The position numbers and the translations under genes are program-made. Below the pieces are notes generated by a model. That model was not told the origin of the DNA and searched no databases. It was given only the letters and a program-made list of their open reading frames with translations. From Pseudoxanthomonas sacheonensis (GTDB lineage Bacteria; Pseudomonadota; Gammaproteobacteria; Xanthomonadales; Xanthomonadaceae): a stretch of 64,000 nt of DNA. The stretch is from positions 1-64,000 of the forward strand of contig NZ_PDWS01000024.1 of the NCBI RefSeq assembly GCF_010093305.1. The letters are read 5' to 3'. This document shows positions 1 to 64,000 of the stretch, one piece after another. Each line of letters begins with the position of its first letter. Position 1 is the first letter of the stretch.

Positions 1-320
1 CCGACTCGATGGGCATGCTGGCGCTGGTGGCGGCCAACGTCTACGTGGTGTTCTTCAACATGTCCTGGGGTCCGGTGATGTGGGTGATGCTGGGCGAGAT
101 GTTCCCCAACCAGATCCGCGGTTCCGGACTGGCGGTGGCGGGGGCGGCGCAGTGGACGTCGAACTTCCTCATCACCGTCACTTTCCCGATCCTGCTGACC
201 GGCATCGGTCTGGCCGGGGCGTACGGTATCTACACGGTGGCCGCGGTGATCTCGGTATTCTTCGTGATCAAGTACGTGTACGAAACCAAGGGCAGGGAGC
301 TGGAACAGATGGAAGGCTGA
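1..320 (+). CDS. sugar porter (MFS), C-terminal end only
   Basis: The window opens inside this gene; the reading frame is open from base 3 to the stop at 318-320. The visible 105 residues carry the end of a Major Facilitator Superfamily sugar porter: a WGPVMWVMLGEMFPNQIRGS segment, which matches the conserved loop around helix 10 of sugar porters, two or three hydrophobic helices, and a terminal YETKGRELEQME, the family's PETKGR signature that closes the last helix. It would bring a sugar across the inner membrane by proton symport. The glucosidase and sodium symporter that follow on the same strand fit a glucoside-use locus. The N-terminal part is outside the window, so the substrate cannot be judged. 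Confidence 0.9.
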   Translation, partial: DSMGMLALVAANVYVVFFNMSWGPVMWVMLGEMFPNQIRGSGLAVAGAAQWTSNFLITVTFPILLTGIGLAGAYGIYTVAAVISVFFVIKYVYETKGRELEQMEG

Positions 321-432
321 CAGGGCTGGTGCGGGGGAACGGATCGCGCAACGGCTTGCGCGCATTATTTTTCCCTGGTTTGGAAGCGGGGCAGGGCTCG
401 CCGATACGGCGGGCCTGCATTTGATCTTATCT

Positions 433-3036
433 ATGCATGACGGAGTCACGACATTGAACACATTCGCTGAGCCTTCCCGTTTCCGTCCCCTGTTGCGGAC
501 GGGTTTGCTGTTGGCCGTTCCAGTGGCATTGGCGCTGTCGGTCGTGGCTTGTCGCGACGAAAAAGCGCCCGCGGCCGCCGCCACGGCAGAATCCGCTTCG
601 CCATGGCCCGCGGTCGCCTGGCCGCTGCCCGAAGACCCCGCCATCGAGAAGCGCATCGATGAGCTGATGGCGAAGATGACGGTGGAGGAGAAAGTCGGCC
701 AGATCGTGCAGGGCGATATCGCCAGCCTGACGCCGGACGACGTGCGCAAGTATCGATTGGGTTCGGTACTGGCCGGCGGCAATTCCGATCCGGGCGGCAA
801 GTACAACGCCACGCCCGCGCAATGGCTGGCGCTGGCCGATGCGTTCTATGAAGCGTCTATGGACACATCGCACGGCGGCAAGGCCATCCCGATCCTGTTC
901 GGCATCGATGCGGTGCATGGCCAGAGCAACATCGTCGGCGCGACCTTGTTCCCGCACAACATCGGCCTGGGCGCGACCCGCAATCCGGATCTGATGGAGC
1001 GGATCGGCAAGGTCACCGCGGTGGAAACGCGCACTACCGGCATGGAATGGGCGTTCGCGCCGACCGTGGCCGTGCCGCAGGACGATCGCTGGGGACGCAG
1101 CTACGAAGGCTATTCGGAATCGCCCGACGTCGTCGCCAGCTTCGCCGGCAGGATGGTCGAAGGGCTACAGGGCAAGGCCGGTGCGCCCGACTTCCTGGAC
1201 GGCTCGCATGTGATGGTGTCGGTGAAGCATTTCCTGGGCGACGGCGGCACTACCGGCGGCAAGGACCAGGGCGATACCAGGATCGACGAAGCCGAATTGG
1301 CACGTATCCATGGCGCCGGTTATCCGCCGGCCATCGCGGCCGGCGCGCAGACCGTCATGGCCTCGTTCAACAGCGTCAACGGCGAGAAGATGCACGGCAA
1401 CCGGCATCTGCTGACCGAAGTGTTGAAAGGGCGGATGAATTTCGGCGGCTTCGTGGTGGGCGACTGGAACGGCCACGGTCAGGTCAAAGGCTGCACCAAC
1501 GACAACTGTCCGGCCACGATTGTCGCCGGCCTGGACATGGCGATGGCGCCGGACAGCTGGAAGGGCTTCTACGAAACCGCGGTGGCCGCGGTGAAAGCCG
1601 GCACGCTGCCGATGGAACGGCTGGACGACGCGGTGCGGCGCATCCTGCGGGTGAAGTTCCGCCTTGGCCTGTTCGAGGCCGGCAAGCCTTCGCAACGGCC
1701 GCTTGGCGGCAAGTTCGAATTGCTGGGTGCGCCCGAGCACCGTGCGGTAGCGCGCCAGGCCGTGCGCGAATCGCTGGTGTTGCTGAAGAACCAGGGCGGC
1801 GTGCTGCCGCTGGATCCGCACAAGACGCTGCTGGTGGCCGGCGATGGCGCCAACGATGTCGGCAAGCAATCCGGCGGCTGGACGTTGAACTGGCAGGGCA
1901 CGGGCACCACGCGTGCGGACTATCCCAATGCCGATTCCATCTGGGAAGGCCTGCAGGCGCAGGTGAAGGCCGCGGGCGGCAACGCCGAACTGGCGGTGGA
2001 TGGGAAATACAAGAAGAAACCCGATGCCGCCATCGTGGTCTTCGGCGAAAATCCCTATGCCGAATTCCAGGGCGACATTCCCGATCTGTCCTACAAGTCC
2101 GGCGACGACAGCGACCTGCAGCTGATCAAGCGGCTGAAGGCCGAAGGCATTCCGGTGGTCGCGGTGTTCCTGAGCGGCCGGCCCTTGTGGGTGAACCGCG
2201 AGATCAACGCCGCCGATGCGTTCGTGGCGGCCTGGCTGCCCGGATCGGAAGGCGCGGGCGTCGCCGATGTGCTGTTGCGCGATGCGCAGGGCAAAACGGC
2301 GCACGACTTCAAGGGCAAGCTGGGCTTCTCCTGGCCGCGCACCGCCACGCAGTTCGCCAACAACGTCGGGCAGAAGGATTACTCGCCGCAGTTCGCTTTC
2401 GGCTACGGCCTGACCTATAGCGATAAAGGCGATCTCGCGCCGTTGCCGGAAGTGTCGGGGCTGTCGGGCGAACAGAAAGTCGCCGGCGTCTACTTCGCCC
2501 GCGGATGCGCTGCGCCGGGAACGGGCCTGCGTCTGGAAAGCGCGCAGAACCATGCGACCAAGGTCACCACATTGCCCGCCGCGCTGCACGACGACAGCCT
2601 CCGTGTCGCCGCGGTGGACCACAAGGCGCAGGAAGACGCCATGCGTTTCTCCTGGGCCGGTACCGGCAAGGCCAGTGCGTTCCTGCTGGCCGATGCTCCC
2701 TTCGATGTGCTGCGCGAATCCAACGGCGACGTGATGCTGGTGTTGACCCTGCGCCCGGAGACGGTGCCGCAAGCGGAGGTGAATCTGGGCGTGGCCTGCG
2801 GCGAAGGTTGCGCTGCGACCTTGCCTCTGCGCGATGCGTTGGCGGCGTTGCCGAAAGAGCAATGGACCACGCTGGGAGTGCCGTTGAAGTGCTTCGGCGC
2901 GGCGGGCGCCGATCTTACGAAGTTGACCCAGCCGATGCGGCTGGAGACAGCCGGCGCTTTGCAGCTCTCGCTGTCGCGTGTGGCGCTGGGCGCGATCAAC
3001 GAGGCCGACCACGTGTTCAAGTGTCCCAAGCCCTGA
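433..3036 (+). CDS. GH3 beta-glucosidase, ExoP-type, probable lipoprotein
   Basis: This is a glycoside hydrolase family 3 enzyme of 867 residues that would release glucose from beta-glucosides or short beta-glucans outside the inner membrane. The N-terminus has a hydrophobic stretch ending SVVAC, a passable lipobox, so it is probably a lipoprotein. The two GH3 domains follow, with KHFLGDGGTTGGKDQG in the first and the nucleophile Asp in GFVVGDWNGHG (Asp codon at 1462). The last 190 residues resemble the extra C-terminal domain of ExoP-type exo-1,3/1,4-beta-glucanases. I chose ATG 433; TTG at 421 or 454 are alternatives. It lies between a sugar porter and a symporter on the same strand, fitting one uptake-and-hydrolysis unit. 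Confidence 0.93.
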   Translation: MHDGVTTLNTFAEPSRFRPLLRTGLLLAVPVALALSVVACRDEKAPAAAATAESASPWPAVAWPLPEDPAIEKRIDELMAKMTVEEKVGQIVQGDIASLTPDDVRKYRLGSVLAGGNSDPGGKYNATPAQWLALADAFYEASMDTSHGGKAIPILFGIDAVHGQSNIVGATLFPHNIGLGATRNPDLMERIGKVTAVETRTTGMEWAFAPTVAVPQDDRWGRSYEGYSESPDVVASFAGRMVEGLQGKAGAPDFLDGSHVMVSVKHFLGDGGTTGGKDQGDTRIDEAELARIHGAGYPPAIAAGAQTVMASFNSVNGEKMHGNRHLLTEVLKGRMNFGGFVVGDWNGHGQVKGCTNDNCPATIVAGLDMAMAPDSWKGFYETAVAAVKAGTLPMERLDDAVRRILRVKFRLGLFEAGKPSQRPLGGKFELLGAPEHRAVARQAVRESLVLLKNQGGVLPLDPHKTLLVAGDGANDVGKQSGGWTLNWQGTGTTRADYPNADSIWEGLQAQVKAAGGNAELAVDGKYKKKPDAAIVVFGENPYAEFQGDIPDLSYKSGDDSDLQLIKRLKAEGIPVVAVFLSGRPLWVNREINAADAFVAAWLPGSEGAGVADVLLRDAQGKTAHDFKGKLGFSWPRTATQFANNVGQKDYSPQFAFGYGLTYSDKGDLAPLPEVSGLSGEQKVAGVYFARGCAAPGTGLRLESAQNHATKVTTLPAALHDDSLRVAAVDHKAQEDAMRFSWAGTGKASAFLLADAPFDVLRESNGDVMLVLTLRPETVPQAEVNLGVACGEGCAATLPLRDALAALPKEQWTTLGVPLKCFGAAGADLTKLTQPMRLETAGALQLSLSRVALGAINEADHVFKCPKP

Positions 3037-3108
3037 CGATTCGCCACACGTTTCCTTCTCCGGCGTCGCTGCCGGTCCGTGCCAACCAGGTTTGCAGTCG
3101 AGGCTGAA

Positions 3109-4671
3109 ATGACACTATCCCCGATCGATATCGGCATCGTCCTGGCCTACCTGGTCGGCATTTTCGTGCTGGCGCAGTTGGTGTCGCGCGAGAAGGGCGG
3201 GCACCGGAAGTCGGCGAAGGATTATTTCCTCGCCAGCAAATCGCTGCCATGGTGGGCGATCGGCGCTTCGCTGATCGCGGCCAACATCTCGGCCGAGCAG
3301 ATCATCGGCATGTCCGGTTCCGGCTATGCCATCGGTTTGGCGATCGCCTCCTACGAATGGATGGCGGCGCTCACCCTGCTCATCGTGGGCAAGTTCTTCC
3401 TGCCCATCTTCCTGCGCAACGGCATCTACACCATGCCGCAGTTCCTGGAAGAGCGTTACGGCACCAGGATCCGCACGCTGATGGCGGTGTTCTGGCTGGG
3501 GCTGTACGTCTTCGTCAATCTCACCTCGATCCTGTGGCTGGGTTCGCTGGCCGTCGCGCAGGTCACCGGCATGAACCAGATGCTGGCGTTGGCGTTGCTG
3601 GGGATTTTCGCGCTGGCCTACCAGCTGTACGGCGGACTGAAAGCGGTGGCGCTGACCGATATCGTGCAAGTGTCGCTATTGGTGCTGGGCGGCTTGCTGG
3701 TGTCGGCGCTGACGCTCAGCAAGATCGGGGACGGCGCCGGCATCGTGGCCGGCTTCAGCAAGCTGTGGCAGGCGCACCCCGAGCATTTCCACATGATCCT
3801 GTCCAAGGACAGTCCCTTCTACAAGGACCTGCCGGGACTGAGCGTGCTGATCGGCGGCATGTGGATCATGAATGTCAGCTACTGGGGCTTCAACCAGTAC
3901 ATCATCCAGCGCGCACTGGCGGCCAAGGACATCAGGGAAGCGCAGAAAGGCGTGGTTTTCGCCGCCTTCCTCAAGCTGCTGATGCCGGTGATCGTGGTGC
4001 TGCCGGGCATCGCCGCGGTGGTGCTGGCCAAAGATCTTGCGCGTCCCGATCAGGCTTATCCGACCATGATGGCGATTCTGCCCAGCGGCATCCTGGGCCT
4101 GGTGTTCGCGGCGCTGGTGGCGGCCATCGTGGCGTCGCTGGCGTCCAAGATCAATTCGGTCGCCACCATCTTCACCCTGGATTTCTACGCCAAGCAGCGC
4201 AAGAACCACGACGAGACCAAACTGGTGCGCGTCGGCCGCATCGCGGCCACCGTATCCCTGCTGCTGGCCATCCTGACCGCGCGTCCGTTGCTGGGCAGCT
4301 TCGATCAGGGCTTCCAGTACATCCAGGAATACACCGGCTTCTTCACTCCGGGCATCGTGGTGATTTTCGTGCTGGGCCTGTTCTGGAAGCGCGCCAACGA
4401 AGCCGGCGCGCTGGCTGCGGCGATCGGCTCGTTCGCGCTATCGGTGGTGTTGAAGCTGGCATGGCCGTCGCTGCCGTTCATGGATCGCGTCGGCCTGGTG
4501 TTCCTGCTGGCCCTGGCGCTGGCCATCGTGGTGTCGCTGGCGAGCAAAGCATCCGGCGTCAACGACCGGATCAAGACCGGCGACGTCAGCTACGCGACCA
4601 GCGCATCGTTCAACATCGCCAGCGTGGCAGTGGTCGCGATCCTGTGCGCGTTGTACGCCAGTTTCTGGTGA
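3109..4671 (+). CDS. sodium/solute symporter (SSS family), sugar type
   Basis: The 520-residue product is almost entirely membrane helices, about 14 by eye, as in sodium:solute symporters of the SGLT branch. Typical segments are the N-terminal DYFLASKSLPWWAIGASLIA, ISAEQIIGMSGSGYAIGLA in helix 2, and YWGFNQYIIQRALAAKD in the middle, which in SGLT-like proteins lines the sugar and sodium sites. It would couple sodium entry to uptake of a sugar, plausibly the product of the glucosidase 72 bases upstream. I chose ATG 3109, preceded by an AGG-containing purine run; a GTG at 3079 is in frame but leaves no good ribosome site. Confidence 0.9.
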   Translation: MTLSPIDIGIVLAYLVGIFVLAQLVSREKGGHRKSAKDYFLASKSLPWWAIGASLIAANISAEQIIGMSGSGYAIGLAIASYEWMAALTLLIVGKFFLPIFLRNGIYTMPQFLEERYGTRIRTLMAVFWLGLYVFVNLTSILWLGSLAVAQVTGMNQMLALALLGIFALAYQLYGGLKAVALTDIVQVSLLVLGGLLVSALTLSKIGDGAGIVAGFSKLWQAHPEHFHMILSKDSPFYKDLPGLSVLIGGMWIMNVSYWGFNQYIIQRALAAKDIREAQKGVVFAAFLKLLMPVIVVLPGIAAVVLAKDLARPDQAYPTMMAILPSGILGLVFAALVAAIVASLASKINSVATIFTLDFYAKQRKNHDETKLVRVGRIAATVSLLLAILTARPLLGSFDQGFQYIQEYTGFFTPGIVVIFVLGLFWKRANEAGALAAAIGSFALSVVLKLAWPSLPFMDRVGLVFLLALALAIVVSLASKASGVNDRIKTGDVSYATSASFNIASVAVVAILCALYASFW

Positions 4672-4954
4672 GGGAACGGCTGCCGTTCAATGCGCGCTCG
4701 TTTCGGAAAACAGGTTCAGGACCACAACGCCGCCGACGCCAAGGCGTTCGTTGCGACGGCCAAGACCCGCCAGTGGGATCGCGAGGCGAAGGTACGCCTG
4801 CTAGCTTAGGCCGGCAGGCAGGAAAACAATTTCATCGATGCCGCAGTCGGTCGGCGATGCGGACTGGATATATAACGCCCGCCTCTGGTCGAAGGCGGCC
4901 AGACTCGAACGGGGTGCTTCCAATCAGGCGGCTGGGATGACATGAAGGATCGGG
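4672..4954. other. intergenic, convergent gene ends
   Basis: This 283-base gap separates the symporter (plus strand) from the serine hydrolase (minus strand), so both genes end into it. The only readable frame is a 39-codon plus-strand ORF at 4690-4809 with no good ribosome site; I do not call it a gene. I see no clear terminator hairpin. Confidence 0.4.
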
Positions 4955-6490
4955 TCAATCCGATTCTTGGCCCTCTACGGGCTGCTTGTCGAACACAAGA
5001 ACGCCGCCGCCCGCGACAATCGTCAGGCTCTTTACGCCGCGCACCGCCCCTCGATTGAATGCGATCTGCAATGTTCCGGCCGGAATATAGGAATCGGGCG
5101 CCACGAATCGGTTGCTGCTCACTGGTTTGAGCGGTCTGCGCTTGCCCTTCGCCTGCAACTCCAGCCCATCGGGAGTATGGAGCACGGTGAGATCCTGGAT
5201 ATCGAAACTGGTGTCCAGAATCCCCATCAACTCAGGACTCTGATCCGCTCGCCGCTTGTATGCGCCGACGAATTCGTCGAGCAAATCCGCGGCGGCCACC
5301 GGACTGATTTTCACCGACCAGTCGCCAGGCCACTCCAGCGAGTCGGACACAGCGTTGCGTATCTCATCGCCCAGGACGTCGCCATTGACGCCATTGGCGA
5401 CTATCACCAGACCATCGCCGCTATCGAGATTGCCCTCGATATAGGCTTTGTAACTGTCGTTCGCGCCGGCATGATGGAAGATGCGCGCGCTGCCTTCGCC
5501 GGCCAGGCGCGGTCCCAGGCCGAACGTGCCCGGAGAAACCGCGGTCATCATGTCTATCGCCAGCGCTTGCGGCAGAAAGCCGCCGGATTTGCGGTAGCTG
5601 GCGCAGAGCGCTTCGACCAGCCGGGCGAGATCGCGGGCTGAAGTCCAGAGCCCGGAGGGAGCGAGTTCGGGAAAGCTCTGCCATCCACGAGGAAGCGCCA
5701 CGGGCTTGCCGGAACCGTCGTGGGCGTGCGCGATATCGGCCGTAGCAGCCGAAGGGGCTGCATCGAACCGGCTGCGGCCCATGCCCAGCGGAGCGAACAG
5801 ATACCGACGCGCCAACGCGTCGAAGGCTTGCCCCATCGCATCTTCAATGACGGCCTGCGCCACCATGTAGCCACCACCCGAGTAACGGGACCGGCTTCCT
5901 GCCCGGTCGATCCGTTGCAACGGTTTGTTCAGTGCCGGCAGTACGCCGTTCAACGTTTGTACAAGTGACGGCAACGGTTCGGACGGTTCCACATCCTTGA
6001 ACCCATGGACATTGAAGCCGGCGGTGTGCGATAGCAACATCCGCAGACTGACGTCGCTGGTATCGCCTTCCAGTCCTTGCGGAAGACGCCAGCGGCGCAG
6101 CCAGTGATCGACGCCTTGATCGAGATCGAGCTTGCCCAGCGCGACGAGTTTCAGGCAAAGGGCCGCGGTCGCGACCTTGCTCACCGAGCCGACGGAAAAC
6201 AGGGTGTCTGGCCCGATGGGAAAATCATGTCCGGCCAGCCTTGAGCCGTAGCCCTTCAGGCTAACCGTCCGTCCATCGCGCAGGACCGCCACGGCCACGC
6301 CCGGTACGCCGTAGTGGGACATCCGCCGGGTGAGTTCCCAGCGTTCGTTCCCCGAGTGGACCGTGGGCCGCAGAAGCGACTCGAAGGAAACGCGCGGGGT
6401 CTGGACTTGCGCCCATCCGGCGGACGGCAAGGCAAGCAAGGGAAGCGAAAGGCTGCCAAGCAGCAGTTGGCGGCGATTGATTGCAGGCAC
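4955..6490 (-). CDS. secreted serine hydrolase, beta-lactamase/DD-peptidase fold
   Basis: The product (511 residues) belongs to the broad beta-lactamase-related serine hydrolase family (PF00144), which includes DD-peptidases, class C-like lactamases and esterases. The catalytic SxxK is visible as SVSK within FSVGSVSKVATAALCLK, and RYSGGGYMVA supplies the YxG/YxN tyrosine. An NRRQLLLGSLSLPLLALPSA leader at the N-terminus has twin arginines and a hydrophobic run, suggesting Tat or Sec export. GTG 6490 is the chosen start because GGAGGG stands six bases ahead of it; an upstream in-frame ATG would give an unlikely long basic extension. The last 150 residues look like the beta-rich C-terminal region seen in several family members. 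Substrate unknown. Confidence 0.88.
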   Translation of the reverse strand: MPAINRRQLLLGSLSLPLLALPSAGWAQVQTPRVSFESLLRPTVHSGNERWELTRRMSHYGVPGVAVAVLRDGRTVSLKGYGSRLAGHDFPIGPDTLFSVGSVSKVATAALCLKLVALGKLDLDQGVDHWLRRWRLPQGLEGDTSDVSLRMLLSHTAGFNVHGFKDVEPSEPLPSLVQTLNGVLPALNKPLQRIDRAGSRSRYSGGGYMVAQAVIEDAMGQAFDALARRYLFAPLGMGRSRFDAAPSAATADIAHAHDGSGKPVALPRGWQSFPELAPSGLWTSARDLARLVEALCASYRKSGGFLPQALAIDMMTAVSPGTFGLGPRLAGEGSARIFHHAGANDSYKAYIEGNLDSGDGLVIVANGVNGDVLGDEIRNAVSDSLEWPGDWSVKISPVAAADLLDEFVGAYKRRADQSPELMGILDTSFDIQDLTVLHTPDGLELQAKGKRRPLKPVSSNRFVAPDSYIPAGTLQIAFNRGAVRGVKSLTIVAGGGVLVFDKQPVEGQESD

Positions 6491-6676
6491 GAGTTGCCCT
6501 CCATTGACTGGTTGGCAGCGCCCGCCGGAGGGATGTCGCAGAACGTTGGCCCGGTGCCCTAGCCAGCGTTGAAGCAAAAATCGTCGGACGAATCCTACAG
6601 GAACGCGATCCTCTTCATCAAACCTGCTTGAGCGCCGGCGATGAAAGTCGTAAACCAAGTGCTGAAATGTCCGCGG

Positions 6677-8737
6677 CTATTGCGCCGCATGGAAATGGCG
6701 CTTGAACGCCACATCACCGGTGGGGTCGGCATCGAGTTCGCGCGCATAGCGATGGCCTTCGTAGACCGCGTGGGCAATGAGCCCGGGCGCATGCGCATCG
6801 CCGATGCAGCGCACCGAGCGGATGCCGGCGTCGGCCCATTCGGCCTGGCGCGACAGCAGCGCCTGGTAGAGCGCATCGTCGGGCAGCCTGGCGGTGATGG
6901 CCACGACCGCGTCGCATTCCAGCGTGCGCGTCTTTCCGCTCCAGACCTGCTCGAGCGACAGCGTCGTACCCTCGAAGCCGGTGATGTTGTGCGACACCAC
7001 CTGTTCGACCTCCAGCTCGGCCATGCGGACCTGGATGTGCCTGTAGTCCAGCGTGTGCACGCTCCATGAGGCGATGGTGTCGTCGGCGGTCAGATAGGCG
7101 ACTTCGCAACCCTGCTTGCGCAGCGCTTCGGCCAGCACGCTGGCCAGGTAGAAATAGTCGTCGTCGAAGATGGCGACGCGGCCCTGCGGCATGCGTCCGT
7201 CCATCAGGTCGTCGGGAGTGAAGATGCGTTCGTTGCCTTCGAAGCCGGCGATGCCCAGTCCGTTGCTGCGCCCGTAGCCGTCGCGGCGCCAATGGCAGCC
7301 GGTGGCCAGCACCACGTGCTCGGCGCCGAAGTCGAGCACGTCCTGCGCGGTCAGCTGCGAATCCTGGTAGATGCTCACGTTCTCCATCTTGCCTATCTGG
7401 CCCACGCGCCAGTCGCGTACGCGCGCCCATTCCGACAACCCGGGCAGGCGCGCCTCGCGGCTCACGCGGCCGCCCAATTCCTTGCGGCCTTCGGCCACGC
7501 TCACTTCATAGCCGCGCTGGCCCAATGCACGTGCGGCTTCAAGACCTGCCGGGCCGGCGCCCACCACCAGCACGCGCGATTCGGATCGCCGCTTGGCGAT
7601 GTTTTCCGGATGCCAGTCCTTGCGCCACTCTTCGCCCATGGTCGGGTTCTGCGTGCAGCGGATCGGCGAAATGGTCATGTCGCCGGACACGCAGATATTG
7701 CAGCCGATGCATTCGCGGATGTCGTCGATGCGTCCTTCCTCGATCTTCTTAGGCAGGAAGGGATCGGCGATGGACGGGCGCGCGGCGCCGATCATGTCCA
7801 GCACGCCGCGCTTGATCTGCGACACCATGGTGTCGGGCGAGGTGAAACGGCCCACGCCGACCACCGGTCTGGTGGTGGTCTTCTTGACGAAATCGATGAA
7901 GGGTTCCTGCGCGCCCTCGGCGGCGAAACGCGAGGGCAGGGAATCGTTGTACCAGGCGGCCACGTTGACGTCCCACAAATCGGGAATTTCGGCCAGCATG
8001 CCGACGATATCGCGCGCTTCGTTCAACTCCACGCCGCCCGGCCCAAGCAGTTCCTCGGTGGCGAAGCGGATGGCGACGGCGCAGGTGTCGCCCACCGCGT
8101 CCTTGGTGTCCTGCAGCACTTCGCGCAGCAGGCGCACGCGGTTCTCCAGCGATCCGCCGTACTCGTCGGTGCGCTGGTTGCGGCGGCGCTGCAGGAAATG
8201 CATGGCCAGCGACAGATCGTGTCCGGCGTAGACGTAGATGATGTCCATGCCCGCGCGCTTGCCGCGGATCGCGGCCTCGCGATGCCAGCGCCTGTATTCG
8301 CGTATGTCGTGCAAGTCCATGGCGCGGGCCTGCGCCGGGTAGCCGTACTTGGACGGCTGGTGCGAAGGCGCGATCAGCACTTCGCGCGAAAAAAGGTTGG
8401 AAGCGGTCGGCCCGTTGTGCGAAAGCTCCAGCGCCGCCAGCGCGCCATGCGCATGCACCTTGTCGCTCATCAGCGCCAGCGCGGGGATATCGCGGTCGTC
8501 CCACAGGCGCGCTTCGACGTACGGCGTCAAGTCGCTGCTGGGGTGGATCTCGCATTCCTCGGTCGAAATCACCGCCCAGCCGCCTTCGGCTTTCACTTCG
8601 CGCATCGCCGCATGCGCCAACGGCATGGCGTGGCCCATGCCGTTGCAATGCGGCACTTGGAAGAAACGGTTCTTGGCGGTCACCGGACCGATCTTTATCG
8701 GCGTGAACAACAGGTCGTAACGGGGATCGCGAGCCAT
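6677..8737 (-). CDS. FMN/4Fe-4S/FAD oxidoreductase, N-methyl amino acid demethylase type
   Basis: At 686 residues this matches the three-domain architecture of 2,4-dienoyl-CoA reductase and trimethylamine dehydrogenase, and especially the bacterial dimethylglycine or N-methylproline demethylases (DgcA, StcD). Residues 1-340 are the Old-Yellow-like FMN barrel; then CIGCNICVSGDMTISPIRC gives the cysteine cluster for the 4Fe-4S centre; then VLVVGAGPAGLEAARALGQR opens the FAD/NAD domain. Such enzymes oxidise a secondary or tertiary methylamine and release formaldehyde. It starts only 3 bases after the amino-acid permease stop, so the two are co-transcribed, and a Rieske oxygenase lies further upstream on the same strand. 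The demethylase role is inferred from family and context; a dienoyl-CoA reductase is the alternative. Confidence 0.85.
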   Translation of the reverse strand: MARDPRYDLLFTPIKIGPVTAKNRFFQVPHCNGMGHAMPLAHAAMREVKAEGGWAVISTEECEIHPSSDLTPYVEARLWDDRDIPALALMSDKVHAHGALAALELSHNGPTASNLFSREVLIAPSHQPSKYGYPAQARAMDLHDIREYRRWHREAAIRGKRAGMDIIYVYAGHDLSLAMHFLQRRRNQRTDEYGGSLENRVRLLREVLQDTKDAVGDTCAVAIRFATEELLGPGGVELNEARDIVGMLAEIPDLWDVNVAAWYNDSLPSRFAAEGAQEPFIDFVKKTTTRPVVGVGRFTSPDTMVSQIKRGVLDMIGAARPSIADPFLPKKIEEGRIDDIRECIGCNICVSGDMTISPIRCTQNPTMGEEWRKDWHPENIAKRRSESRVLVVGAGPAGLEAARALGQRGYEVSVAEGRKELGGRVSREARLPGLSEWARVRDWRVGQIGKMENVSIYQDSQLTAQDVLDFGAEHVVLATGCHWRRDGYGRSNGLGIAGFEGNERIFTPDDLMDGRMPQGRVAIFDDDYFYLASVLAEALRKQGCEVAYLTADDTIASWSVHTLDYRHIQVRMAELEVEQVVSHNITGFEGTTLSLEQVWSGKTRTLECDAVVAITARLPDDALYQALLSRQAEWADAGIRSVRCIGDAHAPGLIAHAVYEGHRYARELDADPTGDVAFKRHFHAAQ

Positions 8738-8740
8738 GGA

Positions 8741-10054
8741 TCAGGACCGGTTGAGGCGGACACGCAGGATGCGCATGAACAGGTAAAGCGGCAAGCCCGC
8801 GGCGGCCAGCACCAGCGCCATCATGAAGGCTTCGTGGCCCATGCCGATGAAGGCGAAGATGGAATAAGCCGTTCCCAGCGCCGAGATCAGCGCCAATCCG
8901 CGTATGGCTTTGTCGTCCAGGCGTTTGCCGCGATACCACAACACCGCCAATGCCAGCGAGCAGCAGAGATACAGCGGCAGGTTGGCGGCCGTGACCACCT
9001 GGCTCAGGACGGTGAAGCCGTTGACCAGCGACTTGCTGTAGTTCATCAGGATCATCGCGCTCGCGAGCAGCGCAGTGACGATCAGCGCGAAGCCCGGAGC
9101 GCCGCGCCGGTTGTTGCGCGACAGGAAGGCGGGCAGCACGCCGTTGTCGGCCATGGTGCGGGTCAGTTCGCCGACCAGCAGCGTCCATCCGTTCAACGCC
9201 CCCAACCCGCTGACGACGACGAACAGGGCCAGCCAGCGGCCCACGCCCTCGCCCACGAAACGATCCATCAGCAGCGCGAACGGCGCCGGCGCATTGGCCA
9301 GTTCCTGTTCCGGCAGCAACAGCATCGGTACGGTAGACACGATCAGGTAGATCGCCGCGGTGAGCAGGGTGCCGACGATGGTGGCGAGCGGGATCGTGCG
9401 GCCCGGGTTCTCGACGCGGGATGCGGGAACGGTAGCCGACTCGATGCCCAGCATCGCGAACAGGGCGATGGTGGAAGCGGCCATCGCATCGCCCAGCGAA
9501 ATCGGTTTGCTCGGCGGATGCGCGACATAGGCCTGCGGCGCTTCCACCAGCATCCACACGGCCAGCACCGCGATGGCCAGCATGGGCAGCAGCTTCAGCG
9601 CCGTGGTCACGATCTGCACGCCGCCGCCGGTGCGTACGCCGCACAGGTTGATGACCACGAACGTCCACAACAGGCCAAGCGCGAACAGCGAGGGTTGCAG
9701 CTGGCCCAACTGGGGAAAGACCGCGGTGATGTAGGCGACCACGCCGGTCGCCAGCGCCGCATTGGTGATCCACAGGGAGACCCAATAGCACCACAGGGCG
9801 ATGTAGGCGGGCAACTCGCCCAGCGTGCTGCGCACGTAGCCGTAGGGGCCGTCCGCATTGGGAAGTTCGCGCGCCAGCCGCGCGAAGACCCGGGCCAGCG
9901 CGATGCAGCCGACTACGGTGATGCCCCAGCCGATGGTCGCGTTGAATCCGTACGGCGCCAGCGATGCGGGCAGCAGGAAGATGCCCATGCCGATGCAGTT
10001 GCCCACTACCAGGGCGGTGCAGGTCCAGAAGCCGATTTGCTTGGATTCGTTCAT
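8741..10054 (-). CDS. APC-family amino acid permease
   Basis: The 437-residue product has about 12 hydrophobic helices and the amino acid-polyamine-organocation signature near the N-terminus, VVGNCIGMGIFLLPASLAPY, a glycine-rich unwound helix 1 that binds the alpha-amino and carboxyl groups. Overall it is closest in feel to arginine/agmatine- and basic-amino-acid exchangers of the APC family. It would move an amino acid or a close derivative across the inner membrane. CCGGAG stands four bases ahead of ATG 10054. It is followed after 3 bases by the demethylase, so its cargo is probably the demethylase's substrate or a precursor. Confidence 0.9.
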   Translation of the reverse strand: MNESKQIGFWTCTALVVGNCIGMGIFLLPASLAPYGFNATIGWGITVVGCIALARVFARLARELPNADGPYGYVRSTLGELPAYIALWCYWVSLWITNAALATGVVAYITAVFPQLGQLQPSLFALGLLWTFVVINLCGVRTGGGVQIVTTALKLLPMLAIAVLAVWMLVEAPQAYVAHPPSKPISLGDAMAASTIALFAMLGIESATVPASRVENPGRTIPLATIVGTLLTAAIYLIVSTVPMLLLPEQELANAPAPFALLMDRFVGEGVGRWLALFVVVSGLGALNGWTLLVGELTRTMADNGVLPAFLSRNNRRGAPGFALIVTALLASAMILMNYSKSLVNGFTVLSQVVTAANLPLYLCCSLALAVLWYRGKRLDDKAIRGLALISALGTAYSIFAFIGMGHEAFMMALVLAAAGLPLYLFMRILRVRLNRS

Positions 10055-10106
10055 GCTGCTCCGGAGTGCGTATAGGTAGTTATGTCAAGAAAGTATCGAC
10101 GGACCC

Positions 10107-10334
10107 CTTCTCCCCTCGTGGGAGAAGAGCCTGCCCCGTACTTGATACGGGGTGGCGCGAAGCGCCGGAAGAGGGGGAGACGGAGCCTGGGAGGCTTGTT
10201 TGACGCGGACTTTTCGAGTGTGGCGACCATGGCGTAGTGGCCTCGGAAATTTTACCGTCGCATCGGTCGGCTGGCTTCGACAACCCCTCTCCCGCCGCGC
10301 CAAGCGCGTCGACCTCTCCCACAAGGGGAGAGGT
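10107..10334. repeat. composite intergenic hairpin repeat (copy 1)
   Basis: The 329-base gap between the amidohydrolase stop and the permease start contains no gene but three clean hairpins: CTTCTCCC/GGGAGAAG at 10107-10127, CCCCGTA/TACGGGG at 10134-10152, and ACCTCTCCC/GGGAGAGGT at 10312-10334. The first and third hairpins recur, in the opposite order, upstream of hslU at 57140-57241. They could attenuate or stabilise the transcript that joins the two halves of this operon. Confidence 0.7.
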
Positions 10335-10383
10335 GGAAATCGCCATTGCGTCCGCTGCTGCCATAAGGTCGTGTTCCCGGTTC

Positions 10384-11682
10384 TCAGTTAAGAGAAACGG
10401 ATACGCCTGCTTTCATAACGCCACGCACTTTGCGCAAACACTCCACATCCCCCAGCGGATCGCATTCCACCGCAACCAGATCGGCGAACTTGCCCACCGC
10501 GATCGATCCCAACTCCTTCTCCTTTCCAAGCAGGGTGGCGGAACCGATCGTCGCCGACTGGATAGCCTGCAGCGGCGTCATCCCATACTTCACCATGTAG
10601 GCGAACTGGCGTGCATTGTCGCCATGCGGATAGACGCCGGCATCGGTGCCGTAGGAAATATTGACGCCGGCCTTGACCGCCTTGCGGAAGCCCTGGCGTT
10701 GGGCGTCGGTGGTTTCCAGGTTCTTGCGCATGATTTCTTCGGACCAGCCGGCTTCGCGCCCTACGGTGTCTATGTAGTCGCCGTTGTAGATGTCCGCATC
10801 CAGCCAGGTGCCGTACTGTTTCATCAGGGCGATGGATTCGTCGTCCATCAACGAGCCGTGCTCGATGGAACGCACGCCGGCGCGTACCGCGCGTTTGATG
10901 CCTTCGGCGCCATGGGCGTGGGCGGCGACGAAGGTGCCGTGCTTCTTCGCTTCCTCGACGGCCGCACGGATCTGGGATTCGGTGTATTCCGATTGGCCCG
11001 GTTCCGTACCCGCCGCCAGCACCGCGCCGGTGGCGATGACCTTGATGAAGTCGGCGCCATGGTCCAGCAGGTAGTCCACGTGCTTGCGGATTTCCTCTTC
11101 GTTGTCGGAAACCCCCAGACGGAACTCCGGCGGCACCACCGTGCCTGCGGGCAGGCCGGTGATCTCGCCGCCGCCCCCGCTGATGGTGATGTAGGCGCCG
11201 GCCACGAACATGCGTGGGCCAGGTACCAGGCCGGCGTTGATCGCATCGCGCAGGGTCACGTCGGCCAGGCCGCGGAACACGCCGACATCGCGCACCGTGG
11301 TGAAGCCGGCGCGCAGCGTGTCGCGCGCGTTCTTGGCGCCGATGAGGGCGTCGCGCCCGGGATTGCTTTTCAGCGGCGCGGCGGGATCGGCGGACTGGCC
11401 TTCGTCGGCCAGGTGGGTGTGCATGTCCATCAGGCCGGGCACGACGGTGTAGGTCGACCAGTCGAGGACGCGGACGCGGACGCTGCCGGAAGCACTGTTC
11501 CAGGGCGTTATGGAGACGATTTTTCCGTCTTCGATTGCTATCGCCTGGTCCGCCAGTACTTTTCCCGTTTCGACATCCAGCAGATGCCCGGCGCGGACGA
11601 CGGTGCGTTCCGCGCAATCCGCATAGGAAGCGAATGCGCAAAGCGAGAATGCAGCGGCGAGCAGGGAAGCGCGAGCGGTCAT
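10384..11682 (-). CDS. secreted amidohydrolase, imidazolonepropionase/Xaa-Pro dipeptidase-like
   Basis: This 432-residue protein has a Sec signal (cleavage near SYADCAE) followed by an amidohydrolase-superfamily metal barrel. The ligands are visible in order: HTH in GLMDMHTHLADEG, the bridging Lys in DFIKVIATGAV, His in AAHAHG and SIEHGS, and Asp in SYGTDAG. Secreted members of this branch include dipeptidases that release proline, arginine or lysine from the C-terminus of dipeptides. Its ATG overlaps the stop of the Rieske oxygenase gene (ATGA), so translation of the two is coupled. That coupling suggests it frees the compound, or removes a product, of the Rieske reaction. The exact substrate is not readable from sequence. 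Confidence 0.88.
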   Translation of the reverse strand: MTARASLLAAAFSLCAFASYADCAERTVVRAGHLLDVETGKVLADQAIAIEDGKIVSITPWNSASGSVRVRVLDWSTYTVVPGLMDMHTHLADEGQSADPAAPLKSNPGRDALIGAKNARDTLRAGFTTVRDVGVFRGLADVTLRDAINAGLVPGPRMFVAGAYITISGGGGEITGLPAGTVVPPEFRLGVSDNEEEIRKHVDYLLDHGADFIKVIATGAVLAAGTEPGQSEYTESQIRAAVEEAKKHGTFVAAHAHGAEGIKRAVRAGVRSIEHGSLMDDESIALMKQYGTWLDADIYNGDYIDTVGREAGWSEEIMRKNLETTDAQRQGFRKAVKAGVNISYGTDAGVYPHGDNARQFAYMVKYGMTPLQAIQSATIGSATLLGKEKELGSIAVGKFADLVAVECDPLGDVECLRKVRGVMKAGVSVSLN

Positions 11683-12749
11683 GCGGTTGCTCCAGCGTCG
11701 CCGGCATAGGCCGCGCGCAACAGATTCTGGAAATGCCATACGCCGCTTTCGCGTTTGGGGCAAAGCCGGCCGGCCTCGTAGAAGCCCGAGGCCAGGCCTT
11801 TCTGCACAGCTTCGCAGATGGTCACGTCCTCGATCTGCACTTCGTCGCTGAAGGCCTGGTCGGCGGCGATACGCGACATGGCCTTGTCGTCCTGCGCGTA
11901 GTAATAGTCGAACTCCACCCGGCAGCGTCCCGGACCCAGCGGCAGGATGCGGTTGGTCTGCAAACGGCCCGGCATGATGTTGAGCATCACGTTGGGGTAG
12001 ACGTGGTAGTAGAACGCTTCGCCCTCGCCATAGAATTCGCCGCCGTCGCGCAGCGGCGAGGATTGCAGCGAGTACCAGGGGAACAGTTCGGTGTCGTAGG
12101 CGCGGTAGTCCAGCACCTTGGACAGCCCCGGGTGCACGTGGGGCAGGTGGTAGCCTTCCAGGAAGTTGTCGATGTAGACCTTCCAGTTGCAATCGATGTC
12201 GTAGGAATCGCGGCGCAGGTAGCGCATCGCCGACAGGTCGATCGGGGCGATGCGTTCGACGATGCCGCCGTACACTTCATCGAAAGCCGGCACGTCATCG
12301 CTCAAGGCCACGAACACCAGTCCCTGCCATTCGTGTACGCGCAGCGGCGGCAGGCGGATGTCGGCCACGTTGAAATCGGCCGCCGCCTGCATTTCCGGCG
12401 CGCTGCGCAGCTGGCCTTCCAGCGTGTAGGTCCAGCCGTGGTATTTGCAATGCAAGGCGCGCGCGCCTTTGCCGTTGCAAAGCGCCAGCGGTCCGGCGCG
12501 GTGGCGGCAGACGTTGGGGAAGGCGCGCAGCACGCCGTCCTGTCCGCGGACCACGATCACCGGCACCTCGCCGATCTTCTCGACCACATGGTCGCCGGGT
12601 TCGGCCAGCTGGTTATGGTGCGCCACCAACTGCCAGCTGCGTGCGAACACCGAACGCTGTTCCATCGCCAGCATGTCGTCGCCGAAGTAATAGCGTGCCG
12701 GCAAGGCGCTCGCCAGCTCCAGTTCCTTTGCCGTGTCAACTGCCCGCAT
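11679..12749 (-). CDS. Rieske non-heme iron oxygenase, large subunit
   Basis: The 356-residue product carries the Rieske 2Fe-2S ligands as CRHRAG and CKYHGWTY (Cys-X-His and Cys-X2-His) around residues 80-105. The mononuclear iron site follows in the catalytic domain, DNFLEGYHLPHVHPGL, with two histidines. The compact size and this spacing match the quaternary-ammonium branch (choline, carnitine and stachydrine oxygenases, GbcA) better than aromatic dioxygenases with beta subunits. These enzymes split N-methyl bonds or hydroxylate betaines. No reductase or ferredoxin partner lies in the window, so electrons must come from elsewhere. AGGAGG stands five bases ahead of ATG 12749. It leads a minus-strand unit with the amidohydrolase. 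The substrate class is inference. Confidence 0.9.
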   Translation of the reverse strand: MRAVDTAKELELASALPARYYFGDDMLAMEQRSVFARSWQLVAHHNQLAEPGDHVVEKIGEVPVIVVRGQDGVLRAFPNVCRHRAGPLALCNGKGARALHCKYHGWTYTLEGQLRSAPEMQAAADFNVADIRLPPLRVHEWQGLVFVALSDDVPAFDEVYGGIVERIAPIDLSAMRYLRRDSYDIDCNWKVYIDNFLEGYHLPHVHPGLSKVLDYRAYDTELFPWYSLQSSPLRDGGEFYGEGEAFYYHVYPNVMLNIMPGRLQTNRILPLGPGRCRVEFDYYYAQDDKAMSRIAADQAFSDEVQIEDVTICEAVQKGLASGFYEAGRLCPKRESGVWHFQNLLRAAYAGDAGATA

Positions 12750-12807
12750 CGCATCCTCCTGTAGTTGTAAGCTTCAATGCCGTCCGGCCCCGTTGGTGGA
12801 GCGCTCC

Positions 12808-13980
12808 ATGATCCGTTTCCTCACTGCAGCCGCATTGTGCGCGTTCTGCGCGCTGGCGTCCGCTGCCACACCGCGCGCGCGCGATCTTGGCGTCCCTTTC
12901 GAAGGAACCGCCGGGCCGCTCAATGCGATCACCGATGTTGCCGGCGTTACTGTTGGGCAAGTCACGTTGATCGAGAATCTGTCCGCCGGAAAGAAAGTGC
13001 GCACGGGCGTCACCGCGATCCTGCCGCGTGGACAGGCCACGCTGGAAACGCCGGTGTTCGGCGCATGGTTCGCACTCAACGGCAACGGCGAGATGACCGG
13101 CACCGCCTGGATCGACGAATCCGGGCAACTGGAAGGACCGGTGATGCTGACCAACACCCACAGCGTGGGCGTGGTCCGCGATGCGGTGATCGCCGAGCGG
13201 GTGCGGTCGGGCACGGTCGACTCTTCCGGTTACTGGTGGTCGCTGCCGGTAGTGGCCGAAACCTGGGACGGCGAACTCAACGACATCAACGGTTTCCACG
13301 TGCGGCCCGAGCATGTCGCCAAGGCGCTCGCCGATGCGAGAGGCGGACCGGTCGCCGAAGGCAACGTCGGCGGCGGCACCGGCATGATCTGCCATGAGTT
13401 CAAATGCGGCACCGGCACCGCCTCGCGCATCGTCAAGGCCGATGCGGGCGGCAACTACACGGTGGGCGTGCTGGTGCAGGCCAACTACGGAATGCGCGAT
13501 TCGTTGCGCATCGCGGGCGTGCCGATCGGCCAGCATCTGCGCGACGACCGGATCTACAGCCAGGACCATCCAGACGCCGGCGATACCGGTTCCATCATCA
13601 TCGTAGTCGCCACCGATGCGCCATTGCTGCCGCACCAGTTGAAGCGCATCGCCAAGCGCGCAGGCATGGGCCTGGCGCGGATGGGCAGCTATGCGGGAAA
13701 CGGCTCCGGCGATATTTTCCTCGCCTTTTCCACCGCCAATGCAGGCGCTCTGAAGGGCGATGCGGTCTCGCAGGCCAGCTTCGTCGGCATCGAGCATCTG
13801 GACGGTTTGTTCGAAGCCACGGTGCAGGCCACCGAAGAAGCCATCGTCAACGCCATGGTCGCCGCGCGCGATATGCAGGGCAACGAAGGGCATTACGCCA
13901 AGGCCATTTCGCATCCGGAGCTGGTGAAGTTGTTGAAGAGGTTCGGGCGTTATTCGCCGAAGAAACGAGTCGCGGGATGA
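12808..13980 (+). CDS. P1 family peptidase, DmpA/beta-peptidyl aminopeptidase
   Basis: This is a 390-residue DmpA-family (peptidase S58/P1) enzyme, a group that matures by cutting itself before a nucleophilic serine and removes N-terminal D-amino acids or beta-amino acids. The segment MGSYAGNGSGDIFLAFSTAN contains the Gly-Ser of the autocleavage site, and LTNTHSVGVVRDAVI and NVGGGTGMICHEFKCGTGTA are family motifs forming the substrate pocket. A Sec signal ends at ALASA. ATG 12808 follows GGTGGAG. It is divergent from the Rieske gene (58 bases apart) and converges on the S9 peptidase. Given the two aminotransferases nearby, a beta-amino acid specificity is attractive but unproven. Confidence 0.92.
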   Translation: MIRFLTAAALCAFCALASAATPRARDLGVPFEGTAGPLNAITDVAGVTVGQVTLIENLSAGKKVRTGVTAILPRGQATLETPVFGAWFALNGNGEMTGTAWIDESGQLEGPVMLTNTHSVGVVRDAVIAERVRSGTVDSSGYWWSLPVVAETWDGELNDINGFHVRPEHVAKALADARGGPVAEGNVGGGTGMICHEFKCGTGTASRIVKADAGGNYTVGVLVQANYGMRDSLRIAGVPIGQHLRDDRIYSQDHPDAGDTGSIIIVVATDAPLLPHQLKRIAKRAGMGLARMGSYAGNGSGDIFLAFSTANAGALKGDAVSQASFVGIEHLDGLFEATVQATEEAIVNAMVAARDMQGNEGHYAKAISHPELVKLLKRFGRYSPKKRVAG

Positions 13981-13990
13981 AAGTGAAGCC

Positions 13991-14072
13991 GTCATCCCGA
14001 ACGCAGTGAGGGATCTGCTTCTGCTCTTGGCCGGTCGCGGGCAAGCAGATCCCTCGCTGCGTTCGGGATGAC
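13991..14072. repeat. 30-bp inverted repeat between convergent peptidase genes
   Basis: Arms at 13991-14020 and 14043-14072 are reverse complements with a single mismatch over 30 bases, around a 22-base loop. It starts 11 bases past the stop of the P1 peptidase and ends 39 bases before the stop of the S9 peptidase on the other strand, so it can fold in both transcripts and probably ends or protects both. No T run follows, so it is not a classic intrinsic terminator. Confidence 0.75.
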
Positions 14073-14111
14073 AAGGTTTGTTCTTGGCTGTTGGGCCGAA
14101 CATTGCGCCGC

Positions 14112-16142
14112 TCAAGGTTTCAGGTACTTGTCGTACCACGCCAGATTGCGCTCCAACCGGTCGCGCAGATAGCTCGGCACCGTCAGCCCGTGGTTCTCTC
14201 CCGGATAGATAACCAGCTGCGTGGGCACGTTCAAGGAGCGCAGCGCTTGATACATCTGTTCGGCGCCCAGGCAGGGCACGTTGAAATCCTTCTCCGCGCA
14301 CTGGAACAAGGTCGGCGTCTTGATCCGGTCGGCATGCAGGAACGGGTAGCTGGCGCGGTCGTACTGCTCGCGGTCGTTCCAGGGCGTGCCCAGTTCCAGC
14401 TCGTATTCGCGGATGTACTGGTCGTGGCCGAACATCGCGTACATGTTGGAAGCGCCGGCGCCGCTGACCGCGGCCTTGAAGCGGTTATCGCGCGCGATCA
14501 CCGCATTGGTGAGGATGGAACCATAACTCCAGCCACCGATGCCCAGGCGATCGGAATCGGCGATGCCCATCCGCACCGCGTGGTCGACACCGGCCAGCAC
14601 GTCCTGCACGTCCTTGTTGCCCCAGTCGGCATAGATTGCCTTGGCGAAGTCGAAACCCCGGCCGGAACTGCCGCGCGGATTCACCGCGACGATGGCATAG
14701 CCCTGCGCTGCATAGGTTTGCCAGTCGGGCATGAATTCGTGGCTGTATTCGTATACCGGACCGCCGTGCAGGCGCAGCAAGGTGGGATAGCGCTTGCCCT
14801 TTTCATAGCCGACCGGTTTCATCAGCAGGCCTTCCAGCTCCGTTCCTTCCTGGTTGCGGAAACGGATCTTCTCCACATCCGCCAACCGTTTCTCCGCCAG
14901 CCATTCGTTATGTTTTCCCAACGGGCGCAATCCATCGGCGTTCACTGCGGAAACCTCGTAGGGCTGACGGTCGTCGCCACCCAGCACCACGATGCGGCCG
15001 TCCGCGGAAACGTCGAGGTCGTAATCGAAGCGGTCGCCGTGGGTGAGGTCGGCGACCTTGCCGTCGGCCAGGTCGATGCGCGACAAGCGGGTGACCAGGC
15101 TTTGTTCGACCAGTGCGTAGATGCTCTTGCCGTCGGGCGACCAGCGCGGCTTGTAGAAACAGCGGTCGATGTCGGCCGGAATGGTTTCCTTGCCCGTCGC
15201 CAGGTCCACCACCGCCAGCTGCCAGGGCGCGTAATAGATCCACTTGTCCTCGCCGCTGCGCAGGTAGGCGATGCGCCCGCTGTCCGGGCTCCACGCCGGC
15301 CGCGTTTCCCAGTACGGATCCAGATCGGAACCGGGGAAGGTGGTCAGCTGCCGCTCCTTCGCGCCGGCCCTGGGTTCGATTGCGTAGAGGTCGAAGTTGA
15401 GGTGCCGGTCCGGGTCCGGTCCGCGTTTGGTGACGTAGGCGATCAGCTTGCCGTCGGGCGACCACGCCGGCAGCAGTTCGTCGTGGGCGCCGGAGGTCAG
15501 CTGTTCGACCTTGCCGCTGGCGATATCGAACAGGTAAAGATGCTTGCGCCGCGCGCCCAGGTAACCGGCGCCGTCTTCCTTGAACTGGTAGCGTTCGGTG
15601 ACGATGGGCGGCGGGTTCTTCGGTTTGGGCGTGCCGGCGGGAAACTCCGGGTCCATCACGATCAGGGCCAGCTTTGCGCCATCGGGAGACCAGACGAAAT
15701 CCTCCACGCCGTCGGCGAAGGCGGTGAGCCGGCGCAGCCGCGTTCCCTGTGCGGACATCAGCCAGGCCTGGGTGTTCTCTTCTTCTTGCTTGGCATCGGC
15801 GCCGCCTGTTTTCGCGGCCTTGGCGGTCTTGCGGTCGGACAGGAATGCCAGCCAACGGCCATCGGCCGACCACTGCGGCCGCCACTCGCTGCTGTCGGGC
15901 GTTGCGGTCAGCTGTTTGCGATTGCGGCCGTCGTAATCGACGCGCCACAGATCGGACTGGGCCATGTCTTCCTGCAGGTTCGCCGTGGTGACGGTGTAGA
16001 CCAGCGACAGTCCATCGTTGCTGAGGTCGGGCTCGGTAAGGTCGGCCAGCCGGGCCAGATCGGACGGCATGAACTTTTCGCTTTCCTGCGCTTGCGCGGT
16101 GCCGGCCGCCAGCGCCAGCAGCAACATGGCCGTCGTTTTCAT
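14112..16142 (-). CDS. secreted S9 family peptidase (acylaminoacyl/DPP-like)
   Basis: This 676-residue prolyl-oligopeptidase-family enzyme has a signal peptide (cleaved near GTAQAQ), a seven-bladed propeller built from WSPDGK-type repeats over residues 40-380, and an alpha/beta hydrolase domain. The catalytic serine lies in GIGGWSYGSILT, the aspartate in CAEKDFNVPC and the histidine in YPGENHGL. It would cut short peptides in the periplasm or outside, as acylaminoacyl- or dipeptidyl-peptidases. Its ATG overlaps the stop of the upstream metallohydrolase gene by four bases, making it the last gene of the aminotransferase/CoA-transferase operon. Confidence 0.93.
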   Translation of the reverse strand: MKTTAMLLLALAAGTAQAQESEKFMPSDLARLADLTEPDLSNDGLSLVYTVTTANLQEDMAQSDLWRVDYDGRNRKQLTATPDSSEWRPQWSADGRWLAFLSDRKTAKAAKTGGADAKQEEENTQAWLMSAQGTRLRRLTAFADGVEDFVWSPDGAKLALIVMDPEFPAGTPKPKNPPPIVTERYQFKEDGAGYLGARRKHLYLFDIASGKVEQLTSGAHDELLPAWSPDGKLIAYVTKRGPDPDRHLNFDLYAIEPRAGAKERQLTTFPGSDLDPYWETRPAWSPDSGRIAYLRSGEDKWIYYAPWQLAVVDLATGKETIPADIDRCFYKPRWSPDGKSIYALVEQSLVTRLSRIDLADGKVADLTHGDRFDYDLDVSADGRIVVLGGDDRQPYEVSAVNADGLRPLGKHNEWLAEKRLADVEKIRFRNQEGTELEGLLMKPVGYEKGKRYPTLLRLHGGPVYEYSHEFMPDWQTYAAQGYAIVAVNPRGSSGRGFDFAKAIYADWGNKDVQDVLAGVDHAVRMGIADSDRLGIGGWSYGSILTNAVIARDNRFKAAVSGAGASNMYAMFGHDQYIREYELELGTPWNDREQYDRASYPFLHADRIKTPTLFQCAEKDFNVPCLGAEQMYQALRSLNVPTQLVIYPGENHGLTVPSYLRDRLERNLAWYDKYLKP

Positions 16143-18691
16143 CTTTCGTTCCCCTGTGGCGACCGGCTTTCGGCGATGGCGCGATAGCGTTCGCGCGTCT
16201 GTTGCAGATACTGCAGCGTGGCGCTGCGTTCACCGGCGTCGTTGTAGTCGTCGCGCGCTGCGGCGGCCTCGATCACGCGGTCCAGCCAGCGGGCGAAATA
16301 AGCCGCATCCTGCGGGGCACTGGTGGCCCTGGCATCGCCCAGCCAGACCGGATTGGTGGTCGCGTACGGATACAGGTCCATCACCTGCGGATCGGCGCCG
16401 TCGTTCCAGGCGCGCAGCAGTACCCAGCCGTCTTCCAGTCCGACCGTGCCGTGCGAGTCGAGGCTGCGACGATCGCCGGACAGATCGAAGACCTTCACCA
16501 CCTTGCCGTTGTTCACCAGCTCCAGGTGGTCCATCGCCACCGGCGAGCGCAGTGCGATGCGATAAGCATGCGATTGATTGGACGGCGTCGTTTCCCCAGG
16601 TTTCCTGCCGTCCACCAGCAAGCCCAGCAGCGGGCCGTTGCTGACGAAACCGTGGCCGCCTTTCAATGCTGCGGCCAGCGATGCGTTGTCGCGGCGCCCG
16701 CCGGTATCCAGGAACACGCGGTTCATGCCCACCGGGCCGCGCAGCGATGCGTAGTTGGCCATGGCGTCGGTGCCGGCGCCGGCGGCCAGGCGCAGGCCCA
16801 GGTTGAGCAGGCGGTACCAGACCGCGGCGGTGGCCTTGTGATCGGAGAAACCGACCACTTCCAGGTAGTCGATCTTGCCGCCGATGGCGTCGGCAGGCAG
16901 CGCGTTGCTCAATACCGGATCCTTGGCCGGATCGGGAAAGGTATCGAACGGATGCACGTAGCCGACCAGCCCATGTTGCGAATGCGCCAGGTCGGCGATC
17001 ACGCCGTTGTGCGGATAAGCACTGTCCAGCGCGGTATGGCGATAGGCGGAGAAATCGGGGGTGAGGTAGTGGTCGTCCAGCTGCAGCAAACCAAGATGCC
17101 CCCAGAAACTGGTGTGGTACTCCTGCGCCTGCAGCAGGGTGGTGTGCGCGGTACTGGCCGCATCGGGCCGGGTGCTGAAGTAGCCGATGTCGGGGACGCG
17201 CTCTTCCTTGTTGACGATGGTGTTGAAGACCACATCCAGATCTTCGGCTTGCGCCTGGCGGACGAGGTTGGCAGGAGTGTTGCGGTAGTGGCCGCCATAG
17301 TTCATGTGCACGTGCAGATCGGCGCTGACCCAGTCGCCGAACGGGGCAGGCAGACGTTGCGGCTGCAATTTGGCGGTGATGCTGGAAACTCCGTCAGCGC
17401 CCACTTCGACTTGCTGCCGCCAGGGTGAGTACTGGAATCCATGGCGCACTTCGATGGAAGCCTGCCCGGCTGGCAGGTCCAGCAGGCACGGGGACGCGCA
17501 ATGGAAGTAGTGGGTTTCCGAAGACTGCACGGCACGGTCGAAGCCATCGTCGGCCTGCATCCACGCATCGGCGGGCGCATGCGCGCGCGCATCGCTGCCG
17601 GTCGCCGACACGCGCGCCGAGATCGGCTTGCCGCGTTCGTCGACGATCTTCAGCAACACGCGGCCATGCGGGAGCTTGCGGACAAGACGGGTGGGCGCCA
17701 GTGTCGTGGTCGCGCCGCCGACCGTGTCCATGACCCGCAACGCGGTGTTGCCGTCGCGGTTGTCGATGAAGGCGATGCGCTTGCCGTCCGGCGACCAGCG
17801 TGCGCTGCGGCGGTCGTATTCGCCGAAGGTCAGCGGCAGCGGCGCCACGCCTGCCGGCGTGGTCAGCCACAGCTGCTGCCATTGGCGGCCGCGGTAACTG
17901 CCGTAGAGCAGCCGCTTGCCGTCGGGCGCAAGTTCGGGCCGCGCGCTCCAGCTGGTTTCTTCGCCGAGGATCTTCCGCGGCCGCTGCGGATTGGCCGCCT
18001 CTACCGCCCACAGGTCGCCGGTTCCCCAGGCGACTTCGGCATTGCCCACGTAGTAAAGCGTCTTGCCATCGGCCGACCAGGACGGATTGATGGCGTGGTC
18101 GAAGGCCGAGTAATAGTAGCGGTCGATCCTGCTGCGCCGTTCGCCGAGCAGCGGGCGCGCGTGGCGCAGCCGGTTGCCCTGCAGATCGGCGGTGAACAGA
18201 TTGAAATGCCCGCTACCTTGGGTCGATACCCACGCCAGGCGTTTTCCATCGGGCGACAGCCTGGGCTCGACGTTGACCGCGCCGCCCGAAGTCAGCGGTT
18301 GCTCGTCGCCGCTGGCAAGATCCAGGCGCCACAGTTCGATGCTGTTGCCGTCGTAGCGCGAGAACACCACGCTGCCGCCATCGCGGCTTATGTCGGGCTG
18401 GTAGTCGTAGGCGCCGCGGGCATGGGTCAATTCGATCGCCCGGTCGCTGCCGATCGCCTGTTTCCACAACGACCCGCCCATGCTGTAGACCAGCGTCTTT
18501 CCATCTGGCATGAAACTGGCGGACGAAGGACCGGTGGTCAGCTGCGGAATATATAGCTCGCGCCAGTAGTAGCTATGCGGCAGGTCGACCTGCTTCAGCA
18601 CCGGTTCGCGCGCGGCCTGCGCCGGACCGGCCAGCAACAGCGCCGCCAGCAGACACAGCGGGAACCGGTGCGCAGGCGGAGCGGCATTCAT
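16139..18691 (-). CDS. beta-propeller (PD40) plus CehA/McbA-type metallohydrolase fusion
   Basis: The product is 850 residues with a signal peptide (cleavage near AGPAQAA). Residues 45-390 hold at least five PD40/TolB-like repeats (LSPDGKRLAWVST, WSADGKTLYYVGN, WSPDGKRIAFIDN). The C-terminal half carries a PHP-like metal site beginning DLHVHMNYGGHYRNT, the region shared with CehA/McbA metallohydrolases and other secreted amidohydrolases. It is therefore a predicted periplasmic or secreted hydrolase of amide or ester bonds. It overlaps the aminotransferase gene upstream (ATGA) and the S9 peptidase gene downstream (ATGA), so all three are coupled. The reaction cannot be named from sequence. Confidence 0.8.
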   Translation of the reverse strand: MNAAPPAHRFPLCLLAALLLAGPAQAAREPVLKQVDLPHSYYWRELYIPQLTTGPSSASFMPDGKTLVYSMGGSLWKQAIGSDRAIELTHARGAYDYQPDISRDGGSVVFSRYDGNSIELWRLDLASGDEQPLTSGGAVNVEPRLSPDGKRLAWVSTQGSGHFNLFTADLQGNRLRHARPLLGERRSRIDRYYYSAFDHAINPSWSADGKTLYYVGNAEVAWGTGDLWAVEAANPQRPRKILGEETSWSARPELAPDGKRLLYGSYRGRQWQQLWLTTPAGVAPLPLTFGEYDRRSARWSPDGKRIAFIDNRDGNTALRVMDTVGGATTTLAPTRLVRKLPHGRVLLKIVDERGKPISARVSATGSDARAHAPADAWMQADDGFDRAVQSSETHYFHCASPCLLDLPAGQASIEVRHGFQYSPWRQQVEVGADGVSSITAKLQPQRLPAPFGDWVSADLHVHMNYGGHYRNTPANLVRQAQAEDLDVVFNTIVNKEERVPDIGYFSTRPDAASTAHTTLLQAQEYHTSFWGHLGLLQLDDHYLTPDFSAYRHTALDSAYPHNGVIADLAHSQHGLVGYVHPFDTFPDPAKDPVLSNALPADAIGGKIDYLEVVGFSDHKATAAVWYRLLNLGLRLAAGAGTDAMANYASLRGPVGMNRVFLDTGGRRDNASLAAALKGGHGFVSNGPLLGLLVDGRKPGETTPSNQSHAYRIALRSPVAMDHLELVNNGKVVKVFDLSGDRRSLDSHGTVGLEDGWVLLRAWNDGADPQVMDLYPYATTNPVWLGDARATSAPQDAAYFARWLDRVIEAAAARDDYNDAGERSATLQYLQQTRERYRAIAESRSPQGNER

Positions 18692-20013
18692 AAAGTGCCG
18701 CGCAAAGCCTGATGCAGACTGGTACGCAACATTTCCATCGCTTCGTCCACCTCGGCGATGCTGGTGGTCAGCGGCGGCATGAAGCGCACCGTGCTGACGC
18801 CGCAGGAAAGCAACAACAGGCCGTTGTGGAAAGCACGGGTGACCACGTCGTCGCACAGGCTGCGCGCCGGGGTCCGGTCCGCATCGCTTTCGATCAGTTC
18901 CATGCCGATCATCAGGCCCTGGCCGCGCACCTCGCCGATGCAGGGGTAGTCGCGTTTGAGTTCGTGCAAGCGTTGCATGAAATGCGCGCCGACCGTGGCC
19001 GCGTTATCGATAAGGCCGCCGCGCACCAGGTCCAGGGTCGCGTTGGCGGCGGCGCAGGCAATCGGATTGCCGCCGTAGGTGTTGCCGTGCGCGCCGCGCT
19101 TCCACTGCGACATCAGCGATTTGCGCGCCACCACCGCGCCGATCGGCAGGCCCGAGCCCAGACCCTTGGCCAGGGTCATGATGTCCGGGGAAACACCAGC
19201 GTGTTCGCAGGCGAACATCCTGCCGGTACGGCCCACGCCCGATTGCACTTCGTCGAAGATCAGCAGGATGCCGTGTTCGTCGCACAACGCGCGCAAACCG
19301 GCCAGGAATCCCGGAGGCGGCACCAGGTAACCGCCTTCGCCCTGCAGCGGTTCCACCAATACCGCGGCGACTTCGCTCGCAGGCACGCTGCGTTCGAACA
19401 GCATACGGATGTAGTCCAGCACGGCCTTGCCCTGGTCGTCGCCGGCGAACAGCGGGCGATACGCATTGGGATAGGGCACATGGGTCACGCCCGGCATGGT
19501 CGGTGCGAAGCCCAGCTGCTGGGTGTATTTGCTGGAGGTGAAGGACAGCGAACCCATGGTGCGGCCGTGGAATCCGCCCAGGAAGCCGATGAAGCGCGGC
19601 CGCTTGGTCACGTAGCGCGCCAGCTTCAACGCGCCTTCCACCGCTTCGGTGCCGGACTGGCAGAGGAAGCTCATCGCCGGTTCGGCCATCGGCGCGACCG
19701 CGGCCAGACGCTCGCCGAGCGCGGTCATGTTCTCGTGCCAGTAATCGCTGGAGATGTGCAGGAAATCGTCCGCCGCCGCCTTCACCGCGGCCACCACCTG
19801 GGGATGCGCATGGCCGGTCGCGCATACCGCGATGCCGGCGGCGAAATCAAGGAAGCGGTTGCCGTCCACATCCCACACTTCGGTGCCGCGGCCGTGCGAC
19901 ATGACGAAGGGATAGTCGCGAGGATAGGAGGGCGAGATCACTTCCGCATCGCGCGCGATCATGGCGCGGGCCTTGGGGCCGGGAAGTTCGGTCTTGAGGT
20001 GGGGGATGCTCAT
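18688..20013 (-). CDS. class III aminotransferase, 4-aminobutyrate/acetylornithine type
   Basis: A PLP enzyme of 441 residues in the omega-aminotransferase family, closest in appearance to GabT-like proteins. Visible marks are LLIFDEVQSGVGRTG (Asp that pairs with the PLP nitrogen), LAKGLGSGLPIGAV (PLP lysine) and GNTYGGNPIACAA. Family members move a terminal amino group from omega-amino acids to 2-oxoglutarate or pyruvate, giving a semialdehyde. It is 31 bases from the CoA-transferase B gene and overlaps the metallohydrolase gene by four bases. In the proposed route it would remove the distal amino group of a diamino acid; 4-aminobutyrate or ornithine are simpler alternatives. Confidence 0.9.
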   Translation of the reverse strand: MSIPHLKTELPGPKARAMIARDAEVISPSYPRDYPFVMSHGRGTEVWDVDGNRFLDFAAGIAVCATGHAHPQVVAAVKAAADDFLHISSDYWHENMTALGERLAAVAPMAEPAMSFLCQSGTEAVEGALKLARYVTKRPRFIGFLGGFHGRTMGSLSFTSSKYTQQLGFAPTMPGVTHVPYPNAYRPLFAGDDQGKAVLDYIRMLFERSVPASEVAAVLVEPLQGEGGYLVPPPGFLAGLRALCDEHGILLIFDEVQSGVGRTGRMFACEHAGVSPDIMTLAKGLGSGLPIGAVVARKSLMSQWKRGAHGNTYGGNPIACAAANATLDLVRGGLIDNAATVGAHFMQRLHELKRDYPCIGEVRGQGLMIGMELIESDADRTPARSLCDDVVTRAFHNGLLLLSCGVSTVRFMPPLTTSIAEVDEAMEMLRTSLHQALRGTL

Positions 20014-20044
20014 TGCGGGCCTTCGGGGGATTGGTTGCGGAACG

Positions 20045-20830
20045 TCAGAGGGGAATGGCGACCGGACGGGCGTGCGCCTGGCGGGTGCGCGCATGCAGGG
20101 CGCGCAGGATCTCCAGTTCTCTGGCCTCGGGCGGATCGACGATGCCCACGTGCGCGGCCAGCGCCAGCGGCCAGCCGACCGCGGCGCGCGCTTCTTCCAC
20201 GCCGACGCCGGAGAACAAGGCGGCCAGTTGCAGTTCCTGGGTGTCCGGATGCGGCTTAAGCAGGCCGAAATCGGTGATCACCGAACGCGGTCCGCCGCCA
20301 GGAGCGCCGCTGCGCCCGCGTGCGCCTGAACCCTGCAGGTAACCGGCCGTGGTACGGAAATCCAGTTCGGCCACGAAGCTGCGCGGGGTCGCCTTCAGCA
20401 TCACGAACGTCTCCCGCGCATGGGTGGCGATCTCCGGCGCGCCGCCGGCGCCGGGCAGGCGCGTGTGCGGCGTGTCGTAACTGCCGATCACCGTGCTGTT
20501 GAGATTGCCGTAGCGGTCGATCTGCGCCGCGCCCAGGAAACCCACGTCCACGCGGCCGGCCTGCAGGTAGTAGCTGAAGATTTCCGGCAGCGGGACCACG
20601 CAGGTGGCGGTGCGGGCCAGTTCGCCGTCGCCGATGGACAGCGGCAGCACATCGGGGCGCGTGCCGAGCGTGCCCGACTCGTACACCAGCACGATCTCCG
20701 GCGCGTGGGTAAGGCGGGCCAGGTTGCACGCCGCACTGGGCAGGCCGATGCCGACGAAACAGACGCAGCCGTCCCACAGCAAGCGCGAGGCCGCTATGGT
20801 CATCCATTCTTCGCGCGTGCAGATCGTCAC
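20045..20830 (-). CDS. CoA-transferase, beta subunit (glutaconate/3-oxoadipate type)
   Basis: This 261-residue protein is the B subunit of a family I CoA-transferase. The catalytic glutamate is expected in VYESGTLGTRP, and GFLGAAQIDRYGNLNSTVIG is the conserved glycine loop region. It is fused to its partner by translation: its GTG start at 20830 overlaps the stop of the A-subunit gene (GTGA). The two-subunit enzyme would pass CoA from succinyl-CoA to a dicarboxylic keto-acid such as 3-oxoadipate. A PcaF-type thiolase and a PcaR-type regulator in the divergent unit support 3-oxoadipate, although the sequence itself resembles the glutaconate branch more than Pseudomonas PcaJ. Confidence 0.88.
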   Translation of the reverse strand: MTICTREEWMTIAASRLLWDGCVCFVGIGLPSAACNLARLTHAPEIVLVYESGTLGTRPDVLPLSIGDGELARTATCVVPLPEIFSYYLQAGRVDVGFLGAAQIDRYGNLNSTVIGSYDTPHTRLPGAGGAPEIATHARETFVMLKATPRSFVAELDFRTTAGYLQGSGARGRSGAPGGGPRSVITDFGLLKPHPDTQELQLAALFSGVGVEEARAAVGWPLALAAHVGIVDPPEARELEILRALHARTRQAHARPVAIPL

Positions 20831-21681
20831 GCCGCGTCTTCCAGCAGGCGGCCGAGGAAGTCGCGGTGATCGACGCTGCGCAACACATGTCTGTCCATCC
20901 AGATCAGGAAGCTTTCGCGGTCGCGGGCGATGGCGTCCCACTGCTGGTAGAAGGCGTTGTCCCGTTCGTAGTGTCCCTGAGCATAGGAGGGATACGCGCC
21001 GCCGGGGCAGTGCACCACCGCGCTCACCAGCCAATGGGGAAGCAGGACGGCATTCATGGCTGGGGCCAGGTTATCGACCAGTTCTTCCACCGTGACCACC
21101 AGCGATTTGGCGGCCAGTGCTGCTTCGCGCGCGGCGCCGACGATGCCGTGCAGGGCGATGTTGCCCTGCCGGTCCGCGCTTTGCGCGTGCAGAAGGGTGA
21201 CGTCGGGATTGATCGCCGGCACCGCCGCCAGGGTTTCCCCGGTGTACGGGCACTGCACGCTGCGGATGGCGGGGTTGTGCGCCGGCAGATCGGTATTCGC
21301 GTAGCCGCGCAATACGCCGAAGGGCAGGCGCGCGGCGCCGGCGCAATAGGCGGCTGCCATGCCGGCGTGGCTGTGTTCGTCCAGTTGCAGCGGCGCGGGC
21401 CAACGCCGCTCCACCGCATCGCGCAGGCGGTGCAGCGAGCCGACGCCGGGATTGCCGCCCCAGGAAAAGGTCAGCTTGCGCGCGCAGCCCATGCCGATCA
21501 TCTGGTCGTAGATCAGATCGGGCGTCATCCGCACCAGGTGCAGGTCGTGGCGGCGCTGGCGGATGATCTCGTGGCCGGCCGCGAAGGGGATGAGGTGGGT
21601 GAAGCCTTCCAATGCGACGCAGGCGCCGTCGTGCACGTGCTCGGCGATCGCATCGGCCAGGGTGAGGAAGCGCGCGCTCAC
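20827..21681 (-). CDS. CoA-transferase, alpha subunit (glutaconate/3-oxoadipate type)
   Basis: The 284-residue A subunit shows the family's CoA-binding and pocket segments: VALEGFTHLIPFAAGHEIIR, LTFSWGGNPGVGSLHRLRD and QSADRQGNIALHGIVGAARE. It has the length of glutaconate CoA-transferase A, about 50 residues longer than Pseudomonas PcaI. The GTG start at 21681 overlaps the aldehyde dehydrogenase stop (GTGA), and its own stop overlaps the B-subunit start, so three genes in a row are coupled. With the thiolase at 25503 it would activate 3-oxoadipate and hand it to cleavage. Other C5-C6 keto-acids are possible. Confidence 0.88.
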   Translation of the reverse strand: MSARFLTLADAIAEHVHDGACVALEGFTHLIPFAAGHEIIRQRRHDLHLVRMTPDLIYDQMIGMGCARKLTFSWGGNPGVGSLHRLRDAVERRWPAPLQLDEHSHAGMAAAYCAGAARLPFGVLRGYANTDLPAHNPAIRSVQCPYTGETLAAVPAINPDVTLLHAQSADRQGNIALHGIVGAAREAALAAKSLVVTVEELVDNLAPAMNAVLLPHWLVSAVVHCPGGAYPSYAQGHYERDNAFYQQWDAIARDRESFLIWMDRHVLRSVDHRDFLGRLLEDAA

Positions 21682-23246
21682 TCCACCACCGTGCGCGATT
21701 GTTCGCGCAGATACTGCGCCAGGTAGTAGAACGAGGCGATGGCCTTGCCGGTGGAGCCGGAACCCTTCCAGCCGCCGAAAGGCTGGTAGCCCGGCCATGC
21801 GCCGGTGGTGGCGCCCTGCGGCCGGTTGGCGTAGGTGACGCCGGCTTCGATGTTTTCGAAGAAGTAATCGAGCTCTTCATCGTTGCCGTAGAAGCCCGCG
21901 GTCAGTCCCAGCGGCGAATCGTTGGCAAGCCGCATCGCTTCTTCGATATCGGAAACGCGGCACAGCATGACGATGGGCAGGAACATCTCTTCCCGGAACA
22001 ACGGATGATCGGCGGGCGCTTCGGCCAGGGTCGGCGCGACGAAGTAGCCGTGCGCCAGATCGCCTTCGTCCAGGCGTCGCGCGCCATCCAGCACGCGGCC
22101 GCCGTATTGGCCCAGCAGGCTCGAACAGCGTTCGTAGTTGCCCGCCGCATTGGCGGTGGTGACCGGCCCCAGCCAATTGTCCTGCAGGCGCGGATCGCCG
22201 ATGCGCAATGCCTGGATCTTCTTCTGCAACTTTTCGATCAGCGCATCGGCGACCGCGGCGTCCACGTACAGGCGCGACAACGCCGAGCACTTCTGCCCGC
22301 CCATGCCGAACGCCGAACGCACGATGCCGGTGGCCGCGCGTTCCAGATCCGCATTGGCGGTGACCACGCAGGCGTTCTTGCCGCCCATTTCGGCTATGCA
22401 GGGCCGCGGATAAGCGCCGCCCGCCATTGCCCGGTAGATGCGCATGCCCACGTCGAAGGAACCGGTGAAAGTGACGCCGGCGGTACGCGGGTGATCGACC
22501 AGCGCCTGCCCGACCTGGCTGCCGTCGCCGTTGAGGTAATTGAACACGCCTGCCGGAAGCCCGGCATCGCGCAGGCAGTCGGCCAGCAGCCGGCCGGACC
22601 AGGGCGTATCGCTGGCGCTCTTGAACACGACCGTGTTGCCGGTGACCAGTGCCGCGGCGACCGGGCCGCCGGCCAGCGCGAAGGGAAAATTGAACGGCGC
22701 GATCACCACCCAGGCGCCGTAGGGACGCATCACGCTGCGGTTGCGGGAGCGGAAGTCCGGCAACGGATCGTCCGGCAGCGGGCGATCGAAACCCTGCTGG
22801 CGTTCGAAATCCTCGGCGTAGTGGCGGAAGAAATCCGCAGTCTCCTGTACTTCGCCCAGCGCTTCCATGCGGTTCTTGCCGACTTCAAGCGTCAGCGCGG
22901 CCGCGATGGAGTAGACGCGTTCTTCGATCAGCGCAGCGATGCGCTTGAGCAGGCGCACGCGCTCGGCCGTGGCCGTCGCACGCCAGCCGGGAAAGGCGGC
23001 ATGCGCCGCTTCCATCGCCTGGTCGGCCTGGGCGATGTCCGCCAAAGCGAAACGGCCCAGCACCAGGTGCTGGTCGATGGGGCTGCGGCGTTGCTCCGAA
23101 TCGGCGCCCGCGCATTCTTGCCCATCGATATGCAACGCATGCGAGGCGCCCAGTCCGGCCTCGATTCCGGCCAGTGCGGCATCGAAGCGGACATGCAGAT
23201 CCGCAGGCGGGTCGAACATGGTGGCGTAGGTCAGCTTGTAGCTCAT
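21678..23246 (-). CDS. aldehyde dehydrogenase, 1-pyrroline-5-carboxylate dehydrogenase-like
   Basis: The product (522 residues) is an NAD(P)-dependent aldehyde dehydrogenase of the RocA-like branch, which oxidises glutamate semialdehyde. Family marks are APFNFPFALAGGPVAAALVTG, TFTGSFDVGMRIYR, the catalytic glutamate in CIAEMGGKN and the catalytic cysteine in GMGGQKCSALSR. The start ATG 23246 overlaps the upstream aminotransferase stop (ATGA). Lying between two aminotransferases, it most likely oxidises an amino-aldehyde made by one of them to an amino-dicarboxylate. Glutamate semialdehyde (C5) or 3-aminoadipate semialdehyde (C6) both fit; the neighbouring 3-oxoadipate genes favour C6. Confidence 0.9.
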   Translation of the reverse strand: MSYKLTYATMFDPPADLHVRFDAALAGIEAGLGASHALHIDGQECAGADSEQRRSPIDQHLVLGRFALADIAQADQAMEAAHAAFPGWRATATAERVRLLKRIAALIEERVYSIAAALTLEVGKNRMEALGEVQETADFFRHYAEDFERQQGFDRPLPDDPLPDFRSRNRSVMRPYGAWVVIAPFNFPFALAGGPVAAALVTGNTVVFKSASDTPWSGRLLADCLRDAGLPAGVFNYLNGDGSQVGQALVDHPRTAGVTFTGSFDVGMRIYRAMAGGAYPRPCIAEMGGKNACVVTANADLERAATGIVRSAFGMGGQKCSALSRLYVDAAVADALIEKLQKKIQALRIGDPRLQDNWLGPVTTANAAGNYERCSSLLGQYGGRVLDGARRLDEGDLAHGYFVAPTLAEAPADHPLFREEMFLPIVMLCRVSDIEEAMRLANDSPLGLTAGFYGNDEELDYFFENIEAGVTYANRPQGATTGAWPGYQPFGGWKGSGSTGKAIASFYYLAQYLREQSRTVVE

Positions 23247-24586
23247 GCCGGCTCCCGCTCGACATCGCCCATCTGCGCGCCCGTCATTCCACCTATAAGG
23301 CGATCGAGAAGGCTTAGCGCATCGTCCAGCTCGTTCTCTTCGATCACCAGCGGCGGCGCCAGCAGGATCAGATTGCCGCGCGCGGCGAAGGACACGCCTT
23401 GTTCCAGTGCTTCGTGCAATAGCGCCTTCAGCGGCGGCGCCATCTGCGGCCAGGGTGTCAGCGGCGTACGGCTGGCGCGGTCGGACACCAGTTCGACCAC
23501 CGCGAACAGGCCGTGGCCGCCACGCACATCGCCGATCACCGGGTGGCGCGACTGCATGCGCCGCAGGGACGCCAGCATCCGTGCGCCGAGAGCGCGCGAG
23601 CGTTCGATGAGCTTCTCGTTCTCGTACGTCTGCAGCGCGGCCACGCCCGCCGCACAGGACAGCGGGTGGCCGCAGTAGGTCAGGCCGGTATAGAGCATCT
23701 GGTGTTCCAGCGCCGAGGCGATACCGGCGGACACCACCACCGCGCCAAGCGGCAAGTGCGCGCCGGTCAGGCCTTTGGCCAGCGTCATCAGGTCCGGCTT
23801 GGCTTGATCGCCGTGGCGCTGCCAGGCGAACCATTCGCCGCAACGGCCGAAGCCGCTCATCACTTCGTCGGCGATCAGCGGAATGCCGCGTTCCCGGGTC
23901 AGCTCCCGCAGCAGCGGCCAATAGTTGTCGGGCGCGACGATGCCGTTGGTGCCGGCGTTGGGCTCCATCATCACCGCGGCCACGTCGTCGGCGCCGTGAC
24001 GGTCGATGGCATCGGCCACCGCGGCGGCGGCGCGCTCGCCGCATTGTCCGTCGCTGTCGCTGCCGAAAGGGCAGCGATAGGCGTATGGCGGCGGAACATG
24101 CAGCACGTCGAAGTTTTCCGGATCGACCTGCAGCCGCGTGCGCGAATCGCCCGACAACGCCATGGCCGCGTAGCTGGCGCCGTGATAGGAGCGGTCGCGC
24201 GTGATCACCTTGCCGTGCGGCAAACCGCGCGCCTGCCGCGCGAACTTGACCGCGTGCTCGTTGGCGTCGGCGCCGCCCAGGGTGAAGAACACGCGGCCGC
24301 CGTCGAAGCCGGATTTCTCCAGCAGCATCCCGGCCAGTTCCGCGCGCGGCTGCGCGCCCCAGGCCGAAGTGACGAAACACAGGCGCTCGGCCTGTGCGCG
24401 GATGGCGGCGACGATGTGCGGATGCTGGTGCCCCAGATTGCTGCATTCGGCCAGACTGCTCATATCCAGGTACTCGCGCCCCGCGTCGTCACGCAGGCGT
24501 GCACCCTGGCCGCCGACAATGGTCGGCGCCCGCCATTCGGACTGCACGCACCAACTGTGCAGCACGCTGTCGCGCTCACTCGTCAC
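23243..24586 (-). CDS. class III aminotransferase, taurine/beta-alanine type
   Basis: This second class III PLP aminotransferase (447 residues) differs from the one at 18688. Its VLHSWCVQ opening and FTLGGADANEHAVKFARQAR segment recall taurine- and beta-alanine-type transaminases, which act on amino groups beta to the acid. PLP residues sit in IADEVMSGFGRCGEW and LAKGLTGAHLPLG. It is the first gene of the minus-strand operon and starts 22 bases from a PcaR-like operator. In the proposed pathway it would turn a beta-amino acid such as 3-aminoadipate into the matching beta-keto acid. The assignment of which aminotransferase does which step is inference. Confidence 0.88.
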   Translation of the reverse strand: MTSERDSVLHSWCVQSEWRAPTIVGGQGARLRDDAGREYLDMSSLAECSNLGHQHPHIVAAIRAQAERLCFVTSAWGAQPRAELAGMLLEKSGFDGGRVFFTLGGADANEHAVKFARQARGLPHGKVITRDRSYHGASYAAMALSGDSRTRLQVDPENFDVLHVPPPYAYRCPFGSDSDGQCGERAAAAVADAIDRHGADDVAAVMMEPNAGTNGIVAPDNYWPLLRELTRERGIPLIADEVMSGFGRCGEWFAWQRHGDQAKPDLMTLAKGLTGAHLPLGAVVVSAGIASALEHQMLYTGLTYCGHPLSCAAGVAALQTYENEKLIERSRALGARMLASLRRMQSRHPVIGDVRGGHGLFAVVELVSDRASRTPLTPWPQMAPPLKALLHEALEQGVSFAARGNLILLAPPLVIEENELDDALSLLDRLIGGMTGAQMGDVEREPA

Positions 24587-24607
24587 AATTCATCGGCCCC
24601 GGCATTT

Positions 24608-24641
24608 GTGCGGTAATCGAACACTAATTCGTATTGCGAAC
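24608..24641. promoter_or_regulatory. putative operator pair for the PcaR-type regulator
   Basis: The 104-base divergent promoter holds two similar imperfect palindromes, GTGCGGTAATCGAAC at 24608-24622 and ATTCGTATTGCGAAC at 24627-24641, spaced 19 bases start to start. The reverse complement of the first, GTTCGATTACCGCAC, differs at two positions from GTTCGATAATCGCAC, which I recall as the 15-base operator of Pseudomonas PcaR. This location would let one regulator control both the aminotransferase operon and its own gene with the thiolase. Confidence 0.55.
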
Positions 24642-24690
24642 CCATTGGAAACCTTCTACGCTCGGACTGTCAATCCACACGCGACGGCGC

Positions 24691-25502
24691 ATGGCAGCCA
24701 ACCCCTTCGAAGAAAGCCCGGACTATGTGCAATCGCTCGCGCGCAGCCTGCAGGTGCTGCGCGCGTTCGGGCACGACCTGCCCAGTCCCAGCCTTTCGGA
24801 AATAGCGGTCAGCACCGGCCTGTCGCGCGCGGTGGTGCGGCGCATCCTGCTGACCTTGCAGCACCTGGGCTACGTGGGCGTGCGCGGACGCAGCTTCTTC
24901 CTCACCCCGCGGGTGCTGGAGCTGGGCTACAGCTATCTGTCTTCGCTGGATCTCAACGAGCTGGCGCAGCAGACCATGGAACAGCTGGCGCAGAAGGTCG
25001 GCGAGTCGTGCTCGCTGGCGGTGCTGGACGGCTACGACATCGTCTACGTGCTGCGCGTTCCGGTGCGGCGGGTGATGAGCATCGCGTTGGGAGTGGGCGC
25101 GCGGTTGCCCGCGTTCGCCGCCTCGATGGGACGGGTGATGTTGGCCGACCTGCCCGACACCGAGCTGGACGCCTGGATGCAGGGAAACAAATTCCAGCCC
25201 TATACGCCGAAGACGCTGCGCAACGCGCGCGCGCTGAAGAGCGAATTGCTGCAAGTGCGCAAGCAGGGCTATGCGATGGTTTCGCAGGAACTGGAACTGG
25301 GCCTGTGCTCCATCGCCGTGCCGATCCGCGCCGCCAACGGCTGCGTGGTCGCCGGCCTCAACGTGAGCATGCAGTACAGCGACAAGGCGCAAGGCAGGGC
25401 GTTGAAGGAAATCCTGCCCGCCTTGCGCGCCGCGCAACCTGAAATAGAGCAAGCGATCCGGCAGGGCGGCTGGGACCCGCACGTTTACAGGAGACAGGGC
25501 CT

Positions 25503-25506
<4 letters not shown>
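24691..25506 (+). CDS. IclR-family regulator, PcaR/PcaU/PobR type
   Basis: A 271-residue IclR-family protein. Residues 10-70 are the winged helix (LSEIAVSTGLSRAVVRRILL) and the rest is the effector-binding domain. The SPDYVQSLARSLQVLRAF opening and FFLTPRVLELGYSYLSS segment are the signature of the beta-ketoadipate regulator subfamily, whose effectors are 3-oxoadipate, muconate, protocatechuate or 4-hydroxybenzoate. I chose ATG 24691. Its stop overlaps the thiolase GTG start. It stands divergent to the aminotransferase operon with PcaR-like sites between. PcaR itself answers to 3-oxoadipate, and the same intermediate would suit an amine-derived route. Confidence 0.9.
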
Positions 25507-26705
<1,199 letters not shown>

Positions 26706-26726
26706 AAAAACCGGCACGGGAACGCA

Positions 26727-28133
26727 ATGACGCATCGGGCTTTCAAGAAAACACGCGTAGCCGGCCTGGCGGCATTGCTGTTGCTGCCGTTGGCATCGCC
26801 GGCGGCCGAACAGGCGCTGGCCGCCCAGCGGGCGCTGGGACGCGAGCTGCTGCGCGAACTGATCGATATCGACACCACGCCCGACCACGGCAGCACCACC
26901 GCTGCTGCAGAAGCGATGGCCAAGCGTTTTCTGGACGCCGGCTTCGACCCGGCCGATGTGCAGGTGCTGGGCGACAATCCGCTGAAGCGCAACCTGGTGG
27001 TGCGGCTGCGCGGCCGTGGAGAGCGCGAGCCGATCCTGTTGCTGGCCCACCTGGATGTGGTGGAAGCCAAGCGCGAGGACTGGCACGTCGATCCTTACCG
27101 GCTGACCGAGGACGGCGGCTACTTCTACGGCCGCGGCACCTCGGACATCAAAGGCGGTGCGGCCGGTCTGGTCGCAACGCTGCTGCGCCTGCGCCAGGAA
27201 GGCATCGTGCCGCGCGGGGATTACGTGCTGGCGCTGACCGCAGGCGAGGAGGACGGCGGCGACAACGGCGTGCAATGGCTGCTGGCGCATCGGCCGGAAC
27301 TGATCAAGGCGCAGTATTCCCTCAATGTCGACGGCGGCGGGCCGGAGATCCGCAACGGCAAGCCGGCGGTGCTGTCGGTGGAAACGGCGGAGAAGGTCTA
27401 CCTGAGTTTCACCCTCACCGCGCGCAACCCGGGCGGCCACAGCTCCCTGCCCACCGCGGACAACGCCATCTACCGTTTGGCGCATGGCCTGGCCCGGCTG
27501 TCGGCGTTGCAGTTCCCGCTGCACACCAACTCGGCCACGCGCGGTTACTACGCCGGCCTGGCCAAGCTGTATTCCGGAAGCGCAGCCGCCGGAATGCTGG
27601 CCGCTTCGCGCGAACCGCAGGATCCGGCGGCGCTGGCCCGGCTGGCGGCGACTTCCACCTACAACAACGCGCAGCTGCGCACGACGTGCATCCCCACCTT
27701 GCTGAAGGGCGGCCACGCCGAAAACGCCCTGCCGCAGATGGCGCAGGCCACGGTGAACTGCCGCGTGCTGCCCGACGAAGACCTGGCCGGGGTCGATCTT
27801 GCCCTCGAGCAGGCGCTCGCCGATCCTGGCATTGAACTGGCGCGCGTCGCCCAACCCCATCCCAGCCCGCCTTCTCCGGTCAACGCCGAGCTCTTCGCCC
27901 ATATTGCCGAAGCCGCGAAAGAAACATGGGGCGAAATTCCGGTTTCGCCTTATATGTCCGCCGGCGCCACCGACAGCGTATTCCTGCGCGCGGCCGGCAT
28001 GCCGGTCTACGTGTTCAACGGCATGCCCTACGATGTGGACGACGACCGCGCCCACGGCCAGGATGAACGCATTCTGGTGGCGTCCTACTACCAATCCCTT
28101 CAATTCAACTATAGATTGCTGAAAACGCTATGA
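26727..28133 (+). CDS. secreted M20/M25/M40 metallopeptidase
   Basis: The 468-residue product has a signal peptide (cleavage near LASPAAEQ) and the two-zinc M20 layout: LLLAHLDVVEA (His-X-Asp), GRGTSDIKGG (bridging Asp), TAGEEDGGD (Glu-Glu), NVDGGGP (Asp) and a late histidine in DDDRAHGQDE. The dimerisation domain interrupts it around residues 230-370 (RNPGGHSSLPTADN). Family members act as aminoacylases, carboxypeptidases or dipeptidases. It lies 21 bases past the thiolase, in the same strand run as the regulator, and would release amino acids from peptides or N-acyl amino acids in the periplasm. Confidence 0.93.
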   Translation: MTHRAFKKTRVAGLAALLLLPLASPAAEQALAAQRALGRELLRELIDIDTTPDHGSTTAAAEAMAKRFLDAGFDPADVQVLGDNPLKRNLVVRLRGRGEREPILLLAHLDVVEAKREDWHVDPYRLTEDGGYFYGRGTSDIKGGAAGLVATLLRLRQEGIVPRGDYVLALTAGEEDGGDNGVQWLLAHRPELIKAQYSLNVDGGGPEIRNGKPAVLSVETAEKVYLSFTLTARNPGGHSSLPTADNAIYRLAHGLARLSALQFPLHTNSATRGYYAGLAKLYSGSAAAGMLAASREPQDPAALARLAATSTYNNAQLRTTCIPTLLKGGHAENALPQMAQATVNCRVLPDEDLAGVDLALEQALADPGIELARVAQPHPSPPSPVNAELFAHIAEAAKETWGEIPVSPYMSAGATDSVFLRAAGMPVYVFNGMPYDVDDDRAHGQDERILVASYYQSLQFNYRLLKTL

Positions 28134-28269
28134 CCGAAAGGGCTGCCGTGGCGGGCCGCAGCGAACGGGGTATTCCAATGAAGTTGAAGTGCGGAACAAC
28201 GCAATCGACAGGGCGCGCGGCCGGCAAGGCGGCCTCGCCCTGCCGGCCGCAAGGGGATGGCTCGACCGC

Positions 28270-30300
28270 ATGAACGCCGCCGCCGCCCCCACCGCCACGC
28301 TGGAAACCGCGCTCGCGCATGCCTCGCGGCTGCTGGAGACCGATCCCGCGCTGGCCGGCGAACAGGCGACGGAAATCATCAAGGCTGTCGGCGACCATCC
28401 CATGGCCCTGCTGGTGCTGGGAGTCTCGCACCGCGCGCGCGGCGACATGGAAGGCGCATTGAAAATCCTGCGGCCCCTGGCGAACTCGCAACCGAATTCG
28501 GCCATGGCCCAGTTGGAACTGGGCATCGCGCTGGGCCGCGCGAAACAGGGCGACGAAGCGGTGGCGGCATTGCGCCGCGCGGTGAAGCTCAAGCCCGATC
28601 TGCCGCAGGCGTGGCTTGCGCTGGGCGACCACCTGATGGCGATGGACGATGCCGAAGGCGCCGACGCGGCTTATGCCAGCCACATTCGCTACTCCACCCG
28701 CGACCCGCGGCTGCTGGCCGCGGCCAACGCCTTGCACGAACAGCGCATCCCCGAAGCCGAGGCCCTGCTGCGCGAGCACCTGAAGCGTTCGCCGACCGAC
28801 GTCGCCGCGATCCGCATGCTGGCAGAACTCGCCGTGCGCCTGGGCCGCAACGAGGATGCCGAGCACCTGCTCGCGCGTTGCCTGGAACTGGCCCCCGGTT
28901 TCCACGCCGCGCGCCAGAACTACGCCCTGGTGCTGCACCGGGCCAACAAGCCGGCCCAGGCGCTGGCGGAAGTCGAAACGCTGCTCGCGGTGGAGCCGGA
29001 CAACGCCGGCTACCGCAACCTCAAGGCGGTGGTGCTGTGCCGGATCGGCGACTACGAACCGGCACTCGAACTGTATGCGGCGATCCTGGAAGAGTATCCC
29101 CGCCATCCCAGGATCTGGATGAGCTATGGCCATGCGCTGAAGACCGCCGGCCACCAGGATCGCGCGATCGAGGCGTATCGAAGGAGCCTGCAACTGGATC
29201 CGGGTTTCGGCGAAGTCTGGTGGAGCCTGGCCAATCTCAAGACCGTCCGTTTTTCCGCCGAAGACCTGGCGACCATGCGCCGCCAGCTGGACAAGCCCGG
29301 CATGGAAACCGAACACCGCCAGCACCTGGAATTCGCCATCGGCAAGGCGCTGGAGGATGCGGGGGAATTCGAAGCTTCCTTTCGGCATTACCAGCACGGC
29401 AACGACCTGCGCCGTGAAGTCCTGCAGTACCGTGCCGACAACACCACCGCACGGGTGGCGCGCATCATCCGCGGCTACACCCGGGAGTTCTTCGCGCAGC
29501 GCGCCGGCTCCGGCAGCGACGCGCCCGATCCGATCTTCATCGTCGGCTTGCCGCGCGCCGGCTCCACCCTGATCGAGCAGATCCTCTCCAGCCATTCCGC
29601 GGTGGAAGGAACCATGGAGCTGCCGGAAATCACTTCGATCACCCGCGAATTGCGCGGGCAGGGCGACGCCGGCCAGGCGATGCCGTACCACGACGCGGTC
29701 GAATCGCTGGGGGCCGACGCGCTGCGCCAGCTCGGCGAGCGCTACCTCAAGCACACCCGCATCCAGCGCAAGACCGACGCGCCGTTCTTCATCGACAAGA
29801 TGCCGAACAATTTCCTGCACATCGGCCTGATCCAGCTGATGCTGCCCAAGGCGAAGATCGTCGATGCGCGCCGGCATCCCCTGGCTTGTTGTTTCTCGGG
29901 CTACAAGCAGCACTTCGCGCGCGGGCAGAGCTTCACCTACGGCCTGGACGACATCGGCCGCTACTACGCGGATTACGTCGAACTGATGGCGCATTTCGAC
30001 GACGCGCTGCCCGGCCGGGTGCACCGTGTCTTCTACGAGGAAATGGTGGACGACACCGAAACCCAGGTGCGCCGCCTGCTCGAATACTGCGGGCTTCCGT
30101 TCGAAGACGGCTGCCTGCGCTTCTTCGAGAACAAGCGCGCCGTGCGCACCGCCAGTTCCGAACAGGTGCGCAAGCCGATCTACCGCGAGGGCGTGGACCA
30201 TTGGCGAAATTACGATCCGTGGCTGGGCCCTTTGAAAAGCGCGCTGGGTCCCGTCCTGGACAGTTATCCGGCAGTACCGGAGTTTCCGTTGGCAAGATAG
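28270..30300 (+). CDS. TPR-containing sulfotransferase family protein (1)
   Basis: This 676-residue protein has tetratricopeptide repeats over roughly residues 40-330 (repeats such as AQLELGIALGRAKQGDEAVA and IWMSYGHALKTAGHQDRAIE) and then a sulfotransferase domain. The PAPS 5-prime phosphosulfate loop is IFIVGLPRAGSTLIEQILSS; a DARRHPLACCFSGYKQHF segment is the later PAPS-binding part. It would move sulfate from PAPS to a hydroxyl or amine, possibly on a protein. Start ATG 28270 is chosen over GTG 28189, which adds an unlike extension; neither has a strong ribosome site. It is followed 42 bases on by a TonB receptor. Two similar genes follow the second TonB receptor in this window. Confidence 0.88.
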   Translation: MNAAAAPTATLETALAHASRLLETDPALAGEQATEIIKAVGDHPMALLVLGVSHRARGDMEGALKILRPLANSQPNSAMAQLELGIALGRAKQGDEAVAALRRAVKLKPDLPQAWLALGDHLMAMDDAEGADAAYASHIRYSTRDPRLLAAANALHEQRIPEAEALLREHLKRSPTDVAAIRMLAELAVRLGRNEDAEHLLARCLELAPGFHAARQNYALVLHRANKPAQALAEVETLLAVEPDNAGYRNLKAVVLCRIGDYEPALELYAAILEEYPRHPRIWMSYGHALKTAGHQDRAIEAYRRSLQLDPGFGEVWWSLANLKTVRFSAEDLATMRRQLDKPGMETEHRQHLEFAIGKALEDAGEFEASFRHYQHGNDLRREVLQYRADNTTARVARIIRGYTREFFAQRAGSGSDAPDPIFIVGLPRAGSTLIEQILSSHSAVEGTMELPEITSITRELRGQGDAGQAMPYHDAVESLGADALRQLGERYLKHTRIQRKTDAPFFIDKMPNNFLHIGLIQLMLPKAKIVDARRHPLACCFSGYKQHFARGQSFTYGLDDIGRYYADYVELMAHFDDALPGRVHRVFYEEMVDDTETQVRRLLEYCGLPFEDGCLRFFENKRAVRTASSEQVRKPIYREGVDHWRNYDPWLGPLKSALGPVLDSYPAVPEFPLAR

Positions 30301-30342
30301 TTATCCAAGCACCGACAACCATCACTGGAGAGAGTGACGCAG

Positions 30343-32925
30343 ATGAGCAGATACGAAACGAAACGAAGCGAACGAAGAAAACCCCCGTCGTCATTCGCCA
30401 GATTGCCGCTGGCAGCCGCCATCTACCTTGCGGTGGGGTCGGCGGCCTTCGCGCAGGAAGCCACGCCCGCACCGGCGCCGGCCGCGGAAAGGGAAGCGGC
30501 CACCCTGGACACCATCACGGTGACCGCGCAGAAGCGCACCGAGAACCTGCAGAAGGTGCCGATCAGCCTGCAGGTGCTGGGCGAACAGAAACTCGACGAA
30601 CTCAACGTCACAGACTTCGACGACTACGTGAAATACCTGCCCAGCGTCTCCTACCAGACCTTCGGTCCGGGTTTCGCGCAGATCTACATGCGCGGCGTGG
30701 CCAGCGGCGGCGATGGCAACCACTCCGGTTCGCTGCCCAGCGTGGGCGTATATCTGGACGAGCAGCCCATCACCACCATCCAGGGCCCGCTCGACCTGCA
30801 CATCTACGACATCTCGCGGGTGGAGTCGCTGGCCGGTCCGCAGGGCACGCTGTACGGCGCCAGCGCGCAGGCGGGCGCCCTGCGCATCATCACCAACAAG
30901 CCCGATCCGAGCGGATTCGAAGCCGGCTACGGCCTGGAAGCCAACAGCGTCAGTCACGGTGGCACGGGCTACGTGGCGGAGGGCTTCGTCAACATCCCGC
31001 TCGCCGAAAACGCCGCCATCCGCCTGGTCGGCTGGCAGAAGAAGGATGCGGGCTACATCGACAACAAGGCTGGCGATCGGCAGTTCCCGGTCCGCATCGA
31101 CGACGGTGGAACCCCGGCCGATCCCAGCGACGACACCCAGACGAGCTGGGGCGGCGTGCTCACCAACCGCAACTGCACGTCTACCGATCTGCTCGTCTGC
31201 ACCGGTCGCGCGAAGGACGACTACAACGACGTCGAGACGACCGGCGCGCGCCTGGCGTTGAAGGTGGATCTCAACGACAACTGGTCGATCACCCCGACCA
31301 TCATGGGTCAGAGCCAGGTGTCCAACGGCAACTTCGCCTTCGACGAGAACGTCGGCGACCTGGCCATGAACCACTTCTACAAGGAGCGCTCCGACGACCG
31401 CTGGTGGCAGGCCGCGTTGACCGTGGAAGGCAAGATCGGCAACTTCGACCTGACCTACAACTTCGCGCACCTCAAGCGCGACGTCGATGTGGATTCGGAT
31501 TACAACGACTACGGGTTCTGGTACGACACGCTGGCCTACTACAACGCTTACGACGCCGACGACAACCTGATCAATCCGTCGCAGTACATCCAGGGCAAGG
31601 ACGGCTACAAGAAGGACAGCCACGAGCTGCGCCTCGCCTCGCCCAGCGAGAACCGGCTCCGCTTCGTGGCTGGCCTGTTCTGGATGACCCAGAAGCACGA
31701 TATCCAGCAGCGCTACAAGATCGACGGTTTCGGCCCCCAATACTCGATCACCGGCTGGCCGGAAACCATCTGGCTCACCAAACAGGAGCGCGAGGACCAC
31801 GACGAAGCGGTGTTCGGCGAACTGTCGTACGACTTCATTCCCGACGTGCTGACCGGCACCATCGGCGGGCGGCATTTCCGCTCCGACAACAGTTTGAAGG
31901 GCTTCTTCGGCTTCAGCGCCGGCTGGTCCCCCAGCTCGACTTATGGCGAGGCCTACTGCGTCTCCCAGTTCGGCGCGGATCCCGCAGCGTGGCCGGCGTT
32001 CAACGGCGCCCCTTGTACGGTCTTCGACAAGAACGTCAAGGAAAGCGGCAACCTGGGCAAGGCCAACCTGACCTGGCAGATCACGCCCACCAAGATGGTC
32101 TACGCCACCTGGTCCGAGGGCTACCGTCCTGGCGGCCTCAACCGGCGCGGGACCTTGCCGCCGTATCTGTCGGATTACCTGACCAACTACGAGTTGGGCT
32201 GGAAGACCAGCTGGGCCGACAACCGGGTGACCTTCAACGGCTCGGTGTTCCATCAGGAATGGAAGGATTTCCAGTTCAGCATCCTTGGCGCGAACGGTCT
32301 CACCGAGATCAAGAACGCCAACCAGGCCAGCATCGACGGTCTGGAAATGGACTTGAACTGGGCAGCGACCTACAACCTGCATTTGAGCGCCGGCGCGTCG
32401 TTTTATGATGCCAAGTTGACGGATAACTATTGCGGTGCGGTCAGGCCATCCGACAACCAGCCCATTACCGATTGCCCACCAGGAAGCATCGTAGAAGGAA
32501 TCGAGTTTCCCAACGGACCGGAAGCCCCGGACGGCACGCAATTGCCGGTCACCCCGAAGTTCAAGGGCAACATGATCGCCCGCTACGTCTTCGACATCGG
32601 CGCTTTCCAGGCCTATGTGCAGGGCGCCGCGGTGCACGTGGGGGACCGCAAGTCCGACCTGCGTATCGCCGAGCGCGAGATCCTCGGCGATCTGCCGTCC
32701 TACACCACCGTCGATTTCTCCGCAGGCATCGCCAAGGACAGCTGGGCGCTGGACCTCTTCGTGAGCAATGCCTTCGACGAACGCGCGACGATCTCCAGGT
32801 TCACGAACTGTGCGGAGTCGGTCTGCGGTGCCTCGGGCGTGGTGCCCGAGTATCCCAACGGACAGGTCTACACCATCACCAACCAGCCGCGCACGTTCGG
32901 CGTCCGCTTTTCGCAGAAGTTCTGA
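30343..32925 (+). CDS. TonB-dependent receptor (1)
   Basis: An outer-membrane TonB-dependent receptor of 860 residues. The signal peptide ends at GSAAFAQE. A TonB-box-like stretch TLDTITVTAQ is followed by the plug, which includes VESLAGPQGTLYGASAQAGA, and then the 22-strand barrel, ending RTFGVRFSQKF with a terminal Phe as the barrel signal. The lineage resembles TonB receptors for organic nutrients more than siderophore receptors. It is the last gene of the run beginning with the PcaR-type regulator, and the M20 peptidase two genes back suggests it imports a peptide or amino-acid conjugate. A GTG at 30334 is the alternative start. A strong terminator follows. Confidence 0.93.
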   Translation: MSRYETKRSERRKPPSSFARLPLAAAIYLAVGSAAFAQEATPAPAPAAEREAATLDTITVTAQKRTENLQKVPISLQVLGEQKLDELNVTDFDDYVKYLPSVSYQTFGPGFAQIYMRGVASGGDGNHSGSLPSVGVYLDEQPITTIQGPLDLHIYDISRVESLAGPQGTLYGASAQAGALRIITNKPDPSGFEAGYGLEANSVSHGGTGYVAEGFVNIPLAENAAIRLVGWQKKDAGYIDNKAGDRQFPVRIDDGGTPADPSDDTQTSWGGVLTNRNCTSTDLLVCTGRAKDDYNDVETTGARLALKVDLNDNWSITPTIMGQSQVSNGNFAFDENVGDLAMNHFYKERSDDRWWQAALTVEGKIGNFDLTYNFAHLKRDVDVDSDYNDYGFWYDTLAYYNAYDADDNLINPSQYIQGKDGYKKDSHELRLASPSENRLRFVAGLFWMTQKHDIQQRYKIDGFGPQYSITGWPETIWLTKQEREDHDEAVFGELSYDFIPDVLTGTIGGRHFRSDNSLKGFFGFSAGWSPSSTYGEAYCVSQFGADPAAWPAFNGAPCTVFDKNVKESGNLGKANLTWQITPTKMVYATWSEGYRPGGLNRRGTLPPYLSDYLTNYELGWKTSWADNRVTFNGSVFHQEWKDFQFSILGANGLTEIKNANQASIDGLEMDLNWAATYNLHLSAGASFYDAKLTDNYCGAVRPSDNQPITDCPPGSIVEGIEFPNGPEAPDGTQLPVTPKFKGNMIARYVFDIGAFQAYVQGAAVHVGDRKSDLRIAEREILGDLPSYTTVDFSAGIAKDSWALDLFVSNAFDERATISRFTNCAESVCGASGVVPEYPNGQVYTITNQPRTFGVRFSQKF

Positions 32926-32953
32926 CCGTTCGTTTCGCCTGTCGCAGGACAAG

Positions 32954-32981
32954 GACCCCGGCAATTGCCGGGGTCTTTTTT
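32954..32981 (+). terminator. intrinsic terminator after TonB receptor 1
   Basis: A perfect 11-bp stem (GACCCCGGCAA/TTGCCGGGGTC, 32954-32975) is followed by six T bases. It lies 28 bases after the receptor stop and closes the plus-strand unit. Confidence 0.92.
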
Positions 32982-33097
32982 CCCGGAGAAAGATTGAGGG
33001 AGCGGATGAATGCGCATCCCTGGAGCGTATTGCGAAGCGCGGAGGGCGGACGCTTCCCATGATTTGGAGAGATCGCGGCCATCGGCCACAATGGGCC

Positions 33098-33793
33098 ATG
33101 GACAACGCCATCGATCTGCTCGAAACCGTAGAACAGGAAACCGGCCCGTCGCCGCAATGGTCCGTCATCTGGCTGCACGGCCTGGGTGCCGACGGCCACG
33201 ACTTCGCGCCGCTGGTGCCGGAACTGGTGCGTCAGGATTGGCCTGTGCTGCGCTTCGTGTTCCCGCACGCGCCGGTGCGTGCGGTCACCATCAACAACGG
33301 CGTGCGCATGCGCGCGTGGTACGACATCGTCGGCATGGATTTCCCGACCCGCGCAGACAGCGAGGGCGTCGACCAATCCGTGCTGCAGACCGGCGCATTG
33401 ATCGACCGCGAACACGCGCGCGGCATCGACCCGCAACGGATCCTGCTGGCCGGCTTTTCCCAGGGCGGCGCCATCGCGCTGACGGCTGGTTTGCGGCGGA
33501 AAACCCCGCTGGGAGGGCTGATCGCCCTGTCGACCTATTTGCCCGGCGCCGAGGCCGCGGCGGAATCCCTGAAAGCATCACTGGGCGAAGGCGCCGCAAC
33601 CCAGCCGGTCTTCATGGCTCACGGGGCGGCCGATCCGGTGATTCCGCTGAGGTACGCCGAACGCAGCGCGCAGCTGCTGCAATCGTTGGGTTTCGCGGTG
33701 GAATGGCATCGCTACCCGATGGCGCATCAGGTCTGCGCCGAGGAAATCACCGCCCTGGGCGACTGGATGGCGCAGCGGTTCGCCCACGCCTAA
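33098..33793 (+). CDS. phospholipase/carboxylesterase family hydrolase
   Basis: The 231-residue enzyme is a small cytoplasmic alpha/beta hydrolase of the carboxylesterase/lysophospholipase group (PF02230). The oxyanion hole is in WLHGLGADGHDF, the nucleophile serine in LLAGFSQGGAIAL, the aspartate in HGAADPVIP and the histidine in YPMAHQVC. It would hydrolyse short-chain esters or thioesters. ATG 33098 gives the full family length with no signal peptide. It is a single gene between the receptor terminator and the LytTR regulator. Confidence 0.92.
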   Translation: MDNAIDLLETVEQETGPSPQWSVIWLHGLGADGHDFAPLVPELVRQDWPVLRFVFPHAPVRAVTINNGVRMRAWYDIVGMDFPTRADSEGVDQSVLQTGALIDREHARGIDPQRILLAGFSQGGAIALTAGLRRKTPLGGLIALSTYLPGAEAAAESLKASLGEGAATQPVFMAHGAADPVIPLRYAERSAQLLQSLGFAVEWHRYPMAHQVCAEEITALGDWMAQRFAHA

Positions 33794-33895
33794 GTGTGCG
33801 CCGCGTCGCAGGGTGACGCTGGCCGGAACGGTCGCTACCATGGGCTCGCATCTCTTCGCAGAACCGATCTCCGCAGAACCGAGGAAGCAGGCACC

Positions 33896-34627
33896 GTGAA
33901 GGTGGTCATCGCCGACGACGAACCCCTGGCCCGCGAGCGCCTGCGTGCGCTGCTGGCCGAGCACGCCGGCGTGGAAATCGTGGCCGAGGCCGACAATGGG
34001 CTCGGCGCCTTGCAGGCCTGCGCCGAGTTCCGGCCGGATCTGGTGCTGCTGGACATCGCCATGCCCGGCGTCGACGGGCTGGAAGCGGCCCGCCACCTCA
34101 CCGCCTTCGATCCGCGGCCGGCGGTGGTGTTCTGCACGGCTTACGACGAGCACGCGCTGTCGGCGTTCGATGCCGCGGCCATCGACTATCTGATGAAGCC
34201 GGTGCGCGCCGAACGGCTCGCCGTGGCGCTGGAACGGGCGCGCACCTTCATCGCCGGCCGCGAAACGCAGGCGCCAGCGCAGCCGGGCCGCATTCCGCGC
34301 ACGCATCTGTGCGCGCGCATGCGCGGCAGCCTGCGCCTGATTCCGGTGGAAGACGTGCACTACCTGCAGGCCGAAGAGAAATACGTGGTGGTCCACCACG
34401 CGCGCGGCGAGGATCTGATCGAAGAATCGCTGCGCTCGCTGGAGGACGAGTTCAACGGCCGCTTCGTGCGCATCCACCGCAACTGCCTGGTGGCCCGGCA
34501 CGAGATCACCGAACTCAAGCGCATCGGCGACGGCCGCGTGCAGGCGGTTCTGCGCCACGGCAAGGAGCCGCTGGAGGTCAGCCGCCGCTGCGTGGCGGGA
34601 TTGCGGGATACGGTCAAGAACCTTTAG
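33896..34627 (+). CDS. algR: LytTR response regulator, AlgR-like
   Basis: A 243-residue two-component regulator. Residues 1-120 are the receiver domain with VVIADDEPLARERL (acidic pair), LVLLDIAMPGVDGLEAAR (phosphorylated Asp) and DYLMKPV (Lys). Residues 140-240 are the LytTR DNA-binding domain (PVEDVHYLQAEEKYVVVHHA and FVRIHRNCLVARHEI). GTG 33896 gives VKVVIADDE; no in-frame ATG is close. The neighbouring hemC on the same strand reproduces the algR-hemC order known from Pseudomonas, which supports the AlgR label. No sensor kinase is seen in the window upstream, where a carboxylesterase stands instead. Confidence 0.85.
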   Translation: MKVVIADDEPLARERLRALLAEHAGVEIVAEADNGLGALQACAEFRPDLVLLDIAMPGVDGLEAARHLTAFDPRPAVVFCTAYDEHALSAFDAAAIDYLMKPVRAERLAVALERARTFIAGRETQAPAQPGRIPRTHLCARMRGSLRLIPVEDVHYLQAEEKYVVVHHARGEDLIEESLRSLEDEFNGRFVRIHRNCLVARHEITELKRIGDGRVQAVLRHGKEPLEVSRRCVAGLRDTVKNL

Positions 34628-34694
34628 CGAAGCCTGCATCTCAAAGAATTCCGTTCGCGTGTGAAATCCCGTTCGCGTCGAGAAAATCAAAAAT

Positions 34695-34829
34695 CCGTTC
34701 GTGGTGAGCCTGTCGAACCACGCTCTTGGCGGACTCTTTCAGATCGCGGCAATTTCGCATCCTGCGAAAAGCATGGTTCGACAGGCTCACCACGAACGGG
34801 TCTACTTCGACAGGCTCACCACGAACGGG
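34695..34829. repeat. REP doublet family 2, copy 1 (plus extra half)
   Basis: A left arm starting CCGTTCGTGGTGAGCCTGTC at 34695 is answered by its reverse complement at 34773-34799, and a third half-copy follows at 34805-34829. The same element occurs in the reverse orientation at 53499-53605, with the inner sequence also conserved. It lies in the gap between the regulator and hemC. Confidence 0.85.
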
Positions 34830-34905
34830 ATATTTTGAAACCAGATGCCGAAACGGGATCTTGAGCTGCCTATCCAGCCCTCTGCACCGGCTTCATAATG
34901 GCCGC

Positions 34906-35811
34906 ATGAAGCAGATCCGCATCGCCACCCGCAAGAGCCCGTTGGCCCTCTGGCAGACCGAACACGTGGCCACGCTGCTGCGCGCGGCTCACCCCGGAAT
35001 CGAAGTGAGCCTGGTGCCGATGAGCACCCGCGGCGACGACGTGCTGGATCGTTCGCTGGCCGCGATCGGCGGCAAGGGCCTGTTCCTGAAAGAATTGGAG
35101 CTGGCCATGCTGAGGGGCGAGGCCGACTGCGCGGTGCATTCGCTCAAGGACGTGCCGATGGAGCTTGATGCGCCGTTCGCCTTGTCGGCGATCCTGGAAC
35201 GCGCCGACCCCGCCGACGCCTTCATCAGCAATCTTCATGCTTCGCTGGATGCCCTGCCACAGGGGGCGCGAGTGGGCACATCGTCGCTGCGGCGGCAGGC
35301 GCAATTGCGAGCGCGCAGGCCCGACCTGCAGCTGCTGGACCTGCGCGGCAACGTCAACACGCGTCTGGCCAAACTGGATGCGGGCGATTACGACGCCATC
35401 GTGCTGGCCTGCGCGGGATTGCAGCGGCTGGGTTTCCACGACCGCATCGGCGTTCGCCTGGCCGCGCCGGATTGGCTGCCGGCGCCGGCGCAGGGGGCGA
35501 TCGCGCTGGAGTGCAGAACCGAGGATCGCGAACTCCACGAGTTGCTGATGGCGCTGGACCACGGGCCCACTCGCCTTTGCGTGGAAGCGGAGCGGGCCAT
35601 GAATCTGGCCCTGCACGGCAGCTGCCATGTCCCGGTGGCGGCTCAAGCTGAGCTAAGGGGGGATTCGCTGGTCCTGGACGGGTTGGTGGGATCGGCCGCC
35701 GAGGGCAGAGTGGTCCGGGCCAGGGTCGAGGGGTCACCCGGGTCGCATCTCGATTTGGGTCGGACCTTGGCACAGGACTTGCTGGCGCTTGGGGCGGGCG
35801 AGTTTCTCTAA
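34906..35811 (+). CDS. hemC: hydroxymethylbilane synthase (porphobilinogen deaminase)
   Basis: The 301-residue product polymerises four porphobilinogen units into hydroxymethylbilane in heme biosynthesis in the cytoplasm. [16 protein letters not shown] opens the protein, and [39 protein letters not shown] and [12 protein letters not shown] are conserved substrate- and cofactor-binding segments. The cysteine in [11 protein letters not shown] carries the dipyrromethane cofactor. ATG 34906 gives normal length. hemD does not follow; the next gene is a TonB receptor, so the unit is shorter than the Pseudomonas order. Confidence 0.97.
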
Positions 35812-36087
35812 GCCACTGAAATAAAAAGAACTTTGTCTTCCGTGGGGAGCCGCTGCGAACCTGGCGAGCTCTCGTGCCCATGCTGCAATGCAGCGAATCC
35901 TGGATGAAAACGATATCAACGAGACCGGTAGCGCATTTCCGGACATCGCTTGATGAACCCTCGATTACTGAGCTGTTAACTTTTTGTTTCTCGGTCTATA
36001 GTCCGGGCACGGTCCCCTCGTCAAGGGTGACTAGTAACGTTTCTTGGCGAAGTCTCTATCAACGTTTGCTGCTCGGGGAGTTCTGCA
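35812..36087 (+). promoter_or_regulatory. upstream region of TonB receptor 2
   Basis: This gap holds no gene. An AT-rich island at 35970-36002 stands out from the GC-rich background; it includes GTTAAC, a TTGTTT (35984-35989) and a TATAGT hexamer (35997-36002) that could be a -10 box, but no well-spaced -35 is clear. GGGGAG lies 10 bases ahead of the receptor ATG. A transcription start in this island is a guess. Confidence 0.35.
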
Positions 36088-39000
36088 ATGGCGTCCAGAT
36101 ATGTCTCGAAAGGTTTCAAACGAAACGCATTGACCGCTGCGCTTGGTCTTTGCTTTGTCGGCGGCTTGAACGCGCAGACCAATACCGCAGGCGCGGTGGC
36201 GGGCAAGGCGGCTTCAGGCGACACCATCACGGTCACCAGTCCGACCACCGGCTTGACCCGCACCATCACGGTCAGCGGCGACGGCAGCTACCGCATCTCC
36301 GCACTACCCATCGGCGAATACACCGTCACCCGCACCGCGGCCGACGGCACTACTTCGACCCGCGCGGCACGCGTCAACGTCGGCACCGCCGCCAACGTCG
36401 ATTTTGTCAGTGGCGCCACGAGCGGCGGCAGCGCGACCACGCTGGATGCCATTACCGTTATCGGCACCGGCGCGATCAATCCGATCGACGTTTCCTCGGT
36501 CGAGTCGACCACCATCCTCACTGCCGAACAGATCGCGCGCATTCCGGTCGCCCGCGACACCACCAGCGTGGCCCTGCTCGCCCCAGGCACCGTCCGCGGC
36601 GACGCCGCATTCGGCAATCTGGCCTCGTTCGGCGGCGCATCGGTCGCTGAAAACCAGTACTACGTCAACGGCTTCAACATCACCAACTCGTTCCGCAGCC
36701 TGAACTTCTCGCAGGTGCCCTTCGAGGCGATCGCCGAGCAGCAGATCAAGACCGGCGGCTACGGCGCCGAGTTCGGCCGTTCGCTGGGCGGCGTGGTCAA
36801 CCAGATCACCAAGCGCGGCACCAACGAATTCCATGCGGGCGGTAACATCTTCTACAGCCCGGAATCGCTGAATGAAGGCCCCAAGAACCAGTACTTGAGC
36901 GACGGCACCCTGCGGATCAACAACTCTGAGGATTCCACCTGGAACGCGACTGCGTCGGCCTGGGCCAGCGGCGCGCTGATCAAGGACCGCTTGTTCGCCT
37001 ATGGTTTGATTTCCTACGGACGCAAGGAAGTGGACAACTGGGGCGGTCCGTTCGGCCAAACCAATACCTCATTCGCCAATTCCACGGCCGAAACCAAGTC
37101 CCCGACCTGGTTGCTGAAGATGGACTGGCAGATCACCGACAACCACCAGTTGGAATTCACCGCCTTCTCCGACAAGCAGGACCAGGAGATCGACGTTTAT
37201 TCCAATACCGAAACCGGCTCCGATCGGGGCGCGTACCGGGGCACCAACTTCATCGAACAGGGCGGCGAGAACTACGTCGCCAAGTACACCGGCTACTTCG
37301 GCGATTCGTTCACCCTTTCGGCCTTGTACGGCCACGGCGAATTCTCTCGCGGGCAGTATCTTGTCACCGCAGATGGCGAGCGTATTGCTTTCAGCGGCGA
37401 TCTCAACCAGCCCATCGGCGGTTGCCCGGACATCCTCGACGTCCGTCCCGGCTATCGCACCGCCGTCACCGGAACCTACCGCAGCAGCTGCACCATCGCC
37501 TTCGGCAACCAGTTGCAGCGCGAGGATTCCAAGGACACCCGGGACCAGTTCCGCATCGACGCCGAGTGGCAGTTGGGCGACCACTTGTTGCGCTTCGGCT
37601 ACGACCTGGACGATTACGAGTCGGTCGCGGGGCAGATCCGCGAAGGCGGACGGTTGTGGCGTTACTCGACCAGTAATGGTCCGGACGGCCAGCCGAACAC
37701 GGGCGACGAGTTCGATATCGCCCGCGAGCAGATCACCCGCTCGGGCGCTTCGCTCAAGGTCGAGCAGCGCGCGTTGTACATCCAGGACAGCTGGAACATC
37801 ACCGACAACTTCATCGCCTACCTGGGCGGCCGCTGGGATTCTTTCGAGAACCTCAACGGCGCGGGCGAAACCTACGTCAAGATCGACGACCAGTTCGGTC
37901 CGCGCCTGGGCTTCTCCTGGGACGTGAAGGGCGATTCGACCTTCAAGGTGTTCGGTAACGCCGGTCGTTATGCACTGCCGCTGACGCCGAGCGTCGCCTT
38001 GCGCGGCGCCAGCGCTTCCTTCTTCACCCGTCAGCAGTTCAACTTCACTGGCGTGGATCCCGTTACCGGCGCGCCCTTGGGTTTGACTCCGCGTCCCGGT
38101 CAACAGGAGCCGAGGTTCATCAACGGCGAGGACGGTACGCCGTCCAATCCGCTGACCATCGCCGCCAGGAACCTCAAGCCGCAATACCAGGACGAATACA
38201 TCCTGGGCCTGCAGATGGCGTTGACCGATCACTTCTCGCTCGGTGCGCGAGGCATCTACCGCGACCTGAAGACGGCGATCGACGACAACTGCGACTACAC
38301 GGTCATCCTGGACTATGCGGCTGAGCACGGCCTGACCCCGGTCTATCCGAACCCGGGCTTCCCGTATTGCCGCATGTTCAACCCGGGCGAAGACACCGTG
38401 TTGCTCACCGACATCGAAGGCAACGGCGTGCTCACCGAGATCACCGTGCCCGGCGCGCGTCTGGCTCCCAAGGCCAAGCGCAAGTACACCGCACTGGAAC
38501 TTTTCTTCGACGGCACCTGGGACAAGTTCTTCCTGCAGGGCTCGTACACCTACGCCAAGAGCAAGGGCAACACCGAAGGCGGCGTGAAGTCGGACATCGG
38601 CCAGGCCGATACCAACGTCACCCAGGACTTCGACTACATCGAACTCACCGTCGATACCTATGGTTACCTGCCCAACGACCGTCGTCACAGCCTCAAGCTG
38701 TTCGGCAACTACGAGATCAGCGATCAATGGTCAGTGGGCGCCAACCTCTTGGTGCAGTCGGGCCGTCCGAAGAACTGCATCGGCGTCCTCGACCGCGACC
38801 CGAATCGTCTCCCGGGCGACGGCCCGAGCCAACCGGCGCCCGACGGCACGTACAACCCGCATCCGTACGGCGCAGCGTTCTTCAGGTGCAACAACCTGCC
38901 TGTCCCCCGCGGCACTTCGGGCAGGTTGCCTTGGACGAGCAACCTCGACCTCAACGTCGCTTATCGACCGGCCGCGATCGAGGGCTTGCAGTTCAAACTC

Positions 39001-39153
39001 GATATTTTCAACGTATTCGATTCGCAGGAGGTGACTTCGGTAAGCGAGATCGCCGAGGATCCGGTGACCGGTACACCCGTGGCGACGTACTTGATGCCGA
39101 CTTCGTACCAGCAACCGCGTTCGGTACGCTTCATGGTCCAGTACGACTTCTGA
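36088..39153 (+). CDS. TonB-dependent receptor (2), Oar-like with carboxypeptidase-regulatory domain
   Basis: At 1021 residues this is an Oar-type outer-membrane receptor. After the signal peptide (cleavage near GGLNAQ) comes a carboxypeptidase-regulatory-like beta domain (residues 30-110, SPTTGLTRTITVSGDGSYRI), then a TonB box region TLDAITVIGTG, the plug with GGYGAEFGRSLGGVVNQITK, and the barrel ending RFMVQYDF. This class in Xanthomonadaceae imports large or unusual substrates and is often linked to protein secretion or degradation products. It is followed by two TPR-sulfotransferase genes on the same strand, 88 bases away. The substrate is not readable. Confidence 0.93.
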   Translation: MASRYVSKGFKRNALTAALGLCFVGGLNAQTNTAGAVAGKAASGDTITVTSPTTGLTRTITVSGDGSYRISALPIGEYTVTRTAADGTTSTRAARVNVGTAANVDFVSGATSGGSATTLDAITVIGTGAINPIDVSSVESTTILTAEQIARIPVARDTTSVALLAPGTVRGDAAFGNLASFGGASVAENQYYVNGFNITNSFRSLNFSQVPFEAIAEQQIKTGGYGAEFGRSLGGVVNQITKRGTNEFHAGGNIFYSPESLNEGPKNQYLSDGTLRINNSEDSTWNATASAWASGALIKDRLFAYGLISYGRKEVDNWGGPFGQTNTSFANSTAETKSPTWLLKMDWQITDNHQLEFTAFSDKQDQEIDVYSNTETGSDRGAYRGTNFIEQGGENYVAKYTGYFGDSFTLSALYGHGEFSRGQYLVTADGERIAFSGDLNQPIGGCPDILDVRPGYRTAVTGTYRSSCTIAFGNQLQREDSKDTRDQFRIDAEWQLGDHLLRFGYDLDDYESVAGQIREGGRLWRYSTSNGPDGQPNTGDEFDIAREQITRSGASLKVEQRALYIQDSWNITDNFIAYLGGRWDSFENLNGAGETYVKIDDQFGPRLGFSWDVKGDSTFKVFGNAGRYALPLTPSVALRGASASFFTRQQFNFTGVDPVTGAPLGLTPRPGQQEPRFINGEDGTPSNPLTIAARNLKPQYQDEYILGLQMALTDHFSLGARGIYRDLKTAIDDNCDYTVILDYAAEHGLTPVYPNPGFPYCRMFNPGEDTVLLTDIEGNGVLTEITVPGARLAPKAKRKYTALELFFDGTWDKFFLQGSYTYAKSKGNTEGGVKSDIGQADTNVTQDFDYIELTVDTYGYLPNDRRHSLKLFGNYEISDQWSVGANLLVQSGRPKNCIGVLDRDPNRLPGDGPSQPAPDGTYNPHPYGAAFFRCNNLPVPRGTSGRLPWTSNLDLNVAYRPAAIEGLQFKLDIFNVFDSQEVTSVSEIAEDPVTGTPVATYLMPTSYQQPRSVRFMVQYDF

Positions 39154-39241
39154 TTGGAAACATCGCGCAGCGGCCGCCGGAGTGCGGCCGCTGCCGCGAG
39201 CAACAGTTAATCGATCATCACGAATCAGACCCGGTGGAAAG

Positions 39242-40849
39242 ATGGCGGTTGAGGTCGAGCATTCGATGCAACAGAACCTGGGCCCGTACTGGGCCAAGGC
39301 GCGCGACCATGAAGCCGCTGGCGACATGGAGGCGGCCGGGCTCGTTTACCAGACCATCGTCAACCTTGATCCGACCCAAGCCATCGCCTGGGTGCGCCTT
39401 TCCGATTTCCAGCGTCGCGCCGACCACTACCGCGCGGCCTTGGCCTGTGCGGTGCGCGCGGCCAGCGTGGCTACGCCCAACGCACGATGGAAGAGTCTTC
39501 CCTATGTCACCCATCAGCTGCTGAATTTCGACGAGCGCGACGCCATCGGCGCGGCGATCGAAGCAGCCGACTGGTCCCACCCGGACGTGTTGGAGCAATC
39601 GCCGGTGCTGTCCCAGCGCCTTTGGCTATCCGACCATCACCATCTTGCCCTGCGCCTGATCGACCACGCATCGGCACGCCTGCCACCCAGCCATCTGCTT
39701 TCCTACTCGCGCGCCAACGCGCTGCGGCACGTCGGGCGCACGCACGACGCCACTCAGGAATTCGAGCGTTGCCTGGGGCTGTCGCCGCATTACGCCTTCG
39801 CCCATTGGTCGCTGGCCTATCACCAGAAATCCACCGTGCCCGGCAGCCGCGTCGAGCGGATCCGCCGTGCGCAGGCGGCACTGCCGCAGGGAACGCTGGA
39901 ACAGGTCTACCTGGGCTACGCCCTGTTCAAAGAACTGGACGACGCCGGCGACATCGAGGGCGCGTGGCCTGCGCTTGAAACCGCGGCCCGGTTGATGCGC
40001 CAGCGCATCGACTACGACCCGGCGCGGGAAGCGCGCGGCGTTGCGGCGCTGCGTGAAATCCAGTGGCGGTTTCCGCAAGCCGCGCCCGAAGCGCGGAATA
40101 CGGGCCAGATCCCCGTCTTCATCGTCGGCATGCCGCGCACCGGCACCACCCTGCTGGACAGGATCCTGGGCAACCACAGCCAGGTCGCCAGCGCGGGCGA
40201 ACTCAATGCGTTCTCGCGCGCCTTGAGCTGGGAAGCGGACCATTTCTACGACGCGCCATCGGGCGAGCAGGGTGTGCGAGCGGTCGCGGCTGCGAACCCC
40301 ATCGACGTCGGCGCCAGATACCTGCGCCACACCACCAGCCGCCACAACGGCCATCGCTGGTTGATCGACAAGAATCCGGTCAACGCCTTCAACCTCGGCT
40401 TCATCGCCCGCGCCCTGCCGCAGGCCAAGCTCATCTGGGTGCGGCGCAATCCCATGGATACCTGTTTCTCCAACCTCAAGGAGCTGTTCTCCGGAAACGC
40501 ATACGGCTACAGCTACGATCAGGCCGAACTGGCCGACCACTACCTGCGCTTCAAAGCGCTGGGCGAGTATTGGCAGGAGACGCTGGGCGACCGTTTGCAC
40601 GTGGTCGACTACGAGGACCTTGTGGCCGATCCAACGAAGAACAGCGAAGCCGCGCTGCGCTTCTGCGGTCTTGAGTTCGAACCAGACTGCGTCGACATCA
40701 CCCGGAACGCCGCACCGGTGTCCACCGCCAGCAGCTCGCAGGTCAGGCAACCAATCCATTCGCGCGGCGTCGATGCATGGAAAAAGTACGCAGACCATCT
40801 GGAACCGCTGCGGCAGCGTCTCACGCAGGGCCAGGCGCAAGCGCGCTAG
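39242..40849 (+). CDS. TPR-containing sulfotransferase family protein (2)
   Basis: The 535-residue product begins with TPR-like helices (residues 10-230, AAGDMEAAGLVYQTIVNLDP) and ends in a sulfotransferase domain with the PAPS loop IFIVGMPRTGTTLLDRILGN and a later VRRNPMDTCFSNLKELFSG. The enzyme would transfer sulfate from PAPS. It resembles the product of the next gene in order of motifs (RDPMETCFSNLRELFSD there). ATG 39242 is preceded by GGTGGA. It stands after the Oar-like receptor and 16 bases ahead of its paralogue. Whether sulfation or another role is intended is unknown; family members in bacteria are mostly uncharacterised. Confidence 0.88.
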   Translation: MAVEVEHSMQQNLGPYWAKARDHEAAGDMEAAGLVYQTIVNLDPTQAIAWVRLSDFQRRADHYRAALACAVRAASVATPNARWKSLPYVTHQLLNFDERDAIGAAIEAADWSHPDVLEQSPVLSQRLWLSDHHHLALRLIDHASARLPPSHLLSYSRANALRHVGRTHDATQEFERCLGLSPHYAFAHWSLAYHQKSTVPGSRVERIRRAQAALPQGTLEQVYLGYALFKELDDAGDIEGAWPALETAARLMRQRIDYDPAREARGVAALREIQWRFPQAAPEARNTGQIPVFIVGMPRTGTTLLDRILGNHSQVASAGELNAFSRALSWEADHFYDAPSGEQGVRAVAAANPIDVGARYLRHTTSRHNGHRWLIDKNPVNAFNLGFIARALPQAKLIWVRRNPMDTCFSNLKELFSGNAYGYSYDQAELADHYLRFKALGEYWQETLGDRLHVVDYEDLVADPTKNSEAALRFCGLEFEPDCVDITRNAAPVSTASSSQVRQPIHSRGVDAWKKYADHLEPLRQRLTQGQAQAR

Positions 40850-40865
40850 CATCGGAGACAGTCGC

Positions 40866-42449
40866 ATGCCTACTTCGACCGGAGTCCTCTTGAAGCAAGC
40901 CGATCCTACGCAGGCCGATCCCTCCCGATTGCTCTGGCAACAGGCCGAGTTGCATGCGAGCAGGAAAGAATGGGCGGCGGCGGCGGCCTGCTTCCAGTCG
41001 CTGCTATCGATGCATCCGGGCGACGCCAAGGTGCTGGTGCAGTTGTCCTACATAGAATCGCTGGCCGGCCATTACCGCATGGCGCGCGACTACGCCTTGC
41101 GCGCGCACGCTAGCCGACCGCGCGACGCGGACACCATCAAGGAACTGATCGCGCGCCTGCGTACGTTCAACGAGACCGCTGCGCTGAACCAGTGCACCGA
41201 TCGTTTGCAGCCGCTTTCGGCCGTCTCCATACCGCTGCTGATCGCTTTCGCGGCGCAGCTGAGCAATTTGAACGAACAGGATCGCGCGCTGGTCCTGCTG
41301 GACGAAGCCAAGCGCGGCGATCCCGGCTACCCGCCGGTGTTGCTGGCGCGCGGCCAGGTGTTGACGTACCTCGGCCGCTTCGACGAAGCGCGTGCCGAAC
41401 TGCTGCAATGCCAACGCAAGGCGCCCGAGATCGCACCGACCTACTGGTGGCTGTCGCGGTTGGGCAAGCAGACCGCAGGTTCGAACCACGTGGACGCCAT
41501 CCGCCGGCAGCTGGATCGGCCGGGAAGAAAGCCAGAGGAGATCGCCTTCCTCGCCTACGCTTTGCACAAGTCGCTGGACGATCTGGGCGATCATCCCGCC
41601 GCCTGGCGTGCGCTGGAGCGGGCCTGTCGGGCCAAGCGGTCGCGGCTGGACTATCGCAGCGAGCAGAGCGTGGAACTGGTCGACCGGTTGATCGCCTTGC
41701 CGACGGGACCGGCGCATGCCACCGAAAGCGCCCATACGCCGATCTTCATCGTGGGCATGCATCGATCCGGTACGACCCTGCTGGAGCAGATGCTGGATGG
41801 GCACGCGGATGTCCGAGGCCTGGGCGAATTGTACGATTTCACCAGTCAGATGCGGCTGGCTACCGACTACCACTGCCGCGGCGTGATCGATGCGACGCTT
41901 GTGGATCGTGCGCGCGAAGCGCCGTTGGCGACGGCAGGGCGCGGCTACCTGGAAGGCGTGGCTTGGCGCCTTGGGCCGGAGCGCTTTTTCACCGACAAGC
42001 TGCCATCCAACTTCCTCAACCTGGGGTTCATCTGCCGGGCCTTGCCGCAGGCCAAGATCCTGCACATGGTGCGCGACCCCATGGAGACCTGCTTCTCCAA
42101 CCTGCGCGAACTGTTCTCCGATGCCTGCCCGTATTCCTACGACCAGCTGGAACTGGCCGACTACCACCGCCAGTACCAGCGCCTGATGCGCCATTGGCAC
42201 CAGCGCCATGCGGGCCGGATACTGGACGTCGACTACGCCGCGCTGACCGCCGATCCGGAATCCACGCTGGCCGAGGTCGCCTCGTTCTGCGGACTGGAGT
42301 ACCAGCCCGAAATGCTGCAGGTGCAGGGCCGCGGGCGCGGTGTGTCCACGGCCAGCGCCATCCAGGTGCGCGCCCAGGTACAGGTTTTGGAAACGCCGAA
42401 ATGGAAACCCTACGAATCGTTCTTGCAGCCGCTGATGGCTGCGTTGTGA
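40866..42449 (+). CDS. TPR-containing sulfotransferase family protein (3)
   Basis: This 527-residue protein is a tandem paralogue of the preceding gene. TPR helices span residues 25-280 (ALVLLDEAKRGDPGYPPVLL). The PAPS loop is IFIVGMHRSGTTLLEQMLDG, and KILHMVRDPMETCFSNLREL is the 3-prime phosphate part. The low identity in the TPR half and close match in the catalytic half suggest the two act on different partners. ATG 40866 follows the upstream stop by 16 bases, so the pair is co-transcribed with, or just after, the Oar-like receptor. Confidence 0.88.
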   Translation: MPTSTGVLLKQADPTQADPSRLLWQQAELHASRKEWAAAAACFQSLLSMHPGDAKVLVQLSYIESLAGHYRMARDYALRAHASRPRDADTIKELIARLRTFNETAALNQCTDRLQPLSAVSIPLLIAFAAQLSNLNEQDRALVLLDEAKRGDPGYPPVLLARGQVLTYLGRFDEARAELLQCQRKAPEIAPTYWWLSRLGKQTAGSNHVDAIRRQLDRPGRKPEEIAFLAYALHKSLDDLGDHPAAWRALERACRAKRSRLDYRSEQSVELVDRLIALPTGPAHATESAHTPIFIVGMHRSGTTLLEQMLDGHADVRGLGELYDFTSQMRLATDYHCRGVIDATLVDRAREAPLATAGRGYLEGVAWRLGPERFFTDKLPSNFLNLGFICRALPQAKILHMVRDPMETCFSNLRELFSDACPYSYDQLELADYHRQYQRLMRHWHQRHAGRILDVDYAALTADPESTLAEVASFCGLEYQPEMLQVQGRGRGVSTASAIQVRAQVQVLETPKWKPYESFLQPLMAAL

Positions 42450-42630
42450 AGCAGGCGTGAGCCCATGCGCGCCTGCGGTCTGGAATGCTGTTGGAAGTCG
42501 TTCGAGAAAGCTGTTTGCCAAGTTGCAGTGCCATGTTGCCGCGTTCGTTCTCTGTCTGATCCGTCGCGTGTCGCTTTGCTGTTTCGTCATGGCAATACGC
42601 AGTAACAAACCCGACTCAAGGAGTTTCACG

Positions 42631-43716
42631 ATGAAAAAGAAATCGCTTTGCGCCGCTCTCGCATGCGGCATGTCGTTCGCGCAAGCCGCCGCCGCCCAGG
42701 ACTACGACGACCGCTGGTATGTGGCCGGCTCGGCCGGCATCAACGTCCAGGACGAGGACCGCGGAACCGAAGATTCCCCCTTCGCCACGTTGGGTTTCGG
42801 CAAGTTCCTCAACCAGAACTGGTCCCTGGACTTCGAGCTGAACTACCAGAACCCAGACAAAACCAGCAATCCGAACCTGTTCTGGAGCCAGTACGGCGCA
42901 TCGGTCGATGCGCGCTACCACTTCCGCAATGCGGAACGGAAATGGTGGCCCTACCTGCGTGCGGGACTGGGTGCGCAACGCCATCGCGAAGAGTTCGACA
43001 ACTCCCCGTCGCCCGAATCCCCGGGCGAGCGTTCCGGTACCAATCTCGCCGCTAACCTCGGTGCAGGTCTGCAGTTCGATTTCGGGCGCACCGATCTGCG
43101 TGCCGAGCTCGGCACGCGTATCGACTTCGACGATGAGGCCGGCCCGGTCTCCGACCGCGAGGACTACTTCAACGACATCCTGGCCTCGGTCGGGTTGACC
43201 GTCGCAATCGGGCCGGAACCGACGGCGCCCGCGCCACCGGCGCCGGAAGCGGCGCCGAACTGCGCGGACCTGGATGACGACGGCGACGGCGTCAACAACT
43301 GCAACGACAAGTGCCCGGGTTCGCAGGCTGGCCAGACCATCGGTCCGGACGGCTGCCCGGTGGCGGTGGCGATCGACCTGAAGGGCGTGAACTTCAACTT
43401 CGACAAGTCGACCCTGCGTCCGGACGCGGTTGCGATCCTGAGCGAAGCCACCGAAATCCTGAAGCGTTACCCGGATCTGCGCGTTGAAGTGGCCGGCCAT
43501 ACCGACCAGTGCGGTAAGGACGCCTACAACCAGAGCCTGTCGGAGCGTCGCGCCAAGGCGGTGTACGACTATCTGACCACGAACGGCGTGGACGCCGGCC
43601 GTCTGGTGGGTCCGATCGGCTACGGCGAAAGCCGTCCGCTGGAAGACCTGGGCCAGGCCTTCCCGGCTTGCAAGAGCGAGAAGAACCGCCGCACCGAGCT
43701 GAACGTCCAGAACTGA
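42631..43716 (+). CDS. OmpA-family outer membrane protein
   Basis: The 361-residue product has a signal peptide (AQAAAAQ), an eight-strand-type barrel over residues 25-205, a proline-rich linker (PTAPAPPAPEAAP), a calcium-loop-like DLDDDGDGVNNCNDKCPG repeat, and a C-terminal OmpA domain. The peptidoglycan-binding part shows NFNFDKSTLRPDA and VEVAGHTDQCGKDAYNQSLS. It would tie the outer membrane to the cell wall. AAGGAG stands eight bases ahead of ATG 42631. A hairpin terminator follows. Confidence 0.94.
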   Translation: MKKKSLCAALACGMSFAQAAAAQDYDDRWYVAGSAGINVQDEDRGTEDSPFATLGFGKFLNQNWSLDFELNYQNPDKTSNPNLFWSQYGASVDARYHFRNAERKWWPYLRAGLGAQRHREEFDNSPSPESPGERSGTNLAANLGAGLQFDFGRTDLRAELGTRIDFDDEAGPVSDREDYFNDILASVGLTVAIGPEPTAPAPPAPEAAPNCADLDDDGDGVNNCNDKCPGSQAGQTIGPDGCPVAVAIDLKGVNFNFDKSTLRPDAVAILSEATEILKRYPDLRVEVAGHTDQCGKDAYNQSLSERRAKAVYDYLTTNGVDAGRLVGPIGYGESRPLEDLGQAFPACKSEKNRRTELNVQN

Positions 43717-43736
43717 TCGGACGATCTGCGTAGAAC

Positions 43737-43763
43737 AAGAACCCGGCATAAGCCGGGTTCTTT
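43737..43763. terminator. likely bidirectional terminator
   Basis: An 11-bp stem, AAGAACCCGGC/GCCGGGTTCTT, with a four-base loop lies between the convergent ends of the OmpA gene (stop at 43716) and the DUF481 gene (stop at 43809). The plus-strand continuation is T-rich (TGTT), and the opposite strand continues TGTTCT, so it may serve both genes. Confidence 0.85.
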
Positions 43764-43808
43764 GTTGCAGCGAATTTTCCGCGGCGAAGGCTGCCGCAGC
43801 CAAGACGC

Positions 43809-44615
43809 TTACTTGAAGCGATACACCACATTCATGGTGGTCAGCGTGTCGGTCTTCTTGCGGTCGGCTTCGACTTCGCTGTTGCGGCGCGCCTGCAGTC
43901 CGGCCTTCAGCGCCAGGTGCGAATTCATCGCCACCGAAACGCCGAGGTCGTTCTGCGCGTAGGTGTTGTGGCTGCCCGACTCGACCAGCAGGTTGTTGGA
44001 CAGTTCGGTGTTGTCGGTCAGGTCGAACTTCAGGCCCACGAAGCCGCGACCGATCACGCCGGTTTCGGTGACGTCGTCTTCGGCGTTGTGCGCGCGCCGG
44101 AAACCCGGACCCACCTGCACGTCCAGCTTGGTGCGCTCGCCGTCCATCATGCGCGTGCCGTAACCGATGCTGGCGGTCTGCAGCCGGTCGTAGGTGGCGA
44201 AATCGTCCTGCTCCGCACGCACGGCGGTCGTGAACTGGCGATGCTCGCCCAGCTTCAGCGCGCTGTTGGCGCCCACCGTGTAGCGGTTGGCGGTGGTCTT
44301 GGCATCGCTGCGGGTCATCTCGCCGTTTTCGTCCTCCACCCGGTACTCGGCGCGGGCGCGCAGGCCGAACAGGTCCATGCTGTGGATCCAGTCGCCCTGG
44401 GTGTACTGCAGGTTGAAGCGGCCGTTGAGGCTTTCGTTGATGCTGTTGCCGCGGGCCGAGGCGAACCCGAGTTCGCCGCCGCCGGTCCAGTGCGAGGCTT
44501 CTTCGGTCTTGCCGCTGTCCTCCCCGTCGCAGGGGCAGGCTTTGTCGTTGGCCCAGGCCGCAGGCGCGGTCATGGCCAGGAGGAGGGTGGGGAAAAGCAG
44601 CGGATGACGGGACAT
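43809..44615 (-). CDS. DUF481 outer-membrane beta-barrel protein (YdiY-like)
   Basis: The product has 268 residues: a signal peptide (cleavage near AAWAND), a short linker with CPCDGED, and then a run of amphipathic strands (WTGGGELGFASARGNSINES to VVYRFK) typical of the DUF481 family, seen as salt-induced outer-membrane proteins. The final Phe-Lys end fits a barrel whose last strand closes near the C-terminus. Function in the family is not established. It is a single gene reading toward the OmpA gene. Confidence 0.85.
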   Translation of the reverse strand: MSRHPLLFPTLLLAMTAPAAWANDKACPCDGEDSGKTEEASHWTGGGELGFASARGNSINESLNGRFNLQYTQGDWIHSMDLFGLRARAEYRVEDENGEMTRSDAKTTANRYTVGANSALKLGEHRQFTTAVRAEQDDFATYDRLQTASIGYGTRMMDGERTKLDVQVGPGFRRAHNAEDDVTETGVIGRGFVGLKFDLTDNTELSNNLLVESGSHNTYAQNDLGVSVAMNSHLALKAGLQARRNSEVEADRKKTDTLTTMNVVYRFK

Positions 44616-44747
44616 GGAGGCGGCCTGGGAGGTTGGCGATAACAGGACAAGATATGGAAACGGTTACATGGTATCGCGTCAATCTGACAATTTCAGTGCA
44701 AGTGTTTGTTCACTCTCACTTTTCCCGCCTGGCCGGCAAGTTTTCGT

Positions 44748-45368
44748 TCAGGGTCGGCAGTATTCCCGGTCGCGCCGCAGTTCTTCGTTCAATAGCTCGC
44801 GTTCGTGCTCGGAAGTGGCGGTCAGCAGGCCGGGAATGTTCGAGGCGATGCGCGGACAAGGCGATTGGCTGTAGCCGGGGCCGCCGGCCATGCTTCCGAT
44901 CTTCTGCAGGATCTTTTGCGGGCTCAGCGGTTCCTTCATCCGGAATCTTCCACGACCGTCTCCGCCGGGCAGCTGTGCGCGCCGGCTGCCGAACGGGTCG
45001 GCGGCGAAGGTCGGCGAAGCCTGCCGGGCCGCCCAATCCCGGGCTTGCTCCTGCAGCCGATCAGCTGCAGGGGCTATCGGTTCGCTGGTCTGTGCGACCG
45101 GAGCGATGAGGACCACAAGGGGGCGGCGTGTTGTTGGTGCGCCTCGCGGGACCTGGGCGGGTGGGACTGAAGAGCGCGGAGGCGATACCGGCGGCGGTAG
45201 CGGCCGCGCAGGCGCCACGAATACCAGGCGCAATCGTGGTCCGTCGTCAATGTCGGCCGCGCCGGGCGCCTGCCGCATCAACAACCACAACAGACACGCG
45301 TGCACCCCAATCACTCCCAGCCACGCGATCGCCTGCGTGGCGCCTGCCTGTCGCTCGCTTCCCTGCAT
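44748..45368 (-). CDS. hypothetical protein with TonB-like N-terminus
   Basis: I do not recognise a named family. The 206-residue product has one membrane helix near the start (IAWLGVIGVHACLLWLLM) followed by a proline-rich stretch (PARPLPPPVSPPRSSVPPAQ), the same layout as the anchor and linker of TonB, but the C-terminus lacks the TonB fold and is charged. A conserved-looking tail, EELRRDREYCRP, ends it. It is therefore probably an inner-membrane protein with a periplasmic tail. GGAGG stands four bases ahead of ATG 45368. It lies between the DUF481 gene and the lipoprotein gene on the same strand. Confidence 0.75.
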   Translation of the reverse strand: MQGSERQAGATQAIAWLGVIGVHACLLWLLMRQAPGAADIDDGPRLRLVFVAPARPLPPPVSPPRSSVPPAQVPRGAPTTRRPLVVLIAPVAQTSEPIAPAADRLQEQARDWAARQASPTFAADPFGSRRAQLPGGDGRGRFRMKEPLSPQKILQKIGSMAGGPGYSQSPCPRIASNIPGLLTATSEHERELLNEELRRDREYCRP

Positions 45369-45441
45369 GTGACCTCCGCTGATCCGGCGCGGAGTCTGCC
45401 AGCCGGCTCGGGGAGCAAGCCGTTAAACGCAAGTTAGGAAA

Positions 45442-46095
45442 TCATTGCGGCGGATCGATGGTTATCGACGGGTCATCGAAGCGCGAATAGCGCAAGGTCA
45501 TCGAATAGGGTTTGCCCTGCGCCTGTCCCTGGTGCAGCAATTGCAAAGGCAGGCCGTCGCTGCCGATCCAGAAGGTGAACTCGTTGGCTTCGGGCTGCGT
45601 GTTCCTGACCAGGTACTTCTTCGCCGCTTGGCCTTCCACGCTGTCGCTGCCCAGCGCCTCGACGCTCAGTCCGGCCTTGTTCTCTTCGATCCTCAGCGGA
45701 TCGCGCCATTGGCTCAGCGTGCCTTTCGGCAGCGGCACCTTCATCGAACGGCCATCGGCCTGCATGTACATGGTGTCGCCGACGATCACCTGGGTGCCTA
45801 CCGGCATCTTCATGCGGTAACGGTCGGGGGCGACGAAGTCCATTTCGTTGGTCATCCCGCGCGCGCCTTCCATGACCATCACCGCATGGAAGGATTTGGC
45901 TTTCAGGAACTTGTCCATCGACGCCTTTACTTCGTCTTCGGGGCTCGACGGCAGGCTGGGGGCCGCTGCTTTCTCCGCCGCCAGGTTGGAGGAGGCGACC
46001 GGGTTCGTATCCATACCCGGTTCGGCGGGTGCGGACTGTTTGCAGGCTGCAAGGACCAAGACAACACAGGCAAGCGCAAGTGGACGGCAGATCAT
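45442..46095 (-). CDS. putative lipoprotein
   Basis: A 217-residue protein with a lipoprotein signal (VVLVLAACKQ, cysteine at residue 18). The mature part, SFHAVMVMEGARGMTNEMDF to FTFWIGSDGLPLQLLHQ, is rich in beta strands and recalls LolA/LppX-like folds that carry lipids or lipoproteins; this is a weak comparison. ATG 46095 follows GGAG. It is on the minus strand, 73 bases ahead of the hypothetical protein gene. Function unknown. Confidence 0.78.
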   Translation of the reverse strand: MICRPLALACVVLVLAACKQSAPAEPGMDTNPVASSNLAAEKAAAPSLPSSPEDEVKASMDKFLKAKSFHAVMVMEGARGMTNEMDFVAPDRYRMKMPVGTQVIVGDTMYMQADGRSMKVPLPKGTLSQWRDPLRIEENKAGLSVEALGSDSVEGQAAKKYLVRNTQPEANEFTFWIGSDGLPLQLLHQGQAQGKPYSMTLRYSRFDDPSITIDPPQ

Positions 46096-46431
46096 GCGGG
46101 ACTCCAAGGCTGGGGGCAGGGAGACATCATCGATCCGGCTGGCGAACCTGATGACAGAAGGATAGCGTGGGAGTGGCATTCTGCTGCGAGCTCCTGCTTG
46201 TGCCTGTCTGGGCTATGGAGAGCTCGCGGCGGGGACGCCGCTCCCGCGCGGCCGGGTTCCGTCAGCGCGCCGGCAGCTTGGGTCCGCGCGTTGAGGGGTC
46301 GCTGCGCACGGGTGACTGCGCAGCGGGATCCGGCACCGCACGGGCCCAAGCTGTCGAACAGCCGGTCCCCTGTATCTGCTTCAACGGCATCTTCATCGCG
46401 AAAACGGCCACGGCTCGGCCATAATCGGCGC
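46096..46431. other. divergent intergenic region
   Basis: This 336-base stretch separates the lipoprotein (minus) from the WYL regulator (plus) and so should hold both promoters. I see no clear box. A GC-rich segment at 46210-46245 (GCTCGCGGCGGGGACGCCGC) looks like part of a repeat, but I did not find a second copy in the window. Confidence 0.35.
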
Positions 46432-47412
46432 ATGGACAAGATCGAACGCATCACCGCCCTGCACCGCATCCTCAAGGCCGCGCGCTACCCGGTCACGGTC
46501 AAGCGCCTGCAGGAGGAGCTGGGCTGCTCGCGCGCCACCGCCTATCGCGACCTGGCCTACCTGCGCGATGCGCTGATGGCCCCGATCGAGGGCGATGGCG
46601 AAGCCGGCTTCCGCTACCAGGCCGGCGAAAGCGAGCGTTTCGAACTGCCGGGCCTGTGGCTGAGTTCGGAAGAACTCTATTCGCTGTTGGCCGCGCAGCA
46701 ATTGCTGATGCGCACCGGCGGCGGCGTGCTGGCCGGCGCGCTGGCGCCGCTGCAGAAACGCATCGAAGGCCTGCTGGCCGACCATGCCGGCGTCGACCAC
46801 TGGCCGGTGGAGCGGGTGCGGGTGATCCCGCACCGCGGACGCCGGCTGGACGAAGCCAGTTTCCGCAGCGTGGCCTCGGCGGTGCTGGAGCGCAAGCAGC
46901 TGAATTTCGAATACCGGGCGCGCTCCACCGACGAGCGCACGCGGCGCACGGTGTCGCCGCAGCGCATCACCCATTACCGCGACAACTGGTATCTGGATGC
47001 ATGGGATCACGAACGCGCCGGGCTGCGCAGTTTCGCCGTGGACCGCATCAGCAACGCCAAGGTGCTGGACGAAGCGGCGCGCGACTTGACCGATAGCGAG
47101 CTCAACCAGCATCTGGCTTCCAGCTACGGCATCTTCTCAGGCGAGCCGAAGGGCTGGGCCACCATCGTGTTCAGCGCCAAGACCGCGCGCTGGGTCGCCG
47201 ATGAGCAATGGCACTCCAAGCAGGAGGGCAAGTTCCTGCCCGATGGTCGCTATCAGCTGAAAGTGCCCTACAGCGTGTCGCGGGAACTGCTGATGGACAT
47301 CCTGCATTACGGCGCGGATGCGGAAATCATCGAGCCGCCGGTACTGCGCGAGCAGGCCAAGTCGTTGTTGGAATTGGCGCTGAGCAACTACGAGCGGTCA
47401 TCGGGGGCGTAG
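46432..47412 (+). CDS. WYL-domain transcriptional regulator (YafY-like)
   Basis: The 326-residue product starts with a winged helix (KRLQEELGCSRATAYRDLAY, residues 25-45) and carries a WYL domain over residues 145-235 (YRDNWYLDAWDHERAGLRSF), a fold that senses ligands, often nucleotides or nucleic acid. Such proteins repress or activate genes for stress response, DNA damage or phage defence. The stop codon TAG at 47410-47412 lies inside the first unit of the 100-bp tandem repeat, so the last four codons and stop come from repeat sequence. ATG 46432 is clear. Confidence 0.88.
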   Translation: MDKIERITALHRILKAARYPVTVKRLQEELGCSRATAYRDLAYLRDALMAPIEGDGEAGFRYQAGESERFELPGLWLSSEELYSLLAAQQLLMRTGGGVLAGALAPLQKRIEGLLADHAGVDHWPVERVRVIPHRGRRLDEASFRSVASAVLERKQLNFEYRARSTDERTRRTVSPQRITHYRDNWYLDAWDHERAGLRSFAVDRISNAKVLDEAARDLTDSELNQHLASSYGIFSGEPKGWATIVFSAKTARWVADEQWHSKQEGKFLPDGRYQLKVPYSVSRELLMDILHYGADAEIIEPPVLREQAKSLLELALSNYERSSGA

Positions 47413-47625
47413 CCCCGACCTACGCAGGACGAAGTAGGTCGGTCCTACGTGGCCGACTCCTGACACGGGCGGTATGCCGAACGCGTGCAGTGCACGCGCG
47501 TCGGGGGCGTAGCCCCGACCTACGCAGGACGAGGTAGGTCGGCCCTACGTGGCCGACTCCTGACACGGGCGATATGCCGAACGCGTGCAGTGCACGCGCG
47601 TCGGGGGCGTAGCCCCGACCTACGG
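47401..47625 (+). repeat. 100-bp tandem repeat, 2.25 units
   Basis: Units at 47401-47500 and 47501-47600 are almost identical and a 25-base partial third follows. Each contains a CGGGGGCGTAGCCCCG hairpin and a facing CCGACCTAC/GTAGGTCGG pair, so each unit folds. The first unit provides the end of the WYL gene. It fills most of the gap to the small membrane protein gene. Confidence 0.9.
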
Positions 47626-47689
47626 GACGGTCGCAGCTCTTGAGATGGCGGCGCGGCAGGCTGGCTTTCCAGCCCAAGGAGCCATCGTC

Positions 47690-48007
47690 ATGCCCAAGCT
47701 CGTAGCCCGTCAGAACGTTGCGGTAACGCCCGACCCGCAACTCCGTCGCAGCCTGCGACTGGCATTGCTGTGCGGATTGGCCCTGGTGATCCTGTTGCCC
47801 ATGGCGCGCGGCTCCAGTGAGTGGCTGGGCTGGCTGCCGATGTGGCTGGTCGGCATGCCGGCCACGGCACTGTGGTCACTGCATCGTTTCCGCCTGCCAC
47901 TGGGCAAGGCGGCGACCGCCGGCCCCGCGCAGCGCCGGCGCCGTCCGGGCACGCAAGCGCGCCGCCGCGCGGTCCCCTCCAGCCAGCGTCTGTCCCGGGC
48001 AGCCTGA
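47690..48007 (+). CDS. small membrane protein, unknown function
   Basis: I do not recognise the family. The 105-residue product has two hydrophobic segments (LALLCGLALVILLPMA and LGWLPMWLVGMPATALWSL) and a strongly basic tail (RRRRPGTQARRRAVPSS), so it is probably an inner-membrane hairpin with both ends in the cytoplasm. AAGGAG stands eight bases ahead of ATG 47690, a convincing start. It precedes the prolyl oligopeptidase gene by 68 bases. Confidence 0.65.
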   Translation: MPKLVARQNVAVTPDPQLRRSLRLALLCGLALVILLPMARGSSEWLGWLPMWLVGMPATALWSLHRFRLPLGKAATAGPAQRRRRPGTQARRRAVPSSQRLSRAA

Positions 48008-48075
48008 CCTTCGGCAGGGGGGAGGGTTGACGGGCTGTGCTAGCGTGGAGAATTGACCGCGCTACCGGAGTACCC

Positions 48076-50208
48076 ATGCCCAAACTCGCCCATGCCTGCC
48101 AGACGATCGCCATCGCCGCGGGTCTTGCCGCTGCCGCAGGCAGCACTTTCGCCCAGGAGCCCGCTGCAGTGACCGACGACAAATACGCCTGGCTGGAAGA
48201 CGTCGAAGGGCAGAAGCCGCTGGAATGGGTCAGGGCGCAGAACGCCAAGTCCGAGGCCGAAATCGCCTCCACGCCCGAGTTCAAGCAGCTGGAGGACAAG
48301 ATCCTGACCATGCTCGATTCCGACGCCAAGATCCCGGGCGTGGAAAAGATCGGCGACTACTACTACAACTTCTGGAAAGACAAGAACCACGAGCGCGGCC
48401 TCTGGCGCCGGACCACGCTGGAGGAATACCGCAAGCCGCAGCCGCAGTGGGAAACGGTCATCGACCTGGATGCGCTGAACAAGGCCGAAGGCCTGCAGGA
48501 CAACAAGAAATGGGTCTGGCACGGCGCCGACTGCCGCAAGCCCGACTATGCACGCTGCCTGATCGCGCTGTCGCGCGGCGGCTCCGACGCCGATGTCACC
48601 CGCGAGTTCGACCTCACCACCAAGCAATGGGTCAAGGATGGCTTCTTTCGCCCCGAAGCCAAGGGCGCCCTTGGCTGGAAAGACGCCGATACCGTCTACG
48701 TCTTCACCGATTTCGGCCCCGGCAGCATGACTCCGTCCGGTTATCCGCGCATCGTCAAGGAGTGGAAGCGCGGCACGCCGCTCAGCGCCGCCACAGTGGT
48801 GTACGAAGGCACCAACGAAGACATGTACATCGCGGCCTATCGCGACAATACGCCCGGTTTCGAGCGCGATTTCGTCAGCCGCACCATCGCCTTCTACAAC
48901 GACGAACTGTACCTGCGCGGCAGCGACGGCAAGCTGGTCAAGATCGACGTCCCCAACTCCACCGGCAAAGGAGTGGTGCGTGATTGGCTGACCGTGGAGC
49001 TGCGCGAGCCCTGGGAAGTCGACGGCAAGACTTACAAGGCCGGCTCGCTGCTGGCGACCCGGTTCGACGATTTCATGGCCGGCAAGCGCAAGTTCGACGT
49101 GCTGTTCGAACCCACCGACTCCACGTCGCTGGCGGGCGCCACCTGGACCAAGAACCATGTGGTCCTGAACGTGCTGGACGACGTCAAGAACAAGCTGATC
49201 GTGCTCACGCCCTCGAGCGAGGGCTGGAAGAAGAGCGAATTCGCCGGCGCACCCGCGCTCGGCACCATCGGCATCAGCGCCGTGGACAGCGACGACAGCG
49301 ACGCGGTGTGGCTGACCGTCACCGATTACCTGACCCCCACCACGCTGATGATGGCCGAGGCCGGCGGCCCCGCTTCGGCGGTGGAAGCGCTCAAGAACAT
49401 GCCCGCTTTCTTCGATGCTTCGAAGGACGTGGTGGAGCAGCACTTCGCCACTTCCAAGGACGGCACCAAAGTGCCTTATTTCCTGGTGCGGCCCAAGGGC
49501 CTGAAGTACGACGGCAGCGCGCCCACCTTGCTGTACGGCTACGGCGGTTTCGAGATCTCGCTGACTCCGGGCTATTCCGGCGGCGTGGGCATGGGCTGGC
49601 TGGAAAAGGGCGGCGTGTACGCGGTCGCCAACATCCGCGGCGGCGGCGAATACGGCCCGCGCTGGCACCAGGCGGCGTTGAAGCAGAACCGGCACAAGGC
49701 CTATGAAGACTTCGCAGCGGTCGCGCAGGACATGATCGCGCGCAAGATCACCTCGCCCAAGCGCCTGGGCATCCAGGGCGGCAGCAACGGCGGCCTGCTG
49801 ACCGGCAACATGCTGACGCAGTATCCGGAGCTGTTCGGCGCCGTGGTGGTGCAGGTGCCGCTGCTGGATATGAAGCGCTACAACCACCTGCTGGCGGGCG
49901 CTTCGTGGATGGCCGAATACGGCAATCCGGACACCGCCGATTGGCAGTTCATCCAGAAATTCTCGCCGTACCACTTGTTCGACCCGGCCAAGACCTATCC
50001 GCCGACCATCTTCATGACTTCCACGCGCGACGACCGCGTGCATCCCGGCCATGCGCGCAAGATGATGGCCAAGATGCTGGACGCCGGCAAGGACGTGCGC
50101 TACTACGAGAACATCGAAGGCGGGCACGGCGGGGCGGCCAACAACAAGCAGTCGGCGCACATGAGCGCGCTGGCATACACCTTCCTGTGGCAGCAACTCA
50201 ACAAGTAA
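48076..50208 (+). CDS. secreted prolyl oligopeptidase family S9 peptidase
   Basis: A 710-residue S9 peptidase with a signal peptide (GSTFAQEP), an N-terminal propeller that limits substrates to short peptides, and a C-terminal alpha/beta hydrolase. DDKYAWLEDVEGQKPLEWVR is the opening of prolyl oligopeptidases. The catalytic serine is in GIQGGSNGGLLTGNM, aspartate in TSTRDDRVHP and histidine in EGGHGGAAN. It would cut small proline-containing peptides in the periplasm. GGAG stands ahead of ATG 48076. A palindromic island follows, then another S9 enzyme. Confidence 0.94.
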   Translation: MPKLAHACQTIAIAAGLAAAAGSTFAQEPAAVTDDKYAWLEDVEGQKPLEWVRAQNAKSEAEIASTPEFKQLEDKILTMLDSDAKIPGVEKIGDYYYNFWKDKNHERGLWRRTTLEEYRKPQPQWETVIDLDALNKAEGLQDNKKWVWHGADCRKPDYARCLIALSRGGSDADVTREFDLTTKQWVKDGFFRPEAKGALGWKDADTVYVFTDFGPGSMTPSGYPRIVKEWKRGTPLSAATVVYEGTNEDMYIAAYRDNTPGFERDFVSRTIAFYNDELYLRGSDGKLVKIDVPNSTGKGVVRDWLTVELREPWEVDGKTYKAGSLLATRFDDFMAGKRKFDVLFEPTDSTSLAGATWTKNHVVLNVLDDVKNKLIVLTPSSEGWKKSEFAGAPALGTIGISAVDSDDSDAVWLTVTDYLTPTTLMMAEAGGPASAVEALKNMPAFFDASKDVVEQHFATSKDGTKVPYFLVRPKGLKYDGSAPTLLYGYGGFEISLTPGYSGGVGMGWLEKGGVYAVANIRGGGEYGPRWHQAALKQNRHKAYEDFAAVAQDMIARKITSPKRLGIQGGSNGGLLTGNMLTQYPELFGAVVVQVPLLDMKRYNHLLAGASWMAEYGNPDTADWQFIQKFSPYHLFDPAKTYPPTIFMTSTRDDRVHPGHARKMMAKMLDAGKDVRYYENIEGGHGGAANNKQSAHMSALAYTFLWQQLNK

Positions 50209-50820
50209 GCTTGAAGCCGTCGTCCCCGCGAAGGCGGGGACCCAGCGACTTTTCTCCTTGGCAACGAAACAACCATGACGTCATCCCAGCGCAAGCTGGG
50301 ATCCATTTTGATCTTGCCGTTGCCGTTGCTGTTTTTTTGCTTTTTTGTTTTTGCCTCCTCCCTTGCGTAAAGCGCAGGGGAGGATTGAGGAGGGGTGCTC
50401 TTGATCTTGCTTTGGGATTTAACCTTGTTCCGAAGCAAAAGCCTTTCGCGCTAACGCGCGAGTCACTTTCTTTGCTTGTGCAAAGAAAGTGACCAAAGAA
50501 ACACACCCTACGGCGCGCCCGGCGATGAAGCCGCCGGGTTCGCAAGCAGGCCAGGAATTTTCGGAAGGCACATCCATGTGCCGTCCGAAAACGGCGCACA
50601 TCGTGTGCGCCGCCCCTTCGGGGTTTGTCCCGGCCTACTTGCCGCGCCTCACGGGGAGTTGGAAGAGCAAGATCCAAGGCCAAGGCCAAGGCCTAAGCCA
50701 CAGCAATGGCAATGGCAAAGCGGATGTTTTTGTAAGGCGCTTCCCCTGTCGCGAAACGATCCGCAATAGTCCAAGATAGTTTCTTACCATTGCGCAGTGC
50801 CCACCAAGGACACACTTGTA
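50209..50820. repeat. palindromic intergenic island between two S9 peptidase genes
   Basis: This 612-base gap contains no convincing gene but a row of hairpins: GTCCCCGC/GCGGGGAC (50222-50241), ATCCCAGC/GCTGGGAT (50283-50302), a perfect 14-bp GTCACTTTCTTTGC stem (50462-50493), a double stem around GGCACATCCATGTGCC (50557-50590) and GGCGCACA/TGTGCGCC (50593-50611). A CAAGGC-rich run at 50675-50695 repeats. The GCAAAGAAAGTGACCAAAGA stretch is a recurrent Xanthomonadaceae intergenic sequence in my memory. Weak ORFs here are repeat-derived. The next gene has no strong ribosome site in the last 30 bases. Confidence 0.75.
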
Positions 50821-52950
50821 ATGAAACCAACCTATTTCCTGCTTGCGGCCACCCTTCTGATGACCACTTTCCCCAGTTCCGCGCTTTCCCCGGTCGCCAC
50901 CGCGCCCGATGCCGCCAAGAAGCCGCATACAGTCAAGGCTCCTTTCGGCGCCACGCGCAACGACTACTACTACTGGCTGCGCGACGACGATCGCAGGAAT
51001 CCGGAGATGCTGGCCTATCTGAACGCGGAGAACGCCTACGCCGACGCGGTGCTGGCGCCGACCAGGCCGCTGCAGGAGAAGCTCTATAACGAGATCGTCG
51101 GACGCATCAAGCAGGACGACGCCAGCGTGCCGTACCGCGAGCGCGGCTACTGGTACTACACGCGCTTCGAGACCGGCAAGGACTACCCCATCCATGCGCG
51201 CCGCAAGGGCGACATGGAAGCGCCGGAAGAGATTTTGCTGGACGTCAACGCGATGGCCGAAGGCAAGGGCTACTTCAGCGTCGGCGATGCGCAAGTCAGC
51301 CAGGACAACAAACTGCTGGCCTGGGCCGACGATGCCGTGGGCCGTCGCCAGTACGTGATCCGTTTCAAGAACCTGGAAACGGGCGAACTTTACCCGGATG
51401 CGATCAGCGGCGTGTCCGCCAACGTGGTCTGGGCCGACGACAACAAGACCCTGTTCTACGTGGAAAACGATCCGGAAACCCTGCTCACGGTGCGGGTGAA
51501 GTCGCATGTGCTGGGCACGCCGGTGTCCGCCGACAAGCTGGTCTACGAAGAAAAGGACGACAGCTTCTACATGGGCATCGGCCGCAGCCGCGACGACAAA
51601 TTCATCTGCATCTCTGTCGAAAGCACGGTTTCCTCCGAACAACGCTGCGCGCCGGCCAGCGATCCGTCGCGGTTCACCGTGCTGGCGCCGCGCGAACGCG
51701 ATGTGGAGTACAGCGCCGACCACTTGGACGGACGCTGGGTGATCCGCACCAACTGGAAAGCGAAGAACTTCCGCATCATGACCGCGCCTTCCGGCTCCAC
51801 CTCGCGCGAGGAGTGGAAAGACTGGATCGCGCACAGCGATGAGGTCTACATCGAAGGATTCGAGCTGTTCGACGGTTTCACCGCCGTCAGCGAGCGATCC
51901 AACGGCCTGGAGCGCCTGCGCCTGCTGCGCGCCAACGGCAAGGAGGAATACGTCAAAGCCGACGAGCCGGCGTATTCGATGGGCCTGGACGTGAACTCCG
52001 AACACGACACTCCGTGGTTGCGCTACAGCTACACCTCGATGACCACGCCGGCCACGACCTACGAACTCAACGTGGACACCGGAGAACGCAAGCAGCTCAA
52101 GCAGCAACCGGTAATCGGCTACGACCCGGGCAAGTACGCCACAGAGCGGTTGTGGGCCACCGCCCGCGACGGCACCAAAGTGCCGGTATCGCTGGTCTAC
52201 AAAAAGGGCTTCCAGAAGAACGGCAAGGGCGCGCTGTTCCAGTACGCCTACGGCAGCTACGGTTCCTCGACCGATCCGGGTTTCAATTCGACCATCGTCA
52301 GTCTGCTGGACCGCGGCGTGGTGTACGCCATCGCCCACATCCGCGGCGGCCAGGAAATGGGCCGCGACTGGTACGACAACGGCAAGCTGCTGCACAAGAA
52401 GAACACCTTCACCGATTTCATCGACGTTACCGACGCGCTGGTCAAGCAGGGCTACGCAGCGCCGGACCGCGTCGCCGCGTCCGGCGGCAGCGCCGGCGGC
52501 CTGCTGATGGGCGCGATCGCCAACATGGCCCCGGAGAAATACCGGGTGATCGTGTCGCAGGTGCCGTTCGTGGATGTGGTCACCACCATGCTGGATCCGA
52601 CCATTCCGCTGACCACCAACGAGTACGACGAGTGGGGCAATCCGGAGAAGAAGGAGTTCTACGACTACATCCTCACCTATTCGCCTTACGACAACATAAG
52701 CAAGCAGGCGTATCCGGCGATCTTCGTGGGCACCGGGCTGTGGGATTCGCAGGTGCAGTACTGGGAACCGGCCAAATACGTGGCCAAACTGCGCGACGAA
52801 AACACCGGCACGCTGCCGCTCTTGTTCCGCGTCAACATGGAAGCGGGACACGGCGGCAAGTCCGGCCGTTTCCGCCGCTACCGCGAGGCAGCGGAGTATT
52901 ACGCCTTCGTGCTGGACCAGCTGGGCGTAGCCGAACCGGCGACGAATTAA
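50821..52950 (+). CDS. ptrB: secreted oligopeptidase B (S9A)
   Basis: The 709-residue product is an oligopeptidase B, which cuts after arginine and lysine in short peptides. A signal peptide ends near PSSALS, unlike cytoplasmic PtrB of E. coli. HTVKAPFGATRNDYYYWLRD opens the mature chain. The catalytic serine lies in AASGGSAGGLLMGAI, the aspartate in GTGLWDSQVQYWEP and the histidine in MEAGHGGKSGR. The YDEWGNPE segment is typical. ATG 50821 is used; GTG 50797 is the alternative. It is a distant paralogue of the gene before the palindromic island. The extra peptidase activity fits a protein-degrading lifestyle. Confidence 0.94.
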   Translation: MKPTYFLLAATLLMTTFPSSALSPVATAPDAAKKPHTVKAPFGATRNDYYYWLRDDDRRNPEMLAYLNAENAYADAVLAPTRPLQEKLYNEIVGRIKQDDASVPYRERGYWYYTRFETGKDYPIHARRKGDMEAPEEILLDVNAMAEGKGYFSVGDAQVSQDNKLLAWADDAVGRRQYVIRFKNLETGELYPDAISGVSANVVWADDNKTLFYVENDPETLLTVRVKSHVLGTPVSADKLVYEEKDDSFYMGIGRSRDDKFICISVESTVSSEQRCAPASDPSRFTVLAPRERDVEYSADHLDGRWVIRTNWKAKNFRIMTAPSGSTSREEWKDWIAHSDEVYIEGFELFDGFTAVSERSNGLERLRLLRANGKEEYVKADEPAYSMGLDVNSEHDTPWLRYSYTSMTTPATTYELNVDTGERKQLKQQPVIGYDPGKYATERLWATARDGTKVPVSLVYKKGFQKNGKGALFQYAYGSYGSSTDPGFNSTIVSLLDRGVVYAIAHIRGGQEMGRDWYDNGKLLHKKNTFTDFIDVTDALVKQGYAAPDRVAASGGSAGGLLMGAIANMAPEKYRVIVSQVPFVDVVTTMLDPTIPLTTNEYDEWGNPEKKEFYDYILTYSPYDNISKQAYPAIFVGTGLWDSQVQYWEPAKYVAKLRDENTGTLPLLFRVNMEAGHGGKSGRFRRYREAAEYYAFVLDQLGVAEPATN

Positions 52951-52961
52951 CCGGCCGCGCT

Positions 52962-53033
52962 TGTAGGAGCGGGCCCTGCCCGCGACGAGGCTCTACTGGG
53001 GAAGCTCAGTCGCGGGCAGGGCCCGCTCCTACA
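52962..53033. repeat. REP doublet family 1, copy 1
   Basis: TGTAGGAGCGGGCCCTGCCC opens a 25-bp arm whose exact reverse complement ends at 53033. It lies between oligopeptidase B and the DUF454 gene. Three more copies occur at 55438, 56429 and 58636. Confidence 0.9.
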
Positions 53034-53063
53034 CGCCGGTACGCGTGGGCCTATGATGTTGCC

Positions 53064-53456
53064 ATGACCGAACGTTCGCGTTTCCGATGGGCCTGGTGGC
53101 TGCTGGCCTACGCCAGTCTGGGCACCGGCATCGTCGGTATTTTCGTTCCGGGCCTGCCGACTACGGTATTCATCCTGGTGGCCGCGTACGCGGCCTCGCG
53201 CGGGTCCGACCGCCTGCATCTCTACCTGCAGCAGCACGCCCGCTTCGGCCCGATGATTCGCCACTGGCAGGCGCATGGCGCGGTGTCGCGCCGGGCCAAA
53301 TGGGCGGCCACGCTGACCATGCTGGCCTGCGCGGGCGTATTGCTGGCGATCATGGCCGGCGTAGGCTCGCATCGCTGGTGGATGGCGGCCCTGCCCATCG
53401 CCTGCATGGCGGCCGTTTCGCTCTGGTTGTGGCTGAGGCCGGAACCGCCGGCCTAG
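53064..53456 (+). CDS. DUF454 (YbaN-like) inner membrane protein
   Basis: A 130-residue membrane protein. It shows the DUF454 marks: a first helix pair around LLAYASLGTGIVGIFVPGLP, the loop FVPGLPTTVFILVAAYAASR, and HWQAHGAVSRRAKW before two further helices. The family is widespread with no agreed role. It is a single gene between two repeats, ATG 53064, with no clear ribosome site. Confidence 0.9.
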   Translation: MTERSRFRWAWWLLAYASLGTGIVGIFVPGLPTTVFILVAAYAASRGSDRLHLYLQQHARFGPMIRHWQAHGAVSRRAKWAATLTMLACAGVLLAIMAGVGSHRWWMAALPIACMAAVSLWLWLRPEPPA

Positions 53457-53498
53457 GCCTTCCTCCTTGATTTCGTTCATGACGGGTCCGTAGAGGAT

Positions 53499-53605
53499 CC
53501 CGTTCGTGGTGAGCCTGTCGAACCACGCTTTTCGCATGGGAAGGCAGCTGTCGATATCTGAAATGTATCGCCAAGAGCGTGGTTCGACAGGCTCACCACG
53601 AACGG
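53499..53605. repeat. REP doublet family 2, copy 2
   Basis: Arms at 53500-53530 and 53575-53605 are reverse complements, opening CCGTTCGTGGTGAGCCTGTC. Relative to the copy at 34695 it is inverted, and even the inner flanks match (CGCCAAGAGCGTGG here, its complement there). It lies ahead of the lptM-dapF run. Confidence 0.88.
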
Positions 53606-53686
53606 TTCAAAGGAATCCCGGTGTGCGCATGTAAAACGGCGCTTTTCGGCCATGCCCGTTCATGCTCATCTGGCTATACTCCGGCC

Positions 53687-53914
53687 ATGAACAAACCCAT
53701 CCTCATCGCCCTTTCCCTGTCCGTATCCGCCCTCCTCGCTGGCTGCGGCGCCAAGGGCCCGCTGATCCTGCCGGAGAAGGCGGCGCCGATCGAAGCGCCC
53801 GCGGAAACCGCTCCGGAAGCGCCCGTGCCCACCGACGGGACGTCCACGACTCCTGCCGACCAGCAAGCCGAAGAAGCGGTCGACGATCCCGCGCCGCCGG
53901 CCGAGAATGACTGA
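53687..53914 (+). CDS. lptM: LptM-like small lipoprotein
   Basis: A 75-residue lipoprotein with signal [20 protein letters not shown]. The GCGAKGPL motif after the lipid cysteine and the position right ahead of dapF are the same as LptM (YifL) of E. coli, which binds the LptD/LptE complex and helps it mature. The rest is a proline- and acid-rich tail. Its stop overlaps the dapF start by eight bases. The label rests on motif and gene order. Confidence 0.85.
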
Positions 53915-54764
53915 CAGGGCTTCCCCGGGCGTGCCAGCGTTGCGTTTCTCCAAGATGCACGGCGCCGGCAACGATTTCGTCGTCATCGATCTGCGCGACG
54001 GTACGCCGCCACCGGATGCGGCACTCGCTTCGCGGCTGGCCGACCGCCATTTCGGCGTCGGTTGCGACCAGATCCTGACCATCGAACATCCGCGCAGCGC
54101 CGGGGCGGTGGCGTCCTATCGCATCTGGAATTCCGACGGTTCGCCTTCTCAACAATGCGGCAACGGCGCGCGTTGCGTGGCGGCCTGGCTGGTGCGCGAT
54201 GGCGTGGCCCGGGGAAACCGTTTCCGTGTCGATAGCCCATTGGCCACGCATGAGGTGGAGCGGCTGGAAGGCGATCGCTACTCCATCGCCATGGGCGTGC
54301 CGCAGTTCGAGCCGAAGGCGATTCCGCTGGCAGGATTTCCCAAGGCGGACAGCTATCGCCAGGACCTCGATGGCGAGGTCGTGGAATTCGGTGCGGTGTC
54401 CATGGGAAATCCGCATGCAGTCATCGAAGTGGCCGACGTCGATCTTTCCCCGGTACTGGTGCAGGGACCGGCACTGCAGAACAGCGGGGCATTTCCGGAA
54501 TCGGCCAATATCGGTTTCGCCCAGGTCGTTTCGCGGCAGCGGTTGCGTCTGCGCGTGTACGAGCGCGGGGTGGGCGAGACGCTGGCCTGCGGCAGCGGCG
54601 CCTGCGCGGCGGCGGCCGTGTTGATGCGGCGCGGGCGCATAGACCGCAGCGTGGACATCACCCTGCCGGGCGGCGACCTGCATATCGACTGGCCCGATGA
54701 CGCCGCCGAGGTCATCATGTCCGGACCGGCGGCATTCGTATTCGAAGGGGAATGGAAGCAATGA
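53907..54764 (+). CDS. dapF: diaminopimelate epimerase
   Basis: This 285-residue enzyme interconverts L,L- and meso-diaminopimelate for lysine and peptidoglycan synthesis in the cytoplasm. [15 protein letters not shown] is the N-terminal signature, and the two catalytic cysteines are in QQCGNGARC and [13 protein letters not shown]. The first few residues (MTDRASPGV) extend beyond the usual start but the overlap with lptM makes ATG 53907 plausible. Its stop overlaps the DUF484 gene (ATGA). The dapF-DUF484-xerC order is conserved in many gammaproteobacteria. Confidence 0.97.
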
Positions 54765-55435
54765 CCGAAGCACAAGAAAAACTGGGCGCCCACGAGATCG
54801 CGGCCTGGCTGCGCCGGCACCCGACCTTCCTCAAGCAGTTCCCCGATCTGGCCTTGACTCTGATCGTGCCGCGCGAGGAAGGCCCCACTGCTTCGCTGGC
54901 CAGCTACCAGCTGGAAGTGCTGCGCGACAAGAACCGCGAACTGTCCAAGCGCCTCAACGACCTGTTCGCCAACGCGCAGGAGAACGAGCGCCTGGCGGTG
55001 CGTACCCACCAGCTGACCCTTTCGCTGTTGAAGCAGAACACCGCGCAGGACACCTTGCGTGCCATGGCCGCTTCGCTGGCCGAGGATTTCAACGGCGACC
55101 TGGTGCGCATCGTGCTGTTCGAGCCGCTCGCCGGGCTGGACGACGCCGAGTGGCTGCAGGTGGTGGCGGAAAACAGCACGCACTTGAACTCGTTCCGCGA
55201 CTGCCTGAAGGATGGCGAGCCGCTTTGCGGGCGCCTGCAGCCGGAAAAGAACGCCGTGCTGTACGGCGCGCGCGCCGAGGAAGTGCAGTCGTCCGCACTG
55301 CTGCCGTTGCCCGGCCTGGGCCTGGTGGCGGTGGGCAGCCGCGACGGCAACCGCTTCTATCCGGGCATGGGCACGTTGTTCCTGCGCATGATGGGCGAGG
55401 CGCTGGCGGTGGCGATGAAGCGGTTTCATGCCTGA
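54761..55435 (+). CDS. DUF484 family protein
   Basis: The 224-residue product has an N-terminal [20 protein letters not shown] segment typical of DUF484, a coiled-coil stretch (residues 45-85, [20 protein letters not shown]) and a GAF-like C-terminal domain. Its role is not established, but it nearly always sits between dapF and xerC. ATG 54761 overlaps the dapF stop; an ATG nine bases upstream is the alternative. xerC follows after a REP doublet. Confidence 0.92.
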
Positions 55436-55437
55436 CC

Positions 55438-55509
55438 TGTAGGAGCGGGCCATGCCCGCGACGGAGCTGTACCGGTAACGCCCGGTCGCGGGCATGGCCC
55501 GCTCCTACA
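55438..55509. repeat. REP doublet family 1, copy 2
   Basis: The arms (TGTAGGAGCGGGCCATGCCC and its complement) match copy 1 except for CAT in place of CCT, changed in both arms so that pairing is kept. It separates DUF484 from xerC. The compensated change shows the fold, not only the sequence, is maintained. Confidence 0.9.
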
Positions 55510-55547
55510 AGACTCCCGTATTTTTTGAGGTCCTGGAGTGGGGAAAT

Positions 55548-56420
55548 ATGATCGAAGACTTCCTCTCCCACCTCCAGGTCGAACGTCGTATGTCGGCGCA
55601 CACGCTCGATGCCTATCGGCGCGATCTGTCTGCGCTGAGCGAATGGGCGACGGGGCAGGGCAAGGACAATCTGCTCGAACTCGACAGCGAGCAACTGCGC
55701 GCCTTCGTAGCCGCCGAACACCGCCGCGGCCTTTCACCCAAAAGCCTGCAACGCCGGCTCTCCGCCTGCCGCAGCTATTTCAACTGGCTGCTCCGGCACG
55801 GCCGCATCGCCGCCAGCCCGGCCGCCGCATTGCGCGCGCCCAAAGCGCCGCGCAAGTTGCCGCAGGTGCTGGATGCCGATGAGGCCTCGCGCCTGGTGGA
55901 AGTGCCTACCGACGTGCCGCTGGGGTTCCGCGACCGCGCCTTGCTGGAGCTGTTCTATTCCTCCGGCCTGCGCTTGAGCGAACTGTGCGGCCTGCACTGG
56001 AACGATCTGGATCTGGCGAGCGGATTCGTCACCGTGCTGGGCAAGGGCAGCAAACAGCGCAAGGTGCCGGTCGGTTCGCACGCGCGCAAGGCGCTGCAGG
56101 CGTGGCGCGACGAACAGAAGCCCACGGGCGACGCGCCCGTATTCCCGGGACGCAACGGCGGCCCGATCTCGCAGCGCGCCGTGCAGATCCGCATGAAGCT
56201 GTTGGCGCAGAAGCAGGGCATGTTCAAGAACGTGCACCCGCACATGCTGCGGCACAGTTTCGCCAGCCATATCCTGGAGTCCTCCGGCGACCTGCGCGGG
56301 GTGCAGGAACTGCTGGGACATGCCGACATCGCCACCACCCAGATCTATACGCACCTGGATTTCCAGCACTTGGCCAAGGTCTACGACGCCTCACACCCGC
56401 GCGCCAAGCGCAAGACCTGA
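55548..56420 (+). CDS. xerC: tyrosine recombinase XerC
   Basis: A 290-residue tyrosine recombinase that with XerD resolves chromosome dimers at dif. Residues 1-85 are the SAM-like core-binding domain ([20 protein letters not shown]). Catalytic residues are visible: Arg in [11 protein letters not shown], Lys in [12 protein letters not shown], His-X-X-Arg in [11 protein letters not shown], His in [11 protein letters not shown] and Tyr in [11 protein letters not shown] 55548 is preceded by GGGGAAAT. The place after dapF and DUF484 supports XerC over XerD. Confidence 0.96.
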
Positions 56421-56428
56421 TCTCTTCC

Positions 56429-56504
56429 TGTAGGAGCGGGCCCTGCCCGCGACGCTCTCTTCGCGTGTTGGGGGAAAGCGTCGCGGGCAGGGCCCGCTCC
56501 TACA
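56429..56504. repeat. REP doublet family 1, copy 3
   Basis: TGTAGGAGCGGGCCCTGCCC starts a 28-bp arm with the exact reverse complement ending at 56504. It lies just after xerC and 78 bases ahead of hslV. Confidence 0.9.
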
Positions 56505-56581
56505 GAGGGACTATCTGCCATTGGTCATGCTTGAACCCGTCCTGGCCGTCCCCACCTCCTAGTTACCACTCCGGAGGCCGC

Positions 56582-57133
56582 ATGGACCCCAGCCAGAACC
56601 CCAATGTTTTTCACGCCACCACCATCCTGTCGGTGCGGCGCAACGGTCGTGTCGCCGTGGCCGGCGACGGCCAAGTCACGCTTGGCAATACGGTGATGAA
56701 AGGCAACGCCCGCAAGGTGCGCAGGCTGGGCCGCGACGGCCAGGTGCTGGCCGGTTTCGCCGGCGCGGCGGCCGATGCGTTCACCCTGTTCGAACTGTTC
56801 GAAGCCAAGCTCGAAAAACACGGCCAGCTGCAGCGCGCCGCGGTAGAGCTGGCCAAGGACTGGCGCACCGAGCGCCGCCTGGGCAAGCTCGAGGCGCTGC
56901 TGGCCGTGGCCGACAAAGACACCTCGCTGATCATCAGCGGCACCGGCGATGTGATCGAACCGGAAGACGGCATCATCGCCATCGGCTCCGGCGGCTCCTA
57001 CGCCTTGTCGGCGGCGCGAGCGTTGATGGCGCATACCGAGATGGACGCCAAATCCATCGCGGTCGAATCGCTCAACATCGCCGGCGATATCTGCATCTAC
57101 ACCAACCGCAACGTGGTGGTAGAGGAATTGTGA
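56582..57133 (+). CDS. hslV: ATP-dependent protease subunit HslV
   Basis: The 183-residue product is the proteolytic, proteasome-like subunit of HslUV. The chain has a short propeptide ([12 protein letters not shown]); removal exposes the N-terminal Thr of [20 protein letters not shown], the nucleophile. [20 protein letters not shown] and [18 protein letters not shown] are conserved. The longer propeptide than in E. coli (one Met) is common in Xanthomonadaceae. CCGGAGG precedes ATG 56582. hslU follows across a hairpin repeat. Confidence 0.97.
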
Positions 57134-57139
57134 TCAGAA

Positions 57140-57241
57140 CCCCTCTCCTGCTTGCGGGAGAGGGGCAGGGGTGAGGGTCGGCTCTTCGCGAAAGCGCCCT
57201 CATCCGCCCTTTGGGCACCTTCTCCCGCAAGCGGGAGAAGG
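57140..57241. repeat. composite intergenic hairpin repeat (copy 2)
   Basis: Two hairpins, CCCCTCTCC/GGAGAGGGG (57140-57165) and CCTTCTCCCGC/GCGGGAGAAGG (57218-57241), fill the gap between hslV and hslU and stop 14 bases before the hslU ATG. Their arms match those at 10107-10334. Inside a two-gene operon they could tune the HslV:HslU ratio. Confidence 0.75.
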
Positions 57242-57255
57242 GCTCTCCAAACAAA

Positions 57256-58629
57256 ATGACGGATGCAATGAACGACAACAACTCCACCATGACCCCGCGC
57301 GAGATCGTGCAGGAACTAGACCGCCATATCGTCGGCCAGCACGGCGCCAAGCGTGCGGTGGCCATCGCCTTGCGCAACCGCTGGCGGCGCATGCAGCTGC
57401 AGCCGGATCTGCGCGACGAGGTGATGCCCAAGAACATCCTGATGATCGGCCCTACCGGCGTGGGCAAGACCGAGATCGCACGCCGCCTGGCCACGCTGGC
57501 CAACGCGCCGTTCGTGAAAGTGGAAGCCACGCGTTTCACCGAGGTCGGCTACGTGGGCAAGGACGTGGAGCAGATCGTGCGCGACCTGGCCGACACCGCA
57601 GTCAAGATGTACCGCGAGCAAGCCAAGGTGCGCGTGCGCACCCAGGCCGAGGAGCGCGCCGAAGACCGCATCCTGGATGCGCTGCTGCCGCGTCGCAGCG
57701 TGGGCATCGGTTTCGATGCCGAAGCCGCCCGCAACGAACCCTCGGCGCACGACGGCGATACCCGCACAAAATTCCGCAAGATGCTGCGCGCCGGCGAGCT
57801 GGACGAGCGCGAGATAGAACTCGAACTCTCGGCCAATGTGAGCATGGACATCATGACCCCGCCGGGCATGGAGGAAATGGGCCAGCAGCTGCGGCAGATG
57901 TTCTCCAACATGGGCGGCGCGAAATCGCATACGCGCACACTGACCATCAAGGCCGCGCGCCCCCAGCTGGTGGAAGAGGAGGCGGCGAAGCTGGTCAACG
58001 AGGAAGACATCCGCGCCGCCGCCATTGAGGCCTGCGAACAGAACGGCATCGTGTTCATCGACGAGATCGACAAGGTCGCCAAGCGCGGCGGCAACATGAG
58101 CGGCGGCGACGTGAGCCGCGAAGGCGTGCAGCGCGATCTGCTGCCGCTGGTGGAAGGCAGCAACGTAAGCACCAAGTACGGCACGGTGAAAACCGACCAC
58201 ATCCTTTTCATCGCCTCCGGCGCGTTCCATCTGGCCAAGCCCAGCGACCTGATTCCGGAACTGCAGGGCCGTTTCCCCATCCGCGTGGAGCTCTCGGCGT
58301 TGTCGAAAGAGGATTTCGTACGCATCCTCACCGAACCCAAGGCCGCGCTGACCCGCCAGTACGAGGCGCTGTTGCTGACCGAGGGCGTGACCCTGGAATT
58401 CACCGCCGATGCCGTCGACCGTCTCGCGGAGATCGCAGCGCAGGTCAACGAGCGCCAGGAAAACATCGGCGCGCGCCGTCTGCACACCGTGCTGGAACGG
58501 CTGCTCGATACCTTGAGTTACGAAGCCCCCGACCGCGACGGGCAGAAGATCAGCATCGACAAGCTCTACGTCGATGCGCATCTTGGCGAGCTGGTGCAGG
58601 ACCCCGACCTGAGCCGCTACATCCTCTGA
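57256..58629 (+). CDS. hslU: ATP-dependent protease ATPase subunit HslU
   Basis: At 457 residues this is the AAA+ unfoldase of Hsl[19 protein letters not shown] is the family opening; Walker A is [11 protein letters not shown], Walker [11 protein letters not shown], and arginine-finger and sensor parts follow in [12 protein letters not shown] and [12 protein letters not shown]. An I-domain (residues 110-240) recognises substrates, and DLSRYIL at the C-terminus inserts into HslV. Start ATG 57256 is chosen; 57268 and 57289 are in-frame alternatives. A REP doublet follows. Confidence 0.97.
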
Positions 58630-58635
58630 GTCCCT

Positions 58636-58702
58636 TGTAGGAGCGGGTCCTGCCCGCGACGCATTACCGCCAACGGCGTCGCGGGCAGGGCCCGCTCCTA
58701 CA
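58636..58702. repeat. REP doublet family 1, copy 4
   Basis: TGTAGGAGCGGGTCCTGCCC opens an arm with one change from copy 1; the reverse-complement arm ends at 58702. It starts 7 bases after hslU and ends 9 bases before the OsmC stop on the other strand, so it sits at a convergent junction. Confidence 0.88.
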
Positions 58703-58710
58703 AGTTCGGG

Positions 58711-59160
58711 TCATTGCGGTTCGATGGCGACCTCGGTCTTCACCGAATTGGCGATGAAGCAATGCTCGTGCGCCGAGTGGTGCAGTCGTTGCAGTCCTTC
58801 GGCGTCTGGTGCGCTGCCTTCGGCGAACACGATCTTCGGCCGCAGGGTGACGCCGGTCAGGGCGATCCTGCCGGCATCGTTCTTGCCCAGCGTGCCCACG
58901 GCCTCGTCGGAGTAGCTGTCGACGACCCAGCCCTTCTTGGCGGCGATCGCCAGCAGGGTCAGCATGTGGCACGACGACAGCGCCACCACCAAGGCTTCCT
59001 CCGGATCCACGCCGTGCGCACTGCCCAGGTAGGCTGGCGCCGCGGAGCCGGTGAGACGTTGCCCGCGTTCGAATATCCATTCGTGATCGCGACTGTAGCC
59101 ATCGACGGTGAAGGGTTTTCCATCGCGGTTCCATTGGATGACGGTCTTGTGTTCGGACAT
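58711..59160 (-). CDS. OsmC family peroxiredoxin-like protein
   Basis: The 149-residue product is an OsmC/Ohr-fold protein, which reduces organic hydroperoxides with two cysteines. They are visible in VVALSSCHMLTLLAIAAKKG and AHEHCFIANSVKTEVAIEP. The YSRDHEWIFERGQRLTGSAA start and lack of an RGG-type Ohr pattern place it with the YhfA/OsmC branch. Starts at 59160 or 59166 are both possible. The SDR gene lies divergent at 59256. Confidence 0.93.
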   Translation of the reverse strand: MSEHKTVIQWNRDGKPFTVDGYSRDHEWIFERGQRLTGSAAPAYLGSAHGVDPEEALVVALSSCHMLTLLAIAAKKGWVVDSYSDEAVGTLGKNDAGRIALTGVTLRPKIVFAEGSAPDAEGLQRLHHSAHEHCFIANSVKTEVAIEPQ

Positions 59161-59255
59161 GGCCATGCTCGCGTGAGTTGAGGCACAACAGTATCCCAGT
59201 ATCGAGTCGATAACCGTCTGCTAGCATTGCAGGAAGATCGAGGTAGGGCGTCGCT

Positions 59256-60557
59256 ATGGATAGTGAAGTAGAACCCAACAGGACGGTGCTGGTAGTCGGC
59301 GCGGCGGGATTCCTGGGCGGGTACATCGTTGCGGCGTTACGGGAGCGCGGCTGGCGCGTGTTGCGGGGCGTGCGTGCCCGGGGCAGGGCGCTGGCGGCCG
59401 ACGAGCGCGAATGCGATCTGCAGCGATTGCCGACTCCGGAAAGCTGGCTGCCGTTGCTGGCGGGCGTTGATGCGGTGGTCAACGTTGCGGGCATATTACG
59501 CGAAGAGGGCGGGCAGACGTTCGCGACTGTTCACTTGGACGCGCCGCTCGCGCTGGCCCGCGCCTGTGTCAAGCAGGGCGTGCAGTGCTTCGTGCAGATA
59601 TCGGCGCTGGGATTGCCGGAAGACGGCGAATTCGTCGCATCGAAGCAGCGTTTCGACGAGGCCTTGCTGGAGCTTCCGCTGCGCAGCGCGATACTCCGGC
59701 CTTCGATCGTGTACGCCATCTCGGGTTCGTATGGTGGAACCTCCCTGTTGCGCGCGCTCGCGGCGTTTCCCGGTGCGTTGCTGTTGCCGGGCGATGGTCG
59801 CTGGCTGATCCAGCCTGTGGCGGTTCAGGACCTCGCCGACCTTGCGGCACGTGCATTGGAATCGGAGACTTCCGGTATCTACGAGGTCGGCGGTCCCGAG
59901 CGCATGACCCTGCGCGAGTACCAGCACGCCTGGCGCGAATGGCTGCGCATCCCCGGCAATCGGGTCATCTTCACCCCGGTCGGTTGTGTGTCGTTGCTTG
60001 TGCGTTTCTGGGAAACCATCGGCAGCGGCCCGGTAGGCGAAACCATGTGGCGCATGCTCAGGCGCGGAAACGTCACCGCCGATGGCGCGATCGAACGTTT
60101 GCGCCGGGACTTCGGAATCGCGCCGCGGCCCTTGCAGGAAGTGCTCGCCTCGACTCCCAGCCAGGTGCAGGACCGGTGGCAGGCGCAGCTTTACTTCCTT
60201 GCGCCTGCCCTGCGGCTGGGCATCGCCATGCTCTGGTTGATTTCCGCCTGGGTAGGGTGGACAACGCCCGCATCGGAAATAGAACAGCTAGCCGACGGCT
60301 CGGTTCTCGGTGCGATGAAGCCGGTTGCCGTTGCGCGTTCGGCGGCTACCTTCGACATGATCCTCGGACTTTGGTTGCTGCTGGGTTTCCGTTTGCGCAC
60401 CGCGATCGCATCGATGATGGCGCTTGTGCTGGTTTATACCCTGGTATTCGGCATTGCATTGCCCACGCTTTGGCTGGACCCGTTGGGCGGATTGGCAAAA
60501 AACCTGGTCGTCCTTCCGGCGCTCGCGGTGCTGTGGGTGCTTTCGGAGAGGAGGTGA
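59256..60557 (+). CDS. NAD(P)-binding SDR/epimerase fused to a DoxX-like membrane domain
   Basis: A 433-residue fusion. Residues 8-290 are an extended SDR with the dinucleotide site TVLVVGAAGFLGGYIVAAL and a QISALGLPEDGEFVASKQRF substrate part, in the NmrA/complex I 39-kDa-like branch. Residues 305-433 are four hydrophobic helices of the DoxX-like type (YFLAPALRLGIAMLWLISAW). The pairing is known for predicted membrane-bound oxidoreductases. It is translationally linked to the DUF2269 gene after it. The substrate is not known. Confidence 0.9.
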   Translation: MDSEVEPNRTVLVVGAAGFLGGYIVAALRERGWRVLRGVRARGRALAADERECDLQRLPTPESWLPLLAGVDAVVNVAGILREEGGQTFATVHLDAPLALARACVKQGVQCFVQISALGLPEDGEFVASKQRFDEALLELPLRSAILRPSIVYAISGSYGGTSLLRALAAFPGALLLPGDGRWLIQPVAVQDLADLAARALESETSGIYEVGGPERMTLREYQHAWREWLRIPGNRVIFTPVGCVSLLVRFWETIGSGPVGETMWRMLRRGNVTADGAIERLRRDFGIAPRPLQEVLASTPSQVQDRWQAQLYFLAPALRLGIAMLWLISAWVGWTTPASEIEQLADGSVLGAMKPVAVARSAATFDMILGLWLLLGFRLRTAIASMMALVLVYTLVFGIALPTLWLDPLGGLAKNLVVLPALAVLWVLSERR

Positions 60558-60559
60558 GC

Positions 60560-61024
60560 GTGCTCTACCTTTGGGTGAAATGGATCCACATCCTGTCGTC
60601 GACGTTGTTGATGGGCACGGGGCTGGGTATAGCCTTCTTCATGTGGGTCGCGCATCTGCGCGGCGACGCCAAGGTGATTGCGGCGACTGCGCGCACGGTG
60701 GTGATTGCCGATACCTGCTTCACCGCGCCGGCAGTGGTGGTGCAATTGCTGACCGGCTTCTGGCTGACCCGCATCATGGGAATGCCGCTGACCCAGTATT
60801 GGATCAAGACCGCGCTGATCCTGTTCGTGCTGGTCGGCTGTTGCTGGTTGCCGGTACTGTGGTTGCAGATACGCGCGCGCAACCTGGCCGTGGAAGCGTG
60901 CGCACGTGGCGAACCACTGCCGACTGCTTACTACACCGCGATGCGCTGGTGGTTCTGGCTGGGCTGGCCGGCTTTCATCAGCGTCATCGCGATCTTCTGG
61001 CTGATGGTGATGAAGCCGGCCTGA
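60560..61024 (+). CDS. DUF2269 inner membrane protein
   Basis: The 154-residue product is a four-helix membrane protein with the DUF2269 marks VLYLWVKWIHILSSTLLMGT and FWLTRIMGMPLTQYWIKTAL. I chose GTG 60560, because AGGAGG at 60549-60554 stands five bases ahead of it; GTG 60554 would lie inside that ribosome site. It starts two bases after the SDR-DoxX stop. The pairing suggests one membrane complex with the SDR fusion, perhaps redox-linked. Function unknown. Confidence 0.9.
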   Translation: MLYLWVKWIHILSSTLLMGTGLGIAFFMWVAHLRGDAKVIAATARTVVIADTCFTAPAVVVQLLTGFWLTRIMGMPLTQYWIKTALILFVLVGCCWLPVLWLQIRARNLAVEACARGEPLPTAYYTAMRWWFWLGWPAFISVIAIFWLMVMKPA

Positions 61025-61032
61025 GGCGCGGT

Positions 61033-61485
61033 TCAATCCTCGCCGATATCCTCGTTCCACACTTCCGGATTGGCGGCGATGTAATCGCCCAGCATGCTGA
61101 TGCATTCCTCGTCGTGCAGATCGACGACGTTGACCCCGTTTTCGCGCAGCCAGTCGATGCCGCCGCCGAAGTTGACCGACTCGCCCACCACCACCGTGCC
61201 GATGTTGAACTGCCGGACCAGGCCGCTGCAGTACCAGCAGGGCGCCAGGGTGGTGACCATGATGGTGTCGCGGTAGCGGCGCTGGCGGCCGGCTTTGCGG
61301 AAGGCGTCGGTTTCGCCGTGGACCGAAGGATCGTTTTCCTGAATGCGCCGATTGTGGCCGCAACCCAGCAGTCTGCCGTCGTTGTGGAAAAGAGCGGCGC
61401 CGATGGGGATGCCGCCTTCGGCCAGGCCCCGGCGGGCCTCGGCGACAGCGGTTTCCAGCAGGGAGCGGTAGTCGATGGTGTCCAT
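61033..61485 (-). CDS. cytosine deaminase, yeast Fcy1-like
   Basis: A 150-residue zinc deaminase. Metal ligands are in SVHGETDAFRK (His-Ala/Gly-Glu) and TLAPCWYCSGLV (Cys-X2-Cys). The end, VVVGESVNFGGGIDWLRENG to NPEVWNEDIGE, matches the yeast cytosine deaminase more closely than tRNA adenosine deaminase or guanine deaminase. It would turn cytosine into uracil. It stands alone, convergent with the DUF2269 gene and divergent from the zinc protease. Confidence 0.87.
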   Translation of the reverse strand: MDTIDYRSLLETAVAEARRGLAEGGIPIGAALFHNDGRLLGCGHNRRIQENDPSVHGETDAFRKAGRQRRYRDTIMVTTLAPCWYCSGLVRQFNIGTVVVGESVNFGGGIDWLRENGVNVVDLHDEECISMLGDYIAANPEVWNEDIGED

Positions 61486-61641
61486 GCAAATCCGGAAGGG
61501 GCGGCGCGGTAGGATGTTGCCACGTGCGGAGGCGATTCGGGAAATGCGGCCTGGGTCACTTCGACAACGGCGGTTGTCGTCTATCTAGTCATGGCAGAAC
61601 CGGAAGCGTGCCATCGCTTCCGCCGAAAGTAGGGGGCTGAA

Positions 61642-63240
61642 GTGGCAATAGGGAAAAGCGCATCGCTCGCGGCCGGCATGCGGGCCATGCTGGCGTGCGG
61701 TCTGGGAGCGGCGTTGATGACGGGCGCTTTGCAGGCGCAGGCCCAAATAGTTCAAGGACAGCTGCAACTGCAGTGGGGCGACCCGCGCGGGGATGCCGGT
61801 CAGCCGAAGCGACCCGGCAAACTCCGGGTCGCTCTGGTGACCGATGACGGCAAGCGCCAGGTGCTGGACCCGGTACAGGCGCGCATCGCCGCCGGCGATC
61901 TGTATGCGCTGGCCAACCGCCGGGTGGCGGTGGAGTTCGGCACTTATGCTCGTGGCATGCCGCGCGGGAAAGTCGAAGCCATCGTTCCCGCCGACGATCT
62001 TGGCCAGGCTTACGACCCGGCGGTTCCGCTGAAAACCGGGCCGGTGGCCAAGGCGGTCGCGGGCACCACGCGCTGGGTGACGGTGGCCTGCAAATTCTCC
62101 GACATCGATACCGAGCAGAAGACGGTGGAGTTTTTCCGCGGCCAGTACGGCACATTGGCCGGCCAGCTGGGCCATTACTGGCCGGAGGTGTCTTACGGGA
62201 AAGTGACCCTCGCCGGCAGCGACGCCTATGGCTGGTTCACCTTGCCCCAGCCGCGCTCGTACTACATCACCGGCGAAGGCGATGGAAAAGCCGACCTGGA
62301 CAAGCTGTTCGAGGACTGCGCGGCTGCGGCCGATCCGGTGGTGAATTTCAATGCGGTGCAGGGCATCAACATGATGTTCAACGGCGACCTGGACGGTTTT
62401 GCATGGGGCGGTGGCGCTTGCGGTCCCCTGGAAGGCGTCAACCGGTGCATCCGCAACACCTGGAATCCGCCCTGGGCCTTCAACAACCTGGCGCCGCTGG
62501 CGCATGAAATGGGCCACGGCTACGGCCTGCCGCACTCCAACAATTCCGACGGCGACGACGACCCCTACGACAATCCCTGGGACGTGATGAGCGATGGATG
62601 GCGCAACGCCGTCGCCAATGCGACCTACGGCACCCTGCCCAAGCACATCAACATCTACCAGCGCGATCGCCTGGGCTGGGTGGATGCGGCGCGCAAGCTG
62701 ACGGTGGCGGCCGGCGGACCGCGGGTGACGGTCAATCTGGATGCGGCCAGTCTGGCGGGCTCGCTGAACACGCAGATGGTCGTGTTCACCATTCCGCAGG
62801 AAGCCGGGGTCCTGTACACCCTGGAGGCGCGCAAGCGCACCGGCGCCTATGAAGCCAACCTGGCCGGAAACGCGGTCATCATCCATCGCGTGGTGAATGG
62901 CGACATGGCTTACAGCATCGATGCCGCCGTGCCGCCGGCCAATGTTTCGAACAACGAGGGATCGATGTTCAAGGTCGGGGAAACCTGGGTGTCGCCCCAC
63001 AACGCCTACTGGGTCACGGTGGAGTCGGAAACCGCGACGGGTTTCGTGGTGTCGCTGGGGCCGCAGCCGCGCTACATGGGCGGTCCCGCACCGGTGCGTC
63101 GCTCGACCGGCGGCACCGCCAGCGCCTCGCAGCCGGCGCTGCTGTCGACCCCGGCGAGCCGCCAGCCCCGCCAGACAGGCGATTGCGCGACAGGACGCGG
63201 GATCTCCACGCAGAAGCAATGCGGCGGGCGCATCAAATAG
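61642..63240 (+). CDS. secreted zinc metalloprotease (metzincin-like)
   Basis: A 532-residue secreted protease. The signal peptide ends near GALQAQAQ. The zinc motif HEMGHGYGLPHS (first His at residue 288) has the extended HEXXHXXGXXH form with a His in third place, and a Met-turn WDVMSDG follows 25 residues on. It is closest to the M6 or related family. The C-terminal third is beta-rich (residues 370-475), then a Ser/Pro-rich tail with two cysteines (GDCATGRGISTQKQCGG), perhaps a disulfide loop. The start GTG 61642 follows AGGGGG. Confidence 0.88.
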   Translation: MAIGKSASLAAGMRAMLACGLGAALMTGALQAQAQIVQGQLQLQWGDPRGDAGQPKRPGKLRVALVTDDGKRQVLDPVQARIAAGDLYALANRRVAVEFGTYARGMPRGKVEAIVPADDLGQAYDPAVPLKTGPVAKAVAGTTRWVTVACKFSDIDTEQKTVEFFRGQYGTLAGQLGHYWPEVSYGKVTLAGSDAYGWFTLPQPRSYYITGEGDGKADLDKLFEDCAAAADPVVNFNAVQGINMMFNGDLDGFAWGGGACGPLEGVNRCIRNTWNPPWAFNNLAPLAHEMGHGYGLPHSNNSDGDDDPYDNPWDVMSDGWRNAVANATYGTLPKHINIYQRDRLGWVDAARKLTVAAGGPRVTVNLDAASLAGSLNTQMVVFTIPQEAGVLYTLEARKRTGAYEANLAGNAVIIHRVVNGDMAYSIDAAVPPANVSNNEGSMFKVGETWVSPHNAYWVTVESETATGFVVSLGPQPRYMGGPAPVRRSTGGTASASQPALLSTPASRQPRQTGDCATGRGISTQKQCGGRIK

Positions 63241-63348
63241 CCGATCTCAGAGGCTTTGGCGCGTGCGCCGTCGGGCGCGCGCGGTTCTTTCCGCACGGAA
63301 TGGACGGTTCGCGGGCGACCTCCGCGTCTGTAATGCGATAATCGCGGC

Positions 63349-64000
63349 ATGAGCGAATCCCCCTACAAATCCGGCACCACCCATTTCGGCTTCAAGGACG
63401 TCGCCGCCAAGGACAAGCAGAAGCTGGTCGGCGAAGTGTTCTCTTCGGTCGCGGGCAACTACGACCTGATGAACGACCTGATGAGCCTGGGCGTGCATCG
63501 GGTGTGGAAGCGCTATTTCGTCGGAACCGCGCAAGTCAAGCGCGGCGACCGGGTACTGGACCTGGCCGGCGGCACCGGCGATATCGCGGCGTTGCTGAAG
63601 GACCGGGTGGGTCCGGAAGGCGAGATCGTGCTGGGCGACATCAACGCCGGCATGCTTTCGGTCGGCCGCGACCGCATGACCAATCGCGGTCTGGTCGCCG
63701 GACTGGACTATGTGCAGTGCAATGCCGAAGCGTTGCCGTTTCCCGACAACAGCTTCGACCTGGTCACGATTGCTTTCGGCCTGCGCAACGTAACCGACAA
63801 GGACGCGGGCCTGCGCGAGATGTTCCGCGTGCTCAAGGTGGGCGGGCAGGCCAGGGTGCTCGAATTCTCCGAAGTGACGGTGGACTGGTTCAAGCCGGTC
63901 TACGACTTCCACTCGTTCAAGATCCTGCCCAGGCTGGGCCAGCTGTTCGCCAAGGACGCCGATAGTTATCAGTACCTGGCCGAAAGTATCCGCAAGCATC
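63349..64000 (+). CDS. ubiE: ubiquinone/menaquinone methyltransferase UbiE, N-terminal part
   Basis: The frame runs from ATG 63349 off the end of the window, 217 codons read. [20 protein letters not shown] opens the protein, SAM motif I is [16 protein letters not shown], and [20 protein letters not shown] is the UbiE signature. It methylates the benzoquinol ring in ubiquinone and the demethylmenaquinol ring in menaquinone synthesis. About 35 residues are missing at the C-terminus. Confidence 0.96.

Follow-up and report, generated by a model that had tools for sequence, protein, structure and literature searches.

The question raised by this locus of a soil bacterium is which compound a Rieske oxygenase and a flavin amine dehydrogenase, encoded together with a permease and a secreted amidohydrolase, might jointly break down. 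Within the window, by which we mean the whole 64,000-nt stretch of DNA that was analysed, positions 6677-12749 are filled by four minus-strand ORFs, encoding a Rieske oxygenase (RO), a secreted amidohydrolase (AHS), a permease (APC) and the dehydrogenase. A reading made earlier from the sequence alone had placed four genes here, and they are real: ORFs, Pfam matches and codon-position GC agree, the last of these backing all four frames. The overlap coupling of RO to AHS that it described is likewise present, the AHS start and the RO stop sharing 4 nt (ATGA), and the dehydrogenase ORF starts 3 nt after APC. Our preferred answer, to which we assign a probability of roughly 40%, is that the module serves catabolism of N-methylated cationic lysine-type amino acids from peptides, with Nε-trimethyllysine as the best-guess substrate. 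The family identities, conserved cluster, co-occurrence and active-site residues that bear on this answer were established here.

Table. Genes of the module and its surroundings in the window, with the matches on which each assignment is based.
Feature	Position	Strand	Basis
Dehydrogenase, FMN/4Fe-4S/FAD amine dehydrogenase of the trimethylamine/histamine dehydrogenase family (HADH-like)	6677-8737	-	686 aa; Oxidored_FMN and Pyr_redox_2
APC, amino-acid/polyamine permease, nearest AdiC	8741-10054	-	437 aa; AA_permease_2 183 bits
AHS, secreted amidohydrolase, closest to L-Arg/Lys carboxypeptidase Cc2672	10384-11682	-	432 aa; Amidohydro_1
RO, Rieske non-heme iron oxygenase, quaternary-ammonium-enzyme-like, own clade	11679-12749	-	356 aa; Pfam Rieske 68 bits, Ring_hydroxyl_A 142 bits
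Secreted S58 (DmpA-type) peptidase	12808-13980	+	Peptidase_S58 390 bits; in 17/35 loci with RO at least 78%
Secreted S9 prolyl-oligopeptidase-family peptidase	14112-16142	-	Peptidase_S9 176 bits; DPP5 model 245 bits, below cut-off; synteny
Beta-propeller and CehA/McbA-type metallohydrolase	16139-18856 (ORF; start not settled)	-	NF038032 226 bits, cut-off 80; PD40
AT3, class-III aminotransferase, omega-aminotransferase-like	18688-20094	-	Aminotran_3; PRK05769 579 bits, cut-off 552; best PDB chain 7vno 374 bits
CoA-transferase subunit	20045-20890 (start approximate)	-	CoA_trans 115 bits; in 13/35 loci with RO at least 78%
CoA-transferase subunit, glutaconate-CoA-transferase type	20827-21699 (start approximate)	-	CoA_trans 62 bits; PDB 1poi 93 bits
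Aldehyde dehydrogenase, pyrroline-5-carboxylate dehydrogenase-like	21678-23105 (start approximate)	-	Aldedh; 1uzb 284 bits
AT3b, second class-III aminotransferase	23243-24586	-	Aminotran_3 276 bits
IclR regulator, PcaR/PcaU/PobR subfamily	24634-25506	+	TIGR02431 307 bits, cut-off 285
PcaF, 3-oxoadipyl-CoA thiolase	25503-26705	+	TIGR02430 620 bits, cut-off 597
TonB-dependent receptor	30334-32925	+	TonB_dep_Rec_b-barrel, Plug; 17.6 kb from RO

On sequence grounds RO is nearest to the quaternary-ammonium enzymes CntA and Stc2, yet forms a clade of its own. Its best PDB match by sequence is CntA (156 bits, vs 110-113 bits for Stc2), and it is about 30% identical to YeaW and 26% to Stc2. The fold of the RO model (pLDDT 86) is also nearest CntA and Stc2, which make up nine of the first ten re-aligned entries (Z 35.0-33.1); the one exception, at rank 6, bears the title putative aromatic-ring hydroxylating dioxygenase. 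Rank 11 (Z 32.4), in a tie with the last CntA row, opens the series of known aromatic dioxygenases. The resemblance to the quaternary-ammonium branch proposed earlier is thus upheld by sequence and, narrowly, by fold, and an aromatic dioxygenase reading is supported by neither the tree nor the fold ranking. In the tree RO lies outside the clade of GbcA and Stc2, which is recovered at 100/100 without it. The Rieske CxH...CxxH motif and 2-His-1-Asp site (C81/H83, C101/H104, E198, H201, H206, D308) are invariant in both alignments, and these residues, the bridging Glu included, align to the CntA residues named in PMC7948474. Stc2 shares the fold and both metal sites with RO; the comparison with GbcA and Stc2 drawn by the sequence-only reading breaks at the position of CntA Tyr203, which PMC7948474 gives a pi-cation role and treats as separating a CntA-type from a GbcA/Stc2-type subgroup. 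This position is Phe or Tyr, not Asn, in all 23 rows of the 83/84 node that unites the RO clade, its paralogues and L148. Such an aromatic residue, typical of the CntA/choline group, favours a scheme in which RO cleaves a C-N bond as CntA does, giving a semialdehyde together with trimethylamine or some other amine, and the dehydrogenase, in the manner of histamine dehydrogenase, deaminates a primary or secondary amine that bears a second charge, a scheme that we regard as possible though doubtful. Against it, the CxxC pair seen in CntA is absent from the rows of the RO clade, RO reading EGYHLPHVH instead of ECYHCGPAH; according to PMC10952381, the CxxC pair beside the iron site belongs to only some Group V quaternary-ammonium Rieske oxygenases. 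RO further differs from CntA/YeaW in having no CntB/YeaX-type gene alongside it.

The dehydrogenase bears on both the deamination scheme and the preferred demethylation reading. Its PDB matches are the histamine dehydrogenases 3k30 (793 bits) and 6de6 (785 bits), followed by trimethylamine dehydrogenase (TMADH) 1djn (581 bits), with identities of 56-57% to the former and 46% to the latter, compared with 28% to FadH and 26-29% to four DgcA references that were picked by their neighbours (beside a DUF3483 DgcB or in dgcAB-gbcAB clusters). A 100/100 branch divides it from the DgcA proteins, and FadH falls on the opposite side of the tree, which speaks against a 2,4-dienoyl-CoA reductase; together with the low identity and the missing DgcA residues, this branch also rules out DgcA, and the DgcA/N-methylproline demethylase label given earlier is not supported. 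As judged by its sequence, the enzyme is a member of the trimethylamine/histamine dehydrogenase family, with which it shares domain order, the covalent-FMN Cys (absent in the DgcA proteins), the catalytic Tyr and His and the 4Fe-4S cysteines. Cys30, which we take to be the 6-S-cysteinyl-FMN cysteine, together with Tyr169, His172, Asp267 and Cys345/348/351/364, whose roles are presumably those known in this family, is present in the window enzyme and in 17 other RO-linked rows; Asp267 is kept in 3k30 and 1djn but not in 6de6. Trp264 is retained as well. At the site of TMADH Tyr60 the window enzyme has Glu where histamine dehydrogenases have Gln, and in place of TMADH Trp355 it has the HADH-type Asp (SGD), so the histamine dehydrogenase pocket, which we assume to consist of Gln, Trp and Asp, is incomplete, with Trp and Asp retained and Gln replaced. 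Because of Glu at site 60 and Asp at site 355, a charged amine should be favoured over trimethylamine, which these residues disfavour as a substrate. The closeness to histamine dehydrogenases and the retained Asp again suit the deamination scheme, as does the aldehyde dehydrogenase of the neighbouring operon; trimethylamine freed by RO would, on the other hand, misfit the altered aromatic bowl. Glu60 also occurs in relatives unlinked to RO and is hence not special to the RO-linked enzymes, whose support as a clade is not firm (50/90, with 49% of bootstrap trees uniting them). The pairing of a Rieske oxygenase with a TMADH/HADH-family enzyme is a new combination. No relative of the dehydrogenase, and so no StcD reference, was found in the 49 kb covered around Stc2 on pSymA, and our literature search found no paper joining an N-methylproline demethylase with a Rieske oxygenase. 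The 6-hydroxypseudooxynicotine oxidase of nicotine degraders is another member of the TMADH family, oxidising a methylated secondary amine, and we know of no Rieske oxygenase to which it is tied. The module cautions against DgcA as the default name for FMN/FeS/FAD enzymes beside Rieske genes.

The glycine-betaine clusters L145 and L146, with GbcA/GbcB and DgcAB, share with the window a Rieske enzyme for a quaternary amine, a flavin enzyme for a tertiary amine, transport genes and a nearby dipeptidase gene. A peptidase beside a demethylase had been regarded as a departure from known systems, but in both of these clusters a gene annotated as dipeptidase lies two genes upstream of dgcA, and a peptidase near a betaine demethylase is also found in PMC12093977. 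The common logic of Rieske plus flavin demethylase, and the 141-bit match of the GbcA model NF058607 to the N-terminal part of RO, might suggest a glycine-betaine or stachydrine pathway (GbcA/Stc2 with DgcA/StcD), which we consider very improbable. RO falls well below GbcA from a dgc/sox cluster (462 bits) and Stc2 (498 bits) on this model, whose curated cut-off of 670 bits is strict in that even the dgc/sox-cluster GbcA does not reach it. The window also differs from these clusters in its Rieske clade, in having a TMADH/HADH-type enzyme outside the DgcA branch and an APC permease in place of betaine ABC uptake, and in lacking reductase, DgcB and ETF genes in the cluster; the DgcB, ETF, GbcB and sarcosine oxidase families are all missing among the neighbouring ORFs scanned.

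RO and the dehydrogenase travel together. Thirteen of 61 genomes contain RO at an identity of at least 78%, and exactly these 13 contain the dehydrogenase at 77% or more. Of the 37 genomes of one genus, 12 carry the pair and 25 carry neither gene, with no case of a single gene at these cut-offs; G049 has the two on separate contigs. Among 28 named loci that have RO at 78% or more and no less than 4.5 kb of downstream sequence, the order RO-AHS-APC-dehydrogenase is seen in 14, with 10 having RO-APC-dehydrogenase, two RO-dehydrogenase and one RO-AHS, with one having none of these. Because these orders recur over the 28 loci, we conclude that the grouping is not due to chance. For a larger, partly overlapping sample of 299 genomes of the order, 30 loci were fetched. 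A dehydrogenase at least 74% identical is present in 26 of them, the window being one of the 26, and APC or RO is directly upstream of it in 25 of the 26. These presence counts depend on identity thresholds of our choosing, keep loci cut by contig ends unless stated otherwise, and come from overlapping samples, some named loci being G genomes (for example, L046 is G026 and L047 is G019) and the 61- and 299-genome sets sharing members. AHS or the AT3 operon is absent from many RO clusters, and RO-APC pairs lacking the amine dehydrogenase are frequent at lower RO identity (9/19 loci at 63-78% and 13/22 below 63%, each with at least 4.5 kb downstream), so that below 78% RO may act alone or on another substrate. 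Such pairs could also mean that the target hydroxylated by RO is an amino acid or amine free of N-methyl groups and that the cluster is a general peptide-catabolism island. We think this quite unlikely, given that the nearest sequences and, narrowly, folds are those of quaternary-ammonium enzymes and that a relative at 33% identity is accompanied in its cluster by a BetT transporter and a DgcA/FadH-type enzyme.

AHS and APC carry clues to the type of substrate in our preferred reading. AHS has a hydrophobic N-terminus resembling a signal peptide, and its closest PDB relatives are 3mtw (Cc2672, 338 bits) and 3be7 (Sgx9359b, 282 bits), described in PMC11342369 as an L-Arg/Lys and an L-Arg carboxypeptidase. 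It shares with them stretches of the DIYN.DY...LRK and YPHGDNA types, and variants of the Cc2672 motif stretches are found in the window AHS and 16 of 17 further AHS rows, with L030 and L071 in this set standing for a single locus. By analogy with these nearest characterised relatives, AHS would release a C-terminal cationic residue. The His and Asp of the Cc2672 GGHCD motif are Gly and Glu in the linked AHS, and the model that AHS matches above cut-off (NF051886, 525 vs 500 bits) is named Xaa-Pro dipeptidase, so its specificity may differ from that of Cc2672. The earlier permease assignment was correct: APC has 10 TM-like windows by a crude hydropathy count, belongs to the APC family, finds AdiC 3ncy (187 bits) as its best PDB match and scores 282 bits on the basic amino acid/polyamine antiporter model TIGR00905, below the cut-off of 409. 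It also scores 195 bits (cut-off 750) for histidine-histamine antiporters.

The suspected connection with the adjacent operon proved stronger than could be seen from the window: AT3 and the CoA-transferase (at least 76%) share one distribution, six of the 61 genomes, each of them among the 13 with RO and the dehydrogenase, and synteny agrees. No intradiol dioxygenase was found in the genome, and PcaF with a PcaR-type regulator but without this enzyme suggests a C6 3-oxo acid with a source other than ortho cleavage of aromatics. Against a lysine route, 3-oxoadipate is a better match for beta-lysine (3,6-diaminohexanoate) than for alpha-lysine; conversion of lysine to beta-lysine by an aminomutase was considered and rejected, EpmB being the sole KamA-family protein found in the genome, which leaves the path from lysine to 3-oxoadipate unexplained. 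The evidence on the substrate is all indirect, and the same two-step demethylation might act on another methylated amino-acid cation, such as histidine betaine, a peptide N-terminal betaine or N-methyl beta-lysine. The histidine-histamine antiporter score would accord with this, and the S58 peptidases near RO and the PcaF route would be in keeping with a beta-amino acid, beta-lysine for instance. We nevertheless judge it unlikely, since AHS and AT3 (the latter read as Lys/Arg/ornithine-type from the function that we assume for 7vno) point to side chains of that kind.

The proteins of every kind of cell commonly contain methylated lysine, and its use as food by bacteria is, to our knowledge, poorly known. 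In the pathway that we propose for Nε-trimethyllysine and its di- and monomethyl forms, peptides would enter, or be cut outside the cytoplasm by secreted peptidases (S9, S58, CehA-type and AHS), AHS would free the cationic residue, and the AdiC-like APC would import it. RO would then attack the quaternary ammonium form and take off one methyl group, a step for which a flavin amine dehydrogenase would not suffice because this form has no lone pair for it to oxidise; the dehydrogenase, going by the chemistry of its family, would oxidise the tertiary and secondary amine forms, with ETF or another acceptor receiving its electrons. AT3, AT3b, the aldehyde dehydrogenase, the glutaconate-type CoA-transferase and PcaF could take the resulting omega-amino acid to a C6 3-oxo acid and on to acetyl-CoA and succinyl-CoA, with no aromatic intermediate. 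We infer the substrate, step order, transport direction and electron partners; lysine-type demethylation is supported by the kinship of RO with quaternary-ammonium enzymes and its aromatic residue at the CntA Tyr203 position, the charged-amine residues of the dehydrogenase and its joint occurrence with RO, the closeness of AHS to Cc2672 and Sgx9359b and of APC to AdiC, the shared distribution of AT3 and the CoA-transferase, and PcaF with its PcaR-type regulator in the absence of an intradiol dioxygenase. That all these steps, from peptidases through a new Rieske clade and a histamine-dehydrogenase-like flavoenzyme to the C6 route, form an undescribed bacterial pathway on protein-derived Nε-trimethyllysine is a tentative claim, and rather doubtful as a whole. 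Among the matches listed, titles and abstract openings named no Rieske or TMADH-family enzyme assigned to trimethyllysine, no bacterial trimethyllysine demethylase and no route from beta-lysine to 3-oxoadipate; those on trimethyllysine with Rieske concerned TMAO, carnitine and unrelated topics. The module's two enzymes, together with the permease and the peptidase, are open to direct expression and testing.

As stated earlier from sequence, the window holds no Rieske reductase: NAD_binding_1 gives six matches in the genome (five over cut-off), all on other contigs. Of the 35 loci in which RO is at least 78% identical, 15 have a relative of the TonB-dependent receptor no more than 10 kb from RO. 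One of the NAD_binding_1 matches, L128, is a FAD/NAD/Fer2 protein adjoining a fatty-acid desaturase and thus a reductase candidate only; another, L129, may carry an iron-sulphur domain too, as read from its sequence by eye.

The Rieske oxygenase (RO), secreted amidohydrolase (AHS), permease (APC) and 686-residue FMN/FeS/FAD dehydrogenase that the sequence-only reading had grouped together do form a four-gene module, carrying Rieske plus Ring_hydroxyl_A, Amidohydro_1, AA_permease_2 and Oxidored_FMN plus Pyr_redox_2 domains, respectively (Pfam/NCBIfam). The RO and AHS genes share 4 nt and APC lies 3 nt from the dehydrogenase, while the AHS-APC gap of 329 nt contains an inverted-repeat-like sequence of the CTCTCCC...GGGAGAG type. 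In L019, a near-identical locus, this gap measures about 146 nt as judged from tblastn ends, so the window may have gained a small repeat here. Immediately downstream of the dehydrogenase lies a serine beta-lactamase-fold protein, which had no match in the 80 named loci (best 80 of more than 593 stretches).

Positions of the module and of features discussed with it (window coordinates unless a locus is named)
Feature	Position	Strand	Remark
RO, AHS, APC, dehydrogenase (in this order)	6677-12749	minus	four genes
AHS	10384-11682
AHS-APC gap	10055-10383
Serine beta-lactamase-fold protein	4955-6658
Receptor/sulfotransferase pair	36088-40849
Second Rieske enzyme	L041:9064-10176		own genome, contig C40
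Rhodococcus pNit cluster	L151:5421-16555
Annotated dipeptidases	L145:18278-19249; L146:18405-19376
TPR/sulfotransferase proteins	L023:6721-8760; L086:6303-8372

The RO-dehydrogenase module is real. A scan of genome contigs for RO yielded more than 593 matching stretches, and among the best 80, 35 carry RO at 78% or above; these hold the dehydrogenase in 29 cases, APC in 30 and AHS in 21, together with the secreted peptidases S9 and S58 (17 each), a TonB receptor (15), the aminotransferase AT3 (14), and the aldehyde dehydrogenase and each CoA-transferase subunit (13 each). Of the six loci lacking the dehydrogenase, four stop less than 4.5 kb downstream. Among the same best 80, the dehydrogenase and APC occur in 7 and 14 of the 22 loci with RO at 63-78%, and in 0 and 14 of the 23 below 63%. 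The clusters come in an AT3/S9 form (17 of the 35 loci) and a TonB-receptor form (15), one locus having both and four neither. Across 61 whole genomes, RO (at least 78%) and the dehydrogenase (at least 77%) occupy the same 13, and AT3 and CoA-transferase (at least 76%) the same 6, all among the 13; outside these are dehydrogenase relatives at 54-57% in 2 more genomes, a weaker CoA-transferase relative (41%) in 1, and RO at 67% or less in others. Within one genus (n=37), 12 genomes have both RO and dehydrogenase at these thresholds and 25 have neither, a patchiness for which co-gain and loss, rather than descent alone, is the likely cause. Of 299 genomes in the order, some of them shared with the 61, 52 contain a dehydrogenase homologue (E<=1e-150); 26 of 30 such loci compared, the window included, are at least 74% identical, and APC or RO lies directly upstream in 25 of the 26 (the exception is genome G049). 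The other four loci, with the dehydrogenase at 55-57%, have neither APC nor RO within ~1.5 kb.

The earlier interpretation was half right: this is a quaternary-ammonium-type Rieske module, but the Rieske enzyme falls in its own clade and its partner belongs to the trimethylamine/histamine dehydrogenase (TMADH/HADH) family. By sequence, the best solved structure for RO is CntA (156 bits), with Stc2 at 110. When its AlphaFold model (mean pLDDT 86, 23 rows) was compared with the top 1000 Foldseek chains, CntA and Stc2 filled ranks 1-10 (Z 35.0-33.1, rmsd 2.5-3.0, 324-352 residues) except for rank 6, whose title reads putative aromatic-ring hydroxylating dioxygenase; known aromatic dioxygenases start at Z 32.4 and fall from there, so the fold margin is small. 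In a tree of 32 rows, RO is one of 17 members of a clade (99/98) that is separate from GbcA plus Stc2 (100/100) and from YeaW and has as its neighbours (83/84) a second Rieske enzyme of the same genome (39%) and a Gemmatirosa protein (45%). At the position of CntA Tyr203, which PMC7948474 links to pi-cation binding in enzymes of the carnitine/choline type but not in GbcA/Stc2, the RO clade has Phe or Tyr, and it lacks the CxxC pair discussed in PMC10952381.

The flavoenzyme had been called DgcA-like, a label that has to be replaced, as the enzyme is not a DgcA. Its best solved relatives by sequence are the histamine dehydrogenases 3k30 (793 bits) and 6de6 (785), followed by 6l6j (721) and TMADH 1djn (581), against 122 bits for 2,4-dienoyl-CoA reductase 1ps9; identity is 56-57% to HADH, 46% to TMADH over the N-terminal ~500 residues, 26-29% to DgcA and 28% to FadH. 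The four DgcA references were chosen by gene context, two adjoining DUF3483 (DgcB) genes and two from dgcAB-etf-gbcAB-sox clusters of Paraburkholderia and Sphaerotilus; according to PMC12093977, dgcB comes after dgcA and encodes DUF3483. A 30-row tree places the window enzyme and the relatives from RO-containing clusters with HADH/TMADH, separate from the four DgcA and FadH (100/100). Several branches are long, the branching order within the family is unresolved, and just 49% of bootstrap trees recover the RO-linked enzymes as one group. The window enzyme keeps all four cluster cysteines as well as Cys30, Tyr169, His172, Trp264 and Asp267; at the latter five sites DgcA has Ala/Ser, Ser, His, Ser and Asp, and it has Ala at Cys348. 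Glu occupies TMADH site 60 in each of the 18 linked rows (Gln in HADH, Tyr in TMADH) and also occurs in unlinked relatives, namely 2 of 3 plasmid rows, 6l6j and 3 of 4 distant loci; at the Trp355 site, linked rows carry the Asp of HADH.

The module is tied to peptide breakdown and to the downstream operon. AHS, named Xaa-Pro dipeptidase by NCBIfam, is nearest to Cc2672 (338 bits) and 3be7 (282 bits; identical in sequence to 3dug), and of 17 further AHS rows set against that of the window, 16 share variants of the Cc2672 stretches (L030 and L071 being one locus); the odd row, L082, is a homologue with 33% identity that lies 9 kb from RO. In PMC11342369, Cc2672 is described as an L-Arg/Lys carboxypeptidase and Sgx9359b (3DUG) as one for L-Arg, and 2QS8 is said to prefer hydrophobic C-termini specifically. 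In the 16 matching rows, the His and Asp of the GGHCD/GGHAD motif of solved relatives are replaced by Gly and Glu, a lineage-specific active-site change. APC is nearest to AdiC. In the neighbouring operon, AT3 passes PRK05769 and is nearest to 7vno, a Pyrococcus ornithine aminotransferase; pyrroline-5-carboxylate dehydrogenase is the nearest relative of the aldehyde dehydrogenase and glutaconate CoA-transferase that of one CoA-transferase subunit, and the PcaF and PcaR-type models were passed. No intradiol dioxygenase was found in the genome by a search that was positive in 4 of 14 control genomes. These genes fit a C6 3-oxo acid derived from a lysine-like amine.

Nε-trimethyllysine would be the protein-derived amino acid that suits all four features: C-terminal Lys-type release, a cationic permease, a quaternary nitrogen and a C6 omega-amine. 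RO would take the quaternary form first and the TMADH-type enzyme then the tertiary and secondary forms, an order that makes sense because a TMADH-type flavin cannot oxidise quaternary ammonium. Some points do not fit this reading. The simple route to 3-oxoadipate starts from beta-lysine, not alpha-lysine, and EpmB was the only lysine 2,3-aminomutase relative found in the genome. Many loci pair RO with APC but lack the dehydrogenase. No Rieske reductase lies near the module, and the sole clear FAD/NAD/Fer2 candidate in the genome adjoins a desaturase.

The contig of the second Rieske enzyme, which carries DNYLDGGYHVPHLH, a motif resembling that of plant choline monooxygenase, has no NAD_binding_1 reductase either. 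The cluster around a Rhodococcus pNit Rieske (33% identity to RO) also encodes a PDR/VanB reductase, a BetT transporter, an aminobutyraldehyde dehydrogenase and a DgcA/FadH-type flavoenzyme (36% and 32% identity), and looks like an uncharacterised quaternary-amine pathway. In the TonB-type clusters L023 and L086, TPR/sulfotransferase proteins adjoin the TonB receptors, and the window holds a further receptor/sulfotransferase pair. In the glycine-betaine demethylation clusters L145 and L146, dgcA is preceded, two genes upstream, by an annotated dipeptidase; betaine demethylases thus recur next to peptidase genes in unrelated systems.
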